A program made the translations under genes and the position numbers. A stretch of DNA of 64,000 bases, taken from positions 42,378 to 106,377 of the forward strand of contig JACVGT010000007.1 in assembly GCA_018992685.1 (NCBI GenBank), read 5' to 3'. The notes under the pieces were generated by a model, which saw only the letters and a program-made list of their open reading frames with translations, did no database searches and was not told where the DNA came from. Source of the stretch: Theionarchaea archaeon. Its GTDB lineage: Archaea > Methanobacteriota_B > Thermococci > Methanofastidiosales > SZ-28-30. Below are positions 1-64,000 of this stretch, one piece after another (the stretch's first letter is position 1; every line of letters starts with the position of its first letter).

Positions 1-80
1 CAGGTAGCTGGAACAGTGATCTTTTGGAATTATGTAATTTATTTCTGAGAGCCCCGTTAATTCCCCGCTTACTGTAAAAC

Positions 81-88
81 TTATATAG
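81..88 (+). promoter_or_regulatory. TATA box of the STAND regulator
   Basis: TTATATAG lies about 24 bases before the ATG at 109, the spacing expected if transcription starts at the start codon. Confidence 0.6.
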
Positions 89-108
89 GTGCACTTACCT
101 TTTAAAGC

Positions 109-2682
109 ATGGAGATTCAGACGCAGGAACTCCTAAAGACACTTTCAAACAAGACCAACCTCGAGATCATAAACTTGTTGAGAAACGAACCATCCTATCC
201 CCGGAAAATATCTGAGATACTGGGAATGCAGGAAGGCTATATCTCGAGAATTCTCTCAAATCTCGAAAAAATGGGTATTTTGCGCAGTCAGTGGGCATAT
301 CGAGAACGTAATGTCAAGCTGTACTATGTTGACACAAAGGAGATCAGCATCGCCTTTGAACCTGAAGGCTTGAAGCTTCACGTGAAGACCAAAGGTGAGA
401 AAGAGGTATCTGTGTCTTATGATGCGTTCAAGTTTGAAATACCTGAACCGCATGGCTTCATCAATAGAAGAAAGGAGCTGCAGTTGATTGATACTCAACC
501 CATGGTCGTCATTGAAGGATTGGCGGGTATTGGAAAGACCTTCCTGGCTGCAGAGTATGCTCAGAACGTACAGCCAAGGGGGAAGAAGATCTTCTGGCAT
601 TCATTCACCGATATTGACTCCTTTCACTATGTTATCAACAAATTATCTGTATTCCTGAATAATGTGGGCCTTTCCAATCTTCTGGAGTATATAAAACAGG
701 AGGGTAGGGACAGCAGGGTACTGCTTTCCCTCTTCCAGCGGGGAATGACAGAGGACATGGTATTCTGTTTTGATGGGTTTCAGAAAGTGCAGGATTCTGA
801 ACTTGTCACCATGTTCAAACTGCTCAAAGACCCAGTTGCAAAAATTATTGTTACGTCCCGGGAACGTCCTTCCTTTGTTACAATATCCCGGAGTGATATT
901 ACAGAAATCAGGTTATCAGCTTTCACTGAAAAAGAAGCCAGAGAGCTCCTTCATTCCAGAGGTGTCATTCTGGGAGACAAAATGATGAAAAAGGCCCACA
1001 GAAAACTGGGAGGTCATCCTCTGATTCTGGACATGTTCTGTGAAGCAGCAAAAGAGAAGCAGCCAAACCTCGTTTTGGAAAACCTTCCTGGCCACCAGGT
1101 GGAAGATTATCTGTGGAGCGAAATCTTTCAGACCCTGTCAGAGGATGAACGGAAACTTGTGGAGTGCTTGTCCATGTTCAGAATACCTGCATCGGTCGAT
1201 ATCCTTAAGAAGGTGTACCAGGCTCCTGGGTTCTGGACCTGCCTGAAGGGACTGGAAAAACGCATGTTTATCAGGAGACAGAACGGCGGATACGTGCTCC
1301 CCTCTTCGATTGTGGAATTCACCTATCAGAGAGTCCCCGACAAGGAGGAACTGCATTCAGAAATCGCTGCCTTCTACAAATGCCAGGGCACTTCAGAGGG
1401 GCTCCTGGAATCTATGTATCATTTCCTGCAGGGTGAAAACCAGGATGAGGCTGCTCGTCTGGTAGCACAACCTCAAGATGTCGATTTGATAGAAAGGGGG
1501 TACCTGTCACCCTATCTGGACATTCTGAATGGGTTCAGGAAATCCAAGATATCCCCGGAGCTGTGGTGCTGTATCATGTGTGCCAAAGGTAGAATTCTGT
1601 CGTTGTATGGAGATTCCAAGAGTGCACTCCGGGCATTTGAGGAGATGCAGAAAACTGCTCAGACCATCCAGTCTGACAAGTACGACGCCCGGGCTCTACA
1701 TTGGATAGGAAACATCCATGCGTCAAAAGGAGACTGGAAGACAGCGCACATGTGTCTTGACACCAGCCTGTCCATACTGGAAAGACTCCAGGAGCATGAG
1801 GAAATGGTGGGTATCCATGCAGACATTGGATTGCTCTTGATGAAAGAGGGAGTATTTGAGAAAGCACTTTCTCATTTTCGGGCAGGAAAGGACATTGCCG
1901 AAAAGAGTGGGTTCATGTACGGCCTTTCACAGATGCTGCGAGGCATAGCAAATGTGTACTACTACCAGGATCAGTTCGACACAGCTCTGGAATTTCACAC
2001 GAAGAGTTTGACCCTGGCTGAAAAGGTGAGGGATGTGAGGGGCATTGCAGCAAACTACAACACGCTGGGATTGATTCACTTCTATAAGGGTGATCTTGAA
2101 AAGGCCATATCCTGCTTTAAGAGGACGCTTAATATATCAGAGAGGATTTCAGATATCAGAGATCAGATCATCTCGTGCGGAAACCTGGGGATGGTGTACG
2201 CAGAGGGAGGAGAGAGCGGCCTGGCACAGAACTATTATCAGAGAGCGTTGCATCTGGCAGAATCGCTGGAGGATCTATACTCCATTACCTATTTGAAAAT
2301 GAAAATGGCAAGTCTTCTCCTGGAGAAAAAAGAATTGGAGAAAGCTCGCGCTCTCTGCGAGGTGTGCGAGAACATGTTTTCCTTGTTGGGCAAGAGCCTT
2401 CATTACGGGGAGTTCTGCAGGATTTTTGCCATGGTATTGCAGCAGAGAGGGGAATGGGAAAAAGCGCAGGAACTCTACCTCAAAAGTATTGATGAGACCA
2501 GTGGATCACCTCTTGAACTGGGAAAGACCTATTTAGAGTTTGGACTTGGGATGAAGAGATATGGATCACTGGAAGAAGCTGAAGCGTGTTACGAGATGGC
2601 GCTTCAACTGTTTCAGCAAGTATCAGCAGAAAGAGAAAGAGAAAAAGCACAGGAGAAGTGGGGAGCTGACAATCGGGGTTAA
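109..2682 (+). CDS. wHTH-STAND ATPase-TPR signalling/regulatory protein
   Basis: An 857-residue three-part protein. Residues 1-80 form an ArsR-like winged helix (motif EILGMQEGYISRILSNLEKM). Residues about 118-125 carry FINRRKEL, the entry motif of STAND ATPases. Residues 137-144 are a Walker A loop (GLAGIGKT), followed by a Walker B-like stretch (MVFCFDGFQ, near 220) and a sensor-like IIVTSRERPS. Residues about 480-850 are degenerate tetratricopeptide repeats. Such proteins are nucleotide-dependent switches in which TPRs sense a partner and the winged helix binds DNA; the ligand here is unknown. A TATA-like TTATATAG at 81-88 sits about 24 bases before the ATG, so the mRNA is probably leaderless. 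It is a single-gene unit; the next gene converges on it. Confidence 0.85.
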   Translation: MEIQTQELLKTLSNKTNLEIINLLRNEPSYPRKISEILGMQEGYISRILSNLEKMGILRSQWAYRERNVKLYYVDTKEISIAFEPEGLKLHVKTKGEKEVSVSYDAFKFEIPEPHGFINRRKELQLIDTQPMVVIEGLAGIGKTFLAAEYAQNVQPRGKKIFWHSFTDIDSFHYVINKLSVFLNNVGLSNLLEYIKQEGRDSRVLLSLFQRGMTEDMVFCFDGFQKVQDSELVTMFKLLKDPVAKIIVTSRERPSFVTISRSDITEIRLSAFTEKEARELLHSRGVILGDKMMKKAHRKLGGHPLILDMFCEAAKEKQPNLVLENLPGHQVEDYLWSEIFQTLSEDERKLVECLSMFRIPASVDILKKVYQAPGFWTCLKGLEKRMFIRRQNGGYVLPSSIVEFTYQRVPDKEELHSEIAAFYKCQGTSEGLLESMYHFLQGENQDEAARLVAQPQDVDLIERGYLSPYLDILNGFRKSKISPELWCCIMCAKGRILSLYGDSKSALRAFEEMQKTAQTIQSDKYDARALHWIGNIHASKGDWKTAHMCLDTSLSILERLQEHEEMVGIHADIGLLLMKEGVFEKALSHFRAGKDIAEKSGFMYGLSQMLRGIANVYYYQDQFDTALEFHTKSLTLAEKVRDVRGIAANYNTLGLIHFYKGDLEKAISCFKRTLNISERISDIRDQIISCGNLGMVYAEGGESGLAQNYYQRALHLAESLEDLYSITYLKMKMASLLLEKKELEKARALCEVCENMFSLLGKSLHYGEFCRIFAMVLQQRGEWEKAQELYLKSIDETSGSPLELGKTYLEFGLGMKRYGSLEEAEACYEMALQLFQQVSAEREREKAQEKWGADNRG

Positions 2683-2848
2683 CCCGGCTGAATATTCACG
2701 GCACAGTGGTAGATTCTAAGAAAGGAGAGGAAGCAGTGCCACCTCCATATATTTCCCTCATAGCGCTCCAGAGATTGGTACCTGGCTGTTGTTTTAAGAA
2801 GAGTGTAACTTCAGAATTCTGGGAGTTCCACAGATATTCGACTTCAAT

Positions 2849-3682
2849 TCATGAGGTAACCAGCGATCTCACTGTCTCCAGGTTTTGCCTGTGTCCTCTG
2901 GTTGCATCCACAGGGGTTTCCAGTATGAGAGGAAGGTCCCTAATAGCGGGATGGTTCACAAACACTCTGAATCCCTCTTCCCCTATCTCGCCCAGTCCGA
3001 TGTGAGCATGTTCGTCTTTTCGGGAATTGAAAGGATACTTGGAATCATTCAGCTGTACGGCCCTGAGGTTGGAGATGCCGACAGTGCTGTCAACCTGGTT
3101 CATTGTTCTATCAAGTCCCTCTCTGGTTGTAATATCGTACCCTGCAGCAAATACGTGACAGGTATCCAGACAGATACCTGTTTCACAATTGATGAGATCT
3201 CTGAGGTGCTGCAGTTGCTGAAAGGTGTAACCCAGATCTGTTCCCTTTCCTGCAGTCGTCTCCAGCAGGATGATGACTTCCTCCATGTCAGGTTCGAGGT
3301 TGTTCAGGGAGGTGGCAATTTGCAGTAATCCCTTGTCTTCACCCTGCCCCAGATGAGATCCAGGATGAATTTTGATATATTCAATTCCCAGGGCTTTAGC
3401 TGCTGCAATTTCCTTCTCCATGGTCTCCATGGACTTCTTGTAGATATCCTCCTTGGGGGTGGCCAGATTCGTTAGATAGGACTCATGTATGAGAATAGGC
3501 CATATCTCCTTTTTCCTGTAGATCTCTTTGAATCTGGCTGCCTCTTCATCATCTAGTTCTGGAAACCGCCAAGTACGAGGAGAATGAGTGAAGATTTGCC
3601 CGCACGTACCTCCAATTTCCCGAATTTCATCAAATGCATGGGTTACCCCTCCTTGTATTGAGACGTGAGCTCCGATATTCAT
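2849..3682 (-). CDS. nfo: Endonuclease IV (AP endonuclease, TIM barrel)
   Basis: A 277-residue apurinic/apyrimidinic endonuclease that cleaves DNA 5' to abasic sites in base excision repair. It begins MNIGAHVSIQGG, the usual opening of the family, and carries metal-ligand motifs of the xylose isomerase-like barrel: ESYLTNLA, KIHPGSHLG, LLETTAGKG, CLDTCHVFAAGYD, LNDSK, HAHIGLGEIG and LILETP. The open frame extends 24 codons further upstream. I start at 3682 because the family begins there and a TATA-like element (TTATTTATGAG, 3702-3712) lies about 25 bases upstream, inside the longer frame. Divergent from deoC. Confidence 0.9.
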   Translation of the reverse strand: MNIGAHVSIQGGVTHAFDEIREIGGTCGQIFTHSPRTWRFPELDDEEAARFKEIYRKKEIWPILIHESYLTNLATPKEDIYKKSMETMEKEIAAAKALGIEYIKIHPGSHLGQGEDKGLLQIATSLNNLEPDMEEVIILLETTAGKGTDLGYTFQQLQHLRDLINCETGICLDTCHVFAAGYDITTREGLDRTMNQVDSTVGISNLRAVQLNDSKYPFNSRKDEHAHIGLGEIGEEGFRVFVNHPAIRDLPLILETPVDATRGHRQNLETVRSLVTS

Positions 3683-3701
3683 GTGTAAGAAAGGTTCGAC
3701 A

Positions 3702-3712
3702 CTCATAAATAA
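3702..3712 (-). promoter_or_regulatory. TATA box of endonuclease IV
   Basis: TTATTTATGAG on the minus strand, centred about 25 bases before the ATG at 3682. It decides the short start. Confidence 0.5.
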
Positions 3713-3796
3713 GTTCCCATGGCGACACGGTACGCTAGTATGGCGAAAGTCCACAGATTTTTAAACAAGGTCTTCCAAAGGAAAGAGAGGGATTTC

Positions 3797-4465
3797 ATGA
3801 AAATGTCCAAGAAGGACCTGGCAAAAGTGATAGATCACACGCTGCTGGCTTCTACGGCAACGCAGGAACAGATTACAGTACTCTGTGAGGAGGGAAAAGA
3901 ACACGGATTTGCTTCTGTGTGCGTCAACAGTTGCTGGGTGTCTCTGTGCAAGAGTCTTCTCGAGAATTGTGAGGTAAAGGTATGCAGCGTTGTGGGGTTC
4001 CCCCTGGGCGCCATGGCTACCCCGGCCAAAGCATATGAAGCAGAAAGAGCGGTAAAGGATGGAGCCGATGAAATCGACATGGTTATGAATGTTGGGAAAT
4101 TTCTATCTGGGACTCCTGGGGATCTGATCTATGTCAAGAGTGATATCAAGGCTGTGGTAGAGGCTGCTTCAGGAAACCCTGTGAAAGTTATTCTGGAAAC
4201 TGGCCACCTATCAGATGAGCAGGTGGCGATGGCATGCAGGATCGCACAGGAAGCAGGAGCTCATTTTGTTAAAACGTCTACGGGATTTGGGCCTCCATTT
4301 GAGATGAAACATGTCACTTTGATGAGGAAAGCGGTGGGCGATACCATGGGTGTGAAGGCAGCAGGGGGCATAAAAACATATGAGAAGGCAGTGGAAGTCA
4401 TTCAGGCTGGAGCAAGCAGGATCGGAGCCAGCGCAGGAGTGGCTATTGTGAAGGCTGCTCTGTAG
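3797..4465 (+). CDS. deoC: Deoxyribose-phosphate aldolase
   Basis: A 222-residue class I aldolase that splits 2-deoxyribose 5-phosphate into glyceraldehyde 3-phosphate and acetaldehyde, the last step of deoxynucleoside breakdown. Visible motifs are VIDHTLL at the N terminus, GADEIDMVMNVG (with the conserved Asp), HFVKTSTGF (Schiff-base Lys) and VKAAGGIK (second active-site Lys). The frame is open 26 codons further upstream. I chose the ATG at 3797 because it gives the normal family length and follows a TTTTTAAAC box (about 3757-3765) and a GA-rich leader. The phosphohexomutase-family gene starts 9 bases after its stop, so the two are probably cotranscribed. A nucleoside importer lies a few kb away. 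Confidence 0.93.
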   Translation: MKMSKKDLAKVIDHTLLASTATQEQITVLCEEGKEHGFASVCVNSCWVSLCKSLLENCEVKVCSVVGFPLGAMATPAKAYEAERAVKDGADEIDMVMNVGKFLSGTPGDLIYVKSDIKAVVEAASGNPVKVILETGHLSDEQVAMACRIAQEAGAHFVKTSTGFGPPFEMKHVTLMRKAVGDTMGVKAAGGIKTYEKAVEVIQAGASRIGASAGVAIVKAAL

Positions 4466-4474
4466 GGTGGAGTC

Positions 4475-5860
4475 ATGAGAGGGCTTTTTGGGACCTCTGG
4501 GGTGCGTGGGCATACAACCAGTGAAATCACCCCACAACTGGCCATGGACATTGGAGGTGCAGTGGGTGCACTGATTGGAAGAGGAAAGAAGGCGTGCACA
4601 GGAAGAGATACGCGTTTCGGCTCACACATGCTGGAGCTGGCCGCACGTTCTGGATTGATGTCCCAGGGAATTGATGTCACAGAATGTGGTGTGGTTCCCA
4701 CTCCCGTCCTAGCTCACATGGTGAGAGAAGAAGCCGATTGCGGTATCATGATAACAGGGTCGCACCTCCCCCCAGACATGGTGGGAATTATACCCTTGTT
4801 GGAAGATGGGGCATATCTGCCTGATCAACAGGCCAGACTTGTGGAGGAGAGCATTTTACACCGGACATTTCATAAAACCAGAGTTGGAAATATGGGACTT
4901 GGTGGGCTGTATGAGGTGGCAGATTCTCTTTCCCGGTATAAAGAGAGACTCCTTTCTATGGTTGATGAAGATTCTATTGCTAAGAATGGATTTAAAGTGG
5001 CTGTTGACCCTGTAAATGGCACTGCCTGTGCGTTCCTGGCTGACATTCTAGGTTCCCTTGGATGTGAGGTTTCTGAAATAAATGGAGAACCTTCTGGAAT
5101 TCCAGGCCGATCTCCTGAGCCCCGAGCCTCTACGCTCACCGATCTCTGTGCACTGGTAAAGGAGAGTTCATTTGACCTCGGTGTTGGATTGGATACAGAT
5201 GCAGACCGTGTGGTCTTTGTCGATGAAAAGGGAACCCCTGTATCAGAGGATGTCATGGGAGTGATTTTTGCAGACCATGTCTTTCATGAACAGAAGGGGA
5301 TTCTTGTGACCCCAGTCAATTCGTCAGGTATTGTGGAATGGTTTGCCAGAACCAGAGATGTGAAGGTGGAATACTGCAAAATCGGGCAGCCTGCTACTGT
5401 GGAGGCTATAAGAAAGACTGGTGCAGCTTACAGCTATGAGGAATCAGGTAAATACTACTTTGCTGAAGAAGTGAACTGGTGTGACGGACTGCTGGCCACC
5501 CTGAAACTCCTGGAGATCCTTTCTCTCAATGATTCTACACTATCTCAGCTGGTGAATAGATACCCCCGGTTTTACCAGGTCAAACAGACTGTTGACCTTC
5601 TTCCGGAGAAGAAAGATGCAATCATGTCTCTTATCGAGAACCGTGTGCAGCAGGTTTTGGGAGACAACCAATCACGGATCGTAGAGATTGACGGTTACAA
5701 ACTGGTTTACCCTGATGATTCTTGGCTACTCTTGAGAGGGTCTGGTACGGAGCCAGTGCTCAGGATTTACTCTGACTCTCCAAACAGGAAAAGAGCTGAA
5801 ACCCTGGTGAAGAGAGGAATAACCCTTGTTAATAAAATCATGAACTCAAAGCTCGTCTGA
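4475..5860 (+). CDS. Phosphohexomutase-family protein (phosphoglucosamine mutase or phosphopentomutase)
   Basis: A 461-residue alpha-D-phosphohexomutase. It opens with LFGTSGVRG. The phosphoserine loop is ITGSHLPPDMVG, a variant of the usual TASHNP with the Ser and His kept. The metal loop is GLDTDADRVVFVDEKG, the sugar loop is EESGKYYF (usual form GEESGG), and the phosphate-binding loop is RGSGTEPVLRIY. The substrate cannot be read from sequence. Archaeal members act as phosphoglucosamine/phosphomanno-mutases, and one Thermococcus member acts as a phosphopentomutase with DeoC. The tight linkage to deoC (9-base gap, GGTGG before the ATG) makes phosphopentomutase a reasonable inference. Confidence 0.88.
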   Translation: MRGLFGTSGVRGHTTSEITPQLAMDIGGAVGALIGRGKKACTGRDTRFGSHMLELAARSGLMSQGIDVTECGVVPTPVLAHMVREEADCGIMITGSHLPPDMVGIIPLLEDGAYLPDQQARLVEESILHRTFHKTRVGNMGLGGLYEVADSLSRYKERLLSMVDEDSIAKNGFKVAVDPVNGTACAFLADILGSLGCEVSEINGEPSGIPGRSPEPRASTLTDLCALVKESSFDLGVGLDTDADRVVFVDEKGTPVSEDVMGVIFADHVFHEQKGILVTPVNSSGIVEWFARTRDVKVEYCKIGQPATVEAIRKTGAAYSYEESGKYYFAEEVNWCDGLLATLKLLEILSLNDSTLSQLVNRYPRFYQVKQTVDLLPEKKDAIMSLIENRVQQVLGDNQSRIVEIDGYKLVYPDDSWLLLRGSGTEPVLRIYSDSPNRKRAETLVKRGITLVNKIMNSKLV

Positions 5861-6115
5861 TTCTTGCTATTGACTACGCAAGTCCTGTTAAGTACGACTT
5901 CGCTCCATGTCTCGCCACGAAATGCCACAATACCCCTTCTTTCGGGATTCCCTGGGAATAGAAGTGGTCATTCCTTCTTGACCTTCTGCATTGCTGAAAC
6001 GTCTCCCGTGGTGACTAGTTGTCTCAAGAACCATCTGGAAAGGAGCTATCAGCGTCTTGTCGTGTCCTGGAACTGAACGCCTCGTTCAACGCCCAGGCCT
6101 TTTTCTACTCCGATA
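5861..6115. other. Intergenic stretch, no gene seen
   Basis: About 255 bases between the convergent mutase and small membrane protein genes. Short open frames here have no promoter or ribosome binding site. Confidence 0.4.
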
Positions 6116-6310
6116 TCATGGATTTCTACACTTGTACTTCCTGTACAATCCGTATCCCACCAGAAGAGGAGCTCCCACAATGCAAACAGGGCATACTGCG
6201 CTTGCAGCCACTCCAGCTACCGCGACTGCGGTCAACCCCCCACCAGCTGCCAGATAGAGAGTTCCATCATCAGTAGGATCTTTCTTTTTTTCGAGCGATT
6301 CAGCTTCCAT
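6116..6310 (-). CDS. Small membrane protein (64 residues)
   Basis: A 64-residue protein of unknown function. A charged N terminus (MEAESLEKKKDPTDDG) is followed by a Gly/Ala/Val-rich hydrophobic stretch (about residues 18-55) that can form one or two membrane segments around a CPVC pair, and a basic tail (LYRKYKCRNP). Support for a real gene is a TATA-like ACTTAAAAAC at 6331-6340, about 26 bases before the ATG, matching the spacing of other genes here. The two cysteines could bind metal or form a disulphide; this is a guess. Confidence 0.5.
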   Translation of the reverse strand: MEAESLEKKKDPTDDGTLYLAAGGGLTAVAVAGVAASAVCPVCIVGAPLLVGYGLYRKYKCRNP

Positions 6311-6527
6311 CTTTGTCTTTTTTTAAGCTGGTTTTTAAGTATTTCCCGAGAACGTCTGGAATAAACGAAAATTAGATATAGTCTCATATAATCTTTATAA
6401 TATGTCTATAAGGGCAGATACTCTGAGTCGGCAGAGGCGACCAAGAGGGCTACAGGGTTTGTCGCAGGACAGGCCTTATCACACCCGCTACCTAATCCAC
6501 ATTTTCAACGAGAAGAACAAAACGGAT
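6311..6527. other. Short intergenic region
   Basis: Contains the promoter of the small membrane protein (6331-6340) and an AT-rich patch at about 6375-6400. Nothing else is supported. Confidence 0.4.
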
Positions 6528-7448
6528 CTATTTCTTTCCCTTCTCGTAGTGTTTCCCAAGAGCTGCCGGTGGTACAGCTCTCTTCACTGCTCCAGCCAAG
6601 ACCAGAATAGTCAGAACATAGGGAATCATCTGAATGAACTGATTGGCAGCCACTGTCCCCTGCAATTTCATTTGCAGAGCATCAGTAAAACTGAAGAGAA
6701 GACTTGCTCCAAAGGCTCCTGCAGGGTTCCATTTGCCAAAGATGTTCGCCGCCAGAGCGATGAATCCTCTCCCTGCAGACATGTTTTGGCTGAACAGGTT
6801 CAACCATCCCAGGGACAGGTAGGCACCCCCCAACCCCGATAGCATGCCGCTGGCTGTTACAGATAAATACTGAATCCGGTGCACGTTGATTCCCACGGTA
6901 TCTGCAGCCTCTGGGTGCTCACCTACTGCCCTAATTCTCAATCCCAGAGGAGTCCTAAACATGATGACCCAGGCAGCAACAACAATCACAATCATGATGT
7001 ATACCAGAGGGTTTTGCTGGTCAAAGATATCCTTGAGGTAGGGAATGTCTCTGATCAGTGGGATGGACAAGGGCTTCAATCCGGAAACAGGGTCTGACGC
7101 TCCCCTATTTCCCCAGATGATCTGGAGCAACAGCGTGGTAAGCCCAAGAGAAAGAATATTCACTCCCACTCCACTGACGACCTGATTTGCTTTGAACTGG
7201 ATACATAGTACCGCATGCAGCAATCCAAAGGCCCCGCCTGCCAGGACTGCGCACAGCACACCGATCCAGGGATTTCCCAGAAAATGTGTGCCCACTACAC
7301 CAGCAAAAGCACCCATCAGGATCATGCCTTCCAGTCCGATATTAATGATACCACTGCGTTCTGAGTACGCGCCCCCGATGGAGGCCAGGGCAATAGGGGG
7401 AGATATCCTTAAGGTTGCACCCAGCAGTATGGCAATACTAGAAAGCAT
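6528..7448 (-). CDS. BMP-family nucleoside ABC transporter, permease 2
   Basis: A 306-residue polytopic membrane protein of the branched-chain/BMP permease family (NupQ/YufQ-like). Telling motifs are APPIALASIGGAYSERSG-like (here SPPIALASIGGAYSERSG), INIGLEGMILMGAF and FRTPLGLRIRAVGEHPEAAD, the cytoplasmic coupling loop. The ATG at 7448 is preceded by AAGGAGGG, a strong ribosome binding site. It overlaps the end of the permease 1 gene by 11 bases, so the two are translationally coupled. It forms the membrane channel with the other permease and the ATPase. The likely substrate is nucleosides, inferred from the family and from the nearby deoC. Confidence 0.88.
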   Translation of the reverse strand: MLSSIAILLGATLRISPPIALASIGGAYSERSGIINIGLEGMILMGAFAGVVGTHFLGNPWIGVLCAVLAGGAFGLLHAVLCIQFKANQVVSGVGVNILSLGLTTLLLQIIWGNRGASDPVSGLKPLSIPLIRDIPYLKDIFDQQNPLVYIMIVIVVAAWVIMFRTPLGLRIRAVGEHPEAADTVGINVHRIQYLSVTASGMLSGLGGAYLSLGWLNLFSQNMSAGRGFIALAANIFGKWNPAGAFGASLLFSFTDALQMKLQGTVAANQFIQMIPYVLTILVLAGAVKRAVPPAALGKHYEKGKK

Positions 7449-8517
7449 TGGCAATCCCTCCTTTCCTGATTTTCTTGAAGATTCTGAACATTTCAGGAGC
7501 TGCCACAAACAGTATCACGATACCCTGGATCACCACCACCAGATCTGTGGGGACATTGGTCATCTGTTTCATGACCATCCCTCCGTTCCGCAGAGCACCA
7601 AACAGCAAAGCACCCAGTACTACTCCCACAGGATGGTTTCTCCCCAGAACAGCAACAGCGATCCCGTCAAATCCGTACCCCGGGGAGAATCCGAAAATAA
7701 ACCGTTTGTGCAGTCCCAGTACCTCGCCTGATCCACCCAGTCCTGCCAGCATTCCTGATATGAACATCGATATGATAATGCTTTTCTGGACACTTATCCC
7801 CCCGTATTCTGCAGCTGTGGGGTTGAGTCCTACTGCTCTGATTTCGTATCCCAGGGTAGTCCTATACAGAATATAGTACGTGACACCGACGCAAATGAGA
7901 GCCACGATTATGGCTGCTGATAACTGGGTGGAGGGTACCAACCGTGGAAGCTGGGCTGATGGTGTAACAACATCAGTCTGAGCAATCCATCCTTCAGCCT
8001 TCAAAGGATAGTTGGCCAGATAGTTGCACAGGAGCACACCGATGTAATTCATCATAATGGTGGTAATCACTTCATGGGCACCCACCCTGGCTTTCAACAC
8101 ACTGGGCACCAGAGACCATGCACCACCTGCAAGGGCCCCGGCTCCCAGGGCCAAAGGAATGTGAAAGAACCAGGGAAGCCAGGCAAAGTTGATCCCTACC
8201 ACGGCAGCAGTAATGGCCCCAACGTACAGTTGTCCCTCACCACCAATGTTGAATAACCCACATCGAAAGGCGAAGGCCACGGTCAGCCCTGTAAAGATGA
8301 GGGGTGTTGCCCTTGTGAGGGTCTGGGCAAAATCATACGTACTGCCGAATGCACCTTCGTACAGTGCCTTGTATGCCTCAAGAGGCGATGAGCCTGCAAG
8401 ATATACAATCACTGCTCCCACCAAAAGGGCAGCAATAACAGCAATGATTGAGATAAAAATGTCCATCAGACTTTCTTTTTGAATAACCTGAGTTATTTTT
8501 ATTAATCGTGGATTCAT
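7438..8517 (-). CDS. BMP-family nucleoside ABC transporter, permease 1
   Basis: A 359-residue permease (NupP/YufP-like) with about eight to ten membrane segments. FRCGLFNIGGEGQLYVGAI and RTTLGYEIRAVGLNPTAAEYGG (the ABC coupling loop) are hallmark motifs. The start ATG at 8517 overlaps the stop of the ATPase gene (ATGA), and its own end overlaps permease 2. The three genes form one operon in the order ATPase, permease, permease, as in bacterial nucleoside/BMP importers. Confidence 0.88.
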   Translation of the reverse strand: MNPRLIKITQVIQKESLMDIFISIIAVIAALLVGAVIVYLAGSSPLEAYKALYEGAFGSTYDFAQTLTRATPLIFTGLTVAFAFRCGLFNIGGEGQLYVGAITAAVVGINFAWLPWFFHIPLALGAGALAGGAWSLVPSVLKARVGAHEVITTIMMNYIGVLLCNYLANYPLKAEGWIAQTDVVTPSAQLPRLVPSTQLSAAIIVALICVGVTYYILYRTTLGYEIRAVGLNPTAAEYGGISVQKSIIISMFISGMLAGLGGSGEVLGLHKRFIFGFSPGYGFDGIAVAVLGRNHPVGVVLGALLFGALRNGGMVMKQMTNVPTDLVVVIQGIVILFVAAPEMFRIFKKIRKGGIANAF

Positions 8518-10034
8518 GCGTGTCCACCTGCCATCAATAATCCCAGTTCTTCTTCAGTGGTCTTCTGAGGATCTCGCTCTCCCACAATTTTCCCTTCGTA
8601 GATGACAGCGATCCTGTCAGAGAGACAGCGAACCTCATCTAAATCTGCAGAAATGAGAAGTATGGCCTTGTCCTTTTTCCTCATGCTGAGAAGGGTTTCA
8701 TGGATGAACTCGATTGCGCCCACGTCGAGACCTCTGGTAGGCTGTGAAGCGATAATAATCTCGGGCTCTCTTCCCAGTTCTCTGGCCACAATCACTTTCT
8801 GCTGGTTTCCACCTGACAGATATTTGACCTCACTGTGTACCCCAGTTCCTCTAATGTCAAAGGTCTCCACCAGCTCGGACGCATATGAATCCACCTTATC
8901 ATATTCCATTCTGAACCCGCGGGAAAAAGGAGCCTTAAAGTGGGATCCCAGTATCAGATTCTCGGATAGAGAGAAATCCTGGATGAGCCCTCTCTTCTGG
9001 CGATCTTCAGGGATGTGGGATACTCCTGCGTTGATGAAGTCCCTCGGGGAGGAATGTGTTAGATCTTCCCCGTTTACAAGAATCTTCCCCCCGCTTGGGC
9101 TTCGCAGTCCCGTTGCCGTTTCTGCCAGTTCCAACTGGCCATTGCCTTCAACTCCCGCAATGCCAAGAATCTCACCTTTCCGCAGTTCCAATGTTATCCC
9201 CTGTAGGGCTTTCACTCCTCTCTCATTGTATGCTTCCAGGTTCTGCATCTGCATCACAGCCCCCTTTGGGGGGTGAGGAGGTTTTTCCACTACCAGGCAG
9301 ACTTCTCTGCCCACCATCATTCTTGCCAGACTGGCAACATCTGTTTCCCCGGTGTGAACTGTTCCCACCAGTTGTCCTTTTCTCAGCACGGTGATGCGGT
9401 CACAGGTCGCCATGGGTTCCTTCAGTTTGTGGGTGATGAAAATGATAGTCTTTCCTTCTTCTTTTAACGATTTCATAACTTTGAACAGTTCTTCCCCTTC
9501 TTGTGGGGTCAAGACTGCTGTTGGTTCATCCAGAATGAGAATTTCAGCTCCCCGGTACAATGCTTTCAGAATCTCTACTCGCTGTTCAATGCCTACTGAT
9601 ATATCCTGGATCTTGGCTCTGGGGTCTACAGCAAGACCATACCGTTTTGAGATTTCTTCAACATCTCGTGCTGCCTTTTCTCTGTCCATGAGGAAATGAG
9701 TCTCCGGCTCAACACCCAGGACAACGTTCTCAGCCACAGTGAAGGGAGGCACTAACATGAAGTGCTGGTGGATCATGCCAATACCCAGTGAGATCGCATC
9801 ATTGGGATTTGTTATCGCAGTGGGCTTACCATTAACAGAAATTTCACCAGAATCAGGCTGGTATAGCCCATACAAGACGTTCATTAACGTGGTCTTTCCC
9901 GCACCGTTTTCTCCAAGAAGAGCATGAATTTCTCCTTTTCTAACTGAAAAAGTAATATCGTCATTCGCCAGAACACCAGGGAAGCGCTTGGTTATGTGTT
10001 GCATCTCCACAGCATTGATGGGTTCTGCATTCAT
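8514..10034 (-). CDS. BMP-family nucleoside ABC transporter, duplicated ATPase
   Basis: A protein of about 506 residues with two fused ABC domains (NupO/YufO-like). The first domain has Walker A GENGAGKTT, an ISVGIEQRVEILKAL signature region and Walker B ILILDEPTAVLTPQE. The second has GVEGNGQLELAE in place of a good Walker A, the signature LSGGNQQKVIVAREL and IIASQPTRGLDVGA, as is usual for the family, in which the second site is degenerate. I favour the ATG at 10034 because a TATA-like CCTTTTTAAGGG (10054-10065) lies about 26 bases upstream. In-frame ATGs at 10040 and 10043 are alternatives. It starts the transporter operon and has its own promoter separate from the upstream RiPP genes. Confidence 0.9.
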   Translation of the reverse strand: MNAEPINAVEMQHITKRFPGVLANDDITFSVRKGEIHALLGENGAGKTTLMNVLYGLYQPDSGEISVNGKPTAITNPNDAISLGIGMIHQHFMLVPPFTVAENVVLGVEPETHFLMDREKAARDVEEISKRYGLAVDPRAKIQDISVGIEQRVEILKALYRGAEILILDEPTAVLTPQEGEELFKVMKSLKEEGKTIIFITHKLKEPMATCDRITVLRKGQLVGTVHTGETDVASLARMMVGREVCLVVEKPPHPPKGAVMQMQNLEAYNERGVKALQGITLELRKGEILGIAGVEGNGQLELAETATGLRSPSGGKILVNGEDLTHSSPRDFINAGVSHIPEDRQKRGLIQDFSLSENLILGSHFKAPFSRGFRMEYDKVDSYASELVETFDIRGTGVHSEVKYLSGGNQQKVIVARELGREPEIIIASQPTRGLDVGAIEFIHETLLSMRKKDKAILLISADLDEVRCLSDRIAVIYEGKIVGERDPQKTTEEELGLLMAGGHA

Positions 10035-10053
10035 TGCCATCATAAGCGTATTT

Positions 10054-10065
10054 CCCTTAAAAAGG
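10054..10065 (-). promoter_or_regulatory. TATA box of the ABC transporter operon
   Basis: CCTTTTTAAGGG is centred about 26 bases before the ATG at 10034. It lies in the 123-base gap between the last RiPP enzyme gene and the transporter operon, so the transporter can be expressed independently. Confidence 0.5.
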
Positions 10066-10157
10066 CTACCGGTTGCATCTCTGGTGGCAGTATTTGATGG
10101 GCGAATTCTCACGATAACAGCTTAGGCAGTTCCTGCAAAATCAGACACCTCGCCCCT

Positions 10158-12002
10158 CTACTTCCTCATGGCTGTCTTTCTTTCATGATTTTCGGTTCTA
10201 GCCTCTGCCCCTGGCACTCTTTTGTCTGCTCTCAGCACTGAGATGATGTTCTCGAGAGACTGGTCATAGTACAATACGCCCCTTTCTCTGAGAATCTCCA
10301 GTATGTGCAAAAGCTCTTTCTCCTCCAGATGGGAAAAGTGTTGCTGTACCTGGGTGAATGACGTTATGCTGTCACAGAAAACTAGAAGGTCGGTCTCGTC
10401 TCTGCTAAAGGTACAGGAAAGAGACCTTGATCCTTTTTCCTTAAAGGCAGAACAATCGGGATATTCTGTCCACTGATAATCGCTTCCAGCCCGGGAATAA
10501 AACTGCAGAAGTCTTTGAAAGGTGTTCCACAAAAGGTAGTGGCGAATTCTCCCTGCAAAGAATCCAAAGAATTCAAATCGTTCCCCCTCTGGCAGCTGCA
10601 AGACAGATGCGATTTCTGCCCACATGGGGTCTTTGTTGTAGGCATCCCTTTCATGTTCTGACATCTCATTGTAATATGGTGATCCCTTGTACAGTGTGAA
10701 GTACTTGGGGACAATGGAATACTTCCTCAGGAAGAATCTCAGAAATCTCAAGTTCACACAACTCTCCAGGACGTCTTCCTCAGTTTCAGGTGGCGTCTCT
10801 GCTACAAAATTCCCTTTGATCTCGAGGTTGTGTTGATCCCCGAGCTTGAGAGCCTGTATATTGTGGGCAAAAGAGTGTCTCTTTTCCATTTTCTTCAAGA
10901 GAGCATCAGTCATTGCTTCAAATCCGATCTGCACGATTTCAAAACAAACCTTTTTCATGGCACGTGCTGTATCGGGGTTGATGAAGATTGGAGATGCTTC
11001 TGCAAAAAGGCGGTAGGGACGTCCTCTTCTTTCAGAACTTTCCACAATCAGGGCAAGCAGATGGTGGAATCGCTTCTTGTTACCGGGGAGTTCAGTATCT
11101 ACAAATACGAATGTGTCACCACCGTGTCTCTTGGACTGGAATTCCAGTTCTTCGACAATGTTCTCAGGAGATCGAGCCCGATATGAGAATTCCTCATTCA
11201 GAACGCAAAATTTGCACCTGTTCCAGGGGCAGGAGCGCGACCCCCAAATGGGGATGATGACCCGCATGTCTTCATGAATGTGGGTTTTCAGTGCCGCAAA
11301 ATAGTCTGTGTGGTCTGCAAATGGGTATGAATCCAGATCACAGCTTTCAGAATGCTTGTTTGTTGAGATGATGGCGGCACCATCCCGGTACACCAGATGA
11401 GGGATCTCGGTGAACGTTCCCTCTCGTATCCCCTGAATCAGATGAACCAAAGGGTATTCTCCCTCCCCCCATACAGCGTAGTCAGCCAGCTCAAATACCT
11501 TCATAAAGGCGTGAGCCTGTTCATCATTGCGAATCCCTCCAATGACGATCTGTATTTCGGGGTTTAATTCTTTCAGTCGCCTCATTACATAAGAGCTCAG
11601 AAGCCACTGGTAGGTCTTTAGAGTAAATCCCGCCAGAGGTTCTTTGTAGAGGCCATTTTGGTATATGTAGTCATCGATTTTTGTTCGAAGTGTGTCTACA
11701 AAGGGAGGTATTTTCCCCTGATCAAAAAAGGGTGAAAAATACTGGTCGAGAACAGTCGTCTCGTGATGGGCACCTGAGAGATGTCTCACTGTATACAGAA
11801 CGGGAGTATTAAGAGAGGACAAGGATGAAAACACAGGATAGTCCCCAATGTGATCCTGGAGTTCTGACAGCTCCTCAGCAAGTATTAGATTCCAGTAGAT
11901 ATTTGTCACAGAGATTCCCCTTGATTGCAGGAACCCTTTCAGATATCCCAAAGCAGGATTGGGAATATCGTAACTGTAGGGGGGCAAACAGTTTAGTATC
12001 AT
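10158..12002 (-). CDS. B12-type radical SAM enzyme, RiPP maturation (rSAM 1-like)
   Basis: A 614-residue enzyme. Residues 1-200 look like a cobalamin-binding-type Rossmann domain (N-terminal MILNCLPPYSYDIPNPALGY; IQIVIGGIRND; YAVWGEGEYPLVHLI). The radical SAM core follows near residue 250 with GSRSCPWNRCKFCVLNEEF; its three Cys are spaced C-x4-C-x2-C and would hold the [4Fe-4S] cluster. Further stretches (YRARSPENIVEEL, IGFEAMTDALLKKMEKRH, NIQALKL) resemble the RiPP-maturation radical SAM protein 1 family. About 150 C-terminal residues are unassigned. The ATG overlaps the stop of the preceding SPASM gene (ATGA). It probably modifies the 35-residue precursor upstream; the chemistry, for example C-methylation, is not predictable. 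Confidence 0.8.
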   Translation of the reverse strand: MILNCLPPYSYDIPNPALGYLKGFLQSRGISVTNIYWNLILAEELSELQDHIGDYPVFSSLSSLNTPVLYTVRHLSGAHHETTVLDQYFSPFFDQGKIPPFVDTLRTKIDDYIYQNGLYKEPLAGFTLKTYQWLLSSYVMRRLKELNPEIQIVIGGIRNDEQAHAFMKVFELADYAVWGEGEYPLVHLIQGIREGTFTEIPHLVYRDGAAIISTNKHSESCDLDSYPFADHTDYFAALKTHIHEDMRVIIPIWGSRSCPWNRCKFCVLNEEFSYRARSPENIVEELEFQSKRHGGDTFVFVDTELPGNKKRFHHLLALIVESSERRGRPYRLFAEASPIFINPDTARAMKKVCFEIVQIGFEAMTDALLKKMEKRHSFAHNIQALKLGDQHNLEIKGNFVAETPPETEEDVLESCVNLRFLRFFLRKYSIVPKYFTLYKGSPYYNEMSEHERDAYNKDPMWAEIASVLQLPEGERFEFFGFFAGRIRHYLLWNTFQRLLQFYSRAGSDYQWTEYPDCSAFKEKGSRSLSCTFSRDETDLLVFCDSITSFTQVQQHFSHLEEKELLHILEILRERGVLYYDQSLENIISVLRADKRVPGAEARTENHERKTAMRK

Positions 12003-13327
12003 TCATGGGCCTCCTTTTGCTTACTGACATATGTTTTCACCTGTGGCAGCCCGAAAACCTGCCTGGTAAAATCCACGGTGAAACAGCCAGGAGCATCCAG
12101 TGTTCCTTTCTCTCTCAATGCAATGGCAGGGCATCCCCCCATACACCGGGGAAGCATGACGCAGGCTTTACACTCAGTAATGGCCAGGGGGTTGCGGGCC
12201 ATCCACGAGTAGTATGCAGGTGTTTTGTCCAGAGAACCACGAGAGTTCAGAGACCCCACAGCATGGCGGGTGTCTCCTACCAAAGACATGCACTTGTAGA
12301 CACGGCCATCCACATTGATGATGTGAAACCAATCAGTAATACCAGCACACAAGGAAAAGTACACACCAATTCCAAAAGGGAGTGTGGTGAATCCTTTGTG
12401 AGCAGCCATTTCCATGACTTCACTGAAGAGATCTGAAGTCCCCGGATATCCGTAAGAACTGTAGTAGTGGGTACAGTAATCCATGCGGGGAGTAACCGTC
12501 CCAAAGTAGGTATGGGCCTTCTCAAGGCCAGCTTCTCTCAACATTTCAAGAAAGGTAATGATATTGTCTTCCCATACGTTAATTCGCATAATCAGATTCA
12601 TGCCATGATCTTCAACACATTGGGCACCCTCTACCACTGATTGCAGGCTGCTTGTCTCATCAGGGAAAACCCTCCTGGTGTGGTGGTAGTACTCAGGTGC
12701 ATCAAAAGTGATATGAATATCTGCTACCGTGAACTGTGAGAGGTTGTCGAGTCCTTCAGGAGTAAGGAGAGTTCCATTGGTGAAGAGCTTGATGAGGAGA
12801 GAAATACCTGCTTCACTACATGCCTCTTGCAGGGTTTCAGTAAGAGAGGTTATGCACTCTTGATTCAAGAGTGGTTCTCCTCCGTAAAGACTCACAAAGA
12901 GCGTGTCAATGCCTCGTACGATCTGATTCTCAGCAAAGGTTACCCCTCTTTCTGCTACCTTCTTGCTCATATGCCCAGTGCAGGCAGAAGAATTCCTGTA
13001 GCAGTACCTACAGTTCAAGTTGCATTCGTGCGTGACAATGAAGTTCAAGAATGCAACTCTCCCAAGAGGAGAGCCCCGATATCCTGTAGAGGGGAGGCAC
13101 CACTTCTTCTGTTCCAAGGAAGCCTGTATCAAGTTCATCTCTTGACCGGTGTCCTCTATGAGAAGTCCCTGCTTTGATAGTGCTTCAATAATCTCAGGGG
13201 AGCCTTTTCCGGTCATGAGGACGTCATACATTTCAGAATCAATCACTGTGAGAGACCCGTTCAATGTATTGTATACAAGGAAATCCTCTCTAAATGGGAT
13301 AATAAAGCAGTACTGTGATCTCTGCAT
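11999..13327 (-). CDS. SPASM radical SAM peptide maturase 2
   Basis: A 442-residue radical SAM/SPASM protein. The N-terminal 80 residues carry YNTLNGSLTVIDSEMYDVL, a pattern typical of peptide-binding N-terminal domains of RiPP maturases. The core cluster motif is HECNLNCRYCYRNS (C-x3-C-x2-C), followed by LYGGEPLLN and TNGTLLT. The C-terminal SPASM region supplies CAGITDW, VYKCMS, CKACVMLPRCMGGCPA and PGC for auxiliary iron-sulphur clusters. It is a paralogue of the gene upstream. The start is the ATG at 13327, five bases after that gene's stop; a TTG at 13336 would overlap it. The product is predicted to install thioether or C-C crosslinks in a peptide substrate. Confidence 0.85.
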   Translation of the reverse strand: MQRSQYCFIIPFREDFLVYNTLNGSLTVIDSEMYDVLMTGKGSPEIIEALSKQGLLIEDTGQEMNLIQASLEQKKWCLPSTGYRGSPLGRVAFLNFIVTHECNLNCRYCYRNSSACTGHMSKKVAERGVTFAENQIVRGIDTLFVSLYGGEPLLNQECITSLTETLQEACSEAGISLLIKLFTNGTLLTPEGLDNLSQFTVADIHITFDAPEYYHHTRRVFPDETSSLQSVVEGAQCVEDHGMNLIMRINVWEDNIITFLEMLREAGLEKAHTYFGTVTPRMDYCTHYYSSYGYPGTSDLFSEVMEMAAHKGFTTLPFGIGVYFSLCAGITDWFHIINVDGRVYKCMSLVGDTRHAVGSLNSRGSLDKTPAYYSWMARNPLAITECKACVMLPRCMGGCPAIALREKGTLDAPGCFTVDFTRQVFGLPQVKTYVSKQKEAHE

Positions 13328-13332
13328 AATAA

Positions 13333-14676
13333 TCAAACCCAGATGATCTTTCCCGCCTTGAACCGGTCAGGAAGCTTCTTTTCGAGGTACCAACGAAGCT
13401 GATGTTTCATTTCCTGGTACGGTGCATAGCATCCAACTGCGTGGAATGTCCCATGCTTTTCATATGCAACAGCAGCACATCCTCCCCCACATGAGGGTAG
13501 CATCTGGCACTCACGACATTCCGGTATCTGCAGGGGGTCTCTGCTCATCCAGTCGTAGTAGGTCCATGTATACTCTGGTATGGTACCGTCTTCTGAAATA
13601 TGACCAATGGAATGGTTTTTCTGCCCCACGAAGGTGAGACACTTGTAAAGATCTGCATGAGGATCTATGATGAAGGTTCCTTCCCCTAGGAATCCACAAA
13701 AGACGTGAGCTGGCTTGTGGGTGCGAATGACAGCAGCCGCTTGACCTTTTTGATCCACAATATCTCTGAATTCAGCAAGTACCTCACGGGCTTCTTCCTC
13801 TTTAATGCACTTGGAGTAGTCCTTACATGCTTGAGTTGATGCCCCCACTGTACCACAGCGCACAGGGACATTCTTGAATCCCCTCTCCTGAAGCTCGTCC
13901 AGCAGCTCACCGATGAACGGTCTGCTTTCAGAATCCACGTTCACCCTAAAGCTCACTCCGACGTTTTGGTCCTGCAGAATGTGAGCTGATTGCATCATGT
14001 CATCAAAGGTACCTCCTCCACTCTTGTAGAATCGTTTGGTGTCGTGGATGCGTTTGGGACCATCCAGCGTGATCTGTACGTAGTCTGTGTGGTAGCGCTT
14101 CAACGTTTCAGCTATTTCAGGTGTGACCAGAGTACCATTTGTCACCATCATTGTCACGTATGAGATGCCGTGGTCTTCTGCCCAGGAAAAGCAGGAATCC
14201 ATAATGTACTCAGAATCGTCGAATCTGAGCAGTGGTTCACCACCATACAGCGACACAGAAAATTCCCGCGCGTGAGTGTCTTCCACGTATTTCTTTATGA
14301 ATTTCACAGTTCTTTCCCTGGTGTCAGCATTCATTGTCCCGCGGAATAGCTCTCCTTTTCCTTCATAGCAGTATGGACATGCTAGATTGCAGGCATATGT
14401 CGTTATGAGCATGAAATGGGGAAAATCCACCGTGTATTTCCTGTATTCATATCCTACCTTGAATTTTCGAGATTCATCAAAATCATCTTCTATGATTACC
14501 TTGAGCGCTGCAAGAGATTTGAACAAGTCAGAATCCAGAATGTCAATATTCCCGGCTTTCAAAGCTTCCTTCAGCTCTTCATCTATTCCTATTACTGCAC
14601 CACTCATCATGTTGGCCAACAGGTATTCTCCAGGAGTCTCTGTGGGGATAACTATGTTGAAGTTTGACACTTTCAT
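13333..14676 (-). CDS. SPASM radical SAM peptide maturase 1
   Basis: A 447-residue radical SAM/SPASM protein. An N-terminal domain (YLLANMMSGAVIGIDEEL) precedes the cluster motif YACNLACPYCYEGKGE, LYGGEPLLRF, TNGTLVTPE and QITLDGPKRIHD. The SPASM part has FCGFLG, YKCLTF, CRECQMLPSCGGGCAA and VGCY. It is about the same size and architecture as its neighbour, so a duplication and division of labour on one substrate is plausible. The ATG at 14676 follows GAGGTG at a normal distance; a GTG nine bases further upstream is less likely. A terminator-like hairpin separates it from the precursor peptide gene, 54 bases upstream. Confidence 0.87.
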   Translation of the reverse strand: MKVSNFNIVIPTETPGEYLLANMMSGAVIGIDEELKEALKAGNIDILDSDLFKSLAALKVIIEDDFDESRKFKVGYEYRKYTVDFPHFMLITTYACNLACPYCYEGKGELFRGTMNADTRERTVKFIKKYVEDTHAREFSVSLYGGEPLLRFDDSEYIMDSCFSWAEDHGISYVTMMVTNGTLVTPEIAETLKRYHTDYVQITLDGPKRIHDTKRFYKSGGGTFDDMMQSAHILQDQNVGVSFRVNVDSESRPFIGELLDELQERGFKNVPVRCGTVGASTQACKDYSKCIKEEEAREVLAEFRDIVDQKGQAAAVIRTHKPAHVFCGFLGEGTFIIDPHADLYKCLTFVGQKNHSIGHISEDGTIPEYTWTYYDWMSRDPLQIPECRECQMLPSCGGGCAAVAYEKHGTFHAVGCYAPYQEMKHQLRWYLEKKLPDRFKAGKIIWV

Positions 14677-14698
14677 GAGGTTCACCTCAGGAAAAAAG

Positions 14699-14720
14699 AA
14701 AGGCAGGTTGAACTGCCTTT
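14699..14720 (-). terminator. Hairpin plus T-run between precursor gene and maturase operon
   Basis: On the minus strand AGGCAG, a six-base loop and CTGCCT form a stem that extends to eight pairs with flanking A/T, followed by TTCTTTTTT. It lies just after the precursor stop codon and before the ribosome binding site of the first maturase. It could end most transcripts and leave the peptide mRNA in excess over the enzymes. Confidence 0.55.
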
Positions 14721-14730
14721 TGTTATAGAC

Positions 14731-14838
14731 TTACACATAGGGGTGGCAAATTCTGCAGCACCAGGAACCAGTTCCTTCCGTGATGCACAGAGGCTCCATG
14801 ATTTGCTCTTCTGCTTCGATGAGGATAGTCATGTTCAT
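14731..14838 (-). CDS. Putative RiPP precursor peptide, 35 residues, Cys-rich C terminus
   Basis: A 35-residue open frame found by reading the minus strand upstream of the maturases. The N-terminal part (MNMTILIEAEEQIMEP) is acidic and leader-like. C18 starts LCITEGTG, and the C terminus is SWCCRICHPYV with C27, C28 and C31 plus W26, H32, P33 and Y34. A TATA-like ACTTTATATAGC (14857-14868) is centred about 24 bases before the ATG, giving a leaderless mRNA; a second TATA (about 14878-14888) lies further up. A hairpin/T-run follows the gene, then three radical SAM enzymes. Size, Cys content, promoter and context all fit a ribosomally made, post-translationally modified peptide. The Gly-rich EGTG may mark the leader-core boundary (inference). 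A second in-frame ATG at 14832 would give 33 residues. Confidence 0.75.
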   Translation of the reverse strand: MNMTILIEAEEQIMEPLCITEGTGSWCCRICHPYV

Positions 14839-14856
14839 AGATTCCACTTCCTATTG

Positions 14857-14868
14857 CTATATAAAGTT
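14857..14868 (-). promoter_or_regulatory. TATA box of the RiPP precursor gene
   Basis: ACTTTATATAGC on the minus strand is centred about 24 bases before the ATG at 14838. A second TATA-like AAGTATATAAAG occurs about 20 bases further upstream and could give a transcript with a short leader. Confidence 0.6.
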
Positions 14869-14899
14869 TCTCTTTATCTTTATATACTTTTCTATTCAT

Positions 14900-15154
14900 A
14901 TGAATTCTACTAATTTCGTCACTCTTATAGTAATCAAATAAGAGCAAATGCAGAAGCCAGTAGTCTTTAAAGACAATATCTCTTGATATTTTGGACTACT
15001 TTCGTCCATGTGAGGTTAAATGCAGAGATTCTCAACCGAAATGCCCCCTTTTCTCACTTTTGTAAAAAGTGATAATGTTCGGTAGAAGAGCTCTCCCTCA
15101 CAGATTTTGCAGAATCTGGTAATTGCACCTGCGATCATGAGCTGGCCCGAGAAC
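14900..15154. other. Gap upstream of the RiPP cassette with two short inverted repeats
   Basis: Between the binding-protein gene and the precursor gene. It contains CACTTTTGTAAAAAGTG (about 15056-15072) and AGATTTTGCAGAATCT (about 15101-15116), both inverted repeats that could be operators or small RNA stems. A 40-codon frame at 15016-15138 (minus) has no promoter or ribosome binding site. Confidence 0.35.
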
Positions 15155-15181
15155 AAAAAAGTAAAAAGTAAAAAGAAGAAG
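15155..15181 (-). terminator. T-rich terminator after the binding lipoprotein gene
   Basis: Immediately after the stop codon the minus strand reads a succession of T-runs (TTCTTCTTTTTAC, TTTTTAC, TTTTTTG), the usual archaeal terminator form. It separates the lipoprotein gene from the RiPP genes. Confidence 0.55.
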
Positions 15182-15183
15182 TA

Positions 15184-16224
15184 TTAATCCCAGGTGTATT
15201 CACCGGCCTCGTCAATACCAGTGGGAACCTTGATTTCGCCAGATGCGATCTGCTCCCTGTAGTCTTCAATGATGTCTCGTATGTCATTAGGCACGTGCTC
15301 GCAAGCACCAACACCATTCTCTTTTGCGCCAAAGCTCTGTATGCCGCCTGCAAAAGTCCCGTCGATTACCTGCCGTATGGTCTCGTATACAGCTACATCC
15401 ACACGCTTTATCATACTGCATAAGAAGGTCGTTACCGGTACTCCCTCAATGGTGTCGCACTGATCCGCATCTACGCCAATGACCAATCCACCACGTTCAA
15501 AAGCCGCCTGGATAGCTCCCAAGCCAGATCTTCCGGCAGCAGCGAACACGATGTCTGCCTCTCCGTCATACTGAGCAAGGGCAAGCTCCTTTCCTTTTGC
15601 AGGGTCTACCCAGTCGCCCACATACTTCCAGGTGACCTCAACATCTGGATTGACGTACTCGGCTCCAAACTTGTAGCCAGCCAGGAATTTTCGAATCAAG
15701 GGTATGTCCATTCCACCTACAAATCCAATCATATCAGTTTCAGTTTTCAGACCAGCAGCTGCTCCTACCAGGAAACTACCTTCGTTTTCCCTGAATACAA
15801 GAGAAGCCACATTAGGTTTGTCTACCACCATGTCCACGATCGCAAACTTCTGGTCGGGGTATTCATCTGCAACAACAGTGATGGCATCTGCCTGATCAAA
15901 TCCTATACCTATTATCAGTGCATATTCCCCGGACTTGGCGTACTGCCTGTGGAATCCTTCGTACTCAGCGATGGCTGTAGGTTCAACATAGTCAAATTCA
16001 ATGCCGAAATCATCTCTAGCCTTCTTGATACCTACGTAACAACTATCATTGAAGCTCTTGTCTCCTAGTCCACCAGTGGCAAAGACAACAGCAATTTTCA
16101 ATTCGGGGGGTGGGGGTGTAGAAGTTGGTGTCGGAGTTGTGGTTTCTTCCTCCTGTCCGATGCATCCCAATGTAAGGGAGCACAAAACTACCAGGGTGAA
16201 CAGCATCTTAATACTTTTGTTCAT
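15184..16224 (-). CDS. BMP-family nucleoside-binding lipoprotein
   Basis: A 346-residue surface lipoprotein, the substrate receptor for the ABC importer encoded 5 kb downstream. A signal peptide ends in the lipobox LTLGC (Cys at residue 21), followed by a Thr/Pro linker (TTTPTPTSTPPPPE). The mature domain shows family motifs: VVFATGGLGDKSFNDSCYVG, IIGIGFDQADAI, FAIVDMVVD, GSFLVGAAAG, MIGFVGGMDIPLI, VGDWVDPAKGKELA and VIGVDADQ. The ATG at 16224 follows GGAGGG; the open frame extends 52 codons further upstream, but without a ribosome binding site. A GATTTAAATACGT box lies at about 16257-16269. Confidence 0.9.
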   Translation of the reverse strand: MNKSIKMLFTLVVLCSLTLGCIGQEEETTTPTPTSTPPPPELKIAVVFATGGLGDKSFNDSCYVGIKKARDDFGIEFDYVEPTAIAEYEGFHRQYAKSGEYALIIGIGFDQADAITVVADEYPDQKFAIVDMVVDKPNVASLVFRENEGSFLVGAAAGLKTETDMIGFVGGMDIPLIRKFLAGYKFGAEYVNPDVEVTWKYVGDWVDPAKGKELALAQYDGEADIVFAAAGRSGLGAIQAAFERGGLVIGVDADQCDTIEGVPVTTFLCSMIKRVDVAVYETIRQVIDGTFAGGIQSFGAKENGVGACEHVPNDIRDIIEDYREQIASGEIKVPTGIDEAGEYTWD

Positions 16225-16256
16225 ATGATTCCCTCCACGCTCACAGAGCTTGAGTA

Positions 16257-16269
16257 GATTTAAATACGT
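16257..16269 (-). promoter_or_regulatory. TATA box of the binding lipoprotein gene
   Basis: Minus-strand ACGTATTTAAATC, about 38 bases before the ATG. It would give a leader of about 14 bases containing the GGAGGG ribosome binding site. Confidence 0.5.
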
Positions 16270-17000
16270 TTCGATGAAGCACCGAGGGTTCACTTTGATG
16301 TTAGAAGGAGCGTATGCGAGTCGTTGCTTTTCCGAAATGATGGTCCATTTGCAGGCCAATGAAGTCCTCCTCAAGAGCAACTGGGATTCGCTTTTTCTTT
16401 CTTACCCTCTTCCAGCTTTTCCTTCTTGTTTACAGGGTTCCGGTACAGTCCTTGTGTGAGAATCCCCTTTCTCATTCTTGAAGAAGTTCCTTCATTCTTG
16501 AGACCCCTCGCCCAGCCTCAAGGAAGCGTTGCTCTTCAGAACCAAAAAAGCTTTAGGGTCAAGGACTGAAAGGGAGGTGAAAGATGTGAATCTGCCCGTT
16601 TCAGTAAAACCCTCAATTTCCCCGCTCTCTCGGTTCTGGGTTCAGAAGGAAGGAGTTTTCGTGACCAACGGCGCCCGTGATTTAAGGGACCCAGAAAGCT
16701 GTAGCTCCCACTGTTAAAGTTGAAATAATTAGAACTCTTTGCTGAAGTCCCATCGGCATTCAAAATGTTCTCGTTCTCACTACCTGTTCTGGTGGGTAGG
16801 ACGCCCCGGCAGCCCTGTCCCAAAGCTTCTGCTCTCACGTACATTTTGATCTCCTGGTTCTTTCAACTTCCTTCCTCTGGAGACTGAGATGGAGGTTCAG
16901 TAGCGTGGATTCCTGCAGCCTGCATCTCAGTCCATGTGTACAATCCTGTCTGAAAAACGGGATACACCTACGGAAGATTTATATAGGGTTTATATTAATT
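16270..17000. other. Accessory intergenic stretch without an intact gene
   Basis: About 730 bases between the lipoprotein promoter and the next gene. It contains only the possible transposon relic and the promoter of the following regulator. Confidence 0.4.
16450..16850 (-). mobile_element. Possible relic of a TnpB (IS605-type) 3' end
   Basis: The minus strand holds a 102-codon frame (16536-16844) starting MYVRAEALGQGCRGVLPTR and rich in Gly, Asn and Ser (NADGTSAKSSNYFNFNSGSY). From memory this resembles tails that follow the zinc-finger/RD motif of archaeal TnpB transposon proteins, where the DNA also encodes the guide RNA scaffold. No RuvC or zinc-finger part is present: an in-frame stop lies seven codons before the Met. 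Downstream there is a repeated TCATTCTTGA (about 16471 and 16493) and a GAATCCCCTTTCTCATTC structure that could be the right end. The assignment is an inference. Confidence 0.3.
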
Positions 17001-17009
17001 TTCTGTTGC

Positions 17010-17903
17010 ATGGAAGCGCACCAGTTGGACATTGTCTATGCATACGTTCAGTATTGCAGCGACACGAAGGAAGTGAGGTACTCAAAATTCCATAAATGGT
17101 ATAAGCCTTATAACCGTAAACAATCTACCTTCAGACTTTTGAATAGGGCAGTTGAGGAAAAGATCATATTTCCACCACGCATTTTCTGCATACAGAAAGT
17201 TAAGGTCAACCTGGTAGAACACAAGGAAGTTCCCCTCGTTGATCAATTCGAGAAGATTAGCAGCCAAGAAGACACGTTCTATGCAGTCCTCTTGCTGGGG
17301 GCTCATTCACTTCTGTATTTTTCGGCAAGTGATACCGGGACCAACTTGACATATTCGAAATGCATCTTTCCGAGCTATCCCCCAAAGAAGGAGATACAGC
17401 ATATTGATCCGTGCCTTCATGAACCCAGAAAGCTACCTTGTATGGCCCCACCTGACTGGTCTTCTTTTGACTGGGAAGTGTTTCAGAAAAGGAGGGATCC
17501 CACTGAATCAAGTATCAAGATTGGAGGGGTGCTTGGAGTTTCCCACAGAAGAGTCCTGAATAGCTATAAAAGAATTCTAGGAGACTGTTCCGTGTGGATT
17601 CCTTTCTTTCCAAAGGGCTACGGGAATTACACACCCTACTTTGTTTCTTTTGAAACGGATTATGAGACTGGGGTTGTTGAGGAACTGAAAAAGATCGACA
17701 GATCCAGCTACGTTTACAGAATTGATGACACAATGCTTCTGAATCTGTTCTTTGAAAGGCGTCTTGAGATTGACAGCATGTTGCAGTTAGAAAAAAAGGG
17801 GATAATACACGATCTCCGTGTATCCTCCCCAATGTATAGTTTTGAACGATTTCAATCTCAACAAGGCATTCCAGAACCAGGGCCATCTCCAGACAAAGTG
17901 TAA
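17010..17903 (+). CDS. Probable DNA-binding regulator, unknown family
   Basis: A 297-residue soluble protein. Two stretches look like helix-turn-helix domains: about residues 25-65 (SKFHKWYKPYNRKQSTFRLL, then NRAVEEKIIFPPRIF) and about 150-190 (SSFDWEVFQKRRDPTESSIK, then IGGVLGVSHRRVLNSYKRIL), the second resembling Lrp/AsnC-type recognition helices. The central and C-terminal regions have no recognised motif. The frame is open 35 codons upstream. I start at 17010 because a TATA-like TTTATATAGG (16978-16987) is centred about 27 bases before that ATG. A decayed copy of its 3' end lies 150 bases downstream, so it once had a tandem paralogue. Confidence 0.65.
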   Translation: MEAHQLDIVYAYVQYCSDTKEVRYSKFHKWYKPYNRKQSTFRLLNRAVEEKIIFPPRIFCIQKVKVNLVEHKEVPLVDQFEKISSQEDTFYAVLLLGAHSLLYFSASDTGTNLTYSKCIFPSYPPKKEIQHIDPCLHEPRKLPCMAPPDWSSFDWEVFQKRRDPTESSIKIGGVLGVSHRRVLNSYKRILGDCSVWIPFFPKGYGNYTPYFVSFETDYETGVVEELKKIDRSSYVYRIDDTMLLNLFFERRLEIDSMLQLEKKGIIHDLRVSSPMYSFERFQSQQGIPEPGPSPDKV

Positions 17904-18027
17904 GGAGCTTTGGTCTTGACAGGTTCAAATGGCCATCCCTTTAGTCCTTTCGTATCAATCACCTGAGAAAAATTTCATGAAATTAGAATATATGGTTTTC
18001 TGGGGGAACATGACATTCAAGAATATC

Positions 18028-18106
18028 TCTAAAGTACGGATTTGATGGATTTCAATCTCTGCATCGCATTTGAGAGCCAGGGCCATTTCCCACCAAGGAG
18101 TGAAAA
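18028..18106 (+). pseudogene. Decayed duplicate of the 3' end of the preceding regulator gene
   Basis: An imperfect repeat of the last 50-60 bases of the 17010-17903 gene. Both copies share GATTTCAATCTC, GCATT, CCAGGGCCAT and a final GTG followed by A. In the same frame the copy reads GFQSLHRI, stop, EPGPFPTKE, stop, against FQSQQGIPEPGPSPDKV in the intact gene. No start or upstream coding part is recognisable. Confidence 0.45.
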
Positions 18107-18109
18107 CGT

Positions 18110-18490
18110 GTATTAAATGGGACTAGGTGCTCATCTCCTCAGTTCTTTTCTGCAATCTTCTTCCTTTTCTTGGGTTAGGCCGGTAATACTTGGCAATAAC
18201 CAGAGAATACCATGTACCTTCACGAGCGAACATATCGAGCATTCCCTCTACTACCAACAACGGGTGGAACAATTGCAAAGCTGTCTTGGCCCATGCTACG
18301 GAATAAGCCTTTTCATGTGTTTTTAGTTGATTTCGGATCAAGGGAAGCTATCGTGTTCAAGTGATGTAGTTGCAGTATCTTGCTGCTTTTGTCTATGAGT
18401 TCAATATTCAGGAAGAGCACATTCCCTCTCATCAATTAGGAGTTCTTGGCTGCCAAGGAATTTGTGGTATCTGTCGTGGTGGAGAGATGT
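18110..18490. other. Intergenic stretch with unsupported open frames
   Basis: Overlapping frames of about 70 codons exist on both strands (18117-18326 plus, 18123-18341 minus). The minus one has only a TTG start and neither has a promoter or ribosome binding site. Nothing else is seen before the next promoter. Confidence 0.35.
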
Positions 18491-18498
18491 AGAAAACC

Positions 18499-18549
18499 TT
18501 TTATACTGTTGTGTGCCAGTACAATATGTAGTGTAACGTAATGTAACAC
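18499..18549 (+). promoter_or_regulatory. Promoter and likely operator of the ribbon-helix-helix gene
   Basis: A TATA-like CTTTTATACTG at about 18499-18509 predicts a start near 18528. Directly after it, 18531-18549 reads GTGTAACGTAATGTAACAC: three tandem pentamers (GTAAC, GTAAT, GTAAC) inside a near-palindrome flanked by GTGT and ACAC. Ribbon-helix-helix dimers bind such tandem or inverted short repeats, so autoregulation is likely. Confidence 0.5.
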
Positions 18550-18587
18550 AACTCCTATCCCTCCCTCGTTTCAGGACTGGTGGAAAA

Positions 18588-18758
18588 ATGGTGAACAATA
18601 AGAAACGGATCACTGTCTATTTGGAAGAGGAACTATACAAAGAGCTTGTGCAGGTTATGGATAAGTTGAGAGAACAGGACAGCATACACTCAAAGTCGGA
18701 AAGCGCTTGCGCCAGACACTTGATTTCCCTGGGAATTCAAAGATATCTCACAAGCTGA
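18588..18758 (+). CDS. Ribbon-helix-helix DNA-binding protein (56 residues)
   Basis: A 56-residue protein of the CopG/MetJ-like class. The N terminus KKRITVYLEEELYKELVQVM supplies the DNA-contacting beta strand (RITVYL) and helix A, and SKSESACARHLISLGIQRYL supplies helix B of the dimer fold. It begins ATG-GTG after GGTGG. A repeat operator sits in its 5' leader. Ribbon-helix-helix proteins of this size are often antitoxins or plasmid copy repressors, but the gene downstream has no recognised toxin fold, so I call it only a regulator. Confidence 0.75.
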   Translation: MVNNKKRITVYLEEELYKELVQVMDKLREQDSIHSKSESACARHLISLGIQRYLTS

Positions 18759-18815
18759 AGAAAAGTTTATAAAGTAAACTAAGTGATGGGAATTCACCAC
18801 ATCGGAGGTGAAGTA

Positions 18816-19103
18816 ATGATTCTGTCAAGTGTGGAGAAGAAGAAGATGAAGGAGGCAATTGATGAACTGAAGGAAAGTATTATGAGAGAGGCAGAGGGGA
18901 GAAATGTCGAGATAAGCAAAGACTCCTTGTTAGATATTGAAGAAATCGAAGATAGGTTTGATATTGAAGCAAGAAGACCCCGGTTTTCCTTTGACTGGCA
19001 GAAAAGCAGAAAAGGCTGGGATATCCTAAAAGAGTTTATCCCGAAGGAGGACCTGGCAAAACGAAAGAGAGAGTTGGCGGATTATCTGGATAAGTCACAG
19101 TAG
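18816..19103 (+). CDS. Small helical protein, unknown function
   Basis: A 95-residue acidic/basic helical protein (VEKKKMKEAIDELKESIM, DIEEIEDRFDIEARRPRF, FDWQKSRKGWDIL). I recognise no family. The start is the ATG at 18816 because GGAGGTG lies a few bases upstream, and a TATA-like GTTTATAAAG (18765-18774) predicts a leader of about 20 bases. An in-frame start at 18783 lacks both. It is the first gene of a small cluster with the next two. Confidence 0.6.
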   Translation: MILSSVEKKKMKEAIDELKESIMREAEGRNVEISKDSLLDIEEIEDRFDIEARRPRFSFDWQKSRKGWDILKEFIPKEDLAKRKRELADYLDKSQ

Positions 19104-19118
19104 TGGGGGGCAATATGA

Positions 19119-19406
19119 ATGGTTCTTTCTGAGAAAGTTGCTGAAACGCTGAAAGAAGTACTGGATTACCCTTTGCAGGTTTCTCAAAATGCATTCGTTT
19201 ATGCTGAGGCTGTGACAGGTGAATTGGTTTACGAAGGCATGGGAGAATTTCGAGATGCTATTACTCATATATCCAGAGCACTCTGGATAGCTGATGAAGA
19301 GGAGGCACTAAGAAATCTGGATGAGGCATTGAACACATCCGGAGAGCAGGTGTTGAAAGCATTGAGTGGGCAGCCGCAAGACAGTTCGAATATGTCAAGA
19401 GGATAA
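19119..19406 (+). CDS. Small helical protein, unknown function
   Basis: A 95-residue all-helical protein with two similar amphipathic stretches (EFRDAITHISRALWIADEEE and ALRNLDEALNTSGEQVLKAL), reminiscent of a single TPR-like hairpin. It starts 15 bases after the preceding stop, with GTGGGGGG before the ATG. An overlapping out-of-frame ATG four bases earlier ends within five codons. Probably an operon with its neighbours. Confidence 0.55.
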   Translation: MVLSEKVAETLKEVLDYPLQVSQNAFVYAEAVTGELVYEGMGEFRDAITHISRALWIADEEEALRNLDEALNTSGEQVLKALSGQPQDSSNMSRG

Positions 19407-19432
19407 TTCAGACACCTTCCTTCATTTTCAGA

Positions 19433-19702
19433 TTGATATTCTTCAAGAGAAAGAGTGAGGTACTCGAGATTGAGCGCCAAATCAGGAGACTACTCTTAGA
19501 GGGAAGAGAAAAGAAATCTAGGAAAGACAAATGGGTTGAGGCAATTCTTGATTACAAGAAAGCCATTGAAAAAACTGACAAGCTCTATGAGATGTGTCCC
19601 TCGAAACTTGAATACCGGTATAGGATATTCATGGTGGTAACTGGCTTGGCAACACTGGCTGCCCTGGCCATAAATGTCTATCTCCTTTTCGGGACTGTCT
19701 AA
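19433..19702 (+). CDS. Small tail-anchored membrane protein, unknown function
   Basis: An 89-residue protein. The N-terminal part is helical and highly charged (IERQIRRLLLEGREKKSRKD, then AILDYKKAIEKTDKLYE, TPR-like). A single membrane helix lies near the C terminus (IFMVVTGLATLAALAINVYLL). There is no ATG: the start is the TTG at 19433, without a clear ribosome binding site, so the exact N terminus is uncertain. It lies 26 bases after the previous gene and may be coexpressed. Confidence 0.5.
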   Translation: MIFFKRKSEVLEIERQIRRLLLEGREKKSRKDKWVEAILDYKKAIEKTDKLYEMCPSKLEYRYRIFMVVTGLATLAALAINVYLLFGTV

Positions 19703-19886
19703 GGGACATTTCTAATCAGTGATCAGTGAGTGTAGGAAAATCAGAGACTTGGGATACGAAGAATTATCCCTGCTAGGAGGATAGGAAAATCCGAAATTCG
19801 CTTTCTGTTGAGTCAAGAATAAGAGAGGGTTTAGGCAGAATCATCTATTTCTTTGAGGTCAGTAGCGTTTTCAGCATGGTGACGCC

Positions 19887-20636
19887 TCATTTCAAGTTAA
19901 CATAATCTACGGTAACAGCAATGACCAGTATGGTAAGAACCAGAGAAGATCCCACCAGGAAAATCGCAAAGTGAATAGTCCCGGACACAAGATTTGAAAC
20001 CAGATACACAGCTGTCAACGATATCAACGTTACAAAGGCCAGAAGCAGTGATTCTCTCAAGTGGTTCAACACAATTCCAATGCTCAACCCGATGGCGGTG
20101 ACAGAATCCAGCCCATCCACCACAATGGCAGGAAGCATATACAGAAACAAGATCCCCAGCATGAACCCCAGCAGCACAACAAAGGCATAAAATAATGCAG
20201 ACACAAGCCCTGGTTCTGATATCATCTGAGTGACAGCCAGGATTCCTCCAACGATCAATATTCCGGAGATTACCCCTGCAATGAAGAAGGCCACGATGAT
20301 AGAGAATATGTGACTCTCTATCTCCCGGATTCCCTTTCCAATGGACGATTCGCCAGTAGCTATTCCCACCTTGGTCATGCCGCAGATGACTGCAGCCCCA
20401 CACACAACAATCAGGAAGATGACAGCACATAGGACGAGCAGCTGGCTGAATCGTTCTCCCAATAAGTCTGGAATCGTCTCCACGAGTTCTGAAATCGACG
20501 AAAAGCTTCCAAAGGCTGATGAAAAGATGTACAAGCTGAACCCTATCACAGATAGAGCAGGAACAATAAGAGATGGCTGATTCTTCAAACTGTCAAGTGA
20601 CAGGTAGAGTACATCCAGAAGTCCCAGCCGTCTCAT
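19887..20636 (-). CDS. Polytopic membrane protein, unknown function
   Basis: A 249-residue membrane protein with about six hydrophobic helices, a soluble N-terminal helix (MRRLGLLDVLYLSLDSLKNQ) and a pair of Gly-rich helices in the middle (GVISGILIVGGILAV, LLGFMLGILFLYMLPAIVV). The layout resembles archaeal DUF-type proteins of the glycerophosphodiester phosphodiesterase membrane-domain class, but I see no catalytic motif. The start at 20636 is preceded by a TATA-like CCTATTTATTC centred about 27 bases upstream; the frame itself is open 16 codons further. Confidence 0.65.
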   Translation of the reverse strand: MRRLGLLDVLYLSLDSLKNQPSLIVPALSVIGFSLYIFSSAFGSFSSISELVETIPDLLGERFSQLLVLCAVIFLIVVCGAAVICGMTKVGIATGESSIGKGIREIESHIFSIIVAFFIAGVISGILIVGGILAVTQMISEPGLVSALFYAFVVLLGFMLGILFLYMLPAIVVDGLDSVTAIGLSIGIVLNHLRESLLLAFVTLISLTAVYLVSNLVSGTIHFAIFLVGSSLVLTILVIAVTVDYVNLK

Positions 20637-20858
20637 AGACTGAAGGTATTCACTAAGAATAAATAGGTTTCCCCTGCTGTACACCCTCTCCTTTACCGTT
20701 TCGCATGCTCCCTCTCAGGCTGTTCTTGATAATCCTTCGTTGATCTTCATCACGTTCCTGTCAGGTGATTTCACGTCCTGCTTGGTGATAGTTTCTACCC
20801 CACTCTGGAAGACCAAACCTTTTTATGGAAAATTCCGACAGGAGTATCAGGTGATCAA

Positions 20859-21635
20859 ATGGATTTTAAGCAGATACTTGTGGAGAAAAAAGGTCCAATT
20901 GGTGTCATTACAGTGAATAGACCTGATAAACTGAATGCTCTTAACACAGAAGTTGTCTCAGAGATCAGATCGGGATTTGAAATTCTCGATACTGATTCTG
21001 AGGTGAGAGTTGTCGTAATTACTGGGAAAGGTGATAAAGCCTTTATTGCAGGGGCTGACATCTCTGAAATGCAGAACATCAGACCGTTGGAAGCTATGGC
21101 CTTTGCACAGCATGGCCAAGCTACTCTGAGGGCCATGGAGAAAAGCGATAAAGTCGTCATTGCGGCGATAAACGGGTATGCCCTTGGTGGAGGACTTGAG
21201 CTTGCCATGGCATGTGACTTTCGTATTGCTTCTGACACGGCAAAAGTGGGGCAGCCTGAAATCAAGATCGGAGTGATCCCTGGATGGGGAGGGACTCAGA
21301 GGCTGGCCCGCCTGGTGGGCAAGACCAAGGCTAAAGAATTGGTGCTGACAGGGAAGATGATGTCTGCAGAGGAAGCAGAACGCATTGGACTGCTTACCAT
21401 GGTGGTCCCACTTGACACATTGATGGAAACGGTCATGAAAGTAGCTCACTCTCTTGCTGAACTGGGAAAGTTCTCTCTTGGAGCGGCAAAGCACGCCATT
21501 GATGATGGGTGTGAAGTTGACTTTGAAAAGGCGCAGGAGATTGAACGGCAGTTCTTTGCTCTGTGTTTTGCACACCCTGATCAGAAGGAAGGAATGACTG
21601 CATTCTTAGAGAAGCGAACTCCTAGATTCTCCTGA
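20859..21635 (+). CDS. Enoyl-CoA hydratase/crotonase family protein
   Basis: A 258-residue crotonase-fold enzyme, most likely an enoyl-CoA or 3-hydroxybutyryl-CoA hydratase acting in fatty or amino-acid acyl-CoA turnover. The CoA oxyanion-hole loops are AFIAGADISEM and GYALGGGLELAMACDFRIAS. Both catalytic Glu positions of hydratases are present (GGGLELAM and GQPEIKIGVIPGWGGTQRL). TTTTTATGG at 20819-20827 and CAGGTGAT before the ATG support the start. Substrate is uncertain; no thiolase or dehydrogenase is adjacent, but an acyl-CoA ligase is present at 43.1 kb. Confidence 0.88.
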   Translation: MDFKQILVEKKGPIGVITVNRPDKLNALNTEVVSEIRSGFEILDTDSEVRVVVITGKGDKAFIAGADISEMQNIRPLEAMAFAQHGQATLRAMEKSDKVVIAAINGYALGGGLELAMACDFRIASDTAKVGQPEIKIGVIPGWGGTQRLARLVGKTKAKELVLTGKMMSAEEAERIGLLTMVVPLDTLMETVMKVAHSLAELGKFSLGAAKHAIDDGCEVDFEKAQEIERQFFALCFAHPDQKEGMTAFLEKRTPRFS

Positions 21636-21680
21636 GACAGATACGGTTGCGAAGTCAAAATCAGAGATTACCGGTGAAAA

Positions 21681-21690
21681 GCTTTTTAAG
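21681..21690 (+). promoter_or_regulatory. TATA box of the ribosomal protein cluster
   Basis: GCTTTTTAAG, about 25 bases before the eS19 start codon. It probably drives the whole run to the prefoldin alpha gene. Confidence 0.55.
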
Positions 21691-21710
21691 GTGCACTCTA
21701 ATTGGGGATC

Positions 21711-22154
21711 ATGACTACTGTTTATGATGTTAATGCCTATGATCTGCTGGCCAGACTCACAGAGGAACTCAAAGATGTAGGGGATATTAAGCCTCCTGAC
21801 TGGTCGAAGTACGTGAAAACGGGGACTCACAAAGAGCGCCCCCCTGTACAGGAGGACTGGTGGTACATCAGGGCTGCATCGTTACTGCGCCGGCTGTACA
21901 TTGATGGTCCAGTGGGTGTGGAAAGACTGCGGAGGCATTATGGAGGAAAGAAAGACCGTGGACACAAGCCAGAGAAATTTGGAAAAGCGAGCGGTGCGAT
22001 TATCAGAAGGCTGCTCCAGCAGATGGAAAAAGCTGGATTTGTGGAGCCTGTACCCAAGGGAAGGAAGTTAACTCCAAAGGGTGTATCATATATGGATCGG
22101 TTGGCATACGAGGTGAAGCTGGCGGCCGGAGTGGGAGAACTGGAACAGTACTGA
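21711..22154 (+). CDS. rps19e: Ribosomal protein eS19
   Basis: A 147-residue small-subunit ribosomal protein found in archaea and eukaryotes. Family stretches are VYDVNAYDLLARLTEEL, RPPVQEDWWYIRAASLLRRL, LRRHYGGKKDRGHKPEKF and GRKLTPKGVSYMDRLA. The TATA-like GCTTTTTAAG (21681-21690) is centred about 25 bases before the ATG at 21711, making the transcript leaderless. It opens the cluster that runs to the prefoldin gene. Confidence 0.97.
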   Translation: MTTVYDVNAYDLLARLTEELKDVGDIKPPDWSKYVKTGTHKERPPVQEDWWYIRAASLLRRLYIDGPVGVERLRRHYGGKKDRGHKPEKFGKASGAIIRRLLQQMEKAGFVEPVPKGRKLTPKGVSYMDRLAYEVKLAAGVGELEQY

Positions 22155-22162
22155 GGGATACT

Positions 22163-22477
22163 ATGGAAGATATAGAAGATGTCAGAAGAAAGAAATTAGA
22201 GGAATTAAAAAGACAGCAAGATGAAGAGCAAGAAATGATCCAGCAGGAAATACAGAAACAGGCAGTACTGAAACAGATTCTTGATGTAAATGCAAGAGAA
22301 CGGTTGACCCGCATCAAGATGGCCAACCCCCCGTATGGAGATCAAATAGAAGCTGTCTTATTTCAGCTGTTGCAGGCTGGTAGGATAAAGAATCGCTTGA
22401 CAGAAGAACAGTTCAAGCAACTGATCCATCAGGTTTTCGGCAGCAGAAAGAAAGACTTTCACATTGAGAGGCGATAG
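22163..22477 (+). CDS. PDCD5-related DNA-binding protein
   Basis: A 104-residue archaeal homologue of PDCD5/TFAR19. An N-terminal helix ([20 protein letters not shown]) is followed by the three-helix core ([33 protein letters not shown]) and a basic tail. Archaeal members bind nucleic acid and occur next to eS19 in many genomes. It starts eight bases after the eS19 stop; the eL39 gene begins one base after its own stop. Confidence 0.94.
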
Positions 22478-22478
22478 C

Positions 22479-22634
22479 ATGTCACGGTATAAGAGCTTGG
22501 CCAAGAAATTGAGGCTGGGAAAAGCACAAAAGCAGAACAGGAGAGTGCCTGTCTGGGTGTGGATGAAAACCCAGCTGCATGTCAGGACCCACCCCAGGAG
22601 ACGGCACTGGAGAAGAACAAACTTGCAGAAGTGA
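22479..22634 (+). CDS. rpl39e: Ribosomal protein eL39
   Basis: A 51-residue, very basic large-subunit protein that lines the exit tunnel. Sequence landmarks are [27 protein letters not shown] and the Arg-rich [14 protein letters not shown], which match the family over its full length. It is separated by one base from the PDCD5-like gene and four bases from eL31. Confidence 0.96.
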
Positions 22635-22638
22635 GAAC

Positions 22639-22905
22639 ATGGAAGAAGGAGAAGAACGAGTATATGTGGTCCCTCTGAGGAGTGCCAAGCATGTCCCCCG
22701 CAACAGGAGGGTTCCCCGCGCAGTGCATGAATTGCGTTCCTTTCTCATGCGTCACACCAAAACAGAGAGTGTAGTTATTGGTCAGAAATTGAATGAGGAG
22801 TTGTGGTCCAGGGGAATCCAGAAGCCCCCACCAAGGGTGCGGGTACGAGCAACAAAGCATATAGAAGAAGACCACGAGTTTGTGGTGGCTGAACTGGCAG
22901 AGTAA
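22639..22905 (+). CDS. rpl31e: Ribosomal protein eL31
   Basis: An 88-residue large-subunit protein. Family motifs are ERVYVVPLRSAK, RNRRVPRAVHELRSFLMRHT and LNEELWSRGIQKPPPRVRVR. The ATG at 22639 gives the normal length; the frame is open 20 codons upstream, over the end of eL39. aIF6 starts one base after the stop. Confidence 0.96.
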   Translation: MEEGEERVYVVPLRSAKHVPRNRRVPRAVHELRSFLMRHTKTESVVIGQKLNEELWSRGIQKPPPRVRVRATKHIEEDHEFVVAELAE

Positions 22906-22906
22906 T

Positions 22907-23551
22907 ATGATCTCCAAACTGGACTTTGAAGGGATTTCCTTCATTGGTGTGTATGGATTGTGCACAGATACAATTACTCTCATACGACCCGACCTGGGAA
23001 AGAAGCTATCCACTGTGGAGCGAGTGCTGAATACGCCTGTCCTTGAGACTACTATTGGAAGATCATATCTGATAGGCGTTTTTGCCACTGGGAATTCCAC
23101 CTGTCTGGTGGTACCCTATTTCGCAGAACCCACTGAGGTAGAATCGGTGGAGGCGCACGTGACCTGTGCCGTATATCCTGAAAAGTTTACTGCACTGGGG
23201 AACCTGGTGCTGGCAAATGACAAGGCCTGCATTGTGAGCCCAGTTCTGGATGCGGAATTCTTCCAGGATGCCCTGGGAACTGAAGTAGTCAGAGCGCAGC
23301 TTGGCGAGTTTCTGACTGTGGGCAGTGTTGGCGTGGTAACCAACAAGGCGGGAGTTCTCCACCCCCAACTGTCTGATGAAGACATAGAATTTGTGGAGGA
23401 CGTGTTGCAGATTTCCTGTGAACGGGCCACTGCCAACAGAGGTGTTGGATATCTCAGGCTGTGCCTGCTGGCCAACACGAAGGGTATTCTAGCAGGAAGG
23501 GAAACTACAGGACCTGAACTGGTCCGAATAGAAGATATTCTGGAGGGTTAA
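22907..23551 (+). CDS. eif6: Translation initiation factor aIF6
   Basis: A 214-residue factor that binds the large subunit and prevents premature joining. The pentein-fold repeats are visible as FIGVYGLCTDTITLI, GRSYLIGVFATGNSTCLVVP, LGNLVLANDKACIVSPVL, VGSVGVVTNKAGVLHPQLSD and GRETTGPELVRIEDIL. It lies in its conserved place between eL31 and eL20 and is complete. Confidence 0.96.
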   Translation: MISKLDFEGISFIGVYGLCTDTITLIRPDLGKKLSTVERVLNTPVLETTIGRSYLIGVFATGNSTCLVVPYFAEPTEVESVEAHVTCAVYPEKFTALGNLVLANDKACIVSPVLDAEFFQDALGTEVVRAQLGEFLTVGSVGVVTNKAGVLHPQLSDEDIEFVEDVLQISCERATANRGVGYLRLCLLANTKGILAGRETTGPELVRIEDILEG

Positions 23552-23552
23552 A

Positions 23553-23864
23553 ATGTCTGAAAAGTCTGAATCTAAGAGTACATCAAAATCGGAAAAACCT
23601 GAAAAATCAAAAGTATCAAAAAAGCCAAAAGACACGGGAAAGGCGAAGCAGAGGAAATCACCTGCAGGAAGAAAGGAGAAAAAAATGAAGACTTTCACTG
23701 TTACAGGCGAATTTGTCATGGGCGACTCACTGCAGAAATTCCAGAAAGACATAGTCGCCCGGGGTGAGAAACGGGCTCGAGAGAAAATATTTCAGGATTT
23801 GGGATCCAAACACAGAGTGAGGCGTTCTCAGGTGTTAATTGATGCAGTGGAGGAAGCGAAATGA
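23553..23864 (+). CDS. rplX: Ribosomal protein eL20 (LX/L18a) with long N-terminal extension
   Basis: A 103-residue protein. Residues 45-103 (MKTFTVTGEFVMGD, QKFQKDIVARGEKRAREKI, GSKHRVRRSQVLIDAVEE) are the complete archaeal LX protein. Residues 1-44 are an extra Lys/Ser-rich segment (MSEKSESKSTSKSEKPEKSK onward) not usual for the family. GGAGGG stands before the upstream ATG, one base after the aIF6 stop, so translation probably begins at 23553. An internal start at 23685 would give the standard protein, and its upstream context (GGAGAAAAAA) is also purine-rich. Overlaps prefoldin by ATGA. Confidence 0.88.
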   Translation: MSEKSESKSTSKSEKPEKSKVSKKPKDTGKAKQRKSPAGRKEKKMKTFTVTGEFVMGDSLQKFQKDIVARGEKRAREKIFQDLGSKHRVRRSQVLIDAVEEAK

Positions 23865-24304
23865 CGGATGAAAAGAGGGGAGTAACCCTGCAAGAGATAA
23901 ACGAACAGGAATTGGCTCTTAATATCCAGGTTCTCCAAGAGCAGGGGAGAATACTGGCGTCTAATGTGGAGCGATTGTCAATGTACTTGCAGGAGCTTGC
24001 TGCCTCCAGAGCCACATTGGAAGGAATGCAAAGCCTGAAAAAAGGAGATGAGATTCTGGTGCCCATCGGAGCCTCCAGTTTCATCAGGGCGCGGATTGAT
24101 GACATAGAAAAGGTCATTGTGGGTGTTGGCTCCAACGTGTCCATGGACAAGACGCTGGGTGATGCAGCAGCCAGCATGCAGGAAAGAATGAATCTGGTGG
24201 AATCAAAGATCAAGGAGAGCCAGGACGCCTACATAAAAGTGGCTCAGAAACTGGACGTTTTCACGGCAGAGGCGCAGAGGCGCGTGCAGTCCATCTCACA
24301 GTAG
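23861..24304 (+). CDS. pfdA: Prefoldin alpha subunit
   Basis: A 147-residue jellyfish-type chaperone subunit that delivers unfolded proteins to the thermosome. Two long coiled-coil helices (residues about 8-55 and 95-145) flank a beta hairpin (GDEILVPIGASSFIRARI, VGVGSNVSMDKTL). The start overlaps the eL20 stop (ATGA). Ends the tightly packed cluster. Confidence 0.93.
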   Translation: MTDEKRGVTLQEINEQELALNIQVLQEQGRILASNVERLSMYLQELAASRATLEGMQSLKKGDEILVPIGASSFIRARIDDIEKVIVGVGSNVSMDKTLGDAAASMQERMNLVESKIKESQDAYIKVAQKLDVFTAEAQRRVQSISQ

Positions 24305-24382
24305 TACTGGTGCTCTACATAAGCGTTCAGAGAACACCAACCTAATCCAAGAATCAGCTAAAGATTGTCTTGAAGTGAATCT

Positions 24383-25267
24383 ATGTTTGACATTTTGAAG
24401 AAAAAACTGGATACCTTTGTCCAGAAAACTATTTCCGATAAGGATCTGGACAGTATATTGTGGGAGTTGGAAGTCTCACTCCTTGAAAGTGACGTTTCCA
24501 TGAAAGCTTCTGAGAAGATGGTTGAGACCTTACGATCAGAACTCGTGGGATCAAAGGTAGGGCTAACAGAAAGGAAAAAGAATATTATCCAGGATGCTTT
24601 GAAAGATGCAGTCTTACAGGTTCTTGATGTAGATTCTGTTGATCTGGAAGCCCTAATCAGGGAAAAAAATCGCGAAGATGGTCCTCTGATTGTACTGTTT
24701 GTAGGGTTTAATGGCACAGGGAAAACGACCACTATTGCAAAGCTTGCCCACATCCTCAAGCAGAAGTTTACTGTGGTCATTGCGGCTTCAGACACCTTCA
24801 GGGCAGGATCACAAGAACAGCTGGAAAAACATGCAGAAAGAATCGGGGTCAGGGTGATCAAACATGGATATGGTGCAGATCCTGCAGCCGTGGCATTTGA
24901 TGCAATTAAACATGCCAGGGCAAAAGATGTGGATGTGGTGCTGATCGACACAGCAGGGAGAGCAGAAACAAACAAGAACCTCATGGAACAGATGAAGAAG
25001 ATCAAACGGGTGACAAACCCTGATCTGACCATTTTTGTGGGTGACGCCCTGGCTGGGAACGCCGCAGTAGAGCAGGCGGAGAAGTTCGGGGAAGTGGGCA
25101 TTGATGCATCCATACTCACAAAGATCGATGCAGACGCCCGGGGTGGGGCAGCTCTCTCCATCAGCTGTGTTACAGGAAGACCTATAATCTATGTGGGAAA
25201 TGGACAGGAATATACTGATTTGCAGCCTTTTAACTCAGAATGGCTGCTGGAAAAACTAGTTTCATAG
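24383..25267 (+). CDS. ftsY: Signal recognition particle receptor FtsY
   Basis: A 294-residue SRP GTPase that docks SRP-bound ribosomes at the membrane. Residues 1-85 are the N domain (MFDILKKKLDTFVQKTISDK, ELEVSLLESDVSM). The G domain has G1 GFNGTGKTTTIAKLA, the insertion box with DTFRAGSQEQL, G3 DTAGRAETN, VGDALAGNAAVEQ, G4 TKIDADARGG and the closing G5 region. It lacks the long acidic N-terminal region of bacterial FtsY, as is usual in archaea. Follows prefoldin after 78 bases. Confidence 0.96.
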   Translation: MFDILKKKLDTFVQKTISDKDLDSILWELEVSLLESDVSMKASEKMVETLRSELVGSKVGLTERKKNIIQDALKDAVLQVLDVDSVDLEALIREKNREDGPLIVLFVGFNGTGKTTTIAKLAHILKQKFTVVIAASDTFRAGSQEQLEKHAERIGVRVIKHGYGADPAAVAFDAIKHARAKDVDVVLIDTAGRAETNKNLMEQMKKIKRVTNPDLTIFVGDALAGNAAVEQAEKFGEVGIDASILTKIDADARGGAALSISCVTGRPIIYVGNGQEYTDLQPFNSEWLLEKLVS

Positions 25268-25419
25268 GCAGGAAAACTCGGTACATTGAGGTGGGGTTCA
25301 TGATGCGAGAAAGATTTGGGAGGGAGGGATTGCAATCTCCTTGAATTTTGATCGAGTAAACAAAGCACAAAGTATAAATACGTGGGGTTTGAAAAAGCCA
25401 TATACCCGAGGTGTGCTTC

Positions 25420-26595
25420 ATGGATTTCCCTGATGGAGAAATTCTACAGCGGCTGGATGCAAGAGAACTGGATTTGGCAGAAATAATAAAGTCCCTTCAG
25501 GACAGGGAATTTACCGGAGTTCTAAAGTACTTTGGCGAGAAACTGGGCAACATTCTCTTCATTCGAGGGGAGATAGTTGCCATGACCTATGGGAATCTGG
25601 CTGGAGATCAGGTGGGAGATGTCCTCCTTGAGGAGACCACCAAAGGAGGAAGAGCAGAGATTCACCAGCTTCCTTCTCAGACTGCGCGATCTGCGCTCCG
25701 GTATTATATTGACGTTCTAGGATACCCCATTGCAATCTGGAAGCTAGAAGATGCCCGACGGGAAGTCATGAGGCGGGCGGGGATCAATGAGCCTGATGTG
25801 GCCACCCTAGAGCAGATGCTGGAATCAGAGGGAGTGGCACACCTGCTCAAGAGACCTGCGCCTGAGATCATTGCAGCCAAGAAAGAGGTTACCTGCGGAT
25901 GGGATGCTGTGGGGCTGATGGACCAGTACCCTGTTCCCTCTAATACTCACATGAACATTCTGGTCATGGGAGGGCCGAACCCGTACAAGCAGTTATGGTG
26001 CCAGCAATTCATCTACGGAGAGCTGGTAAAGGGGTTGGGAGCTGTCTATTTCAACTTCAATACCACCCCGGATGACATTCGGATGAACTTGGTGCGGCTG
26101 GGAATGGACATTGAAAAATTCGAAGAAGAAGGCAAGTTCTTTTTTGTGGACTGTTTCCCCTGGAGATTGAAGAAGTCTCCGGAGAAGTTTCATTCAGCCA
26201 TTGATAAGTCATCACTCCTGGATTTTGGACTCGCACTATCTGAGGCTTCAAAAGAGATAGATGCTCCTTCCAGTGTGGTGGTATTTGACTCTCTGAGCAA
26301 TTTGATGATTTACTTTGACCCAGATCAGGTCATCAAGTTCGCTGTCAATCAGGGCTCAAAACTGAAGGAGATGGAATGGACTGGACTGTACATTGTGGAA
26401 GAAGGGGTGAATGATACCAAGATTGAGAATTCACTGAGGTTCCTGCTAGACGGCGTATTTGTTATCGAGACTACAAGGAAGAAGTACCTGGGTGAGTTCA
26501 AGATTGAATGGATCCGGGGTATCGTGGACAAACCCACTGCTTACTACTTTGACGTTTCCAAGAAAGGACTGGGTCTTATTCCCAAGAAAGGGTGA
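25420..26595 (+). CDS. PATAN/DUF4388-like plus KaiC-like protein with degenerate P-loop
   Basis: A 391-residue soluble protein. Residues 15-85 look like a PATAN/DUF4388-type module (LQDREFTGVLKYFGEKLGNI, FIRGEIVAMTYG, VLLEET), which often pairs with signalling domains. The C-terminal 230 residues follow the KaiC/RecA order: ILVMGGPNPYKQLWCQQFIY in the Walker A position, GAVYFNFNTTPDDIRMNL, FFVDCFPW, VVFDSLSNLMIYFD as Walker B-like, and a final DGVFVIET strand. The Walker A keeps a Lys but not GxGKT, so it may not hydrolyse ATP. The start is the ATG at 25420, after GAGGTG; a GTG nine bases upstream is an alternative. TATA candidates lie near 25370 and 25400. Confidence 0.72.
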   Translation: MDFPDGEILQRLDARELDLAEIIKSLQDREFTGVLKYFGEKLGNILFIRGEIVAMTYGNLAGDQVGDVLLEETTKGGRAEIHQLPSQTARSALRYYIDVLGYPIAIWKLEDARREVMRRAGINEPDVATLEQMLESEGVAHLLKRPAPEIIAAKKEVTCGWDAVGLMDQYPVPSNTHMNILVMGGPNPYKQLWCQQFIYGELVKGLGAVYFNFNTTPDDIRMNLVRLGMDIEKFEEEGKFFFVDCFPWRLKKSPEKFHSAIDKSSLLDFGLALSEASKEIDAPSSVVVFDSLSNLMIYFDPDQVIKFAVNQGSKLKEMEWTGLYIVEEGVNDTKIENSLRFLLDGVFVIETTRKKYLGEFKIEWIRGIVDKPTAYYFDVSKKGLGLIPKKG

Positions 26596-26618
26596 GCCTT
26601 TTCTCTTGCTCAGTTCTG

Positions 26619-27041
26619 TCAAATATCCAGGACGCACTGGAAAAAGCGTAATCCATCTTTTTCTCCACTTTTGAGCCCAAAATAGGTAGCAGCTTTGACT
26701 TCTGTCTTGATCTCGTGTTTTTCCTGGCTGAGACGTTCTCCTCTGGCAGTTCCTGAAAGGTACACGCCTTCATTTCTCTTGATGCTTACGGTGAAGTCCG
26801 AGAAGACCATCTCGGTGATGTCTCTCTGAGCAAGCAATTCATTCAGCCATTCCACAAACAGTGATTCACAGTCATCTGCTGCAGCCTCCACCTTGATTTC
26901 TCTGCGGGGAGTCACTCCGTCCACGTTGACCATAACGGAGAACATGGCTCGAGCACCATTTTCAAAGGCTTCTTCTACGGTTTTTCCCCACGATCTGATT
27001 CCCACATCAGCGTCATGATCTAGAAGTTCGAACTTTTCCAT
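26619..27041 (-). CDS. Archease
   Basis: A 140-residue chaperone-like protein that activates the RtcB tRNA ligase in tRNA splicing. It begins FELLDHDADVGIRSWGKT, the family signature with the metal-binding Asp, and includes ALEAFENGARAMF-like (here VEEAFENGARAMFSVM), LFVEWLNELLAQRD and the closing RFFQCVLDI. The ATG at 27041 fits the family, with a TATA-like GGTTTTTCTTATGG about 25 bases upstream; an upstream in-frame ATG at 27062 lies within that box. Divergent from the deacetylase gene. Confidence 0.93.
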   Translation of the reverse strand: MEKFELLDHDADVGIRSWGKTVEEAFENGARAMFSVMVNVDGVTPRREIKVEAAADDCESLFVEWLNELLAQRDITEMVFSDFTVSIKRNEGVYLSGTARGERLSQEKHEIKTEVKAATYFGLKSGEKDGLRFFQCVLDI

Positions 27042-27126
27042 GGTCCAGCCAGGGCGCCCCATAAGAAAAACCTTTGCAGTCTTGAAAACCGATTGTTATT
27101 TATAGTTCTCGTGATGTGCACTCATT

Positions 27127-28353
27127 ATGAGAAAGGCGTTCGCGGTATTCCTGGTACTACTTCTTGCATCAGGTATTGGGATAGCTCAGTACGTACGTAC
27201 TTTTGACCCGTCAATTACTGTAGCAACGTGGCCCTACAATAAATCCATGGCCTTCACGGTAACCTGTGATGATGTCTCTTCAGGATACTCTTTGGAGTAT
27301 TTGCAGGAAATCCGTTCCCTCCTGGATTCATACCATGTGAGAGCCACTTTCTTCGTCATACCATTCCACGGCGAATGGGACCTCATGACAGAATCCCCAG
27401 AACTCGTCCGGGAACTCCATGAACTTGCAGGGGCAGGACATGAAATCGGTCTTCACGGGTACGCTCACTACCAGAACGAGTTTGTGTGTCCACCTGAAAG
27501 CCAGCGAGAGCTGCTGAAGAAGGGGCTGGACATAATGAATCAGGCAGGAATTACAGTGAGAGGATTCAGAGCACCTTGTCTCCAATGCACCGAAGAGACC
27601 CTCTCTATACTGAAAGAATATCACTTTGCATACGATTCCAGCATGTTTGGCGAGAGTGGGAGGCCTCTGTTTGGTGGCCCTCTTCCCCAGCTGCTTTCAG
27701 GACATGAGTACACGTGGTATTTGTCCGAAGAGGAGTACCGTGAGAACGTGAGCCTTGCTCAGAAGGAAGCAGACAGCAAGTTCAAAGAGGAAACGGTGTT
27801 TTCAGTGGTGATGCACATGAAGGCAGTTAACGAAGGTGAGGGCATCAGCCTGATGAAGGAATTATTAGCTTTTGTCACTGAAAAGAATGTGTGGAACTGT
27901 ACTTTGCTGGAACTAGTGGAATGGGAGACAGCAGTGAAGGAGGTCAGGTGGGATTCCAGAAAGACGCTGACTGGAGGAGACATTACTTTCTACAACGTTC
28001 CAGAAGGGCTTTCATTGACTATTGTTCTTCCCTCTCATTATGCCTCCGACTTGTCCAGTGATGATGTCACCATGACCTGCCACACGGATGACAAAACGTG
28101 CAAAGTCACCGTATGCTTTGAAAAATCATATGGGGAAGTGACCCTGCCTTTTACTCTTAGCTATGGGTCCCTGCAGTCTCGCAATGATATGGAGATGGTG
28201 CGCGGTCGATCTCTGGATTCTTCACTCTCACCTCCTTGTCAGTGTCTCCCTGGGGGAATGCTTATCGCATGGGAGATGCTGTGCCTGCCCTATAGAAATG
28301 CAGAACGTGTGAAATCTCTGGAGGAGCTTCTGCTTCATCCTTCATTCTTGTAG
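27127..28353 (+). CDS. Secreted polysaccharide deacetylase (NodB) family protein
   Basis: A 408-residue exported protein. An N-terminal signal peptide (KAFAVFLVLLLASGIGIAQ) precedes a NodB domain: TVTCDDVSSGY (catalytic Asp-Asp), ATFFVIPFHGE, GHEIGLHGYAHYQNE (metal His pair) and GFRAPC. About 120 further residues form a beta-rich tail with several Cys, unassigned. Such enzymes remove N-acetyl groups from surface glycans. TATTTATAG at about 27097 is some 28 bases before the ATG. Confidence 0.82.
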   Translation: MRKAFAVFLVLLLASGIGIAQYVRTFDPSITVATWPYNKSMAFTVTCDDVSSGYSLEYLQEIRSLLDSYHVRATFFVIPFHGEWDLMTESPELVRELHELAGAGHEIGLHGYAHYQNEFVCPPESQRELLKKGLDIMNQAGITVRGFRAPCLQCTEETLSILKEYHFAYDSSMFGESGRPLFGGPLPQLLSGHEYTWYLSEEEYRENVSLAQKEADSKFKEETVFSVVMHMKAVNEGEGISLMKELLAFVTEKNVWNCTLLELVEWETAVKEVRWDSRKTLTGGDITFYNVPEGLSLTIVLPSHYASDLSSDDVTMTCHTDDKTCKVTVCFEKSYGEVTLPFTLSYGSLQSRNDMEMVRGRSLDSSLSPPCQCLPGGMLIAWEMLCLPYRNAERVKSLEELLLHPSFL

Positions 28354-28531
28354 GTTCTGTACGCATCAAATGGGTGTGAGATCACATCTCTTAACAAGAA
28401 TCACTTGATGAAATCACTCCATTCTCAAAATCGTGTTGATGAGGGAACATATGCATCACAGAATAGATGCGCGAACTGAACAGGTAGAACCAGAACCAGA
28501 AAAAATATATAAAGACAGAGTCATGAGGGAA

Positions 28532-29062
28532 ATGCAGGAACAACAAGAAAGGAGGGTCAAAATGCAACCAGGAGCGATCTATGAGGAAAAAATTGTATCA
28601 AAATGGATTATAGTTGTACTTCTTTCCATCGCGGGATCTATGCTCTTCTTATTGGCATATCAGGTTCTGATAGAACCACTTGGCTCCGAGCCTGCTCCTA
28701 ATTGGTTCTATCTGATAATGTTTCTCCTGTTTTTAGGAATTGCTTTCACCTTTGGAAGGCTGATCATAAGGATGACACCTGCCTCCATTTTTGTGGGGTT
28801 TGGACCACTTGGACACAACATCGCCTGGGACAATGTGGAGGACTGTTTCCTTGATGAGACGTCAGCCGCAAGGTATGGAGGTGCAGGTGTGCGGACGGTA
28901 AGGATTGGTGGACACTGGAGGATTATCTACAATATCGTGGAAAGTTCCCGCGTGGGCCTCTCGCTCAGAGAAGGCAGATTCAGAGATATTGTATTTTCCA
29001 CACGGCATCCTGAGGACGTCATGACAACAATCAAGGAGTGGGCGCACATTCGAGAGGAATAG
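28532..29062 (+). CDS. Membrane protein with PH-like domain, unknown function
   Basis: About 176 residues: a charged helical N terminus, two membrane helices (WIIVVLLSIAGSMLFLLAY and WFYLIMFLLFLGIAFTFGRL), then a beta-rich PH-like domain (ASIFVGFGPLGHNIAWDNVE, VGLSLREGRFRDIVFSTRHP). The frame is open to 28433, but the only good TATA (ATATATAAAG, about 28505-28513) lies within it and predicts a leaderless start at 28532. An ATG at 28439 would add 31 residues. It resembles the smaller PH-SHOCT protein at 60938-61462 in type. Confidence 0.6.
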   Translation: MQEQQERRVKMQPGAIYEEKIVSKWIIVVLLSIAGSMLFLLAYQVLIEPLGSEPAPNWFYLIMFLLFLGIAFTFGRLIIRMTPASIFVGFGPLGHNIAWDNVEDCFLDETSAARYGGAGVRTVRIGGHWRIIYNIVESSRVGLSLREGRFRDIVFSTRHPEDVMTTIKEWAHIREE

Positions 29063-29312
29063 CCTTCGTTGGTAGGTTAAGTGGGGCTCGCTTTGGGATT
29101 CCTTGTTTCGCAATACTCATACATGAAACTCTTCTGGAGACTTCGTGAAGCAGGTGGGTTCCCCATATTCCTTTCCTGTCCCGGCCGCCTCGGATTATTG
29201 AGTTGTATGATAAAGACTGCTGAGACGATGCTACACGTGAGAAGAGATAACTCAGGTACAACAGCAGCTTGACGTCGTTCAGAATTATCCACCGTATATC
29301 GAATTTCTGTAT

Positions 29313-31673
29313 TCACTTGCGGAAGGCGACCAACACGATGGCGAAAGCACCCGCATATATGAAGGCCCCAACCAAGAACGCGTAAGAAAACCCAAATGAA
29401 AAAGCCAGTATCATCCCAATGATACTCCCCATGACAGAGCCTCCCCCGTTTACAGCATACATCCAGATAACGTCTTTTTCTACTTCCCTGGACACAATCC
29501 TCAGCCCCAGGGGAAAGGGCATCCCCATGAGCAAGTACAATGGTGACAACAGGAGAACACTGAGCACAATCTTAGTGGGGATAGGATTGGGCATGAAATA
29601 ATAGATGAGAGGAGATAACCCCACTACATAAACAAGGGCTACCAGTATTAGTATTGCCAGTACTCTCTTCACCATTTTTCTCTCATTGGAGAATCTTCCC
29701 GTTATAAAGCTCCCCAAGCCAGAGAATATCAGCATAGAAAACAAGATCACCTGGAAGGCATAGGCTGGCTGGCCCAGGAACAAGGACAACCTCTGAATGG
29801 ACACTGCTTGTATGAGTATGTACCCAATCCCCAACAAGACGAAATACCCAATAAAAGGTATTGTAATTCGGCTCTCGAATTTCAACCGTCGTTCAGCAGC
29901 TACAGGCAGTACCAGGAACAGCACGGTCAGAGCAAAGAACCCCACAAGCATGTATCTCAGAAACGATGGTGCGCTCTTCTCAGTATGGTAAAAATAGGGA
30001 TGATCATCAGTTGTGGGAGTGACATCTCTGCCTTCTGGGACGAGGCTAAGGTAGGAATCCAGGTTGACACCAGAATAGAACGGTGCATACAAACACTCGA
30101 ACTTGAATACATCAGCCTCCGGGCTGTTTATGGAAACATAGTACTCTCGTATAACGGTCTCCGCCTGAGCTGCCTTTTCCAAAATAGCATGAACACTCTG
30201 CTCATCCAGGGGGTTCTTGAAAATGAAGGTGTAGTCTGTCTGTCGATACAGGTTGGTGTAGCCCGAAGACATCACATGTCTGAAAATCATCATATGCAGT
30301 TCGGGAGAGACTCCCTCTCTCAGTAGTGCTTCTCTCGTTGTTGAAAACTGCCTCAGCAGCCGATAGCTTACCCCAGTTTCAGCATCCAGTGCATTATACT
30401 CATCCATGAGACTGGTCACCAGAATTGCGGCAATTCCATCATCCGAGAGGTGGTTCCAGTAGTCTTGATTGGCCTCCACTGTGTAGACATACGTGTCAGA
30501 AAAGGTCTGCACAATTGAGGAAGGCAAAATCAGAGCATCTGAGCCCAGAACTCCATTCTCAATGAGATCAAATGTCCTATTACATCGGTTGACATATGTT
30601 CGCCCATCCTCTACGACATACGTGACTTCTGGTCTGGAGTAGATGTCTTTTGACACATCCTTGAATTCTGAAAGCATCATCTCCATGATGACGGGATTGA
30701 TTTCCACTCCCACGACATCGGTGGAACCTGCTTGTATTGCCATGGCCAATTCGACCCCTCCACCTGATCCAATGGCCAGTATGGACTCGGGATTTTCAAA
30801 GAACATGAAGTACCTGATATCTGTTTCATTCCCTGTAAAGGGATTGTCTGATTTTAGGACAGTGACAGGATAGGACCCATTGACAATGAACTGGACCTTC
30901 CCCCATGGGAATTGGACAACATCCACTCTCGAGGTTGGGCTCCACCGGGTATACAGTATTTCAGAACCTTGTTCAACATATGCGGTCAGTGGCTTCTTGG
31001 GAACGGGTTCCATTTGGTCTTTCATGTAGAAAGCTCCTCCCACGAGAATCAGCATGACCACCATGAGGCCCGCCATTCTCCTGGAGGGTCTCTTGAAAAA
31101 GACCGATGAGACCAAGGCCACCACACTGCAGAAAATGACGACTCCTTCCACAGATAAGGTAGGCACAAGCAATGAAACCAGAAATGAGCCTGCAGCCGCT
31201 CCGACTAGATCACCGAAATAAATGTAGGAAATTTCGCGCTTGGAGGATGTGGGGTAATTCAGAGCGGAGCTCAGCACAATGCCTGCAAAGAAGAAGGGGA
31301 CAGCGGGGAGTAGAGAGAAATACATTAAGAACAGCAGACTGTCAATTGAGAGCAGTTCCAGATGGGTGAGGGAGAGCTGCTCAAAGAATTCTGTCTTGCT
31401 GGCATGCGAAATAGCGACCAGACTGATTATCATGAACAGGCTGAAGAGCAACGCTGCATAGGATAGCAGTGTGAAGTATTCTTTTCTTCTGGAGATGAAA
31501 TAGCCTAGGACACCACCAACGCCCAGTCCAAACATGGCAATTGAAACGATGATATATGAAACATTGGTCCAGAACATGAACCCAAATTGATATGATAGAG
31601 ATACTTCAAAGCATAGGCTGCCTAAAGAGAGGAAGAACACGCCTGCAATGAATATTGATAACCGTCTGTCCAT
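29313..31673 (-). CDS. Membrane protein with spermidine synthase-like methyltransferase domain
   Basis: A 786-residue fusion. The N-terminal ~210 residues have about seven membrane helices, the middle (~240-540) is a soluble Rossmann domain, and the C-terminal ~220 residues have about eight helices. The Rossmann domain shows AIGSGGGVELAMAIQAGSTD, VVGVEINPVIMEMM and EDGRTYVNRC, matching spermidine synthase-like enzymes. A TATA-like ACTTTATAAAGG is centred about 25 bases before the ATG. Whether it makes polyamines is doubtful; many membrane-fused members have unknown substrates. Confidence 0.82.
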   Translation of the reverse strand: MDRRLSIFIAGVFFLSLGSLCFEVSLSYQFGFMFWTNVSYIIVSIAMFGLGVGGVLGYFISRRKEYFTLLSYAALLFSLFMIISLVAISHASKTEFFEQLSLTHLELLSIDSLLFLMYFSLLPAVPFFFAGIVLSSALNYPTSSKREISYIYFGDLVGAAAGSFLVSLLVPTLSVEGVVIFCSVVALVSSVFFKRPSRRMAGLMVVMLILVGGAFYMKDQMEPVPKKPLTAYVEQGSEILYTRWSPTSRVDVVQFPWGKVQFIVNGSYPVTVLKSDNPFTGNETDIRYFMFFENPESILAIGSGGGVELAMAIQAGSTDVVGVEINPVIMEMMLSEFKDVSKDIYSRPEVTYVVEDGRTYVNRCNRTFDLIENGVLGSDALILPSSIVQTFSDTYVYTVEANQDYWNHLSDDGIAAILVTSLMDEYNALDAETGVSYRLLRQFSTTREALLREGVSPELHMMIFRHVMSSGYTNLYRQTDYTFIFKNPLDEQSVHAILEKAAQAETVIREYYVSINSPEADVFKFECLYAPFYSGVNLDSYLSLVPEGRDVTPTTDDHPYFYHTEKSAPSFLRYMLVGFFALTVLFLVLPVAAERRLKFESRITIPFIGYFVLLGIGYILIQAVSIQRLSLFLGQPAYAFQVILFSMLIFSGLGSFITGRFSNERKMVKRVLAILILVALVYVVGLSPLIYYFMPNPIPTKIVLSVLLLSPLYLLMGMPFPLGLRIVSREVEKDVIWMYAVNGGGSVMGSIIGMILAFSFGFSYAFLVGAFIYAGAFAIVLVAFRK

Positions 31674-31899
31674 GGGATTGAATTTGGGACTCCTTTATAA
31701 AGTTAGCCTTTTGCGCCCTTGGGGAGATCCGTGTTATGACTGCAAGATGAAAGTGTCGTGGACTCTTCCATGAAAGACAGAGAAAGAGAGATGTCTTTGG
31801 AGGATTCCAGCACCTGTGCTTTTCACGTCAGAGCCGGCCGCAAGGGTTGCTATACAGCGTTCAATGAGTGAAGAAATGGGCCCGGATCTGCTTCTCTAT
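31674..31899. other. Intergenic, promoter side of the spermidine synthase-like gene
   Basis: Contains the TATA ACTTTATAAAGG (about 31692-31703, minus strand). The rest shows no gene. Confidence 0.4.
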
Positions 31900-31934
31900 C
31901 AAAAACAAAAAAAGTGAGTCCCTGGCTCACTTTT
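31900..31934 (-). terminator. Hairpin terminator of the subtilisin-like gene
   Basis: On the minus strand AAAGTGAG and CTCACTTT form an eight-base stem around a seven-base loop, followed by TTTTGTTTTTG. The stop codon of the protease gene lies inside the first arm. Confidence 0.7.
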
Positions 31935-33456
31935 TTCTAATTACTACACCTAGAAACATCAGAATGAATATCAGTGCTGTTCCGAGGCAGCCGTCAGTTC
32001 CACATTCACAACCACAGTCTCCATCAGCTGGTGGAGATACAGTGGGGTTGCTGATAATCTGCTGTACCGCAGCGTATGCATCTACACGGCCCCATCCCCA
32101 GAGGCAGTCCTTGTTGACATTGCCCTTGTCGATGGCAGTAGCACCCATGCAGTTCTTAACTTGTAAGGGCGTTGCTATACCACGGGCGTCCAGCATCAGG
32201 GCAGCGACACCCGCTATGTGCGGTGTGGCCATTGATGTACCAGACATTGAAACATCACTGCATGAGGTTCCGGCATCGGCAGCGTAGATTGATACGCCGG
32301 GAGCTGTGATGTCGGGCTTTGTTCTTCCATCAGTGGTGGGACCTCTGGAAGAGAAGCTGGCTAGAGCATCTGACTTGTCAGAAGCACCAACGGTAATGAC
32401 ATCTGTTGCATCACCGGGTGTATTGATAGTGCAGCAGGAAGAGCCCTCATTTCCAGCAGCTACAACCATTACAACACCCTCTCTCACTGCCCAGTTGCAT
32501 TCTTGGGCTATGCTGCTGGTTCCATCTCCACCCAGACTTCCGAATCCGATCACTATAATGTCCGCTCCGATGGAGACACCCCAATCGATACCAGCAATGA
32601 TATTGGAGATAGTGCCGTTTCCAGAAGAATCCAGTACCTTTCCAATCATGAGAGAAGCACCTGGTACCACACGTGAAACGACAGAGGCAACGTGAGTCCC
32701 ATGACCATTATCATCGTATGGTGTAGGATACCCATTAACAAAGTCTTTCCAAGCTACAATTTTTCCTGCGATATCACAATGAGTAGGGTCAGCACCTGTG
32801 TCGAGAATGCAGACCTTGATGCCTGAGCCATCATATCCAACAGCCCAGCAGTCGTCAACATTGATTAGCGGGATACTGTCAGCCAGCAAGGCGTGAGCAT
32901 TCCCATTGGCCTCAATGAATTCAACCAGGGGCTCTTCAGACAGAGCTCTTAGGTTAGAAACGCGAATGTCAGCTGTTGCCCCCATCCGGCTTAGAAACCG
33001 GTAGTGGATGTTGCCGAATTGACTCACTTTGCAGAAAGCATCGGGTTCTTTGAACCAGACCAATACTCTCAGAGTATCACTTGCGTTCATGGTGGCAATC
33101 ATGTCTCTCACAGACCACCTCATCTTCATTACGCTGTTTGGGACAACACTCACGTACTCGCTGGGACCGACCTTCTTGAGGTACATTTTTGGAATCTTGA
33201 GCGTCCTTTCGTCGACCCGTGTAACTGGCAATTTCTCAATATTGATTTCCTTTGCAATCGTGTTCATCACACCAGCATCAACAGAAAAAAACAGGTAGTC
33301 AGAGTCTTCACCTCTAATTTCAACTTCCAGCTTCAATACATCTCTGCCTTCGTGCCCAAAAGTCTGCACATGGAAAGTGACCTTCTCTGGAATTGCATTG
33401 ACAGTGACCAATGACATCATGAGTATGACAGCTGTGGCGAATCCCCTTCGACTCAT
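31927..33456 (-). CDS. Subtilisin-like serine protease with Cys-rich C-terminal anchor
   Basis: A 509-residue exported protease. The signal peptide is GFATAVILMMSLVTVNA. After a ~200-residue pro-region comes the S8 catalytic domain: Asp in ILDTGADPTHCD, His in DDNGHGTHVASV, the oxyanion Asn region AAGNEGSS and Ser in SGTSMATPHIAG. The C terminus reads GDCGCECGTDGCLG, a hydrophobic helix (TALIFILMFLGVVI) and RKK, a possible cell-surface sorting or anchoring signal. The ATG at 33456 follows GGAGGTG by 9-11 bases; a TTG six bases upstream is better spaced. TACTTATAAGTG at about 33508-33519 is the promoter. Confidence 0.88.
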   Translation of the reverse strand: MSRRGFATAVILMMSLVTVNAIPEKVTFHVQTFGHEGRDVLKLEVEIRGEDSDYLFFSVDAGVMNTIAKEINIEKLPVTRVDERTLKIPKMYLKKVGPSEYVSVVPNSVMKMRWSVRDMIATMNASDTLRVLVWFKEPDAFCKVSQFGNIHYRFLSRMGATADIRVSNLRALSEEPLVEFIEANGNAHALLADSIPLINVDDCWAVGYDGSGIKVCILDTGADPTHCDIAGKIVAWKDFVNGYPTPYDDNGHGTHVASVVSRVVPGASLMIGKVLDSSGNGTISNIIAGIDWGVSIGADIIVIGFGSLGGDGTSSIAQECNWAVREGVVMVVAAGNEGSSCCTINTPGDATDVITVGASDKSDALASFSSRGPTTDGRTKPDITAPGVSIYAADAGTSCSDVSMSGTSMATPHIAGVAALMLDARGIATPLQVKNCMGATAIDKGNVNKDCLWGWGRVDAYAAVQQIISNPTVSPPADGDCGCECGTDGCLGTALIFILMFLGVVIRKK

Positions 33457-33649
33457 TTTCAAATTCTCACCTCCTCTTTGATTAGTTATACACATACTTT
33501 TCCGTACACTTATAAGTATTTTGAATCAATTATTTTGCATATATGTAATTAAAGGACGATAACCTGAGAAACCACAAAACGAAGACGTTCAACGAACTCG
33601 AATGACTCCAGTGATTCGTTCTTCTGGTTCCCGCTCAGACTCAGATAGA

Positions 33650-33672
33650 ACAACAAAAAAATAAAAGAAAAG
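33650..33672 (-). terminator. T-rich terminator after the surface protein gene
   Basis: The minus strand reads CTTTTCTTTTATTTTTTTG directly after the stop codon of the 33673-34641 gene. Confidence 0.5.
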
Positions 33673-34641
33673 TTAGTTTGAAGGAGTACACACGTTGGTG
33701 ACATCGACAATCCAGGTACCAGTATATGTACCCACTTCCTGTGGATCAGGTACAGTACCACCAAAAGTGAGTATCCGAGTAATACTGTTAGAATAGCCTA
33801 GGATTCCAGCATCTGGGATTCCTGCTTCATCCACATCTCTGTAATCATCATAAATGATTTGAGCTGCTGCAGTCAACACAGTCTGAACTGAACTTTCATC
33901 TTCAACATAGAACTGTCCCACCGGAATGGTATACGTACCTGCTATCAGGTCAGCCCCTGTGACTGAGATATCAACTTCTCCATTCGAGACCATGCTGATC
34001 ACGTTGTCATTGGTAGCTGTGAGAACTGCTCCCGGGTCTGCGCTCCCAAAATCAATGCTATTACTCTGGACTGCGAACGAGAGGAACTTGTTCACTGTGG
34101 CGTCGCCCTGCGCACTGCTGACAGTGGGATTTGCCGAGTCAGTGGCCTCGATATGATAGTGCCAGTAGTCTGTGGCAGTGGGCCGGGCAATTCCAGAAAC
34201 CTGCCAATTGAGGTCGAAGGTGACATCTTTGTTATTCGGAATGATGGTAACGTTGGTGGTTGAGACATAGCTGTTGGCGACATTCGCCGCCCAGTTTGCA
34301 CTGTTGGTGAAGTCGACGACTGCAGGGTTTGTTCCAGGGTTGGGATTTGTCCATGTCCAGGTGTAGTAGTTTCTGCCATTTCCTGAACTGTCTGAGCCAT
34401 AGTAGAGTTTGATGACAATGATGAGAATGTCTGCAAGTTTGTTACTGTCACTTACGGTGGCATTGATAGTGTATTGTACCTCGGGGTCAATTGTCAACGG
34501 TCCAACTGTGTTGTTTGTCACCTCTGGGGCTTTGTTGTTGACTGTGACTGAGATATCTACGTTCTCAGAATCCGCTGCCGTGTTTTGTATACTGAGTACA
34601 GCAATACCCACTATTGCTATGACGATGACTTTCCTGTTCAT
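33673..34641 (-). CDS. Secreted beta-rich surface protein, unknown function
   Basis: A 322-residue exported protein. It has a signal peptide (KVIVIAIVGIAVLSIQNTAA) and then a Thr/Asn/Ser/Val-rich beta-sandwich-like body with many N-glycosylation sequons (NNT, NAT, NVT). Repeated short phrases such as DISVTV and DISVTG suggest Ig-like domains of an S-layer or adhesin type. No C-terminal anchor is seen. The ATG follows AGGTGATCAG. It lies directly upstream of the protease gene on the same strand but has its own terminator. Confidence 0.7.
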   Translation of the reverse strand: MNRKVIVIAIVGIAVLSIQNTAADSENVDISVTVNNKAPEVTNNTVGPLTIDPEVQYTINATVSDSNKLADILIIVIKLYYGSDSSGNGRNYYTWTWTNPNPGTNPAVVDFTNSANWAANVANSYVSTTNVTIIPNNKDVTFDLNWQVSGIARPTATDYWHYHIEATDSANPTVSSAQGDATVNKFLSFAVQSNSIDFGSADPGAVLTATNDNVISMVSNGEVDISVTGADLIAGTYTIPVGQFYVEDESSVQTVLTAAAQIIYDDYRDVDEAGIPDAGILGYSNSITRILTFGGTVPDPQEVGTYTGTWIVDVTNVCTPSN

Positions 34642-35085
34642 CTGATCACCTATCTTATGCTTTTTTAAGTTATGATATATAAAGGTATTTGTGAAAATTA
34701 CCGTTTATGAGATAATTTGTGAGAAAATGTGTGATGAAACGACTTCATGTGTGAAGCAGTGTGATTTCTATTGTACGTTCAGATAAATCCCGCGGGTTTC
34801 AGGAAAGTTCTGAGATTGCGTGCTCTTCATATCTGGATTCCTGGAGTTGAAATAGTACTCATGATGAAAGAACGTTTCAGACATGTGGACAGAGATCAGT
34901 TGGGTAAAGAATCCCTTGGCACTGGGGCATTTCGCTCCACGGATTGTTTGGGGAGCTTTCATCAGAGAGAACGGAAAGAGATCATCTTCAAGAACGCTGG
35001 AATGTCCGCTCTCGTGCTGGTATGGGTGGCAGGATGTCTGGTATGCTGTTTGTTCCCATTCTTGCAGGTCAATTCTTCCAAAAAG
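34642..35085. other. Intergenic region of about 440 bases
   Basis: Holds the promoter side of the surface protein gene (AT-rich around 34660-34690) and, at its right end, the promoter of the Sm gene. Open frames across it (for example 34771-35199) have no promoter and overlap the Sm gene. Confidence 0.4.
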
Positions 35086-35093
35086 CTTTTAAG
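35086..35093 (+). promoter_or_regulatory. TATA box of the Sm-like gene
   Basis: CTTTTAAG, centred about 25 bases before the ATG at 35115. It fixes the start inside a much longer open frame. Confidence 0.55.
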
Positions 35094-35114
35094 CCTCATT
35101 CGTGTACGAGGTTC

Positions 35115-35333
35115 ATGCCAGAGAAACCATTGGATCTTATTCATGGAAGTCTTGACAACAAGATATCAGTACAGCTCAAAGATGGAAGAGAAATCATAGG
35201 TGTCCTCGCAGGATATGACCTGGACTTTAACCTAACCATAGACAAAGCCACACTGGTGGACCAAGGCGGAAGGAAAGGTCTGGGAAAAATCGTGCTGCGG
35301 CACAACAACGTGGTGTCTATAAAGCCGTTCTAG
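35115..35333 (+). CDS. Sm-like archaeal RNA-binding protein
   Basis: A 72-residue Lsm/Sm protein that forms rings on U-rich RNA. The Sm1 motif is ISVQLKDGREIIGVLAGYD with DFNLTIDKA, and the Sm2 motif is GKIVLRHNNVVSIKP. The start ATG at 35115 gives the exact family length and is leaderless relative to CTTTTAAG at 35086-35093. Its last 17 bases overlap the 3' end of the convergent deaminase-family gene. Confidence 0.93.
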   Translation: MPEKPLDLIHGSLDNKISVQLKDGREIIGVLAGYDLDFNLTIDKATLVDQGGRKGLGKIVLRHNNVVSIKPF

Positions 35334-35826
35334 GGTTCTCTTGGTATGTCCCCTGGTATCCTTGTTGGGCCTTGTCAGACATTTTTGCGAAGAATAACTG
35401 CAGTAGCCGTGCATTGTGCTGTAGAGAAATACCATGAGGGTTGTAAACCACAAGCAGGGAAATACTCGCTCCATGGAATCCTGCATCCCACACTGCACTC
35501 TCTATGGTGGCACCTGACCGCAAGAGAGACGAACGCGGCCTGCCCAGAGCCACCATGTCAGAGGGGATTGTTACAATCTCGTTGAAGGTCACCCTGTAAC
35601 AGCCTGGAGGGAGGGTAACCCATTCATTGACAAAAGACATTTCCTCTGTGGAAGGCAAAACTCTTTCTTCGTTTGTGAAATCGATCCTGCCTTTACCAGT
35701 GAATTTCTCTACCCTCTTGAGTGTGAGATCAACACCATTTGGAGTGAGCTGTGTAGAAAGATCACGGAAGTGCGTAATCATTCCTTTTTCAATTAACTGG
35801 CTGAGACTGCTATCACTGAGAATCAT
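35317..35826 (-). CDS. dCTP deaminase/dUTPase family protein
   Basis: A 169-residue trimeric dUTPase-fold protein. It begins MILSDSSLSQLIEKGMI as dCTP deaminases do. Motifs are LTPNGVDLTLKRVE, VALGRPRSSLLRSGATIESA (the P-x-R-S-S loop) and VWDAGFHGASISLLV. It likely deaminates dCTP or hydrolyses dUTP, limiting uracil in DNA, which fits an EndoQ/ligase/FEN-1 block just upstream. The start at 35826 is favoured by CATTTTAAGC about 24 bases upstream; the frame has another ATG at 35835. The C terminus beyond YNPHG is short and overlaps the Sm gene. Confidence 0.82.
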   Translation of the reverse strand: MILSDSSLSQLIEKGMITHFRDLSTQLTPNGVDLTLKRVEKFTGKGRIDFTNEERVLPSTEEMSFVNEWVTLPPGCYRVTFNEIVTIPSDMVALGRPRSSLLRSGATIESAVWDAGFHGASISLLVVYNPHGISLQHNARLLQLFFAKMSDKAQQGYQGTYQENPRTAL

Positions 35827-35951
35827 GGGGCTCATGTTCTGTCAGTGCTTAAAATGATTTGGTTTGAATCTCATTCCTTCCTGATGAGAACTGCAGTAAG
35901 AGATGCCATCAGTCCCACTCTGCCAGCCAGCAGAACCTCATGGTGCTGGGG

Positions 35952-37352
35952 TCATTTAGGTACTTCTGTACCTTCATCATTTCCCCCTTCCTGCAAGGAT
36001 TCAGTCACACCTCGAATCTCACAAATGTCAGAAATGGCTACGGGAGCCCCCAGCACGAGCTTTCCATACTCACCATCAAATCCGGGAGGATAAAATCCGA
36101 AGTGATCTTCCTTAACGCTGAGAAGAGCGTCCAATACATCCGAATTGATTCCCTTTAGTGTCTCTTCAAGGGAGTCTCTCTCCATGAACCAGAGCTCGCA
36201 TTCAGATCCTACTCTCTCCACTATGGTTTTATATTCCTTCAGCGCTTTCTTTGCGGTGACAGATTGTATATTCAGTCCTCGTGCCACGACCTCAACCAGG
36301 GGGATCATGTTTGTAAATTCCCTGGGTTTTTCGGTCTTATATGTTTCAATGCTCTTCATGATATTCTCCATATAGGTTACGCTGATTCTCTCTTTCATTC
36401 CTGGTTCTGCGTCCTTTTCTGACTGTTTCCTGTGCAGGGCAACCACCCGCTCAAAGACTCCTCCTGTCAGGTTCTTCGAGCAGATGGGGCATATGTGATT
36501 TCGGGGCACACATTCTGGTGAAAAAAAGCAGTATGATCCATTGTGACCTTTTCTGTCACCTCTGTGTCCCGTGAGAAAATATCGGCCTTCTGCGGGATTG
36601 AACTCAGCAGTACGTATGACATTGTCCTCCCTTATTGCCCTGACTAGATGAGAAAAAGTCAGCCTTGGCAGCCGGAATGTGGTGAACTCCCGTCCCATGC
36701 GATGCAGATGGTGGGAATGGGCATCGCTACTGGATATCCAGGTCCTCGAACTCAGTTCTGGAATCAGATGCAGTAGCGTGGGATCTGCACTCAATCCAGT
36801 CTCCACCGTAGAAATACTACGTTCGAAATCTCCAAAGAATTCGTGAAGGTAGGTAACAGGGCAATTTGACCCATAGATACCATCTGGAGTCAGTATATGA
36901 GCGGGAATCACCTCTATCTCAGGGTCAATATCTTTCAGTGTGTGGAGGCGATAGGAGACATCCCCCGGATCTTTGCACACAATGAATGGCCTTCCAATAG
37001 TGTTTCTCACACCCCAGTCCTGCAGGATTCTGCAAAACAGGTCTACTGCATCAAAAGATGGAAACAGTATTACTGTATGAACTGATTTTCTCCTGTGGCG
37101 TACCTTGGAGGTTATGATGACCTCAGTCTGAAGCACAAACGATGTAGGTCTTTCGTTGAAAGAGAATATGCCATTATCTGTCTCTCTTAGAGTTTTTTTC
37201 AAATAATCCAGCCACTGGGGGTGCAGACAATCTCCTGTTCCCACCACCGTGATTCCTTTCAACGACATCATGTCATCAATTCTGGTAAATGAGATGCTGC
37301 CCACACCACCTGCGTATCCAGAGTGAGCATGAAGATCTACATTGACCTGCAT
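35952..37352 (-). CDS. EndoQ-like PHP-domain DNA endonuclease
   Basis: A 466-residue protein resembling Thermococcales endonuclease Q, which nicks DNA 5' of deaminated bases and abasic sites. The PHP domain is seen as NVDLHAHSGYAGGVGSISFT, VVGTGDCLHP, LQTEVIITSK, VHTVILFPSF and ISSSDAHSHHLHRMGREFT. The characteristic Cys cluster follows at about 300-325 (SPECVPRNHICPICSKNLTG), then GVFERVVAL. The C-terminal ~150 residues are helical. The start at 37352 is placed by ACCTTTAAGTAACC about 27 bases upstream; the frame continues into the ligase gene, which overlaps it. Neighbours are DNA ligase and FEN-1. Confidence 0.82.
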   Translation of the reverse strand: MQVNVDLHAHSGYAGGVGSISFTRIDDMMSLKGITVVGTGDCLHPQWLDYLKKTLRETDNGIFSFNERPTSFVLQTEVIITSKVRHRRKSVHTVILFPSFDAVDLFCRILQDWGVRNTIGRPFIVCKDPGDVSYRLHTLKDIDPEIEVIPAHILTPDGIYGSNCPVTYLHEFFGDFERSISTVETGLSADPTLLHLIPELSSRTWISSSDAHSHHLHRMGREFTTFRLPRLTFSHLVRAIREDNVIRTAEFNPAEGRYFLTGHRGDRKGHNGSYCFFSPECVPRNHICPICSKNLTGGVFERVVALHRKQSEKDAEPGMKERISVTYMENIMKSIETYKTEKPREFTNMIPLVEVVARGLNIQSVTAKKALKEYKTIVERVGSECELWFMERDSLEETLKGINSDVLDALLSVKEDHFGFYPPGFDGEYGKLVLGAPVAISDICEIRGVTESLQEGGNDEGTEVPK

Positions 37353-37425
37353 GTTCCCTGTTTGAGTGCGGTTACTTAAAGGTTGGTAGGCTCGTAATAC
37401 TGTTCGTACTGATGTATTAGAAGCC

Positions 37426-38955
37426 CTATAGTCTTCGCTTTGCTTTGTACGCAAACTGTCTCTCGTACAGTTCCCTGACCTTGTCTATTGAATCGGCATC
37501 TCCTGCTGATTTATCGTCTCTGATGTTCGTAATGCGAGCAAATCGCAGTGCGTACCCTGATGGATAGGTAGGGCTTTTCTGGATTTCATTGAAAACGACT
37601 TCAACTACTACTTTGGGTCTGACATAGACAGTATACGTATTCTCTGACACCTTCAAAGCCAGCAGAGCTACTGTGATGTCCTGAAACTGTGAATCTGTCA
37701 GTCCTTTGAACGTTTTACCAATGACAGCTCCCTCCCTCGTAGCCAGGTGATAATTACTCAACCATCCTTTTCGTCGGCCATGACCCCATTCTGCAGCCTT
37801 AATTATCAGGTCCAGCGTTTCTGTGGGCTTGATCTTGAGCCAGCTCTTGTCCCTCTTTCCCGGCACGTATGTGCTGGTCACCTGTTTGGCCATCAATCCT
37901 TCATGGCCCGCCCTCAGCGCCTGGGATAAGAATTCGTCAGCTTCTTTTGTGCTCCCGGTGATCAGCCGCTGAACCAGAAAAGGACCAGCTATCTCAGATA
38001 GCAGCGCTGTCCTCTCCAGGTAGGTCTTGTCAAGGAGAGTTTTCCCCTCAAGATAGAGGAGATCAAAAATATACAACCGCAGCGGTATCTCCTCTGTTGA
38101 AGTCCCAACATCATGGATTCTTCTGAACCGTCTCAGCACCTCCTGGAAAGGGAGAGGTTTTCCCTTTCTTTCTGCCACCACCTCACCTTCCGTAACGCTT
38201 TCTGGAAAATCTCCAACTAGTGTGACAATATCTGGTAAAGACTCTGTGACATCAGTGAGACGTCTGGAAAAGATTCTCACCTGTTGTGCATTCTTGTGAA
38301 TCTGGATTCTTGCCCCGTCCAGTTTGTATTCCAGGGCCATTTTCTGTTTGATATTCTGTATGTCGCCCATCTGAGCAAGCATAGGCTTTATAGGGCTGAA
38401 TAGCGTTATCTGTGTAGGAAGATCCTTATGAGTTAGAGCGCGCAAAGCAGTCTCTCCAAGATCGCCCAGGAGGGCATGGGAACGTTTTACCGTTTCTGAA
38501 GAGAGTCCCGCAGCCTCCGCTATGGCTTCCAAGACAATCCCCTCACTGGCTCCAATTCGCATCTCTCCAAAAAAATTCTTCAAAATGTAGGTTCTTTCCC
38601 GGTCTGAGGCTTGGCCCAGTAGGCTGGAGATAATCCTTTCTTTCTTTTTCCTCTGGGATGTCTTTGCAATCTCCTGGAAGCAGGTGTACACATCCGCGAT
38701 GGAGAGAGCTTTCTGGAACAGAGGCCGCTGCTGCGACTTCAGTGCATTCTGGACGGTCCTCCAACTGACATCTAATGTCGTGCTGGAGGACTCTGGGAAT
38801 ACCTGACCAGTGATCAACAGGACGGAAAAAGCTATCTCATCAGGGGGGACACTCCGCAGAAATTCTGACAACACGTGGACTTTCTTGAGCTTCTTACGAG
38901 TGGAGCCCACCTGCTCGCAGACACGAGCTAGTTCCGAGAATTGCACTACAGCCAC
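37426..38955 (-). CDS. lig: ATP-dependent DNA ligase
   Basis: A 509-residue archaeal/eukaryotic-type ligase that seals nicks. The N-terminal ~210 residues are the DNA-binding domain (MRIGASEGIVLEAIAEAAG). The adenylation site is EYKLDGARIQIHK (motif I Lys), with FSRRLTDVTESLPD (III), SVTEGEVVAE (IIIa), EGLMAKQVTSTYVPGKRDKS (IV) and WLKIKP (V), then an OB domain ending in FARITNIRDDKSAGDADSID. It is shorter than most archaeal ligases (about 560) but complete. There is no ATG: GTG at 38955 or 38946, after GGAGAGG, overlapping the end of FEN-1, so the two are coupled. Confidence 0.95.
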   Translation of the reverse strand: MAVVQFSELARVCEQVGSTRKKLKKVHVLSEFLRSVPPDEIAFSVLLITGQVFPESSSTTLDVSWRTVQNALKSQQRPLFQKALSIADVYTCFQEIAKTSQRKKKERIISSLLGQASDRERTYILKNFFGEMRIGASEGIVLEAIAEAAGLSSETVKRSHALLGDLGETALRALTHKDLPTQITLFSPIKPMLAQMGDIQNIKQKMALEYKLDGARIQIHKNAQQVRIFSRRLTDVTESLPDIVTLVGDFPESVTEGEVVAERKGKPLPFQEVLRRFRRIHDVGTSTEEIPLRLYIFDLLYLEGKTLLDKTYLERTALLSEIAGPFLVQRLITGSTKEADEFLSQALRAGHEGLMAKQVTSTYVPGKRDKSWLKIKPTETLDLIIKAAEWGHGRRKGWLSNYHLATREGAVIGKTFKGLTDSQFQDITVALLALKVSENTYTVYVRPKVVVEVVFNEIQKSPTYPSGYALRFARITNIRDDKSAGDADSIDKVRELYERQFAYKAKRRL

Positions 38956-39950
38956 CTCTCCAGTGAGTTGCTGTGGAACCCACGCAGCCGGGTGATCAGG
39001 GTATTGATGGTCTTTTCACTGAACCTCCGTTGTCTCAGAAAGTCGAGAAGGTCGTCCTCCTGGAGAGGCGAATATGCCAGGGAATACGTAGCAGTGACAT
39101 CTGGATTCAGAAATATCTGTCTGATCTCATGTAAAGTCTGGGGAAGTTTCTCCTGCATCTCAGGGGGAAGGGCTTCCAGAGTGTCATACGTTCTCATGAG
39201 GTTCAAGGCAGTTTTGGGGCCAATGCCTTTGATACCTGGAGTAAAATCATTCCCCATAAGAATTGACATATCCACCAATTGTTCTCGCGTAATGTTCAAA
39301 TGATCTAGGAAATCTTTTAGAGTGATAATCTCCGGCTTGTACCTTCTGGAAAGCCCTTTTGAGGGAAGATACTCCTTTCCCTGGACAGTGACGTAACGAA
39401 CCTGTCTCTTTGCGCCAAATAATAGTGTGTCATAGTCCCTGCTTGCTGCACCGAAAATGTCTCTTGTCATAAATGCTGCCTGGGCCTCTGCCTCTGAGGG
39501 AGCCTGCACCCAGGGTATCCCCATGTAGGTGAGCAGCCGCTGTGCATCTTCAATCATGTCCTTGGTGAGCCTTGAGGTCATGGTGGATTTTGAATAGGCT
39601 GTGGCATAGTCTTTTATTCTGAGTGCTTCTTTCCATTCTTCTTGTGCTCTTTCCTTGATTTCTTTCCTTTTTTGAAGTTCTCCTTTCTTGAGGGCGGGCG
39701 GCGTTCCATCGAAGACATACACCAGGTTGATGTGATAATCACAGAGAAGCCGTGTGGCTCTGAAGGCCAGCCCATGCAAGTGAGAAGTAATATTGCCCCG
39801 ATCATCAGTCAGGGGCACGCCACCACCTGTTCTGATAAGGGCGAGGAACTGGTATAACACGTTGTTGGCATCAAAAGCCAGCGTTTTTCCTGAGAGTTGC
39901 GCTAGATCTACCACTCTTTTCTTGATGATCGGGGTTAGGTTGACTCCCAT
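38946..39950 (-). CDS. fen: Flap endonuclease 1
   Basis: A 334-residue structure-specific nuclease that removes 5' flaps in lagging-strand synthesis and long-patch repair. It starts MGVNLTPIIKKR. Key acidic clusters are LAFDANNVLYQF, VYVFDGTPPALK, APSEAEAQAAFM, ASRDYDTLLFGA and LMGNDFTPGIKGIGPKTAL. The C terminus HSNSLERWL resembles a weak PCNA-interacting box. CCCTATATACAC is centred about 25 bases before the ATG at 39950, preferred to an ATG nine bases upstream. First gene of the repair operon with DNA ligase. Confidence 0.95.
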   Translation of the reverse strand: MGVNLTPIIKKRVVDLAQLSGKTLAFDANNVLYQFLALIRTGGGVPLTDDRGNITSHLHGLAFRATRLLCDYHINLVYVFDGTPPALKKGELQKRKEIKERAQEEWKEALRIKDYATAYSKSTMTSRLTKDMIEDAQRLLTYMGIPWVQAPSEAEAQAAFMTRDIFGAASRDYDTLLFGAKRQVRYVTVQGKEYLPSKGLSRRYKPEIITLKDFLDHLNITREQLVDMSILMGNDFTPGIKGIGPKTALNLMRTYDTLEALPPEMQEKLPQTLHEIRQIFLNPDVTATYSLAYSPLQEDDLLDFLRQRRFSEKTINTLITRLRGFHSNSLERWL

Positions 39951-40030
39951 GGTACCCACAGGGAAAGTGTGTATATAGGGATTTCCACTCGTAGGTTATT
40001 CAGGTGCCAGAATTCCCTCGGGTAGTGAAA

Positions 40031-41107
40031 TCACGTTACCAGCTCTTCTACAATCATGGTGAGGACCTCAGACAGTTTCTCCCCTACACCCTGTAGCACT
40101 CTCAAATCCTCGATTTCACGAATGTCTTCATCCAAGTCGTCAAGGAGCCAGGCCACCTTTCTGTACGGCCAGGCTCTCTTTGGAGATTCCAGCTCGATGC
40201 GATATGCTGTATCAAATAGTCTTTCTGCCACCCTTTGATTGAAATTGAGACAGTAGCGAGGGATGCGATCTTTCAATTCATATGCCTCTATCATGTTGAT
40301 TGCTCTTCGTGAAATGTCTGCAAAATACTCCAGAATGTTGGAGTCATAGAGAGTCTCGTAATCAGAGACAAGCTCTGGAAACGTGGCTCTCAAGAGCTTG
40401 AAATATCGTACTCTCACATTGTCATCCAGAGTCAATCCACCCACCAGCACAAAGGTGGCCCCATGTTCTTTTGCTGCTCTGATTACATCTTCCATCAGAT
40501 CTGGTGAATCGGTAATATAGGGGAGAACTGGCATGAGATTCACCCCGGTGAGAATGCCCGCCTCTGAGATCTCTTTCATTGCCTTCAATCGCCGTTCTGG
40601 AGAAGGGGCTCCTGGTTCAAAGAGACCAGACAGCTCCTCATCAACAGTGGAAAAACTGAATGAAACGCAGGCCCATGTCCTCTCGTTGATCTCCTGCAGA
40701 ACATCAATGTCTTTCACCACCAAGTCAGATTTTTCTATAATATGCACGGGAAACTCAGAGTCTCTTATGACCTCCAGCATTTTTCTGGAGATGCAGAATT
40801 TCCTTTCAGCAGGCTGATAATCTCCCGTGGCAATTACCCCTTTTTTTGCCTTCTTAAGCTCTTTTTCAAGTAATTGAGCAGCATTACGTTTGACTTTTAT
40901 GATTCTCGAAAAATCATCTGGTGTATCTGTATGCAGGTATTTATCCTGCCTTGCATAACAGTATTCGCAGGCATGCTGGCATCCTACGTACGGATGGGCG
41001 GAATACTTGTTCCAGAACCAGGAATCTGCATGCTTATATGTATTGAGGATTCTTTTTGTATCGTACAGGACGTACGGAGATCCCCCATTCAGCGTGGTCT
41101 GTTTCAT
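40031..41107 (-). CDS. Photoproduct lyase-like radical SAM protein with C-terminal helix-hairpin-helix
   Basis: A 358-residue radical SAM protein of the SPL/Rv2578c-like group. The cluster motif is HPYVGCQHACEYCYARQDKY (C-x3-C-x2-C), with VIATGDYQPAERKF, HIIEKSDLVVKDIDVL, FSTVDEELSGLFEPGAPSPE and GVNLMPVLPYITDS. The C-terminal 25 residues (LRVLQGVGEKLSEVLTMIVE) form a helix-hairpin-helix-like element, hinting at DNA contact. True spore photoproduct lyase activity is not implied. The start overlaps the stop of the oxidoreductase gamma gene (ATGA), so it is the third gene of that operon. Confidence 0.8.
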   Translation of the reverse strand: MKQTTLNGGSPYVLYDTKRILNTYKHADSWFWNKYSAHPYVGCQHACEYCYARQDKYLHTDTPDDFSRIIKVKRNAAQLLEKELKKAKKGVIATGDYQPAERKFCISRKMLEVIRDSEFPVHIIEKSDLVVKDIDVLQEINERTWACVSFSFSTVDEELSGLFEPGAPSPERRLKAMKEISEAGILTGVNLMPVLPYITDSPDLMEDVIRAAKEHGATFVLVGGLTLDDNVRVRYFKLLRATFPELVSDYETLYDSNILEYFADISRRAINMIEAYELKDRIPRYCLNFNQRVAERLFDTAYRIELESPKRAWPYRKVAWLLDDLDEDIREIEDLRVLQGVGEKLSEVLTMIVEELVT

Positions 41108-41649
41108 CTCCCCAGAGCGGCCAGAACATCTTCTGCAGCCTTGAACCCCACTTCCAGTGCTTTCTTGTTGAGATCAATGGTCCTGGGTGGAACACTGTCA
41201 AAAACTGCTTTCTGCATGGCTTCCACTGAAACAACACCTGTGAGTCTGGTCAGGCTTCCCAGCATAATGATATTCGCCACAATCTTTCTTCCCAGATCTT
41301 CAGCCAGAGCGGTGAACTCAATCCGTATGGGATCGAACTCGCCTGTGTCAATGACCAGGGAAGGGTCCACTATGATGGTGGCATCTTTTTTCAGATCATC
41401 AGTGTACTTGTCAAAAGCGGGCTGACTCATGGCCACCAGAATGTCTGCCTCCATGACACCTGGAAAGGCAATAGGTTCATCTGAGATTATCACTTCTGAT
41501 CTGGACGCACCGCCTCGCGCTTCGGGACCGTAGGACTGGGTTTGCACTGAGTAGTAATCAGAGTACACAGAAGCAGCCTTTCCTAGGATCATGCCAGCAA
41601 GCACGATACCCTGACCACCGAATCCACACACACGAATTTCTTTCCTCAT
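41104..41649 (-). CDS. korG: 2-oxoacid:ferredoxin oxidoreductase, gamma subunit
   Basis: A 181-residue gamma subunit. Motifs are CGFGGQGIVLAGMILGKAAS, SYGPEARGGASRSEVIISD and DILVAMSQPAFDKY, typical of the 2-oxoglutarate or ketoisovalerate enzymes with separate gamma chains. ATG at 41649 overlaps the stop of the beta-subunit gene (ATGA). No alpha subunit or ferredoxin subunit lies in this operon. The korG name is by family resemblance. Confidence 0.88.
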   Translation of the reverse strand: MRKEIRVCGFGGQGIVLAGMILGKAASVYSDYYSVQTQSYGPEARGGASRSEVIISDEPIAFPGVMEADILVAMSQPAFDKYTDDLKKDATIIVDPSLVIDTGEFDPIRIEFTALAEDLGRKIVANIIMLGSLTRLTGVVSVEAMQKAVFDSVPPRTIDLNKKALEVGFKAAEDVLAALGR

Positions 41650-42491
41650 GATTTCATCCTCTCCACCAGTAACTTCCATTCATCCATGAATTCTGGTTTT
41701 TCGATGTCCACAAACTCTCCAATCGTGATCTTCTTCCGGGCTTTGTCTTTTTCTTCTTCCGTCCCGTACTTCATAATTCTATCATATTCCTCAACCAGAA
41801 TTACATTCTCCTTGTACCAATTCCACATGGACTCAATATCCCGCAGCTTGTTATACCGTCCATAGGCTGTAGGGCAGGGGGATAATATCTCAATAAAGGA
41901 AAATCCTTTTCTCTTCAAACCTTTCTCAATGGACTTTATGGGTCTATATGGGTGTGTGACAGACCACCTGGCAACGTAAGGCGCTCCTGCTGCCACTGCC
42001 AGAAGAGACATGTCAAAAGGATGCTCCACATTCCCGTACGGGGTGGTGGTTGTGTTGGCAAACCGGGGTGTGGTGGGAGCCACCTGACCTCCCGTCATCC
42101 CGTAGGTGAAGTTGTTGACAGCAATTACAGTGACGTCTATATTCCGTCTGATTGCATGAATGAAATGATTTCCTCCAATTCCCACACAGTCTCCATCCCC
42201 TGTGAATACTACAATATTCAGATCGGGCTCAGCCGCGTGGACACCCGTGGCGAATGCCAGAGCTCTCCCGTGGGTAGTGTGCAGCCCATCAGCTCTCACA
42301 TATCCGGGCAACCGTGAAGAGCAGCCAATGCCGCTGACAAAGATGGTTTCTGTAATGTCCAACCCCACATTGTCAATAGCCTGTATGGTGTAGTGGAGGA
42401 CGTTCCCGATCCCACATCCTGTACAGAATATGGTGGGAAACATGGCTTCTCTGAGATACTTCTCTCTGAGCTCAAGTGTGTTGGTTAACAT
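41646..42491 (-). CDS. korB: 2-oxoacid:ferredoxin oxidoreductase, beta (TPP-binding) subunit
   Basis: A 281-residue thiamine-diphosphate subunit. FCTGCGIGNVLHY, FVSGIGCSSRLPGY, GLHTTHGRALAFATG, VVFTGDGDCVGIGGNH (TPP/Mg site) and AVNNFTYGMTGGQVAPTTP are 2-oxoglutarate:ferredoxin oxidoreductase-like. The ATG at 42491 is about 29 bases after the TATA CCTTTATAAAT; another ATG at 42512 lies too close to it. The catalytic alpha chain must come from elsewhere in the genome. Confidence 0.88.
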   Translation of the reverse strand: MLTNTLELREKYLREAMFPTIFCTGCGIGNVLHYTIQAIDNVGLDITETIFVSGIGCSSRLPGYVRADGLHTTHGRALAFATGVHAAEPDLNIVVFTGDGDCVGIGGNHFIHAIRRNIDVTVIAVNNFTYGMTGGQVAPTTPRFANTTTTPYGNVEHPFDMSLLAVAAGAPYVARWSVTHPYRPIKSIEKGLKRKGFSFIEILSPCPTAYGRYNKLRDIESMWNWYKENVILVEEYDRIMKYGTEEEKDKARKKITIGEFVDIEKPEFMDEWKLLVERMKS

Positions 42492-42514
42492 ACGGAGGGA
42501 GTTTCTTCTCATTG

Positions 42515-42525
42515 ATTTATAAAGG
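42515..42525 (-). promoter_or_regulatory. TATA box of the korBG operon
   Basis: CCTTTATAAAT on the minus strand, about 29 bases before the ATG at 42491. Confidence 0.5.
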
Positions 42526-42626
42526 TTTTGCCTGGCAGTTGAAGAATCCTGTAATCCTGAAGTTCAAAAATGAAGAAAAGGATAACAAACAGAGGTCCTG
42601 ATGAAAGATTCTTGAGTGTGGACAGG

Positions 42627-43049
42627 TCATAGCCGCAACTGACGGGCTCTTCGGGGACTGTCCAGATATGCTTTGGAAGCTTCAAGCACATCCCTGGTAT
42701 TCGAAAAGGTTATTTGATCTCTTGCCTTCTCATATGGAAGCCAGGCATATCCAATATGTTCCGAGCTGATGGTGACATCCTTTGTCTTGGATTTGGCCAA
42801 AAAATAGGTGACAGTCTTGTACACTGTTTTTCCATCTTTCCTATAGAAGTAGTCGATCTCCTTTTCGAAGTCTGTGAACTCAACACTTCTCAGTCCAGTC
42901 TCTTCCTCTATTTCTCTGGCTGCTGTTTTCAGCCTGGTCTCTCTCTTTTCCCTATTCCCCTTGGGGAATCCCCAGTGTCCAGACTCGTAGTGAAGGAGTA
43001 AGAACTCACTGTCGTGATAAATAACAGCTCCACATGATTCTTCCTTCAT
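42627..43049 (-). CDS. Nudix hydrolase, Ap4A hydrolase-like
   Basis: A 140-residue Nudix enzyme. The box is GNREKRETRLKTAAREIEEE followed by TGL (G-x5-E-x7-R-E-x2-E-E-x-G-L). HWGFPKGN just before it is typical of diadenosine tetraphosphate hydrolases. MKEESCGAVIY at 43049 matches family N termini and follows GAGGT; an ATG at 43061 would add four residues. It hydrolyses nucleoside diphosphate-linked compounds; the exact substrate is uncertain. Confidence 0.87.
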   Translation of the reverse strand: MKEESCGAVIYHDSEFLLLHYESGHWGFPKGNREKRETRLKTAAREIEEETGLRSVEFTDFEKEIDYFYRKDGKTVYKTVTYFLAKSKTKDVTISSEHIGYAWLPYEKARDQITFSNTRDVLEASKAYLDSPRRARQLRL

Positions 43050-43100
43050 GATATACCTCATTTTCCCTAGGTTTCCCAGATGACATGAGTTCCATCACAG

Positions 43101-43120
43101 TCAAAAATCAAAAAAAGGAA
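43101..43120 (-). terminator. T-rich terminator after the acyl-CoA ligase gene
   Basis: The minus strand reads CTTTTTTTGATTTTTG about 20-40 bases after the stop codon at 43140. Confidence 0.5.
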
Positions 43121-43139
43121 AGAGAGATTACTGAGGGTT

Positions 43140-44801
43140 TCATTTCTGTTTTTTCAGTTCCTCTTCCACCAGTGTTCTCCTGAGAACCTTGCCCACGATT
43201 GTCTTGGGTAGAGCAGTACGGAATTCTACCTTCTTGGGGATTTTGTACTTAGCAAGGTTTTCTTTGCAGAATTGGATAATCTCTTCTTCTGTAGCTGTTT
43301 CTCCTTCTTTTAACACAACGTAGGCTTTGACTGTCTCCCCACGGTACTCATCTGGAATACCAGCGACCGCAGCCTCTTTGATCTTGGGATATTCAAACAG
43401 CACTTCTTCAATATCTCTGGGATAGATGTTAAACCCTGACGCAATGATCATGTCCTTCTTCCGATCGACAATGTAGAAGTATCCATCTTCATCTACTTTT
43501 GAAATGTCACCAGTATATAACCACCCGTCTCTCAAGGTTTGGGCAGTTTCGTCTGGCATGTTCCAGTACCCTTTCATCACTTGGGGCCCCTTTATACACA
43601 ATTCTCCGATCTCATTTATTCCCAGTATCTTGTCTCCTTTTTCGACATCCACGATCTTGCAGTCCGTGTCGGGGAAGGGTATTCCAATGCTGCCTTCCTT
43701 CACCAGCCCTTCCAGGGGGTTGGAGTGGGTGACTGGTGAGGATTCAGTCAGTCCGTATCCTTCTCTGAGCTTTCCTCCTGTTAACCGTTCGAACATCTGC
43801 AGGACTTCCAATGGGAGAGGTGCTGCCCCACTGATACAGTATTTTATTGAGGATAGGTCGTATTTCGAGACATCAGGGTCATTGTTGATGGCGATGTACA
43901 TGGTGGGAACTCCGGGGAACAGAGTGGGTTTTTGCTTTTGAATCAGGGAAAGAACTTCTCTTGTTTCCCAGCGGGGCACTAAGATCATGCTGGATGCGAT
44001 GTAGATGGGGAAGTTCATAGACACTGTCATGCCAAAGGAATGGAAGAATGGAAGAACTGCCAGTAACCGTTCTTTTCCCACTTCGACTTCAGGGAACCAG
44101 TTCTTGCATTGGATTGCGTTGGCCACCAGGTTCTTGTGGGTGAGCATGACCCCTTTGGACACACCGGTAGTACCCCCCGTGTACTGAAGAAGAGCAACTT
44201 CATCAGATTTCACGGTGACTGAGGGAGGTGTATCTCCTTTTTTCATGACATCCTGGAATGGGATGGCGTCAGGCGCAACGTTGGCAATGTCTTTTCTCTT
44301 GGCAAGGGGATACAGAAGGCTCAAAGGGAAAGGGAGGTACTCTTTCAAACTGGATACGATGACCCTTTTGAGGCCTGTTTTATTTTGAATGTTTCTTGTC
44401 TTTGGGTACAGCATCTCAAGATCCAGGGTTATCATGGTCTCAGCACCTGAATCATCCACCTGGTACTTGATCTCGCGCTCAACGTAGAGGGGATTGTTCT
44501 GGACAACGACTGCCCCTATTCTCAAAGCGGCATACAAGGCGATCACGGATTGGGGACAGTTTGGGAAGAACAGAGCCACTCTATCTCCCTTCTTAATTCC
44601 CAATTTGGACAGACCACAGGCAAATTTGTTGACCTGATCAGCAAGTTCTCGGTAGGTCAGTTTTCCTCCCATGAAGACTGTAGCCACGGTATCTGGGAAG
44701 TTCTTTGCAGAATCTTCCAGAAATCTGTACAAGGGGATGTCAGGGTAGTCGATAGTCTGGGGTACCTTTTTGGGATAGTGCTTCAGCCATATTTTTTCCA
44801 T
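43140..44801 (-). CDS. Long-chain acyl-CoA ligase (AMP-forming)
   Basis: A 553-residue adenylate-forming enzyme that activates fatty acids to CoA thioesters. The ATP loop is LLQYTGGTTGVSKGVMLTH, then YGLTESSPVTH, GWLYTGDISKVDEDGYFYIV, DRKKDMIIASGFNIYPRDIE and the C-terminal Lys in LPKTIVGKVLRRTL. It is full length for the FadD family. The ATG follows AGGAGGAACATTT, a strong ribosome binding site; CCTTAAATAATTG near 44836-44850 is the likely TATA. Acyl-CoA products could feed the crotonase at 20.9 kb. Confidence 0.93.
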   Translation of the reverse strand: MEKIWLKHYPKKVPQTIDYPDIPLYRFLEDSAKNFPDTVATVFMGGKLTYRELADQVNKFACGLSKLGIKKGDRVALFFPNCPQSVIALYAALRIGAVVVQNNPLYVEREIKYQVDDSGAETMITLDLEMLYPKTRNIQNKTGLKRVIVSSLKEYLPFPLSLLYPLAKRKDIANVAPDAIPFQDVMKKGDTPPSVTVKSDEVALLQYTGGTTGVSKGVMLTHKNLVANAIQCKNWFPEVEVGKERLLAVLPFFHSFGMTVSMNFPIYIASSMILVPRWETREVLSLIQKQKPTLFPGVPTMYIAINNDPDVSKYDLSSIKYCISGAAPLPLEVLQMFERLTGGKLREGYGLTESSPVTHSNPLEGLVKEGSIGIPFPDTDCKIVDVEKGDKILGINEIGELCIKGPQVMKGYWNMPDETAQTLRDGWLYTGDISKVDEDGYFYIVDRKKDMIIASGFNIYPRDIEEVLFEYPKIKEAAVAGIPDEYRGETVKAYVVLKEGETATEEEIIQFCKENLAKYKIPKKVEFRTALPKTIVGKVLRRTLVEEELKKQK

Positions 44802-45006
44802 AAATGTTCCTCCTGTTAGAAGAAAAGGTATCTTTTCAATTATTTAAGGTTTGCTATTGTAGCAGTTAGGTTTGCACATGTTGCAGGAGGGTGGAAGTTA
44901 TCATTACTAAGGATAACCCTCAGAAGCTCAGATTTTGAAATGAGTGGTCCCGACGCTGCACGATTCAGTAATCCTCCTGTCCCCCGAAAAAGATTTGCAT
45001 TTTCTG

Positions 45007-45516
45007 CTATTGACTGCATCCCAGGAAATGGGTCTCACTGCGTAGACAGAAGGATCTTCCGTCCACAGCTCTGGACACAGCAAGAATCCCGTTCAGATGA
45101 TCATATTCATGCTGAATCAACTCTGACATATCCCCACAGTATTTCACCTTCTGTTCTTTCCACTTCAGATCGAAGAAGGTTACCCTACACTGACTGTACC
45201 TCTTGATCTTCACCAGGAGATCAGGGAAGCTCATGCAGTCATCCCATACCTCCATTACTCTTGTATCCTCAAATTCAAGTAGTGGATTGATGAGCACCAC
45301 AGGTTCTCCTACATGCAAGTATAGTAGCCGCTTGTTCACTCCGATCTGAGGAGCAGCAATAGCCCTGCCCATTTTATGGGTTTTCCTGAAGTCCATGAGC
45401 GTATCATGAAGATCCCCGACAAGAGATCTCACCATGTCAGTTTCCTCTTTTTCAACCCTTTCACAGACCTTGTACAGGGAAGGATTTCCTAACAACAATA
45501 TCTCTCTTACAGCCAT
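45007..45516 (-). CDS. def: Peptide deformylase homologue
   Basis: A 169-residue metalloprotein of the peptide deformylase fold. Motif I is GRAIAAPQIGV (usual GxGLAAxQxG), motif II WDDCMSFPDL (usual EGCLS, with the Cys ligand kept) and motif III LIQHEYDHLNGIL (HExxH). All three metal ligands and the catalytic Glu are present. Archaea do not start proteins with formyl-Met, so the physiological substrate is unclear, and horizontal transfer or a different role is likely. A TATA-like ACCTTTTAAGTC (45549-45560) and GTGAGGT support the start. Confidence 0.88.
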   Translation of the reverse strand: MAVREILLLGNPSLYKVCERVEKEETDMVRSLVGDLHDTLMDFRKTHKMGRAIAAPQIGVNKRLLYLHVGEPVVLINPLLEFEDTRVMEVWDDCMSFPDLLVKIKRYSQCRVTFFDLKWKEQKVKYCGDMSELIQHEYDHLNGILAVSRAVDGRSFCLRSETHFLGCSQ

Positions 45517-45756
45517 GGTCATACCTCACTTCACTTCTCCGCCGGGATGACTTAAAAGGTTCCTGGTTGTCATGGGCAATTCCATCTCCATCGTTGTATT
45601 TAAAAAGGCAAATTATAAGTTTATTTTATTATAAATTTGTCAAGAGATTCTATTTTTGTCAAAAAGATCAAAAATTGACTATTTCAAAAAAAGGCTCAAA
45701 TGAACAATTTAAAGAAAAATAAAAGCAAAAATGAGCATAGATAATCAGAATAGAAA

Positions 45757-45767
45757 AGTTTATATAC
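45757..45767 (+). promoter_or_regulatory. TATA box of the lysine-rich micro-ORF transcript
   Basis: AGTTTATATAC in a very AT-rich stretch (45600-45830). It predicts a start near 45788 and a 5' leader of about 105 bases before the 16-codon frame. Confidence 0.5.
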
Positions 45768-45894
45768 TACCTATCACACAAATACATTTGAAGATTGGAT
45801 TAAGAGCAATATGGAGATAGAAGGTCCAGTAAACTTTTATTCCAATCCACATTCATTAAACAAAGCCAAAAATAACCTTAAAGGAGGTAACAAA

Positions 45895-45945
45895 ATGGGA
45901 AAGTCAAAAGGAAAGAAGAAAGGCGAAGAAAAGAAGAAGAAGTAA
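45895..45945 (+). CDS. Lysine-rich micropeptide (16 residues)
   Basis: A 16-codon frame encoding MGKSKGKKKGEEKKKK (nine Lys and two Glu). The best evidence is the sequence before the ATG: AAAGGAGGTAACAAA, one of the strongest ribosome binding sites in the window. A TATA box lies about 130 bases upstream, and a hairpin plus T-run starts ten bases after the stop. The same frame is open back to an ATG at 45811 (44 residues in total), but that ATG has no ribosome binding site. Function is unknown; a nucleic-acid or ribosome-binding peptide is a guess. The alternative is a structured non-coding RNA with a fortuitous frame. Confidence 0.55.
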   Translation: MGKSKGKKKGEEKKKK

Positions 45946-45953
45946 TACCAGTG

Positions 45954-45982
45954 CACTAGCGATTCCCGTCTAGTGTATTTTT
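45954..45982 (+). terminator. Hairpin terminator after the micro-ORF
   Basis: CACTAG and CTAGTG form a six-base stem around a ten-base loop (45954-45975), followed by TATTTTT. Confidence 0.65.
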
Positions 45983-46119
45983 GGCTTTCTGTATCACTTC
46001 TTATTTCTTGTTCACATTCTCGCATTTATTTCTTCATTCTTTTCTATTTTTTTATTGATTTTTCTCACAAGTAAGGGACCGTTCTGTTCTTGACTTTTCC
46101 AGTCACATCGAGAAGGAAA

Positions 46120-47022
46120 TCACTCACCTCTTTTCTCCAGAATTGTCAGGACGCTTGCCAGAAGTATGAGCACACCACCAGCAATGGTAAATTCGTTAAT
46201 TGGTTCTCCCAAGATCAGATATCCATAAATCACACCCGAAATGGCCTCCATCATCATAATCACTCCGGCATGGACAATGGGAACATACTTAATAGACTTA
46301 TAGAGGATACCCATACCAACAACCATGGGAACAAGGGCGAATAACACCAGCAGTATTGCCGTTTCCAGTGAAACAAAGAAGGAAAACCCTGTAATCAACT
46401 GTGCACTTGTAATCATCCTTGAAAGTAGTCCAAACCCTACCGTAAAGATAGATCTGAATGTATAAAACCAGAACATGCTCACCAGAAAATGTCTCGATTT
46501 CAAAGAGAGTGATTTGATCATGATGAATTCCACAGAGAGCAGTACTCCTGCAGCGAGAGCAATGCCCCCTCCTGCAACGTTGAAGCGAGAGATGCTCCAC
46601 ACTTCACTGATGAGAAAAATGCCAAAGAACGCTGTGGCCACCGCTGTCCTCCTCGCCCAGGTCAGCTGTTCCTTGAAGAGTATTTTCCCCAGAAGTGCAG
46701 TCCATGCAGGCTGTGTATACAGAAATAAGACCACCACAGCAACAGGAGTCCCCAGGGCCACAGCCGAGTTTTCGAAAAATCCAACAGCTGCCATGATCAT
46801 CCCCAAAACCACATAATAAGGAAATTCTTTTCTTGGAATTGAGAAATCGATTTTCTTGATACAGAAAACAACCAGAATAACCAGGAGTGCAAGAAACGTC
46901 CGGGAAAAGGATTGCTGGAATGAGGAAATTCCGTTGTCTCTCAACACAGCAGAAAAGGTGGATATAGTGCCTAAGAGGCATCCTGCTATAGCCAGGCTGA
47001 TGCTGTGCTTGACATGTGACAT
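46120..47022 (-). CDS. EamA (DMT superfamily) transporter
   Basis: A 300-residue membrane protein with ten hydrophobic helices in two five-helix repeats. The N-terminal repeat shows ISLAIAGCLLGTISTFSAVL and AVVVLFLYTQPAWTALLGKI; the C-terminal repeat shows the mirrored VPIVHAGVIMMMEAISGVIY, GYLILGEPINEF. Such proteins export or import small metabolites; substrate unknown. CCTTTTATTAGG is centred about 26 bases before the ATG. Confidence 0.88.
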   Translation of the reverse strand: MSHVKHSISLAIAGCLLGTISTFSAVLRDNGISSFQQSFSRTFLALLVILVVFCIKKIDFSIPRKEFPYYVVLGMIMAAVGFFENSAVALGTPVAVVVLFLYTQPAWTALLGKILFKEQLTWARRTAVATAFFGIFLISEVWSISRFNVAGGGIALAAGVLLSVEFIMIKSLSLKSRHFLVSMFWFYTFRSIFTVGFGLLSRMITSAQLITGFSFFVSLETAILLVLFALVPMVVGMGILYKSIKYVPIVHAGVIMMMEAISGVIYGYLILGEPINEFTIAGGVLILLASVLTILEKRGE

Positions 47023-47131
47023 ACACTCACTTTGGCATCCCTAATAAAAGGATTGGTAATCCCAATTCTATCATTTTATAACCCATCCTTCACAGGAAAA
47101 GTCTTATAAAGGCTAGATGAAACCGTAGCAG

Positions 47132-48460
47132 ATGGAACGAACGGATTTTACAGAAATGGATATTTCACAAGCCATTCGCCACATTGCACTCCCCTCCATT
47201 CTGGGAATGTTCTTTGGCACTTTATATAATATCGTAGACATTTTTTGGGTAGGAAGACTGGGATATCAGCAAATTGCGGCGGTCGCCCTCTTCGGTATAT
47301 TTTTTGAATTTGTCATTGTTTTCAATGAAGTGGTTGGCGTAGGAAGTGTTGCCTTAATTGCACGACATTATGGTGCACGGAATTTTCAACGGGTCAATGA
47401 AGTGGTGAAACAAACTCTTTTTCTCAAGTTGATGATTGCGGCAATCTTCTGCGTCACCGGCGTAGTACTGGTAGAACCCATCATCGTTGCTCTGGGAGGG
47501 TCTGGAGATGTTATTGAGTATGGAGTGGCCTATGGAAGGGTTATGTCTGTGGGGTTCTTGTTCATGTTATCTGGATTCACGCTGTTCACTGCCATGCGGG
47601 GAGTGGGAGATGCCAGGACGCCCATGAAGATCATGATCGTCTCGAATTTGATGAACATGGTCCTGGACCCTGTTTTCATTTTCGGACTTAACCTTGGCGT
47701 GACAGGAGCTGCTGCAGCGTCTGTTGTTTCCCAACTGGTTAGTTTTGCCATAGGTCTGTCCGTCATCACAGCAGGAAATCACGTGGTCACTATTGACACC
47801 AAGCTAGAATTCGATTTCAAGACCATGAAGACCATTCTCACTGTCGGACTTCCCTCTGGAGCAGAAGCTCTGATGCGAAATATTTCAAGCATGGTTGCCA
47901 TTCGGATTATTTCTGCTTTTGGAATGGCAGTTCTTGCAGGGATGGAGATCATGCTACGGCTAATGGGGCTGGTGTGGATGCCTCTCATGGGATTGAACCT
48001 GGCCTGTGGGACTCTTGTGGGTCATAACCTGGGAGCGAAAAAACCTGACCAGGCTGAAAAAACAGCGTTGAAAGCAGGATACATGGGTGCAGCGATTATG
48101 GTTGGCATTGCCGTGCTCTTTCTTGTGTTCAGCACACAATTGGTCACACTCTTTAATCGGACAGAGAGTGTGGTCCAGGCAGGAACTTCTGCCTTCAGGA
48201 TTGTCTCTCCCTTCTTGATTTTTCTAGGGTTTTCCATGCCATTGAGTGGTGCTTTCTACGGATCAGGAGATACAAAGCCCCCCATGATCATTACCTTTCT
48301 GACTTTTCTCTTGTTCCAGATTCCCATGATGGTTTTCATGTCTAGAGTGCTGGGATTCGCAGGCGTTTTCTGGGCCTATGGACTGAGCATGCTGGGGATG
48401 TGTGTACTGATGGTGACCTGGTTCTTCAGAGGAAAATGGAAAGAACGGAAGTTAGAATAG
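47132..48460 (+). CDS. MATE-family multidrug/toxin exporter
   Basis: A 442-residue antiporter with twelve membrane helices in two bundles. Landmarks are HIALPSILGMFFGTLYNIVD, FWVGRLGYQQIAAVALFG, MRGVGDARTPMKIM, NLACGTLVGHNLGAKKPDQA and AFYGSGDTKPPMII. It uses Na+ or H+ gradients to expel organic cations or related compounds. GTCTTATAAAGG at about 47101-47112 is centred some 26 bases before the ATG. Divergent from the EamA gene. Confidence 0.92.
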   Translation: MERTDFTEMDISQAIRHIALPSILGMFFGTLYNIVDIFWVGRLGYQQIAAVALFGIFFEFVIVFNEVVGVGSVALIARHYGARNFQRVNEVVKQTLFLKLMIAAIFCVTGVVLVEPIIVALGGSGDVIEYGVAYGRVMSVGFLFMLSGFTLFTAMRGVGDARTPMKIMIVSNLMNMVLDPVFIFGLNLGVTGAAAASVVSQLVSFAIGLSVITAGNHVVTIDTKLEFDFKTMKTILTVGLPSGAEALMRNISSMVAIRIISAFGMAVLAGMEIMLRLMGLVWMPLMGLNLACGTLVGHNLGAKKPDQAEKTALKAGYMGAAIMVGIAVLFLVFSTQLVTLFNRTESVVQAGTSAFRIVSPFLIFLGFSMPLSGAFYGSGDTKPPMIITFLTFLLFQIPMMVFMSRVLGFAGVFWAYGLSMLGMCVLMVTWFFRGKWKERKLE

Positions 48461-48555
48461 CACCTCCCACCGTCAGATGAACCCCATGGTTCCTATTGAT
48501 ATAGTAAAACCTTTATAAATGTGCGACAGAACTGGCTCCTACAATAGGTGATAGA

Positions 48556-49557
48556 ATGAAAAAATCAGTGTTGGCTCTTGTTGCACTCTCCTTGGTACTG
48601 TTCCTCCCCAGTGTGGGTGCAGTGGAAACTGTCACCGGAGATCAGGTAGTCATCGATACTCCCATCAATGATGATCTTCTTGTTACTGGGGGTACCATCA
48701 GCATAAATGCACGCATTGATGGCGACGTCATTGCTGCAGGTGGGATCATTGACATCAATGCTCCCATTACTGGTGACTTAATTGCTGTTGGGGGACAGAT
48801 ACAAGTTAAGAGCGACATTGGAGGTAAAATAATCGCTGCAGGTGGCACGATTTCCGTCAGAGGTGCAGTGGAGACAGTGATAGCTGCAGGCGGAGCCATT
48901 GAGTTTACATCTTCAGCAGTTGTCGAGAACTATGTCATTGCAGCAGCCGGTTCTTTGAGTAATGCAGGTGAAATCGGCGACGATCTACTGGGATCGACTG
49001 AGACATTCGAGAACACGGGCATGGTGAAAGGGAAAGTAGAGGTGGAGAAACCTCCCACTCCTGAAGCGGAAATGAAGACCGTATTCAGTTTTTTGACCGT
49101 TTTGTCAAGAATTGGATACTTCCTTCTGGGGTTAGTGTTCATCAAATGGTTTGGTGCACTATTTGGTACCATCCAGAAGGAGGTCAAAGAATCCTGGCCG
49201 AAGAAGCTGGTTGTGGGATTCATTTCGATCCTGGTCACCTTCGTCCTGTTGCTCATACTCCTGGTCTCCGTGGTCGGTATTCCTGTTGCTACTATTTTGA
49301 CCATGTTCTTTGTCATGGCAATGATGGTAGCAGGAATCATTGTGTCATATGCCTTCGGTGAATGGCTGCTGAAGCTGATCAAGGTGGAACCTCACTGGAT
49401 CATTACCTTTGGTCTCGGCTTCATTCTGGTTAACCTGTTCTTTTTGATCCCAATAGCAGGCTTTTTCATCCGGATCATTGTGGTTAGCCTGGGATTTGGA
49501 GCCATAATCTATACAGTGAAAAACAACTGGGGAACAATATCGGCCCCCGCTCCATAA
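48556..49557 (+). CDS. Membrane protein with bactofilin-like repeat ectodomain
   Basis: A 333-residue protein. It has a signal peptide (SVLALVALSLVLFLPSVGAV), then about 130 residues of short beta-helix repeats with the pattern DGDVIAAGG, TGDLIAVGG, GGKIIAAGG and ETVIAAGG, like polymer-forming bactofilin repeats, then four membrane helices. In a bacterial bactofilin the repeats are cytosolic; here the signal peptide puts them outside. AGGTGAT precedes the ATG, and CCTTTATAAATG lies about 45 bases upstream. Confidence 0.78.
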   Translation: MKKSVLALVALSLVLFLPSVGAVETVTGDQVVIDTPINDDLLVTGGTISINARIDGDVIAAGGIIDINAPITGDLIAVGGQIQVKSDIGGKIIAAGGTISVRGAVETVIAAGGAIEFTSSAVVENYVIAAAGSLSNAGEIGDDLLGSTETFENTGMVKGKVEVEKPPTPEAEMKTVFSFLTVLSRIGYFLLGLVFIKWFGALFGTIQKEVKESWPKKLVVGFISILVTFVLLLILLVSVVGIPVATILTMFFVMAMMVAGIIVSYAFGEWLLKLIKVEPHWIITFGLGFILVNLFFLIPIAGFFIRIIVVSLGFGAIIYTVKNNWGTISAPAP

Positions 49558-49558
49558 A

Positions 49559-49585
49559 TTCTCTTCTTTCTTCTTTTTTCTAATT
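49559..49585 (+). terminator. T-rich terminator after the bactofilin-like gene
   Basis: TTCTCTTCTTTCTTCTTTTT followed by further T-runs directly after the stop codon. Confidence 0.5.
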
Positions 49586-49695
49586 TTTGAGCTGGAATCG
49601 ATGGTTCCAAGTGGAAGCCAGATGTGAATAGCTCGTGCGCAGAGGTTCGGAATTCCTGACACAACGTTTTTAACCGGTGTCTCCAGGTGTGGATC

Positions 49696-50538
49696 GTGAA
49701 AACCAGTGATCTGGGATTGTTGGTTGTTGCTTTCGTATGGGGACTAACCTTCGTCATGGTCAAAGAATCACTCCTGTTTATATCACCTTTCAAGTTTCTG
49801 TTTTACAGGTTCTTTCTGAGTTTTCTATTTCTTGCAGGGCTATCTGGGAAACGGCTGCTCCGCCTGAACGGCTCAGTCCTGGGGCATGGAGCAGTCATTG
49901 GAGTGTTTCTTTTTCTGGGGTATGGGTTACAGACAGTAGGACTGCAGTATACGACTCCTGCAAACACAGGATTCATCACGGGGCTCTCAGTGGTCATTGT
50001 ACCTTTTCTGGCGGTGGCGCTCTTGAAGAAACCGCCTGGAAAGGGTGCTTTTTGGGGGGTGGGATGTGCAGGTCTAGGACTTTTTCTATTGTCAGTGGAG
50101 GAAATGGAAGTGAACCAGGGAGATCTTCTGGTACTTCTGGGTGCCTTCGCTTTTGCCATGCACCTGATCCTGGTGGGAAAATATGTCCAGAATCATGACC
50201 CCGTCCTGCTGACAACGGTACAAATAGGCATGGTAGCTCTGCTCTCATTAACAGCAAGCTCAGGACAACAGTGGTCTGTAAACAGAACTGTAGTGGAGGC
50301 CCTTCTTGTTACTTCTGTTTTTGCGACTGTTATGGCTTTCTTAATACAGAACCTGGCACAGAGACACACGCCTCCCACCCGTACAGCAGTCATATTTGCC
50401 ACAGAACCTGTATTCGCCGCTCTGTGTTCATATGTATTGACTGGGGAGCTCTTCACCGTCCGAAAAGTGGTGGGATGCCTCCTGATCCTCACCGGCATGC
50501 TGATAGCAGAAATAAAGGGTGAGAGGATGAACACCTAG
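49696..50538 (+). CDS. EamA (DMT superfamily) transporter
   Basis: A membrane protein of about 280 residues with ten helices and the two EamA repeats (LGLLVVAFVWGLTFVMVKES; LLGAFAFAMHLILVGKY). YTTPANTGFITGLSVVIVP and HTPPTRTAVIFATEPVFAAL are the conserved helix-8/3 loops. It starts at a GTG: 49696 has AGGTG upstream and a CGTTTTTAAC box 28 bases away; GTG at 49687 is the alternative. A more distant relative of the EamA gene at 46.1 kb. Convergent with the hydrolase gene, with a 4-base overlap at their ends. Confidence 0.87.
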   Translation: MKTSDLGLLVVAFVWGLTFVMVKESLLFISPFKFLFYRFFLSFLFLAGLSGKRLLRLNGSVLGHGAVIGVFLFLGYGLQTVGLQYTTPANTGFITGLSVVIVPFLAVALLKKPPGKGAFWGVGCAGLGLFLLSVEEMEVNQGDLLVLLGAFAFAMHLILVGKYVQNHDPVLLTTVQIGMVALLSLTASSGQQWSVNRTVVEALLVTSVFATVMAFLIQNLAQRHTPPTRTAVIFATEPVFAALCSYVLTGELFTVRKVVGCLLILTGMLIAEIKGERMNT

Positions 50539-51317
50539 ACCCTATCATACTGTGCATTAATGTTCTTACAGATCCGTTCTTCATTCCCCATGTGAGGAAG
50601 ATCTAACAAGGAGGGGTTCTGAATCAGGGTTTCCTTGCTGTATTTCTTCTTGAGGTCTTTCAGAGTATCCAGAAAGGTTTCCAGATAGGTTATGTGACGC
50701 ACGATTTCTTTCAAATCGCACAGTTCGCCATGCCCAGGAATGATGAACTTGATTTCTAGGGTAAGCAGAGATTGGAGAGCTGCTATCCACTGAGGTAGAT
50801 CAGCGTCCCCCATGTAGGGGTGGTATCCTGCGAAGAGCAGGTCACCGCTGAACAGCACCTGTTCTTCAGGTATGTATACAACTGCACTTCCCAGGGTGTG
50901 TCCTCCTTTATGGGCGACTATAGTGTCTGGTTCTGCATGGATCGTGATTCGTCCCCTGAACGTAAGAGTTGGTAGCCGGAACTGAACCTGCTGAAGTCGC
51001 TTCTCATTTTGAGGTTCTTTCTTCACATCTTCCATGTAGAGAGGAATCATCTCTTTGAGTTTTTCGTAGCAGAAGGCATGTCCAATAATATCTGAAAAGT
51101 ACATGTTGCCAAACGTGTGGTCGGGATGAAAGTGGGTATTAATGAGAAATTTTATGGCCTTATCAGTGGTTTCTTGAATGCGTGTGATATCCTCTCTGGT
51201 CTCATCAGGGAAGGCGGCCGTATCCACCACAAGGCAATATTCATCACCCAGTATCCATCCGTTATTAGAGTTCCCGTGTTCACCAATTCTACAGTATACC
51301 CGATCAGTGACTTTCAT
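50535..51317 (-). CDS. Metallo-beta-lactamase fold hydrolase
   Basis: A 260-residue hydrolase. The dinuclear zinc motif is LINTHFHPDHTFGN (H-x-H-x-D-H), with further ligands in KGGHTLGSAV, LFSGDLLFAG and FIIPGHGEL. It opens MKVTDRVYCRIGE. Members hydrolyse thioesters, lactones or phosphodiesters; which applies here is unknown. The start at 51317 is chosen by CCTTTTAACCC about 26 bases upstream; the frame extends 21 codons further. Confidence 0.88.
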   Translation of the reverse strand: MKVTDRVYCRIGEHGNSNNGWILGDEYCLVVDTAAFPDETREDITRIQETTDKAIKFLINTHFHPDHTFGNMYFSDIIGHAFCYEKLKEMIPLYMEDVKKEPQNEKRLQQVQFRLPTLTFRGRITIHAEPDTIVAHKGGHTLGSAVVYIPEEQVLFSGDLLFAGYHPYMGDADLPQWIAALQSLLTLEIKFIIPGHGELCDLKEIVRHITYLETFLDTLKDLKKKYSKETLIQNPSLLDLPHMGNEERICKNINAQYDRV

Positions 51318-51378
51318 GAAGATAGGTTCTCTGCAGGGGTTAAAAGGATGCTGGCATGGACAGGGAGAAGAATACTGC

Positions 51379-51390
51379 AAAAAATAAAAG
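51379..51390 (-). terminator. T-rich terminator after the ferritin-like gene
   Basis: The minus strand reads CTTTTATTTTTTG about 25-35 bases after the stop at 51416, before the promoter of the next gene. Confidence 0.45.
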
Positions 51391-51415
51391 AACCTAGGGC
51401 ACGCCAGTGGGTACC

Positions 51416-51943
51416 TCAGCTGGGCGGGAACCGGTACATTGCCATCCAGAGTTCACCGGGGGTCTTATCTATCAGGTATGAGCTTTCCACAACCTGGGCT
51501 TCGTAACTCTCTTTTTCTGTTCTTACGATGTCATAGTGTGTTTTTTCCATAGAGGCAAGATACTTCCACAGTTTCTGGTTTTCTTTATCCCTGGTGGACA
51601 GGTAGGTATAGACTCTATAGGCATTGTCTTCATTGTGCATGGCTGTCTCAAGAGCGTGGATCAAACTGTTGACGGTGGTGACCTTGGCAGAACTCTCCAA
51701 GGGTGGAAGCTCCTTAGGGACCGTGTATGATTTATCTCCAAATTTCGTCTTGAATACCTCGCGAACAGTTTTTTCGTGTTTCTCTTCCTCTCTAGCCAAG
51801 TTCTCCAGTCTGATGGCAGCGAGCCCAGGTGCGTTCTTGGCAAGATCCAGATAGAACGCTCTGGCTGCTTTTTCGGATTCAATGACATACCCCAGAATAT
51901 CTTTCAAGTCCAGTTTAGCAAGTAGGTCAAAAATTTCCATCAT
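51416..51943 (-). CDS. Ferritin-like (rubrerythrin-type) diiron protein
   Basis: A 175-residue four-helix bundle. Metal ligands are visible as ESEKAARAFYLDLA (E-x6-Y), LAREEEKHEKTV (E-E-x2-H), ALETAMHNEDNAYRVY and MEKTHYDIVRTEKE (E-x2-H). It lacks the rubredoxin Cys domain of full rubrerythrin, so it is a short ferritin-like form probably handling peroxide or iron. The start is ATG at 51943 or the adjacent 51940; TCTTTAAATATTAC lies about 27 bases upstream. Confidence 0.85.
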   Translation of the reverse strand: MMEIFDLLAKLDLKDILGYVIESEKAARAFYLDLAKNAPGLAAIRLENLAREEEKHEKTVREVFKTKFGDKSYTVPKELPPLESSAKVTTVNSLIHALETAMHNEDNAYRVYTYLSTRDKENQKLWKYLASMEKTHYDIVRTEKESYEAQVVESSYLIDKTPGELWMAMYRFPPS

Positions 51944-52108
51944 AGTCCTATAAACGTCCCGTAATATTTAAAGATAACTGCTCCTGGATACGCTTGGTGT
52001 TTCATCATGACATCGGGAGTGTTTCTCGAAAAAACACCGCCAATTCTTCACATCCTCGGGCTGGACAGTACGTCTTTCATCTATCAATTCCTAGACCTTT
52101 ACCGAAAC

Positions 52109-52145
52109 CATTTTAAAGACAATAAAGTAGGCCATTGCAGGAGGT
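52109..52145 (+). promoter_or_regulatory. Promoter and ribosome binding site of the VOR-POR operon
   Basis: A TATA-like CATTTTAAAG (about 52109-52118) and AGGAGGTG (52138-52145) precede the GTG at 52154. They select that start within a frame that is open from 52007. Confidence 0.55.
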
Positions 52146-52153
52146 GCTGCAAA

Positions 52154-52732
52154 GTGATCGAAATCAGATTTCACGGTCGAGGTGGCCAGGGAGCTGTGAT
52201 AGCTTCTGAAATTCTTGCCGACGCCGCGTTTCGTGATGGAAAATACGTACAAGCCTTTCCTATGTTCGGTGTGGAGCGCAGAGGCGCCCCAGTTACTGCT
52301 TTCACCCGGATTGATAATAAACCAATACGGATAAAGTTCTTCATCTACAACCCTGACTACGTGGTGGTTCTTGACCCCACGCTGGTAGGACAGGTGGACG
52401 TGGCTGCAGGATGTGGGATGTCCTCCTCCTACAAAGAACAAGAAGAGGGCAAAGCCATGATCCTCATTAATACATCCATGGATCCCAAAGATGTGGGGTT
52501 GAAAGGAATGTTTTCCGTAGCTACCGTGGATGCTACATCAATCGCTGTTAAATACAAATTGGGATCAAGGCAGGCTCCCATTGTCAATACGGCAATACTG
52601 GGAGCATTTGCCAAGGCCACCGGAGAGATTAGCCTGGATTTATTGCTAAAAGCTATTGGAGAGGGTGTTCCAGCAAAACAAGAAGAGAATGCCCAAGCAG
52701 CCAAAGAAGCGTATGAGATGGTGGTACTATGA
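52154..52732 (+). CDS. vorG: 2-oxoacid:ferredoxin oxidoreductase gamma subunit (VOR-type set)
   Basis: A 192-residue gamma subunit. [40 protein letters not shown] and [14 protein letters not shown] are family motifs. Translation starts at GTG 52154, directed by AGGAGGTG. The frame is open to 52007, but that part is not family-like. First of eight overlapping genes. Assigned to ketoisovalerate by the A and B subunits that follow. Confidence 0.9.
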
Positions 52733-53010
52733 GTGAAGCCAAATTTAGAGGGGCACATGATCTACCCCCATGTTCCATTTCTGTCACGCATGAATTGACA
52801 AAGACAGGAAACTGGAGAAATTCAAAGCCTGTGTTCCACAAGGAGAAATGTATCCAGTGCGGTATCTGCTGGAAAGTGTGTCCAAATGCCTGCATTAAGT
52901 TGGGTGAATATCCTGAATGGGACATGGACTACTGCAAGGGCTGTGCTGTTTGTGCAGAGGAATGCCCGAAGGACGCCATTGAGATGGAAGATGAACGGGT
53001 GATGGTATGA
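52729..53010 (+). CDS. vorD: 2-oxoacid:ferredoxin oxidoreductase delta (ferredoxin) subunit, VOR-type set
   Basis: A 93-residue subunit with two [4Fe-4S] motifs: [18 protein letters not shown] and [16 protein letters not shown] (C-x2-C-x2-C-x3-C-P each). The N-terminal 35 residues ([18 protein letters not shown]) are typical for delta subunits. It passes electrons from the TPP site to ferredoxin. It overlaps both neighbours by ATGA. Confidence 0.93.
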
Positions 53011-54161
53011 GTACCGTCAAGGTCATAACTGGAAATCATGCAGCCTCTTTCGGGGCCAGAGATTCCCGGGCAGAGGTCATTGCTGCCTATCCCATAACTC
53101 CACAGACACAGATCGTGGAACTCCTCAGTGAATTCTGTGCTGATGGGACCTTGAAGGCCAAGTTCATCAAGGTGGAGTCAGAACATTCTGCTATGGCAGC
53201 CTGTATTGGAGCCTCAGCTGCAGGGGTCAGGGCATATACTGCAACATCTGCCCACGGCCTTGCGCTCATGCATGAGATGCTGCACTGGGCAGCCAATGGA
53301 AGACATCCTGTCGTAATGGCCAATGTCAACCGTGCCATGGGCCCCCCCTGGAGTATCTGGACTGACCAGAATGATTCACTCGCTCAGAGAGACACGGGAT
53401 GGCTGCAATTCTACTGCGAGAGCAACCAGGAAGTGTATGATACCACCATGATTGCTTTCAAGGCATGCGAGCAGGTCCTCCTTCCTGGCATGCTGGTATT
53501 AGATGCCTTTATTCTGTCCCACACGTATGAACCGGTGGAAATGCCGGATCAGGAGCTCATTGATGAGTTTCTTCCTCCCTTTGATCCACCATACAAGATG
53601 GACCTGGATGATGCACGGGCCTTTGGTGCTCTGACAACGCCAGAGTGGTACATGGAATTGCGATACCTGATTCAGGAGGCCCACGAGAAGGCACTCGTTA
53701 CGGTACGGGAAGTGGAAAAAGAGTTCGGAGAGACTTTTGGGCGTTACTACGGCACACTGGAACTCTACCGGTGTGATGATGCTGAAGAGGTCATCCTCAT
53801 AGCGGGATCAACTGCTTCGACAGCCAAGGACGCTGTAGACATCATGCGGAAAGGAGGCAGGAAGATTGGACTGGCCCGTATCAAATTGTTCAGACCATTT
53901 CCCAACGAGGAGATCAGGGATATTGCATCTCGCGTGAATAAGATGATTGTGATTGACCGGAACGTCTCGTTTGGAAATCAGGGTATCTTCTTCAATGAGA
54001 TTAAAGCCAGTCTCTACAGTGCCAAGAACAGACCGCCTGTGTACGGATTCGTAGCCGGCCTAGGAGGCAGAGACATGAAGATAGATGATATTACGGGAAT
54101 TGTGGAACAGGCTGATACCTGTGACATTGAAGAAATTCTCTGGTGGGGGGTGAAATTATGA
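53007..54161 (+). CDS. vorA: 2-ketoisovalerate:ferredoxin oxidoreductase alpha subunit
   Basis: A 384-residue alpha chain. AYPITPQTQIVELLSEF, VESEHSAMAACIGASAAGVR and NRAMGPPWSIWTDQNDSLAQ mark it as the VOR type rather than POR; the latter has NRALSAPIN here. Residues VILIAGSTASTAKDAVDIMR start the transketolase C-terminal-like domain. Oxidises branched-chain 2-oxoacids to acyl-CoA. Confidence 0.9.
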   Translation: MSTVKVITGNHAASFGARDSRAEVIAAYPITPQTQIVELLSEFCADGTLKAKFIKVESEHSAMAACIGASAAGVRAYTATSAHGLALMHEMLHWAANGRHPVVMANVNRAMGPPWSIWTDQNDSLAQRDTGWLQFYCESNQEVYDTTMIAFKACEQVLLPGMLVLDAFILSHTYEPVEMPDQELIDEFLPPFDPPYKMDLDDARAFGALTTPEWYMELRYLIQEAHEKALVTVREVEKEFGETFGRYYGTLELYRCDDAEEVILIAGSTASTAKDAVDIMRKGGRKIGLARIKLFRPFPNEEIRDIASRVNKMIVIDRNVSFGNQGIFFNEIKASLYSAKNRPPVYGFVAGLGGRDMKIDDITGIVEQADTCDIEEILWWGVKL

Positions 54162-55060
54162 GTGAAAAGAAGAAGATGCGGGCAACAATCCCAGAAGAGG
54201 AATACATGTTCCCCGGTACTGTGGACTGCCAGGGATGTGGAGCTGCATATGCCATGCGGCTGGCTCTCAAAGCACTGGGACCCAAGACCATGGTGGTCAT
54301 TCCCGCCTGTTGCTGGTCGATTATTGCGGGACCGTTCCCCACATCAGCTCTGAAGATGCCAATTTATCATACGGCATTCGAGACAGCTGCAGCTGTAGCA
54401 TCAGGTGTCAAGGCAGGTCTCAGCATCAGAGAAAAGGAAGCCACCGTCCTGGCCTGGGCGGGAGATGGAGGGACTTTTGATATTGGAGTGCAGTCTCTCT
54501 CTGCTGCCGCAGAACGTAATGAAGATTTTATCTACGTGTGCTATGACAATGAAGCGTACATGAATACGGGCATTCAACGGTCATCTGCAACCCCGTGGGG
54601 GGCATGGACTACCACAACGCCCAGGAAGCATCCCAAGGACAGACCCAAGAAGAACATGATGGAAATCATGGCTGCACACAGAATCCCATACGCGGCAAGT
54701 GCAACCGTGGGTCACCCAGAAGATTTTGTGAGAAAGCTTAAAAAGGCCAGGGAGATTAGGGGGACACGGTTTTTCCACGTACTGGCTACCTGTCCGACAG
54801 GATGGAGAAGTCCACCTGAACTGATGCTGGAGGTACCCCGGCTGGCAGTGGAGACCTGTGTATTCCCACTGTATGAGATTGACAACGGTGTCTACTCAAT
54901 CAGTAAGAAGCCAAAAGAGAAATTGCCTGTCACGGAATACCTCAAAGTGCAGGGACGATTCCGGCACCTGACAGATCAGCAAATCCAGTACATACAGGAA
55001 CATGTGGATGAAACCTGGGAATTGCTCCTGAAGAAGGAGAAACTAGGAAGACTGTTCTAG
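54158..55060 (+). CDS. vorB: 2-ketoisovalerate:ferredoxin oxidoreductase beta subunit
   Basis: A 300-residue TPP-binding chain. Cluster ligands begin DCQGCGAAYAMR. VIPACCWSIIAGPFPTSAL and YHTAFETAAAVASG match ketoisovalerate-type beta subunits. The TPP/Mg loop is WAGDGGTFDIGVQSLS, then YDNEAYMNTGIQRSSATPWG. The ATG at 54158 overlaps the alpha stop (ATGA); the frame is open a few codons upstream. Confidence 0.9.
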   Translation: MSEKKKMRATIPEEEYMFPGTVDCQGCGAAYAMRLALKALGPKTMVVIPACCWSIIAGPFPTSALKMPIYHTAFETAAAVASGVKAGLSIREKEATVLAWAGDGGTFDIGVQSLSAAAERNEDFIYVCYDNEAYMNTGIQRSSATPWGAWTTTTPRKHPKDRPKKNMMEIMAAHRIPYAASATVGHPEDFVRKLKKAREIRGTRFFHVLATCPTGWRSPPELMLEVPRLAVETCVFPLYEIDNGVYSISKKPKEKLPVTEYLKVQGRFRHLTDQQIQYIQEHVDETWELLLKKEKLGRLF

Positions 55061-55068
55061 GTGATACA

Positions 55069-55629
55069 ATGTTTGTAGAAGTAAGATGGCATGGACGAGG
55101 GGGTCAGGGCGTGGTAACTGCATCGGAATTACTGGCAGGGGCCGCTCTGGCAGAAGGTAAATACCTGCAGGCCTTTCCTGAATTCGGGCCTGAACGAATG
55201 GGAGCTCCTATCAGGGCCTTTACCCGGATATCTGATGGTCCCATTGAAATTCACTCTCATGTGTACACTCCTGATATCGTGGTGGTTCTGGACCCCACGC
55301 TACTGGAAAATCCCGCCATAACAGAAGGTCTCTCCGATGAAGGGAAATTAATCGCAAATTTCTCTGGTACCCCTGATGAGGTAAGGAAAATCACCAAATT
55401 CATGGGCAGAATTTACACAGTGGATGCCACACGGATTGCCATGGAGACCATTGGCAGGCCCATTGCCAATACGTGCTGTGTTGGTGCACTGGTGAAAGTG
55501 ACCAGTCTCGTGGGCCTTGAACAGGTTGAGAATCAAATCCGGCAGATGCTGGAATTCAAAATAGGAAAGAAAGGAGCTGACGCCAATGTTGAGGCTTTGC
55601 GACGCGCATATGACGAGGTGAGATCATGA
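55069..55629 (+). CDS. porG: Pyruvate:ferredoxin oxidoreductase gamma subunit
   Basis: A 186-residue gamma subunit, paralogous to that at 52.1 kb: VEVRWHGRGGQGVVTASELL, YLQAFPEFGPERMGAPIRAF and [14 protein letters not shown]. It starts nine bases after the VOR beta stop. In Pyrococcus one gamma chain serves both enzymes; here each set has its own. Confidence 0.9.
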   Translation: MFVEVRWHGRGGQGVVTASELLAGAALAEGKYLQAFPEFGPERMGAPIRAFTRISDGPIEIHSHVYTPDIVVVLDPTLLENPAITEGLSDEGKLIANFSGTPDEVRKITKFMGRIYTVDATRIAMETIGRPIANTCCVGALVKVTSLVGLEQVENQIRQMLEFKIGKKGADANVEALRRAYDEVRS

Positions 55630-55910
55630 AAGAGAAAGGATGGAAAGAATGCCTGTGGGGGGGACTGATTGTAGACGCAGGGAACTCTGTCCTGTACAAG
55701 ACAGGAGACTGGAGATCTCAGAGACCAATCAGAGACGAGCAGAAGTGTACTGACTGCCTGCAGTGCTGGATCATGTGCCCGGACGCAGCCATCAAGGTAA
55801 AAGATGGAAAGATAGTCGGAATTGACTATGACTACTGCAAGGGCTGCGGGATCTGCTGCAAGGTATGTCCCTTTGATGCTATTGAAATGAAGGAGGAGGG
55901 AGAAAAATGA
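55626..55910 (+). CDS. porD: Pyruvate:ferredoxin oxidoreductase delta (ferredoxin) subunit
   Basis: A 94-residue two-cluster subunit: CTDCLQCWIMCPDAAIKV and CKGCGICCKVCPFDAIEM, after the family N terminus YKTGDWRSQRPIRDEQKC. It overlaps both neighbours by ATGA. Confidence 0.93.
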   Translation: MKEKGWKECLWGGLIVDAGNSVLYKTGDWRSQRPIRDEQKCTDCLQCWIMCPDAAIKVKDGKIVGIDYDYCKGCGICCKVCPFDAIEMKEEGEK

Positions 55911-57073
55911 TTCACGCATTCTCTGGCAACGCAGCAGTGGCCTATGCCATGAAACAGATCAACCCTGATGTCGTGGCAGTCTACCCCATAACTCCCCAGA
56001 CTGTGGCCATGGAACGGTTTGCTGACTTTGTGGCTGATGGAGACGTAGATACAGAACTCATTATGGCAGATTCTGAACACTCTGCCATGTCGTGCTGCAT
56101 TGGGGCTTCTCTGGCAGGTGGGCGAGTCATGACCTCCACAGCGTCAGCAGGACTGGCCTTAATGTGGGAAGTCCTGTTTGTGGCGGCCTCCAACAGGTGT
56201 CCCATCATCATGAATGTAATGAACAGGGCACTTTCTGCCCCCATTAATATTCACTGTGATCATTCGGATGCCATGGGAGCAAGGGACTCCTCATGGATTC
56301 AGATTCACGCGGAGAATGTGCAGGAAGCGTATGATAATATCATACAGGCAGTCAGAATCGCAGAACATGAAAATGTCAGGCTGCCCGTCATGACCAACAT
56401 GGATGGGTTCACCTTGTCTCATGCTACAGAGCGTATGGAAACGCTGGAAGATCAACAGGTCCAGAAATTCATTAGCGAGTTCAAAGCAATTTACCCTCTT
56501 CTGGATGTGGACAACCCAGTAACGTATGGACCTCTGGATCTGTACGATTACTACTTCGAACACAAGAGGCAACAGGTAGAAGCTATGGAATTGGCCTACG
56601 ACGTGATCAAGAAAGTAGGGCAGGAATATGGAAAAATGACCGGACGGTCCTTTGACATGTTGCACCCCTTTGAGATGGAGGATGCAGAAGTAGCTGTAGT
56701 GGTCCTGGGATCCACGTCAGGAACTGCCCGAGTTGCTGTGAGAGCTATGCGCCAGAAGGGTATAAAGGTGGGATTGGTGAAGCTGCGCGTATTCAGACCG
56801 TTTCCCAAGGATGAATTGAGAGAGATGCTCAAGGGAATGAAGGCAGTGGCAGTGATGGATCGGTCCGACAGCTTTGGCGCTTTTGGAGGTCCTGTCTTCA
56901 GTGAAGTGAGGAGTGCATTGCTGGGTGAAGACGTCGAAGTAGTCAACTACATTTACGGACTGGGTGGACGAGACATCAGACAGGATCAGATCGAGCAGGT
57001 CATCACTGACATGAGCACTGTGGCCAAGACAGGCAAAGTGAAATCGTTTGTTACCTATCTCGGGGTGAGATAA
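55907..57073 (+). CDS. porA: Pyruvate:ferredoxin oxidoreductase alpha subunit
   Basis: A 388-residue alpha chain. VYPITPQTVAMERFADFV, DSEHSAMSCCIGASLAGGR and NRALSAPINIHCDHSDAMGA (then RDSSWIQ) are the POR signature. KVGLVKLRVFRPFP and VAVMDRSDSFGAFGGPVFSE follow in the C-terminal domains. Its stop is immediately followed by the beta ATG. Confidence 0.94.
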   Translation: MIHAFSGNAAVAYAMKQINPDVVAVYPITPQTVAMERFADFVADGDVDTELIMADSEHSAMSCCIGASLAGGRVMTSTASAGLALMWEVLFVAASNRCPIIMNVMNRALSAPINIHCDHSDAMGARDSSWIQIHAENVQEAYDNIIQAVRIAEHENVRLPVMTNMDGFTLSHATERMETLEDQQVQKFISEFKAIYPLLDVDNPVTYGPLDLYDYYFEHKRQQVEAMELAYDVIKKVGQEYGKMTGRSFDMLHPFEMEDAEVAVVVLGSTSGTARVAVRAMRQKGIKVGLVKLRVFRPFPKDELREMLKGMKAVAVMDRSDSFGAFGGPVFSEVRSALLGEDVEVVNYIYGLGGRDIRQDQIEQVITDMSTVAKTGKVKSFVTYLGVR

Positions 57074-58015
57074 ATGGTTAGTCTGAAGAAATTATCGGAA
57101 AAGGAAGAGTTGCTGGCACCTGGGCACCGGTTGTGCGCAGGATGTGGTGCTTCAATCATTGTCAGGCAGGTGCTCCTGGCTGCTGAAACCCCCGTGGTTA
57201 TTGCCAATGCCACAGGATGCCTGGAAGTTGCCACCACCATCTACCCTTACACTGCATGGAGAGTCCCCTGGGTCCATTCTGCATTCGAGAATGCAGCAGC
57301 CACCATAGCGGGTGTCGAAACCATGTACCAGCTGAAGAAACGGAAGGGCGAGATTACCAGGGATATCAAGTTTCTGGCCTTCGGAGGGGATGGTGGTACC
57401 TACGATATCGGGATACAGGCATTATCTGGAGCACTGGAGCGAGGTCATGATATTCTGTATATCTGCTACAATAATGGGGCCTACATGAACACGGGTATCC
57501 AGAGGTCATCGGCTACACCAAAAGGAGCTTCCACAACCACCAGCCCGGCAGGGAGGGTAATCCCCGGAAAGAAGCGGTTCCCCAAGGATCTGACTGCAAT
57601 TGTGGCGGCCCACAACATCCCGTACTGCGGACAGACGTCACCGTCATTTTACAATGACCTCACTGGCAAGGTACAGAAGGCCCTGAGCACTGAGGGTCCC
57701 ACCTTCCTCAACATCATCTCTCCATGTCCTCGAGGATGGAGGCACGAGACAGACGAATCCATTGCCATGGCAGAGGAGGCTGTTACCAGCTGTTTCTGGC
57801 CCTTGTATGAGGTGGAGAATGGAGCGTGGAGACTTACCGGATACTCAAAGCAGATTGCAGAGGGGAAGAAGGAGAAAACCTCTGTTATCGACTGGATGAA
57901 AAAGCAGGGACGGTTCAGACACCTGTTCACCGAAACGAGGAAATCATTCCTGGAATCCATACAGGAAGAAGTGGACAGAGAATGGGAGAATCTCAAGAAA
58001 CGGTGCGGGTACTAG
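57074..58015 (+). CDS. porB: Pyruvate:ferredoxin oxidoreductase beta subunit
   Basis: A 313-residue TPP chain. LCAGCGASIIVRQVL, NATGCLEVATTIYPYTAWRV and PWVHSAFENAAATIAG are POR-type. FGGDGGTYDIGIQALSGALE binds TPP/Mg, and YNNGAYMNTGIQRSSATPKG follows. Last gene of the eight-gene operon. It converts pyruvate and CoA to acetyl-CoA, CO2 and reduced ferredoxin. Confidence 0.94.
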   Translation: MVSLKKLSEKEELLAPGHRLCAGCGASIIVRQVLLAAETPVVIANATGCLEVATTIYPYTAWRVPWVHSAFENAAATIAGVETMYQLKKRKGEITRDIKFLAFGGDGGTYDIGIQALSGALERGHDILYICYNNGAYMNTGIQRSSATPKGASTTTSPAGRVIPGKKRFPKDLTAIVAAHNIPYCGQTSPSFYNDLTGKVQKALSTEGPTFLNIISPCPRGWRHETDESIAMAEEAVTSCFWPLYEVENGAWRLTGYSKQIAEGKKEKTSVIDWMKKQGRFRHLFTETRKSFLESIQEEVDREWENLKKRCGY

Positions 58016-58101
58016 CCCTTTTTCATGTGACATAGATTGTGGGAAGTGCAGAATACTTTTCCTGTGCTCTCGCACAATCTATAAGAAGCACAGAGTTGAG
58101 A

Positions 58102-58174
58102 GTGGGATATCTCCACCGGAAGCCAGCTCATATGAGCTGGCTAAACACGCTCTTTGTCTTTCCTCCCTTTTTTT
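58102..58174 (+). terminator. Hairpins and T-run ending the VOR-POR operon
   Basis: GTGGGATATCTCCAC (58102-58116, short stem) and the perfect palindrome GCCAGCTCATATGAGCTGGC (58122-58141) are followed by a pyrimidine-rich tract ending in TTTTTTT at about 58167-58173. Confidence 0.5.
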
Positions 58175-58517
58175 ATGTGGTTGAATGAACATTCAAAGAG
58201 AATCAAATCAGTCTAGAACAATTAAAATCAGCTCTTGTTGATCTTTTCAATGTTAAAGCTTCTTTTATTCCATGAAATACCTCTAATTAAGATGAAACAC
58301 TGTAGATATCTTTTTTTTTCGTGGTTATAAAATTCTGTCATGAAATTCTTTATATATCAAGTCGGGTAGGATGACATACTCATCTTTCATCTTCCCTTCT
58401 TCTTTTTTTTAGAATGTTCAAATTCACGAGTGGTCTGACTTTTGTATCTAGAATTGCAGCATCAATCAGAATCAGAACTCAACTCAGCATAACCTATTTC
58501 TGGCGTGAATACAAATC
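58175..58517. other. AT-rich intergenic region
   Basis: About 340 bases between the operon terminator and the radical SAM gene. It has several T-runs and weak TATA-like stretches and no coding frame that I can support. Confidence 0.4.
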
Positions 58518-59543
58518 ATGATGATGACCACCTGCACTCTCTGTGGAAAAGACTCAGTACTGTCTGGCGTGCTCCCTGTGTGTCTGACCTGCATCAGGAC
58601 ACATCCTGGAAAGGCTCTCCCCCTGGCGGAGGCAGTCCACAGAAAAGTCAAGAAGAACTATGGCATGCCGGAAAAACCCCCAGACCAAGGGGCACCATGC
58701 GGATTCTGCGTCAATGGCTGCCGAATTGGAGAAGGACACTCTGGATACTGCGGAATGCGATGGAACAGCCATGGCTCAATAGTCCCTCGATCTGGATCAG
58801 AAGATACCGCTTTTGTGGAATGTTACTACGATCCCCTTCCAACCAATTGTGTATCAATGCACTATTGCGGAGAAAGACACGCCATATCAGGCAAGAATCT
58901 GGCTGTATTCTATGGAGGCTGCACCTATAACTGCCTGTTCTGCCAGAACTGGCACCACAGGATGGTCTCTCATACCATGAGTGTGCAAGAACTGTCTTCT
59001 CGAGTCGATGATGAGACAGCATGTATTTGTTTCTTTGGTGGTGACCCCACTCCTCAGATCCTGCACGCACTCAATGTGGCCAGGAACGTTGACGTGCGTG
59101 TCTGCTGGGAAACAAATGGTGCCTTCTCACGGAGTCTCGCCAGGAGAGTGGGCAAGACAGCCTTTTCTTCTGGAGGCACCGTAAAATTTGACGTGAAAGC
59201 CTATTCAGACTCCCTCCACCACGTCCTGTGTGGGACCTCAAACAGACATACACTGTCCAACTTCAAGTATATTCATGAACGATTTCCCAGGAAAGAGCCT
59301 CCCATCCTGGTGGCATCCACCTTACTGGTACCCGGCTACATTGATGAGAAAGAAGTAGCTGACATTGCTCAGTTCATTGCAGCGCTTGACCCTGATATAC
59401 CCTATTCTCTCCTGGCATTCCACCCTGATTTCAGATTCTCAGACCTTCCGTGCACATCCCGGGAACTGGCACTAGCATGCCTGGAAGCAGCGCGTGAACA
59501 CCTTTGCAGAGTGAATTTAGGCAACGCCTGGCTACTTACGTGA
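58518..59543 (+). CDS. Pyruvate-formate-lyase-activase-like radical SAM protein
   Basis: A 341-residue radical SAM protein. A Cys-rich N-terminal part (CTLCGKDSVLSGVLPVCLTC; CGFCVNGCRIGEGHSGYCG) precedes the cluster motif YGGCTYNCLFCQNWHHR (C-x3-C-x2-C), with FFGGDPTPQ, CWETNGAFS and KFDVKAY. It belongs to the group related to PflA and the AmmeMemoRadiSam proteins. The substrate is unknown and no glycyl radical enzyme is adjacent. Three consecutive ATGs make the first residue ambiguous. Confidence 0.83.
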   Translation: MMMTTCTLCGKDSVLSGVLPVCLTCIRTHPGKALPLAEAVHRKVKKNYGMPEKPPDQGAPCGFCVNGCRIGEGHSGYCGMRWNSHGSIVPRSGSEDTAFVECYYDPLPTNCVSMHYCGERHAISGKNLAVFYGGCTYNCLFCQNWHHRMVSHTMSVQELSSRVDDETACICFFGGDPTPQILHALNVARNVDVRVCWETNGAFSRSLARRVGKTAFSSGGTVKFDVKAYSDSLHHVLCGTSNRHTLSNFKYIHERFPRKEPPILVASTLLVPGYIDEKEVADIAQFIAALDPDIPYSLLAFHPDFRFSDLPCTSRELALACLEAAREHLCRVNLGNAWLLT

Positions 59544-59651
59544 GTCTTGTCGATTCCAGTCTTCCTGATAAATTCTTTCAAGGAATGTACCTGTTATGTC
59601 GTATCCGGAGATTTCAGAGCAAACCTTTAAAAACGTTGATCTTCTGGCAGC

Positions 59652-60845
59652 ATGATGATTGCCATTCTTGGTATTCCTCTAGCTTTTGCCACCATTCTGC
59701 TCCTTGTGAGAAAAAAGGTCAGTTACGGTCTTGCTATCGTAGTGGGGAGCCTGATTATCGGTGTGTTCTCAGGATTCACTGTGAGGGAATTTGTAGACTG
59801 TGCAGTTGAGACTGTTAGGGACGAACAGACACTCACACTGACTGCAGTCATTACTCTTATTGGCATCATGGGTTACTGCTTTAAGCAGACTGGCCAGATT
59901 GATAATACCATCAGCGAACTACGGGGAATTTCAGGCGAAAAAACAATTCTAGCTGCCATACCTGCTGCATTTGGCATGCTTCCCATCCCCGGAGGTGCTC
60001 TCATGTCAGCGCCAGTCATAGAGCCAGAGGCTGACAGACTGCAGCTGACTCCGGAGCACAAGACCTACCTGAATCTATGGTTTCGCCACGCACTGCTCAT
60101 CATTTTTCCTCTCAGCGCAACAATTATCCTGCCTGCCAGTCTGGCGGGGATAAGCGTTTTCACCATGGTTGCACTGCTTTTGCCTCTCTTTTTGGTGGCT
60201 GTGGCTACAGGGTATGTGATGGGATTGAGATCGATTAAGAAACGTGAAGGTCAGCATGGAACAGGAAGTATCATGCGCGTACTCTATGGGCTGTCTCCCA
60301 TATTGCTGGTGATTGCACTGAATGCAGTGGGAGTCCCACTGGTGGTGGGCTTGATTCTGGGGCTGGTCCTGTTGCTCTTTGAGAGTAATCTGACAGTCAC
60401 GCAGTCACTTCATACCGTAGTACGAGGGATTTCAGTCAACATGGCAATAGCCATGGTGGGGATCATGTTTTTCCGCCAGGTGGTTACTGCGTCTCCCGTG
60501 GTTGCGGAAGTCATGGGTCTTTTAGAAGGGAGTCCTGCAGCACTGCTGATCGTTGGCCTTCCTTTGGTGGTCAGTCTGTTCATGGGACTTGCTCTTCTGT
60601 CTATTGGAGTATGTTTTCCCTTGCTGGAGTCACTATCTCCGTTTTCTCCTCCTGTTTTTGCCACTATTCTGTATACCTCTGCATTCGCTGGGTACCTGGC
60701 AAGTCCCCTGCACTTGTGCCTGATTCTGACAAAAGAGTACTTTCATTCATCATTATTTGGAGTTTACAGGCGTTTCCTACCTTCAATTGGCATCCTTATA
60801 CTCTATAATATCTGCTTTACACTGTTTTTCTTGTGGCGACTGTAG
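59652..60845 (+). CDS. DUF401-like integral membrane transporter
   Basis: A 397-residue membrane protein with about ten to twelve helices. FGMLPIPGGALMSAPVIEPE in the middle is the best marker of the DUF401/gluconate-permease-like group. The C-terminal half repeats a similar helical pattern. ACCTTTAAAAAC at about 59624-59635 is 23-26 bases before the two adjacent ATGs. Substrate unknown. Confidence 0.8.
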   Translation: MMIAILGIPLAFATILLLVRKKVSYGLAIVVGSLIIGVFSGFTVREFVDCAVETVRDEQTLTLTAVITLIGIMGYCFKQTGQIDNTISELRGISGEKTILAAIPAAFGMLPIPGGALMSAPVIEPEADRLQLTPEHKTYLNLWFRHALLIIFPLSATIILPASLAGISVFTMVALLLPLFLVAVATGYVMGLRSIKKREGQHGTGSIMRVLYGLSPILLVIALNAVGVPLVVGLILGLVLLLFESNLTVTQSLHTVVRGISVNMAIAMVGIMFFRQVVTASPVVAEVMGLLEGSPAALLIVGLPLVVSLFMGLALLSIGVCFPLLESLSPFSPPVFATILYTSAFAGYLASPLHLCLILTKEYFHSSLFGVYRRFLPSIGILILYNICFTLFFLWRL

Positions 60846-60937
60846 ATTGTAGAATTAGGGATTATCTGGCAAAAGAAGTTCTGCCCTTCAGCTAATCTTT
60901 ACGGAAAAGAACAGATATTCAACCCCTCGATCTAAGT

Positions 60938-61462
60938 CTAGAGCTCTTCCAGCTCTTTTTTAAGTGATTGGTACTCCTCCTTTGAGATTTCGCCTCTGGC
61001 CAGTCTCACTTTCAAAATCCTGAAAGGATCGTCCACAGCGGGTTTCTCGACAAGGGGAAGACCTGCCCTGGTCCTTGTGATCTGTTCCTCGATTGTCCTG
61101 AAAATTTGAGATGCACTCTTATTGGGAATTCCCCTCAGTACACAGTCCTCTGACATGAATCTCATCTCGATGTGAATGCTTGAATTTATGATTCCCTTCT
61201 CTATTCTGGTATTGGCCATGTCGCTGTACCGGTAGTCTGTAATATTTCTACGGAGCCCAAGGGTGGTGGGTCTCCTCACCACGATTCTGTGAGTGGTTAC
61301 AAAGATTGAATCAGGGGTTAGAGCCTGTTCTAACCTGGCCTGCCTCACTGCATGAAGAACGTGCTCTCCCGGAATCAGGACGTCTTTGATGTCTCTTGGG
61401 ACTTCAATCTCAAGGCCGGTGAAGATTCCCCCAGTGACAGACCCTTTCTGTTCTTCATTCAT
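60938..61462 (-). CDS. PH-domain plus SHOCT-domain protein
   Basis: A 174-residue soluble protein. The first 130 residues form a PH-like barrel (IPGEHVLHAVRQARLEQALT, IFVTTHRIVVRRPTTLGLRR, YRYSDMANTRIEKGIINSSI). The last 30 (DPFRILKVRLARGEISKEEY, QSLKKELEEL) are a SHOCT motif, common on oligomeric or membrane-associated proteins. CATTTATATGG is centred about 27 bases before the ATG. Converges on the DUF401-like gene. Confidence 0.8.
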   Translation of the reverse strand: MNEEQKGSVTGGIFTGLEIEVPRDIKDVLIPGEHVLHAVRQARLEQALTPDSIFVTTHRIVVRRPTTLGLRRNITDYRYSDMANTRIEKGIINSSIHIEMRFMSEDCVLRGIPNKSASQIFRTIEEQITRTRAGLPLVEKPAVDDPFRILKVRLARGEISKEEYQSLKKELEEL

Positions 61463-61667
61463 TGTGATGACCTTGAGTCAATCCATATAAATGTTGGTTC
61501 GGATTTGAAAGAGGTTGATGATGCTTTTTATATCAAATCTCTGGAATGAATTACTTGCAGGTATTTCAAAGCCACACAAATCTCTTTCAGTTGGAAGAAG
61601 ACGTCGATCAGTAAGATTTTTGAAATGGAATGGTTCTTACTCATGCAGCTGGGCCGTCTGTCTCCCA

Positions 61668-62204
61668 TTACCCTAGTTTCTTTAGAGAGCTACACCCGAA
61701 GGAAGCGTCAGGACCACATCCCACCACAAATCCCAGGCCCAGAATCCAGGCTGCTGCATCATCCAATCTATCGATCTCGTACTCCACGACCCCCGTGTAC
61801 GAATGAAATACTCTCTTGTCACTGCGGCTCGATCTCCTTTCCAGTTTATGGTAATGTTTCTCGCACCTGAGAATCCTTCCCTTGCCCTTTGCATCTGGGA
61901 TTATATGCCCGCTCCCATATTCATTAACGAGCCTGATAACTCTGTTTCTGATCAGAGAGAGAAGTCGCTCAAAAGAAGGGGGAAACTCATTGCCTGTGAA
62001 GGGTGTTCTGAACCCAACTGCAATTCTCTTGTCAGTAATCCTCTCTGTGTCGTGGATGTCCTTCAGCAAGAGATTTCTCAAAAAAATTGTCTCTCCGTCA
62101 TATATATTCTTGCCCGTAAATCCACATTCAATACTCCTGACATGGAACCTGTTCAATCCTTCGTACCTGGGAGCGTGCAACCCCCTTTTTCCTAAAAGAT
62201 TCAT
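61668..62204 (-). CDS. Cas6/RAMP-like protein, apparently only the C-terminal half
   Basis: A 178-residue protein. LLGKRGLHAPRYEGLNRFHV and GKNIYDGETIFL resemble the inner part of Cas6-type RAMP proteins. Then come RTPFTGNEFPPSFERLLSLI, HYHKLERRSSRSDKRVFHSY, TGVVEYEID and a Gly-rich end (ILGLGFVVGCGPDASFGCSS) like the RAMP G-loop. Full Cas6 proteins are about 230-330 residues; the N-terminal RAMP half is missing. The frame continues 14 codons upstream to a TAA without a better start. No CRISPR array or other cas gene is in the window. It could be a relic or a repurposed RNA-binding protein. Confidence 0.5.
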   Translation of the reverse strand: MNLLGKRGLHAPRYEGLNRFHVRSIECGFTGKNIYDGETIFLRNLLLKDIHDTERITDKRIAVGFRTPFTGNEFPPSFERLLSLIRNRVIRLVNEYGSGHIIPDAKGKGRILRCEKHYHKLERRSSRSDKRVFHSYTGVVEYEIDRLDDAAAWILGLGFVVGCGPDASFGCSSLKKLG

Positions 62205-62373
62205 TCCAAGTATGACATGGGGAGCCTGAACGAATGGCTTTTCTTAAGCAAGAACTCAGGAAAACAGTGAACAATATGAAAGATCAATACAGTGAGTTGT
62301 TATTGTGTGCAGGCGTGGTGGATAAGAAATACAACTGTACAGTCCTAGAATGAGCTGCTATGCATAGAATATT

Positions 62374-64000
62374 TCAGCTTATCAGTTTCTTCCAACATTT
62401 CCGACAGATAGCTCGCTCCTCATAGTTCCTGTGAGGTTCTTGAACATAAAATATTGCACCGCAATCACTACATGTCCACTTACTCAGCCTCGATATGTCA
62501 ACATCACCAAGACTCTCGACTCCAGATGCCACTAACCTCCTCATATTCCCCTGGCCAGCAATGATCTTTCCCTTGTCCCGCAACACTGCTAACGTATCCA
62601 CAACCCTATTAGGATTTTCAAACCTCTTCACCACATCCTCAATCCTCGTGTCATCCTGTGGGATCTGCTGCAGAATGGTCTCCTCATCATACTCGTCCAG
62701 AAGCCTCTGTTCTTTCACTTTACATTCTTCCTTCTTTTCCTCTAAAGTGTGACCATTTATGGAACTTTCACATTTCCTTGAACCTTCATCCTTTTTCTCC
62801 GTTTCCACCTCATTATCGTCCTCCAAAAAACATGGAACCTTTTCCGAAAAGAACCAATTATAATCCCCTTCTATTTCACACGTACCTCCATCACATTTCA
62901 CGTTCAGGTTCCATACTTCCTTAAGCTCTCCCAGGTACTCTTTCAGCCGTTCCTCTGGAAATATATCCCGAAAGTACGAGTGATCACAACTATCCACAGG
63001 TTCACCAGTTTCACCCTCAAGTCTGCACTTCACAAAAATCACCCGTCTCCCATCAGTAGGATCTGGCTCATGCGTTAACCACCCAATATCCTCTAATGGC
63101 TCAAGGAACTTCGTCCTTAACCGAGTACGGCTCAGAGACATCTTATGAACTGTAACATACTTCTCCCGTATCGACTGGTACGTTATTGACCCAGGGATCT
63201 CACAGAGCACCTCATCATAAAAATCAATGACAGGCTGAGGCACACCCGTTACCGTGGTCTCCCTCACCGAATCAAATAATGACCTCCCCACCCAGAAATC
63301 ATACTCATTCGCAATCAAATATGACCCCTCATCCCCTACACCAAAGCGGACTCTCTGCTCCTGGTGCAGAAAAGCACTCATCCGGATGAGTTCCATCAAC
63401 TTATCAAAATCTCTCATAACTCGGGGCTCGTTCCTCTCGTACGTTTCAGCCAGTCCCTCTGCATACGGGACACAGACCTCAACCTCTGACTTCAGGAGAT
63501 TCACCGCTTTTTTCAATAACCTCTCCTGTTCATCTTCCACATTCAGCCAGGGCCTGGAATACTGCCTCCCCTTGTATGCCAGAACCTCCCGTATCTTCTC
63601 AGTTGAAATATCTGGAGTGGTCAGCATACTCCGGGTCGATAATTCCTCCAGGAACGTATAGTCCGTGGTGCAGAACAACGTGGCAGGCCACCCCTCGATA
63701 ATGACCTTTTTCGTGCCCAATTTACCCGCGATTCTGTCCGTGATCTTGTATTCAATCTCCCTTCGATCATGGCTTAGTATGGGCCTTAACATCTCCAAGG
63801 TTTCCTTCCGCGGAGACTCCATAAACACCAGAATCTTATCCTGCAATGAAATATACACTTTCCCATTCTCTAACTGACCACGTTCATGTATTAACGCTTT
63901 GGGGGACATATCACCTATAAACCATACATCCTTTTCCGGGAAGTACTCTGCAACAGTTTTAGCTAAGTGCGTTTTCCCCACAGAGCTCTCTCCCTTCAGG
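62374..64000 (-). CDS. Helicase/primase-like ATPase with zinc ribbon, 5' end beyond the window
   Basis: At least 541 residues; the gene enters from the right edge. At the edge the frame reads GESSVGKTHLAKTVAEYF, a Walker A, followed by FIGDMSPKALIHERGQL, ILVFMESPRKETLEMLRPIL, SHDRREIEYKITDR, TKKVIIEGWPATLFCTTD and STRSMLTTPDISTEKI. This pattern occurs in replication- or mobile-element-linked ATPases. The middle has winged-helix-like segments and a long acidic linker. The C terminus is a zinc ribbon (WTCSDCGAIFYVQ and AICRKCWKKL). Codon 1 seen as GTG at 63981 is internal, not a start. Function is inferred from motifs only. Confidence 0.65.
   Translation of the reverse strand, partial: LKGESSVGKTHLAKTVAEYFPEKDVWFIGDMSPKALIHERGQLENGKVYISLQDKILVFMESPRKETLEMLRPILSHDRREIEYKITDRIAGKLGTKKVIIEGWPATLFCTTDYTFLEELSTRSMLTTPDISTEKIREVLAYKGRQYSRPWLNVEDEQERLLKKAVNLLKSEVEVCVPYAEGLAETYERNEPRVMRDFDKLMELIRMSAFLHQEQRVRFGVGDEGSYLIANEYDFWVGRSLFDSVRETTVTGVPQPVIDFYDEVLCEIPGSITYQSIREKYVTVHKMSLSRTRLRTKFLEPLEDIGWLTHEPDPTDGRRVIFVKCRLEGETGEPVDSCDHSYFRDIFPEERLKEYLGELKEVWNLNVKCDGGTCEIEGDYNWFFSEKVPCFLEDDNEVETEKKDEGSRKCESSINGHTLEEKKEECKVKEQRLLDEYDEETILQQIPQDDTRIEDVVKRFENPNRVVDTLAVLRDKGKIIAGQGNMRRLVASGVESLGDVDISRLSKWTCSDCGAIFYVQEPHRNYEERAICRKCWKKLIS

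Follow-up and report, generated by a model that had tools for sequence, protein, structure and literature searches.

Does a cysteine-rich frame of 35 codons in an archaeal genome encode a peptide that is modified by the radical SAM enzymes encoded beside it? The window (the whole stretch of DNA that was analysed, 64,000 nucleotides from a sediment Theionarchaeon) carries the frame in one cassette on the minus strand, together with two paralogous SPASM radical SAM genes, here S1 and S2, and a B12 radical SAM gene. We favour a RiPP cassette, at a probability of about 0.72, in which the precursor would be cross-linked by S1 and S2 and methylated by the B12 enzyme, and its core released.

Cassette layout and conservation in a second species

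The features of the cassette were as follows.

14878-14886, minus strand: TATA-like box TATATAAAG of the precursor gene, read from the sequence, about 44 nt before the ATG
14731-14838, minus strand: precursor peptide gene, 35 aa, MNMTILIEAEEQIMEPLCITEGTGSWCCRICHPYV, conserved in G001
14692-14720, minus strand: hairpin (8-bp stem, 14699-14720) with T-tract, a predicted fold
13333-14676, minus strand: S1, SPASM radical SAM peptide maturase with a predicted N-terminal RRE-type domain, named from Pfam and NCBIfam matches, cysteine sets and a structural model
11999-13336, minus strand: S2, second SPASM radical SAM maturase and paralogue of S1, named from Pfam and NCBIfam matches and the cysteine alignment
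10158-12002, minus strand: B12-type radical SAM enzyme, probable peptide C-methyltransferase, named from a TIGR03975 match below cut-off and a structural model

The stop codon overlapped the next start at S1/S2 (with the listed TTG start of S2) and at S2/B12, the latter overlap being 4 nt, which bears out the coupled starts reported in the initial annotation for the paralogous SPASM pair and the B12 gene. The likely start of S2 was the ATG at 13327. For S1, a start at the ATG of 14676, which is preceded by GAGGTGA, was likelier than one at the GTG of 14685 where the listed ORF starts. The maturases had also been described as directly following the precursor; this needs correction, for a spacer with the hairpin and T-tract lies between. 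Neither a protease nor a dedicated exporter was encoded in the cassette.

All four genes were syntenic and in the same order in G001, a second species of the same genus deposited as Theionarchaea archaeon SZ_28-30, which agrees with the archaeal host proposed earlier. Protein identity between the window and G001 was 92% for S1, 82% for S2 and 84% for the B12 enzyme. The proposed combination of a RiPP-type precursor with two SPASM maturases and a B12 enzyme was therefore found as one cassette, conserved in two species.

The precursor gene and its surroundings

In G001 the precursor retained 34 of 35 residues (97%), the sole change being R29K. At the DNA level, four synonymous substitutions and one nonsynonymous substitution separated the two species (dN/dS 0.053); the stop codon was TAA in the window and TGA in G001, after the same last residue. 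Identity over the 250 alignment columns upstream of the precursor was just 74%. When the 507-nt spacer was shuffled with a first-order Markov model, a comparable frame (ATG start, 25-80 aa, at least three Cys in the second half, CC) arose by chance in 1% of the shuffles. The decisive evidence lies beyond this figure, in the conservation in G001, on which a chance frame was rejected. As judged from this substitution pattern, the 35-codon frame is a genuine gene under purifying selection. The frame had been put forward as a real Cys-rich precursor, to be checked by looking for a conserved peptide frame upstream of orthologous maturases in relatives, and such a frame was present in G001.

Among 115 genomes of the class, the precursor was found only in the two genomes of this genus, and the phylum-level search covered the same number of genomes (115). 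The conservation rests on one species pair because only these two genomes hold the system. The precursor pattern had no match in viral contigs. Two pattern matches elsewhere in the genome (C8 and C35, with 1-2 mismatches) lacked a matching peptide frame and were rejected as further copies of the core.

Cysteines were located at positions 18, 27, 28 and 31. The initial annotation had listed Cys27, Cys28 and Cys31 correctly but overlooked Cys18. The core probably begins around residue 23, and no Asp or Glu followed Cys27 in it; the nearest arrangement of a cysteine and an acid was C18-X2-E21, near the border of leader and core.

A counterpart of the TATA-like box, TATTTAAAG, stood at the same place in G001, suggesting that the precursor gene has its own promoter. 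The hairpin and T-tract between the precursor and S1 were identical in G001. The fold prediction gave a z of -1.6, which is weak taken alone; together, hairpin and T-tract probably act as a partial terminator between the precursor and S1.

The SPASM enzymes S1 and S2

S1 and S2 were about 28-29% identical to each other, and both matched Radical_SAM in Pfam. Their best NCBIfam model was CefB (NF038107), aligned almost end to end with scores of 383.1 bits for S1 and 218.6 bits for S2, both short of the curated cut-off of 600. The alignment showed an intact radical SAM CX3CX2C motif and the full set of auxiliary-cluster SPASM cysteines in both proteins (in S1, C96, C100, C103, C327, C346, C387, C390, C396, C400 and C416; the same set in S2). 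In the tree, the S1 and S2 of the window grouped with other archaeal maturases and were long separated, with low inner supports.

The structural model of S1 had a pLDDT of 88.2. Among the matches listed for it, CteB aligned with a Z of 27.5 across residues 4-438 of S1 (405 residues, 19-21% identity), the N-terminal domain included, and anSME aligned with a Z of 29 yet only from residue 84. The N terminus of the model ran strand-strand-strand-helix-helix-helix, the same order as in RRE domains; Pfam PqqD had no match to S1. The N terminus of S1 is predicted from the model to be a leader-binding RRE-type domain, and S2 probably also carries one by homology.

The B12 radical SAM enzyme

The B12 enzyme matched TIGR03975 nearly full-length (residues 6-577) with 163.4 bits against a curated cut-off of 281.85, and its match to Pfam B12-binding was below the gathering threshold. 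Its model (pLDDT 83.5) resembled OxsB, TsrM, MgmA, CysS and TokK, among the matches listed, with Z of 19-21 over about 360-420 residues. The modelled protein has the fold of cobalamin-dependent radical SAM enzymes, in which a radical SAM barrel comes after a B12-binding domain. Its cluster motif, CX4CX2C, was invariant across nine family members.

The C-terminal 90 residues were also modelled in the RRE-like order of three strands and three helices. Pfam PqqD did not match this C-terminus, and hhalign against the PqqD-type domains of the two genomes gave a probability of 22%, so that an RRE there is suggestive only.

Related maturase loci in the genome

About six further loci in the genome contained S1-related SPASM genes, mostly in pairs, and the B12 family had four members besides the enzyme of the cassette. 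Several of these loci carried candidate Cys-rich precursors. At one, tandem candidate precursors formed a CMCC peptide pair, MYTKAEIKEISMEIDQCMCCAAAPIDNIGVVA and MYTNAKIEEISVEIDQCMCCAFIAD, and G001 had a counterpart of each. At another, the candidate MINVPMVFEGPALLANTMVPLGRGTNVCCYNDTDGDYYCCIKTEVL preceded a pair of radical SAM genes together with a PqqD-type gene and a B12 enzyme, and a further locus had a candidate frame with five CALEVQPTF repeats. By manual reading of the two genomes, seven of the eight assessable B12-family loci had further radical SAM genes in their neighbourhood, and at one of these loci a PqqD-type domain was encoded as well. These related loci strengthen the RiPP reading and, at the same time, make the single cassette less exceptional.

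A TTG frame (MTTDTQ...) upstream of maturases was alike in L037 and L034; it may be a chance or antisense reading.

Transporter genes around the cassette

The cassette was flanked by genes of an ABC transporter.

15184-16224, minus strand: BMP/PnrA-like substrate-binding lipoprotein gene (bmp), Pfam Bmp 2.9e-68
8514-10043, minus strand: two-domain ABC ATPase beyond the opposite end of the cassette, identified from its sequence and position
6528-8517: two permease genes after the ATPase, named by sequence and position

Thus bmp was upstream of the cassette, and the ATPase and permease genes were downstream; the bmp protein was 91% identical in G001. Other genomes of the class, which all belonged to one family (probably Thermococcaceae), had 20 loci at which the ATPase gene directly followed bmp, with a gap of about 25-70 nt after the bmp stop in the seven loci read. 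The cassette therefore occupies this junction in both Theionarchaea species, the split arrangement of bmp, cassette and ATPase being also present in G001. The bmp of the window was the only one detected in the genome at E 1e-25, and no other BMP-type ABC transporter set was detected there. Transporter and cassette may or may not be functionally linked: bmp ended in a T-tract, and the precursor and the ATPase had separate TATA-like boxes, the latter (CTTTTTAAGGG) preceding the ATPase start in both species. The BMP/ABC transporter setting had been absent from the initial annotation, as had the hairpin with its T-tract, Cys18 and the further maturase loci.

Proposed maturation pathway

We infer that the precursor is the substrate of all three enzymes, and the order of steps, the residues and the type of bond proposed here have the same standing. 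The precursor would be transcribed from its own promoter and would exceed the enzymes in amount, the hairpin and T-tract halting part of the transcription. Its acidic leader would be held by the predicted N-terminal RRE-type domain of S1 and probably by that of S2. With 5'-deoxyadenosyl radicals, S1 and S2 would connect residues close by to the thiols of Cys27, Cys28 and/or Cys31, through a thioether or another link to carbon, one or more per enzyme. The B12 enzyme would methylate the core once or more at unactivated carbon, and a protease encoded outside the cassette would free this core, about TGSWCCRICHPYV. Before any modification, the calculated [M+H]+ is 4013.81 for the 35-mer and 1524.65 for the core. 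As no acid follows Cys27, a thioether of the PapB type (Cys-X3-Asp/Glu) cannot form there, so the acceptors would be other residues, or Cys18 and Glu21 of the leader would be involved.

Several lines of evidence carry the RiPP reading. These are the purifying selection on the peptide and the synteny of the four genes in a second species; the intact cysteine sets of S1 and S2 and the alignment of the S1 model with CteB through the N-terminal domain; the fold of the B12 enzyme and its full-length TIGR03975 match; the occurrence of short Cys-rich frames beside similar SPASM genes at other loci of the genome, one pair conserved in G001; and the radical SAM neighbours of seven of eight B12-family loci. 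We counted against it the lack of a protease or exporter in the cassette, the core without an acid, the scores of the enzymes below cut-off and the restriction to two genomes.

Modification in series by the three enzymes on named residues, as proposed in the initial annotation, is a fair hypothesis. Its furthest extension seems doubtful to us: that the three enzymes in series convert a core of about 10-13 residues into a compact C-methylated multicycle, with the adjacent cysteines linked to non-acidic side chains (Trp, His, Tyr or Ile), and that the product is no bacteriocin but a conserved metal carrier, cofactor or signal imported via the BMP transporter.

Alternative explanations

S1 and S2 could modify the peptide while the B12 enzyme is merely their neighbour and methylates something else, as might be suggested by two other members of its family: the one at L038 is separated from SPASM genes by an opposite-strand gene, and no radical SAM neighbour was seen for the one at L052. 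However, most relatives of the B12 enzyme are near other radical SAM genes, and in the cassette its gene overlaps S2 by 4 nt in an order kept in both species, making this separation of roles unlikely. It is very unlikely that the maturases have a protein or peptide substrate encoded elsewhere, the frame being a conserved small protein with no relation to them. Some SPASM enzymes do act on proteins, including anSME, a close structural match (Z 29), and the quinohemoprotein maturase, which appeared in the NCBIfam match list. However, S1 aligned over its whole length with the peptide maturase CteB and with anSME only from residue 84; a conserved Cys-rich peptide is encoded adjacent to the enzymes, and there are parallel loci in the same genome.

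The peptide frame itself could be a regulatory leader peptide, an attenuator sensing Cys or Trp, with the maturases acting on another target. The frame is short, its Cys and Trp codons are clustered (Trp-Cys-Cys-Arg-Ile-Cys), and it is located before a conserved hairpin with a T-tract, all of which would fit such a role. Against this, the conservation spans nearly all residues and thus extends beyond the Cys and Trp codons, and different Cys-rich frames were found at other maturase loci, two of them (C1 and C3) followed by T-rich stretches. To our knowledge, ribosome-controlled attenuation of the leader-peptide type is not established in archaea. We regard a leader peptide as hardly credible, and the RiPP cassette is kept as the preferred reading.

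Relation to known systems

The nearest model for S1 and S2, the 'Cys-every-fifth' maturase CefB, acts with a precursor, CefA, in which Cys recurs at each fifth residue, unlike the spacing found here. CteB, the SCIFF thioether maturase (PDB 5wgg/5why), shares with S1 an N-terminal domain, a radical SAM barrel and a SPASM domain. However, S1 scored 99.3 bits against a cut-off of 425 for the SCIFF model TIGR03974, and the SCIFF precursor has six Cys in 45 residues, whereas the cassette precursor has four in 35. The PapB-type ranthipeptide maturases (freyrasin, NF047865) belong to the same broad SPASM group, with 161 bits for S1 and 112 for S2 against a cut-off of 340. PapB forms its links between Cys and Asp or Glu, and Cys-X3-Asp/Glu is the best studied SPASM thioether (PMC9413430); this motif of PapA-type ranthipeptides was absent from the cassette core. 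The RiPP C-methyltransferases of TIGR03975, with TsrM, OxsB and MgmA, share the full-length profile match and the predicted fold with the B12 enzyme, which differed in its score (163 against 282 bits) and in its CX4CX2C cluster motif.

The HMM search against RiPP families proposed in the initial annotation left the precursor without a match to any Pfam or NCBIfam model, and S1, S2 and the B12 enzyme fell below the cut-offs of the nearest named families; by these profile comparisons, this is what is new. The radical SAM RiPP cassette as a kind of system is already known. Radical SAM-type RiPP clusters (ranthipeptide, sactipeptide) have been widely predicted in archaea by genome mining (PMC12144867), a study that characterises lanthipeptides and leaves radical SAM products for future work. 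Where that paper and its background give validated archaeal products, these are lanthipeptides, and the text of the paper does not mention Theionarchaea. In the literature searched, neither a RiPP from Theionarchaea nor an archaeal peptide product modified by radical SAM enzymes was described. The earlier statement that no archaeal family of this kind had been described thus stands for the precursor, which matches no Pfam or NCBIfam family, but overstated the novelty in view of about seven related loci and the archaeal predictions (PMC12144867).

The cassette is compact, with one nearly invariant precursor and well-predicted enzyme folds, which lends it to testing by heterologous expression. 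The genus is also a reservoir of such systems, for the genome carries about six additional loci with related maturases. Cross-links in the core that involve no acidic acceptor would widen the known range of these SPASM enzymes, and a true link with the transporter would point to an archaeal RiPP being taken up.

Further candidate precursors and cassettes

The genome that holds the window carries a second cassette of two radical SAM genes and a B12 radical SAM gene (locus L049). The candidate precursor, NVCCYNDTDGDYYCC, contains two CC pairs and precedes two genes for radical SAM enzymes, one of PqqD type and the B12 radical SAM gene. No counterpart of this cassette was found in G001, the second species of the genus.

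L049:4212-4349, candidate precursor; the subsequent genes reach 9456

A CMCC core was present in both tandem small genes of locus L014, MYTKAEIKEISMEIDQCMCCAAAPIDNIGVVA and MYTNAKIEEISVEIDQCMCCAFIAD, and the second species holds both gene copies too. Beside the tandem genes lie a gene of SPASM type and one encoding an MFS transporter.

L014, own genome, stretch C1, 310166-310231 and 310541-310636, minus strand, tandem pair of CMCC small genes
L142, 4391-4477 and 4765-4872, CMCC small genes

Genes in the window

At its C-terminus, the B12 radical SAM enzyme has an RRE-like order of strands and helices; the profile similarity of this part to PqqD-type domains is suggestive only.

Window 10203-10505, C-terminal part of this enzyme

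In both species the RiPP cassette interrupts a BMP/ABC transporter gene set (window 8514-16224); a related family, probably Thermococcaceae, has 20 loci where the bmp and ATPase genes are direct neighbours. Several putative 2-oxoacid:ferredoxin oxidoreductase subunit gene sets, recognized by reading only, lie near one another elsewhere in the window.

Window 41104-42512 and 53007-58015, gene sets resembling 2-oxoacid:ferredoxin oxidoreductase subunits

Frames beside other maturases

A Cys-rich frame was located immediately ahead of a CefB-like maturase at locus L036, which belongs to another family of the same class; it had no match among the NCBIfam precursor models.

L036:8030-8251, 73-aa Cys-rich frame
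L010:6883-7110, minus strand, 75-aa frame immediately upstream of a SPASM pair
L035:1845-2314 and 5423-5686, Cys-containing frames of G001 around a SPASM pair

The L010 frame consists of 5.5 copies of an exact 27-bp repeat encoding CALEVQPTF and may be a multi-core precursor. The L035 frames resemble one another (MIARLIEPGN..., MLAELVEPGI..., MAKLIESGN...) and may constitute a group of related precursors.
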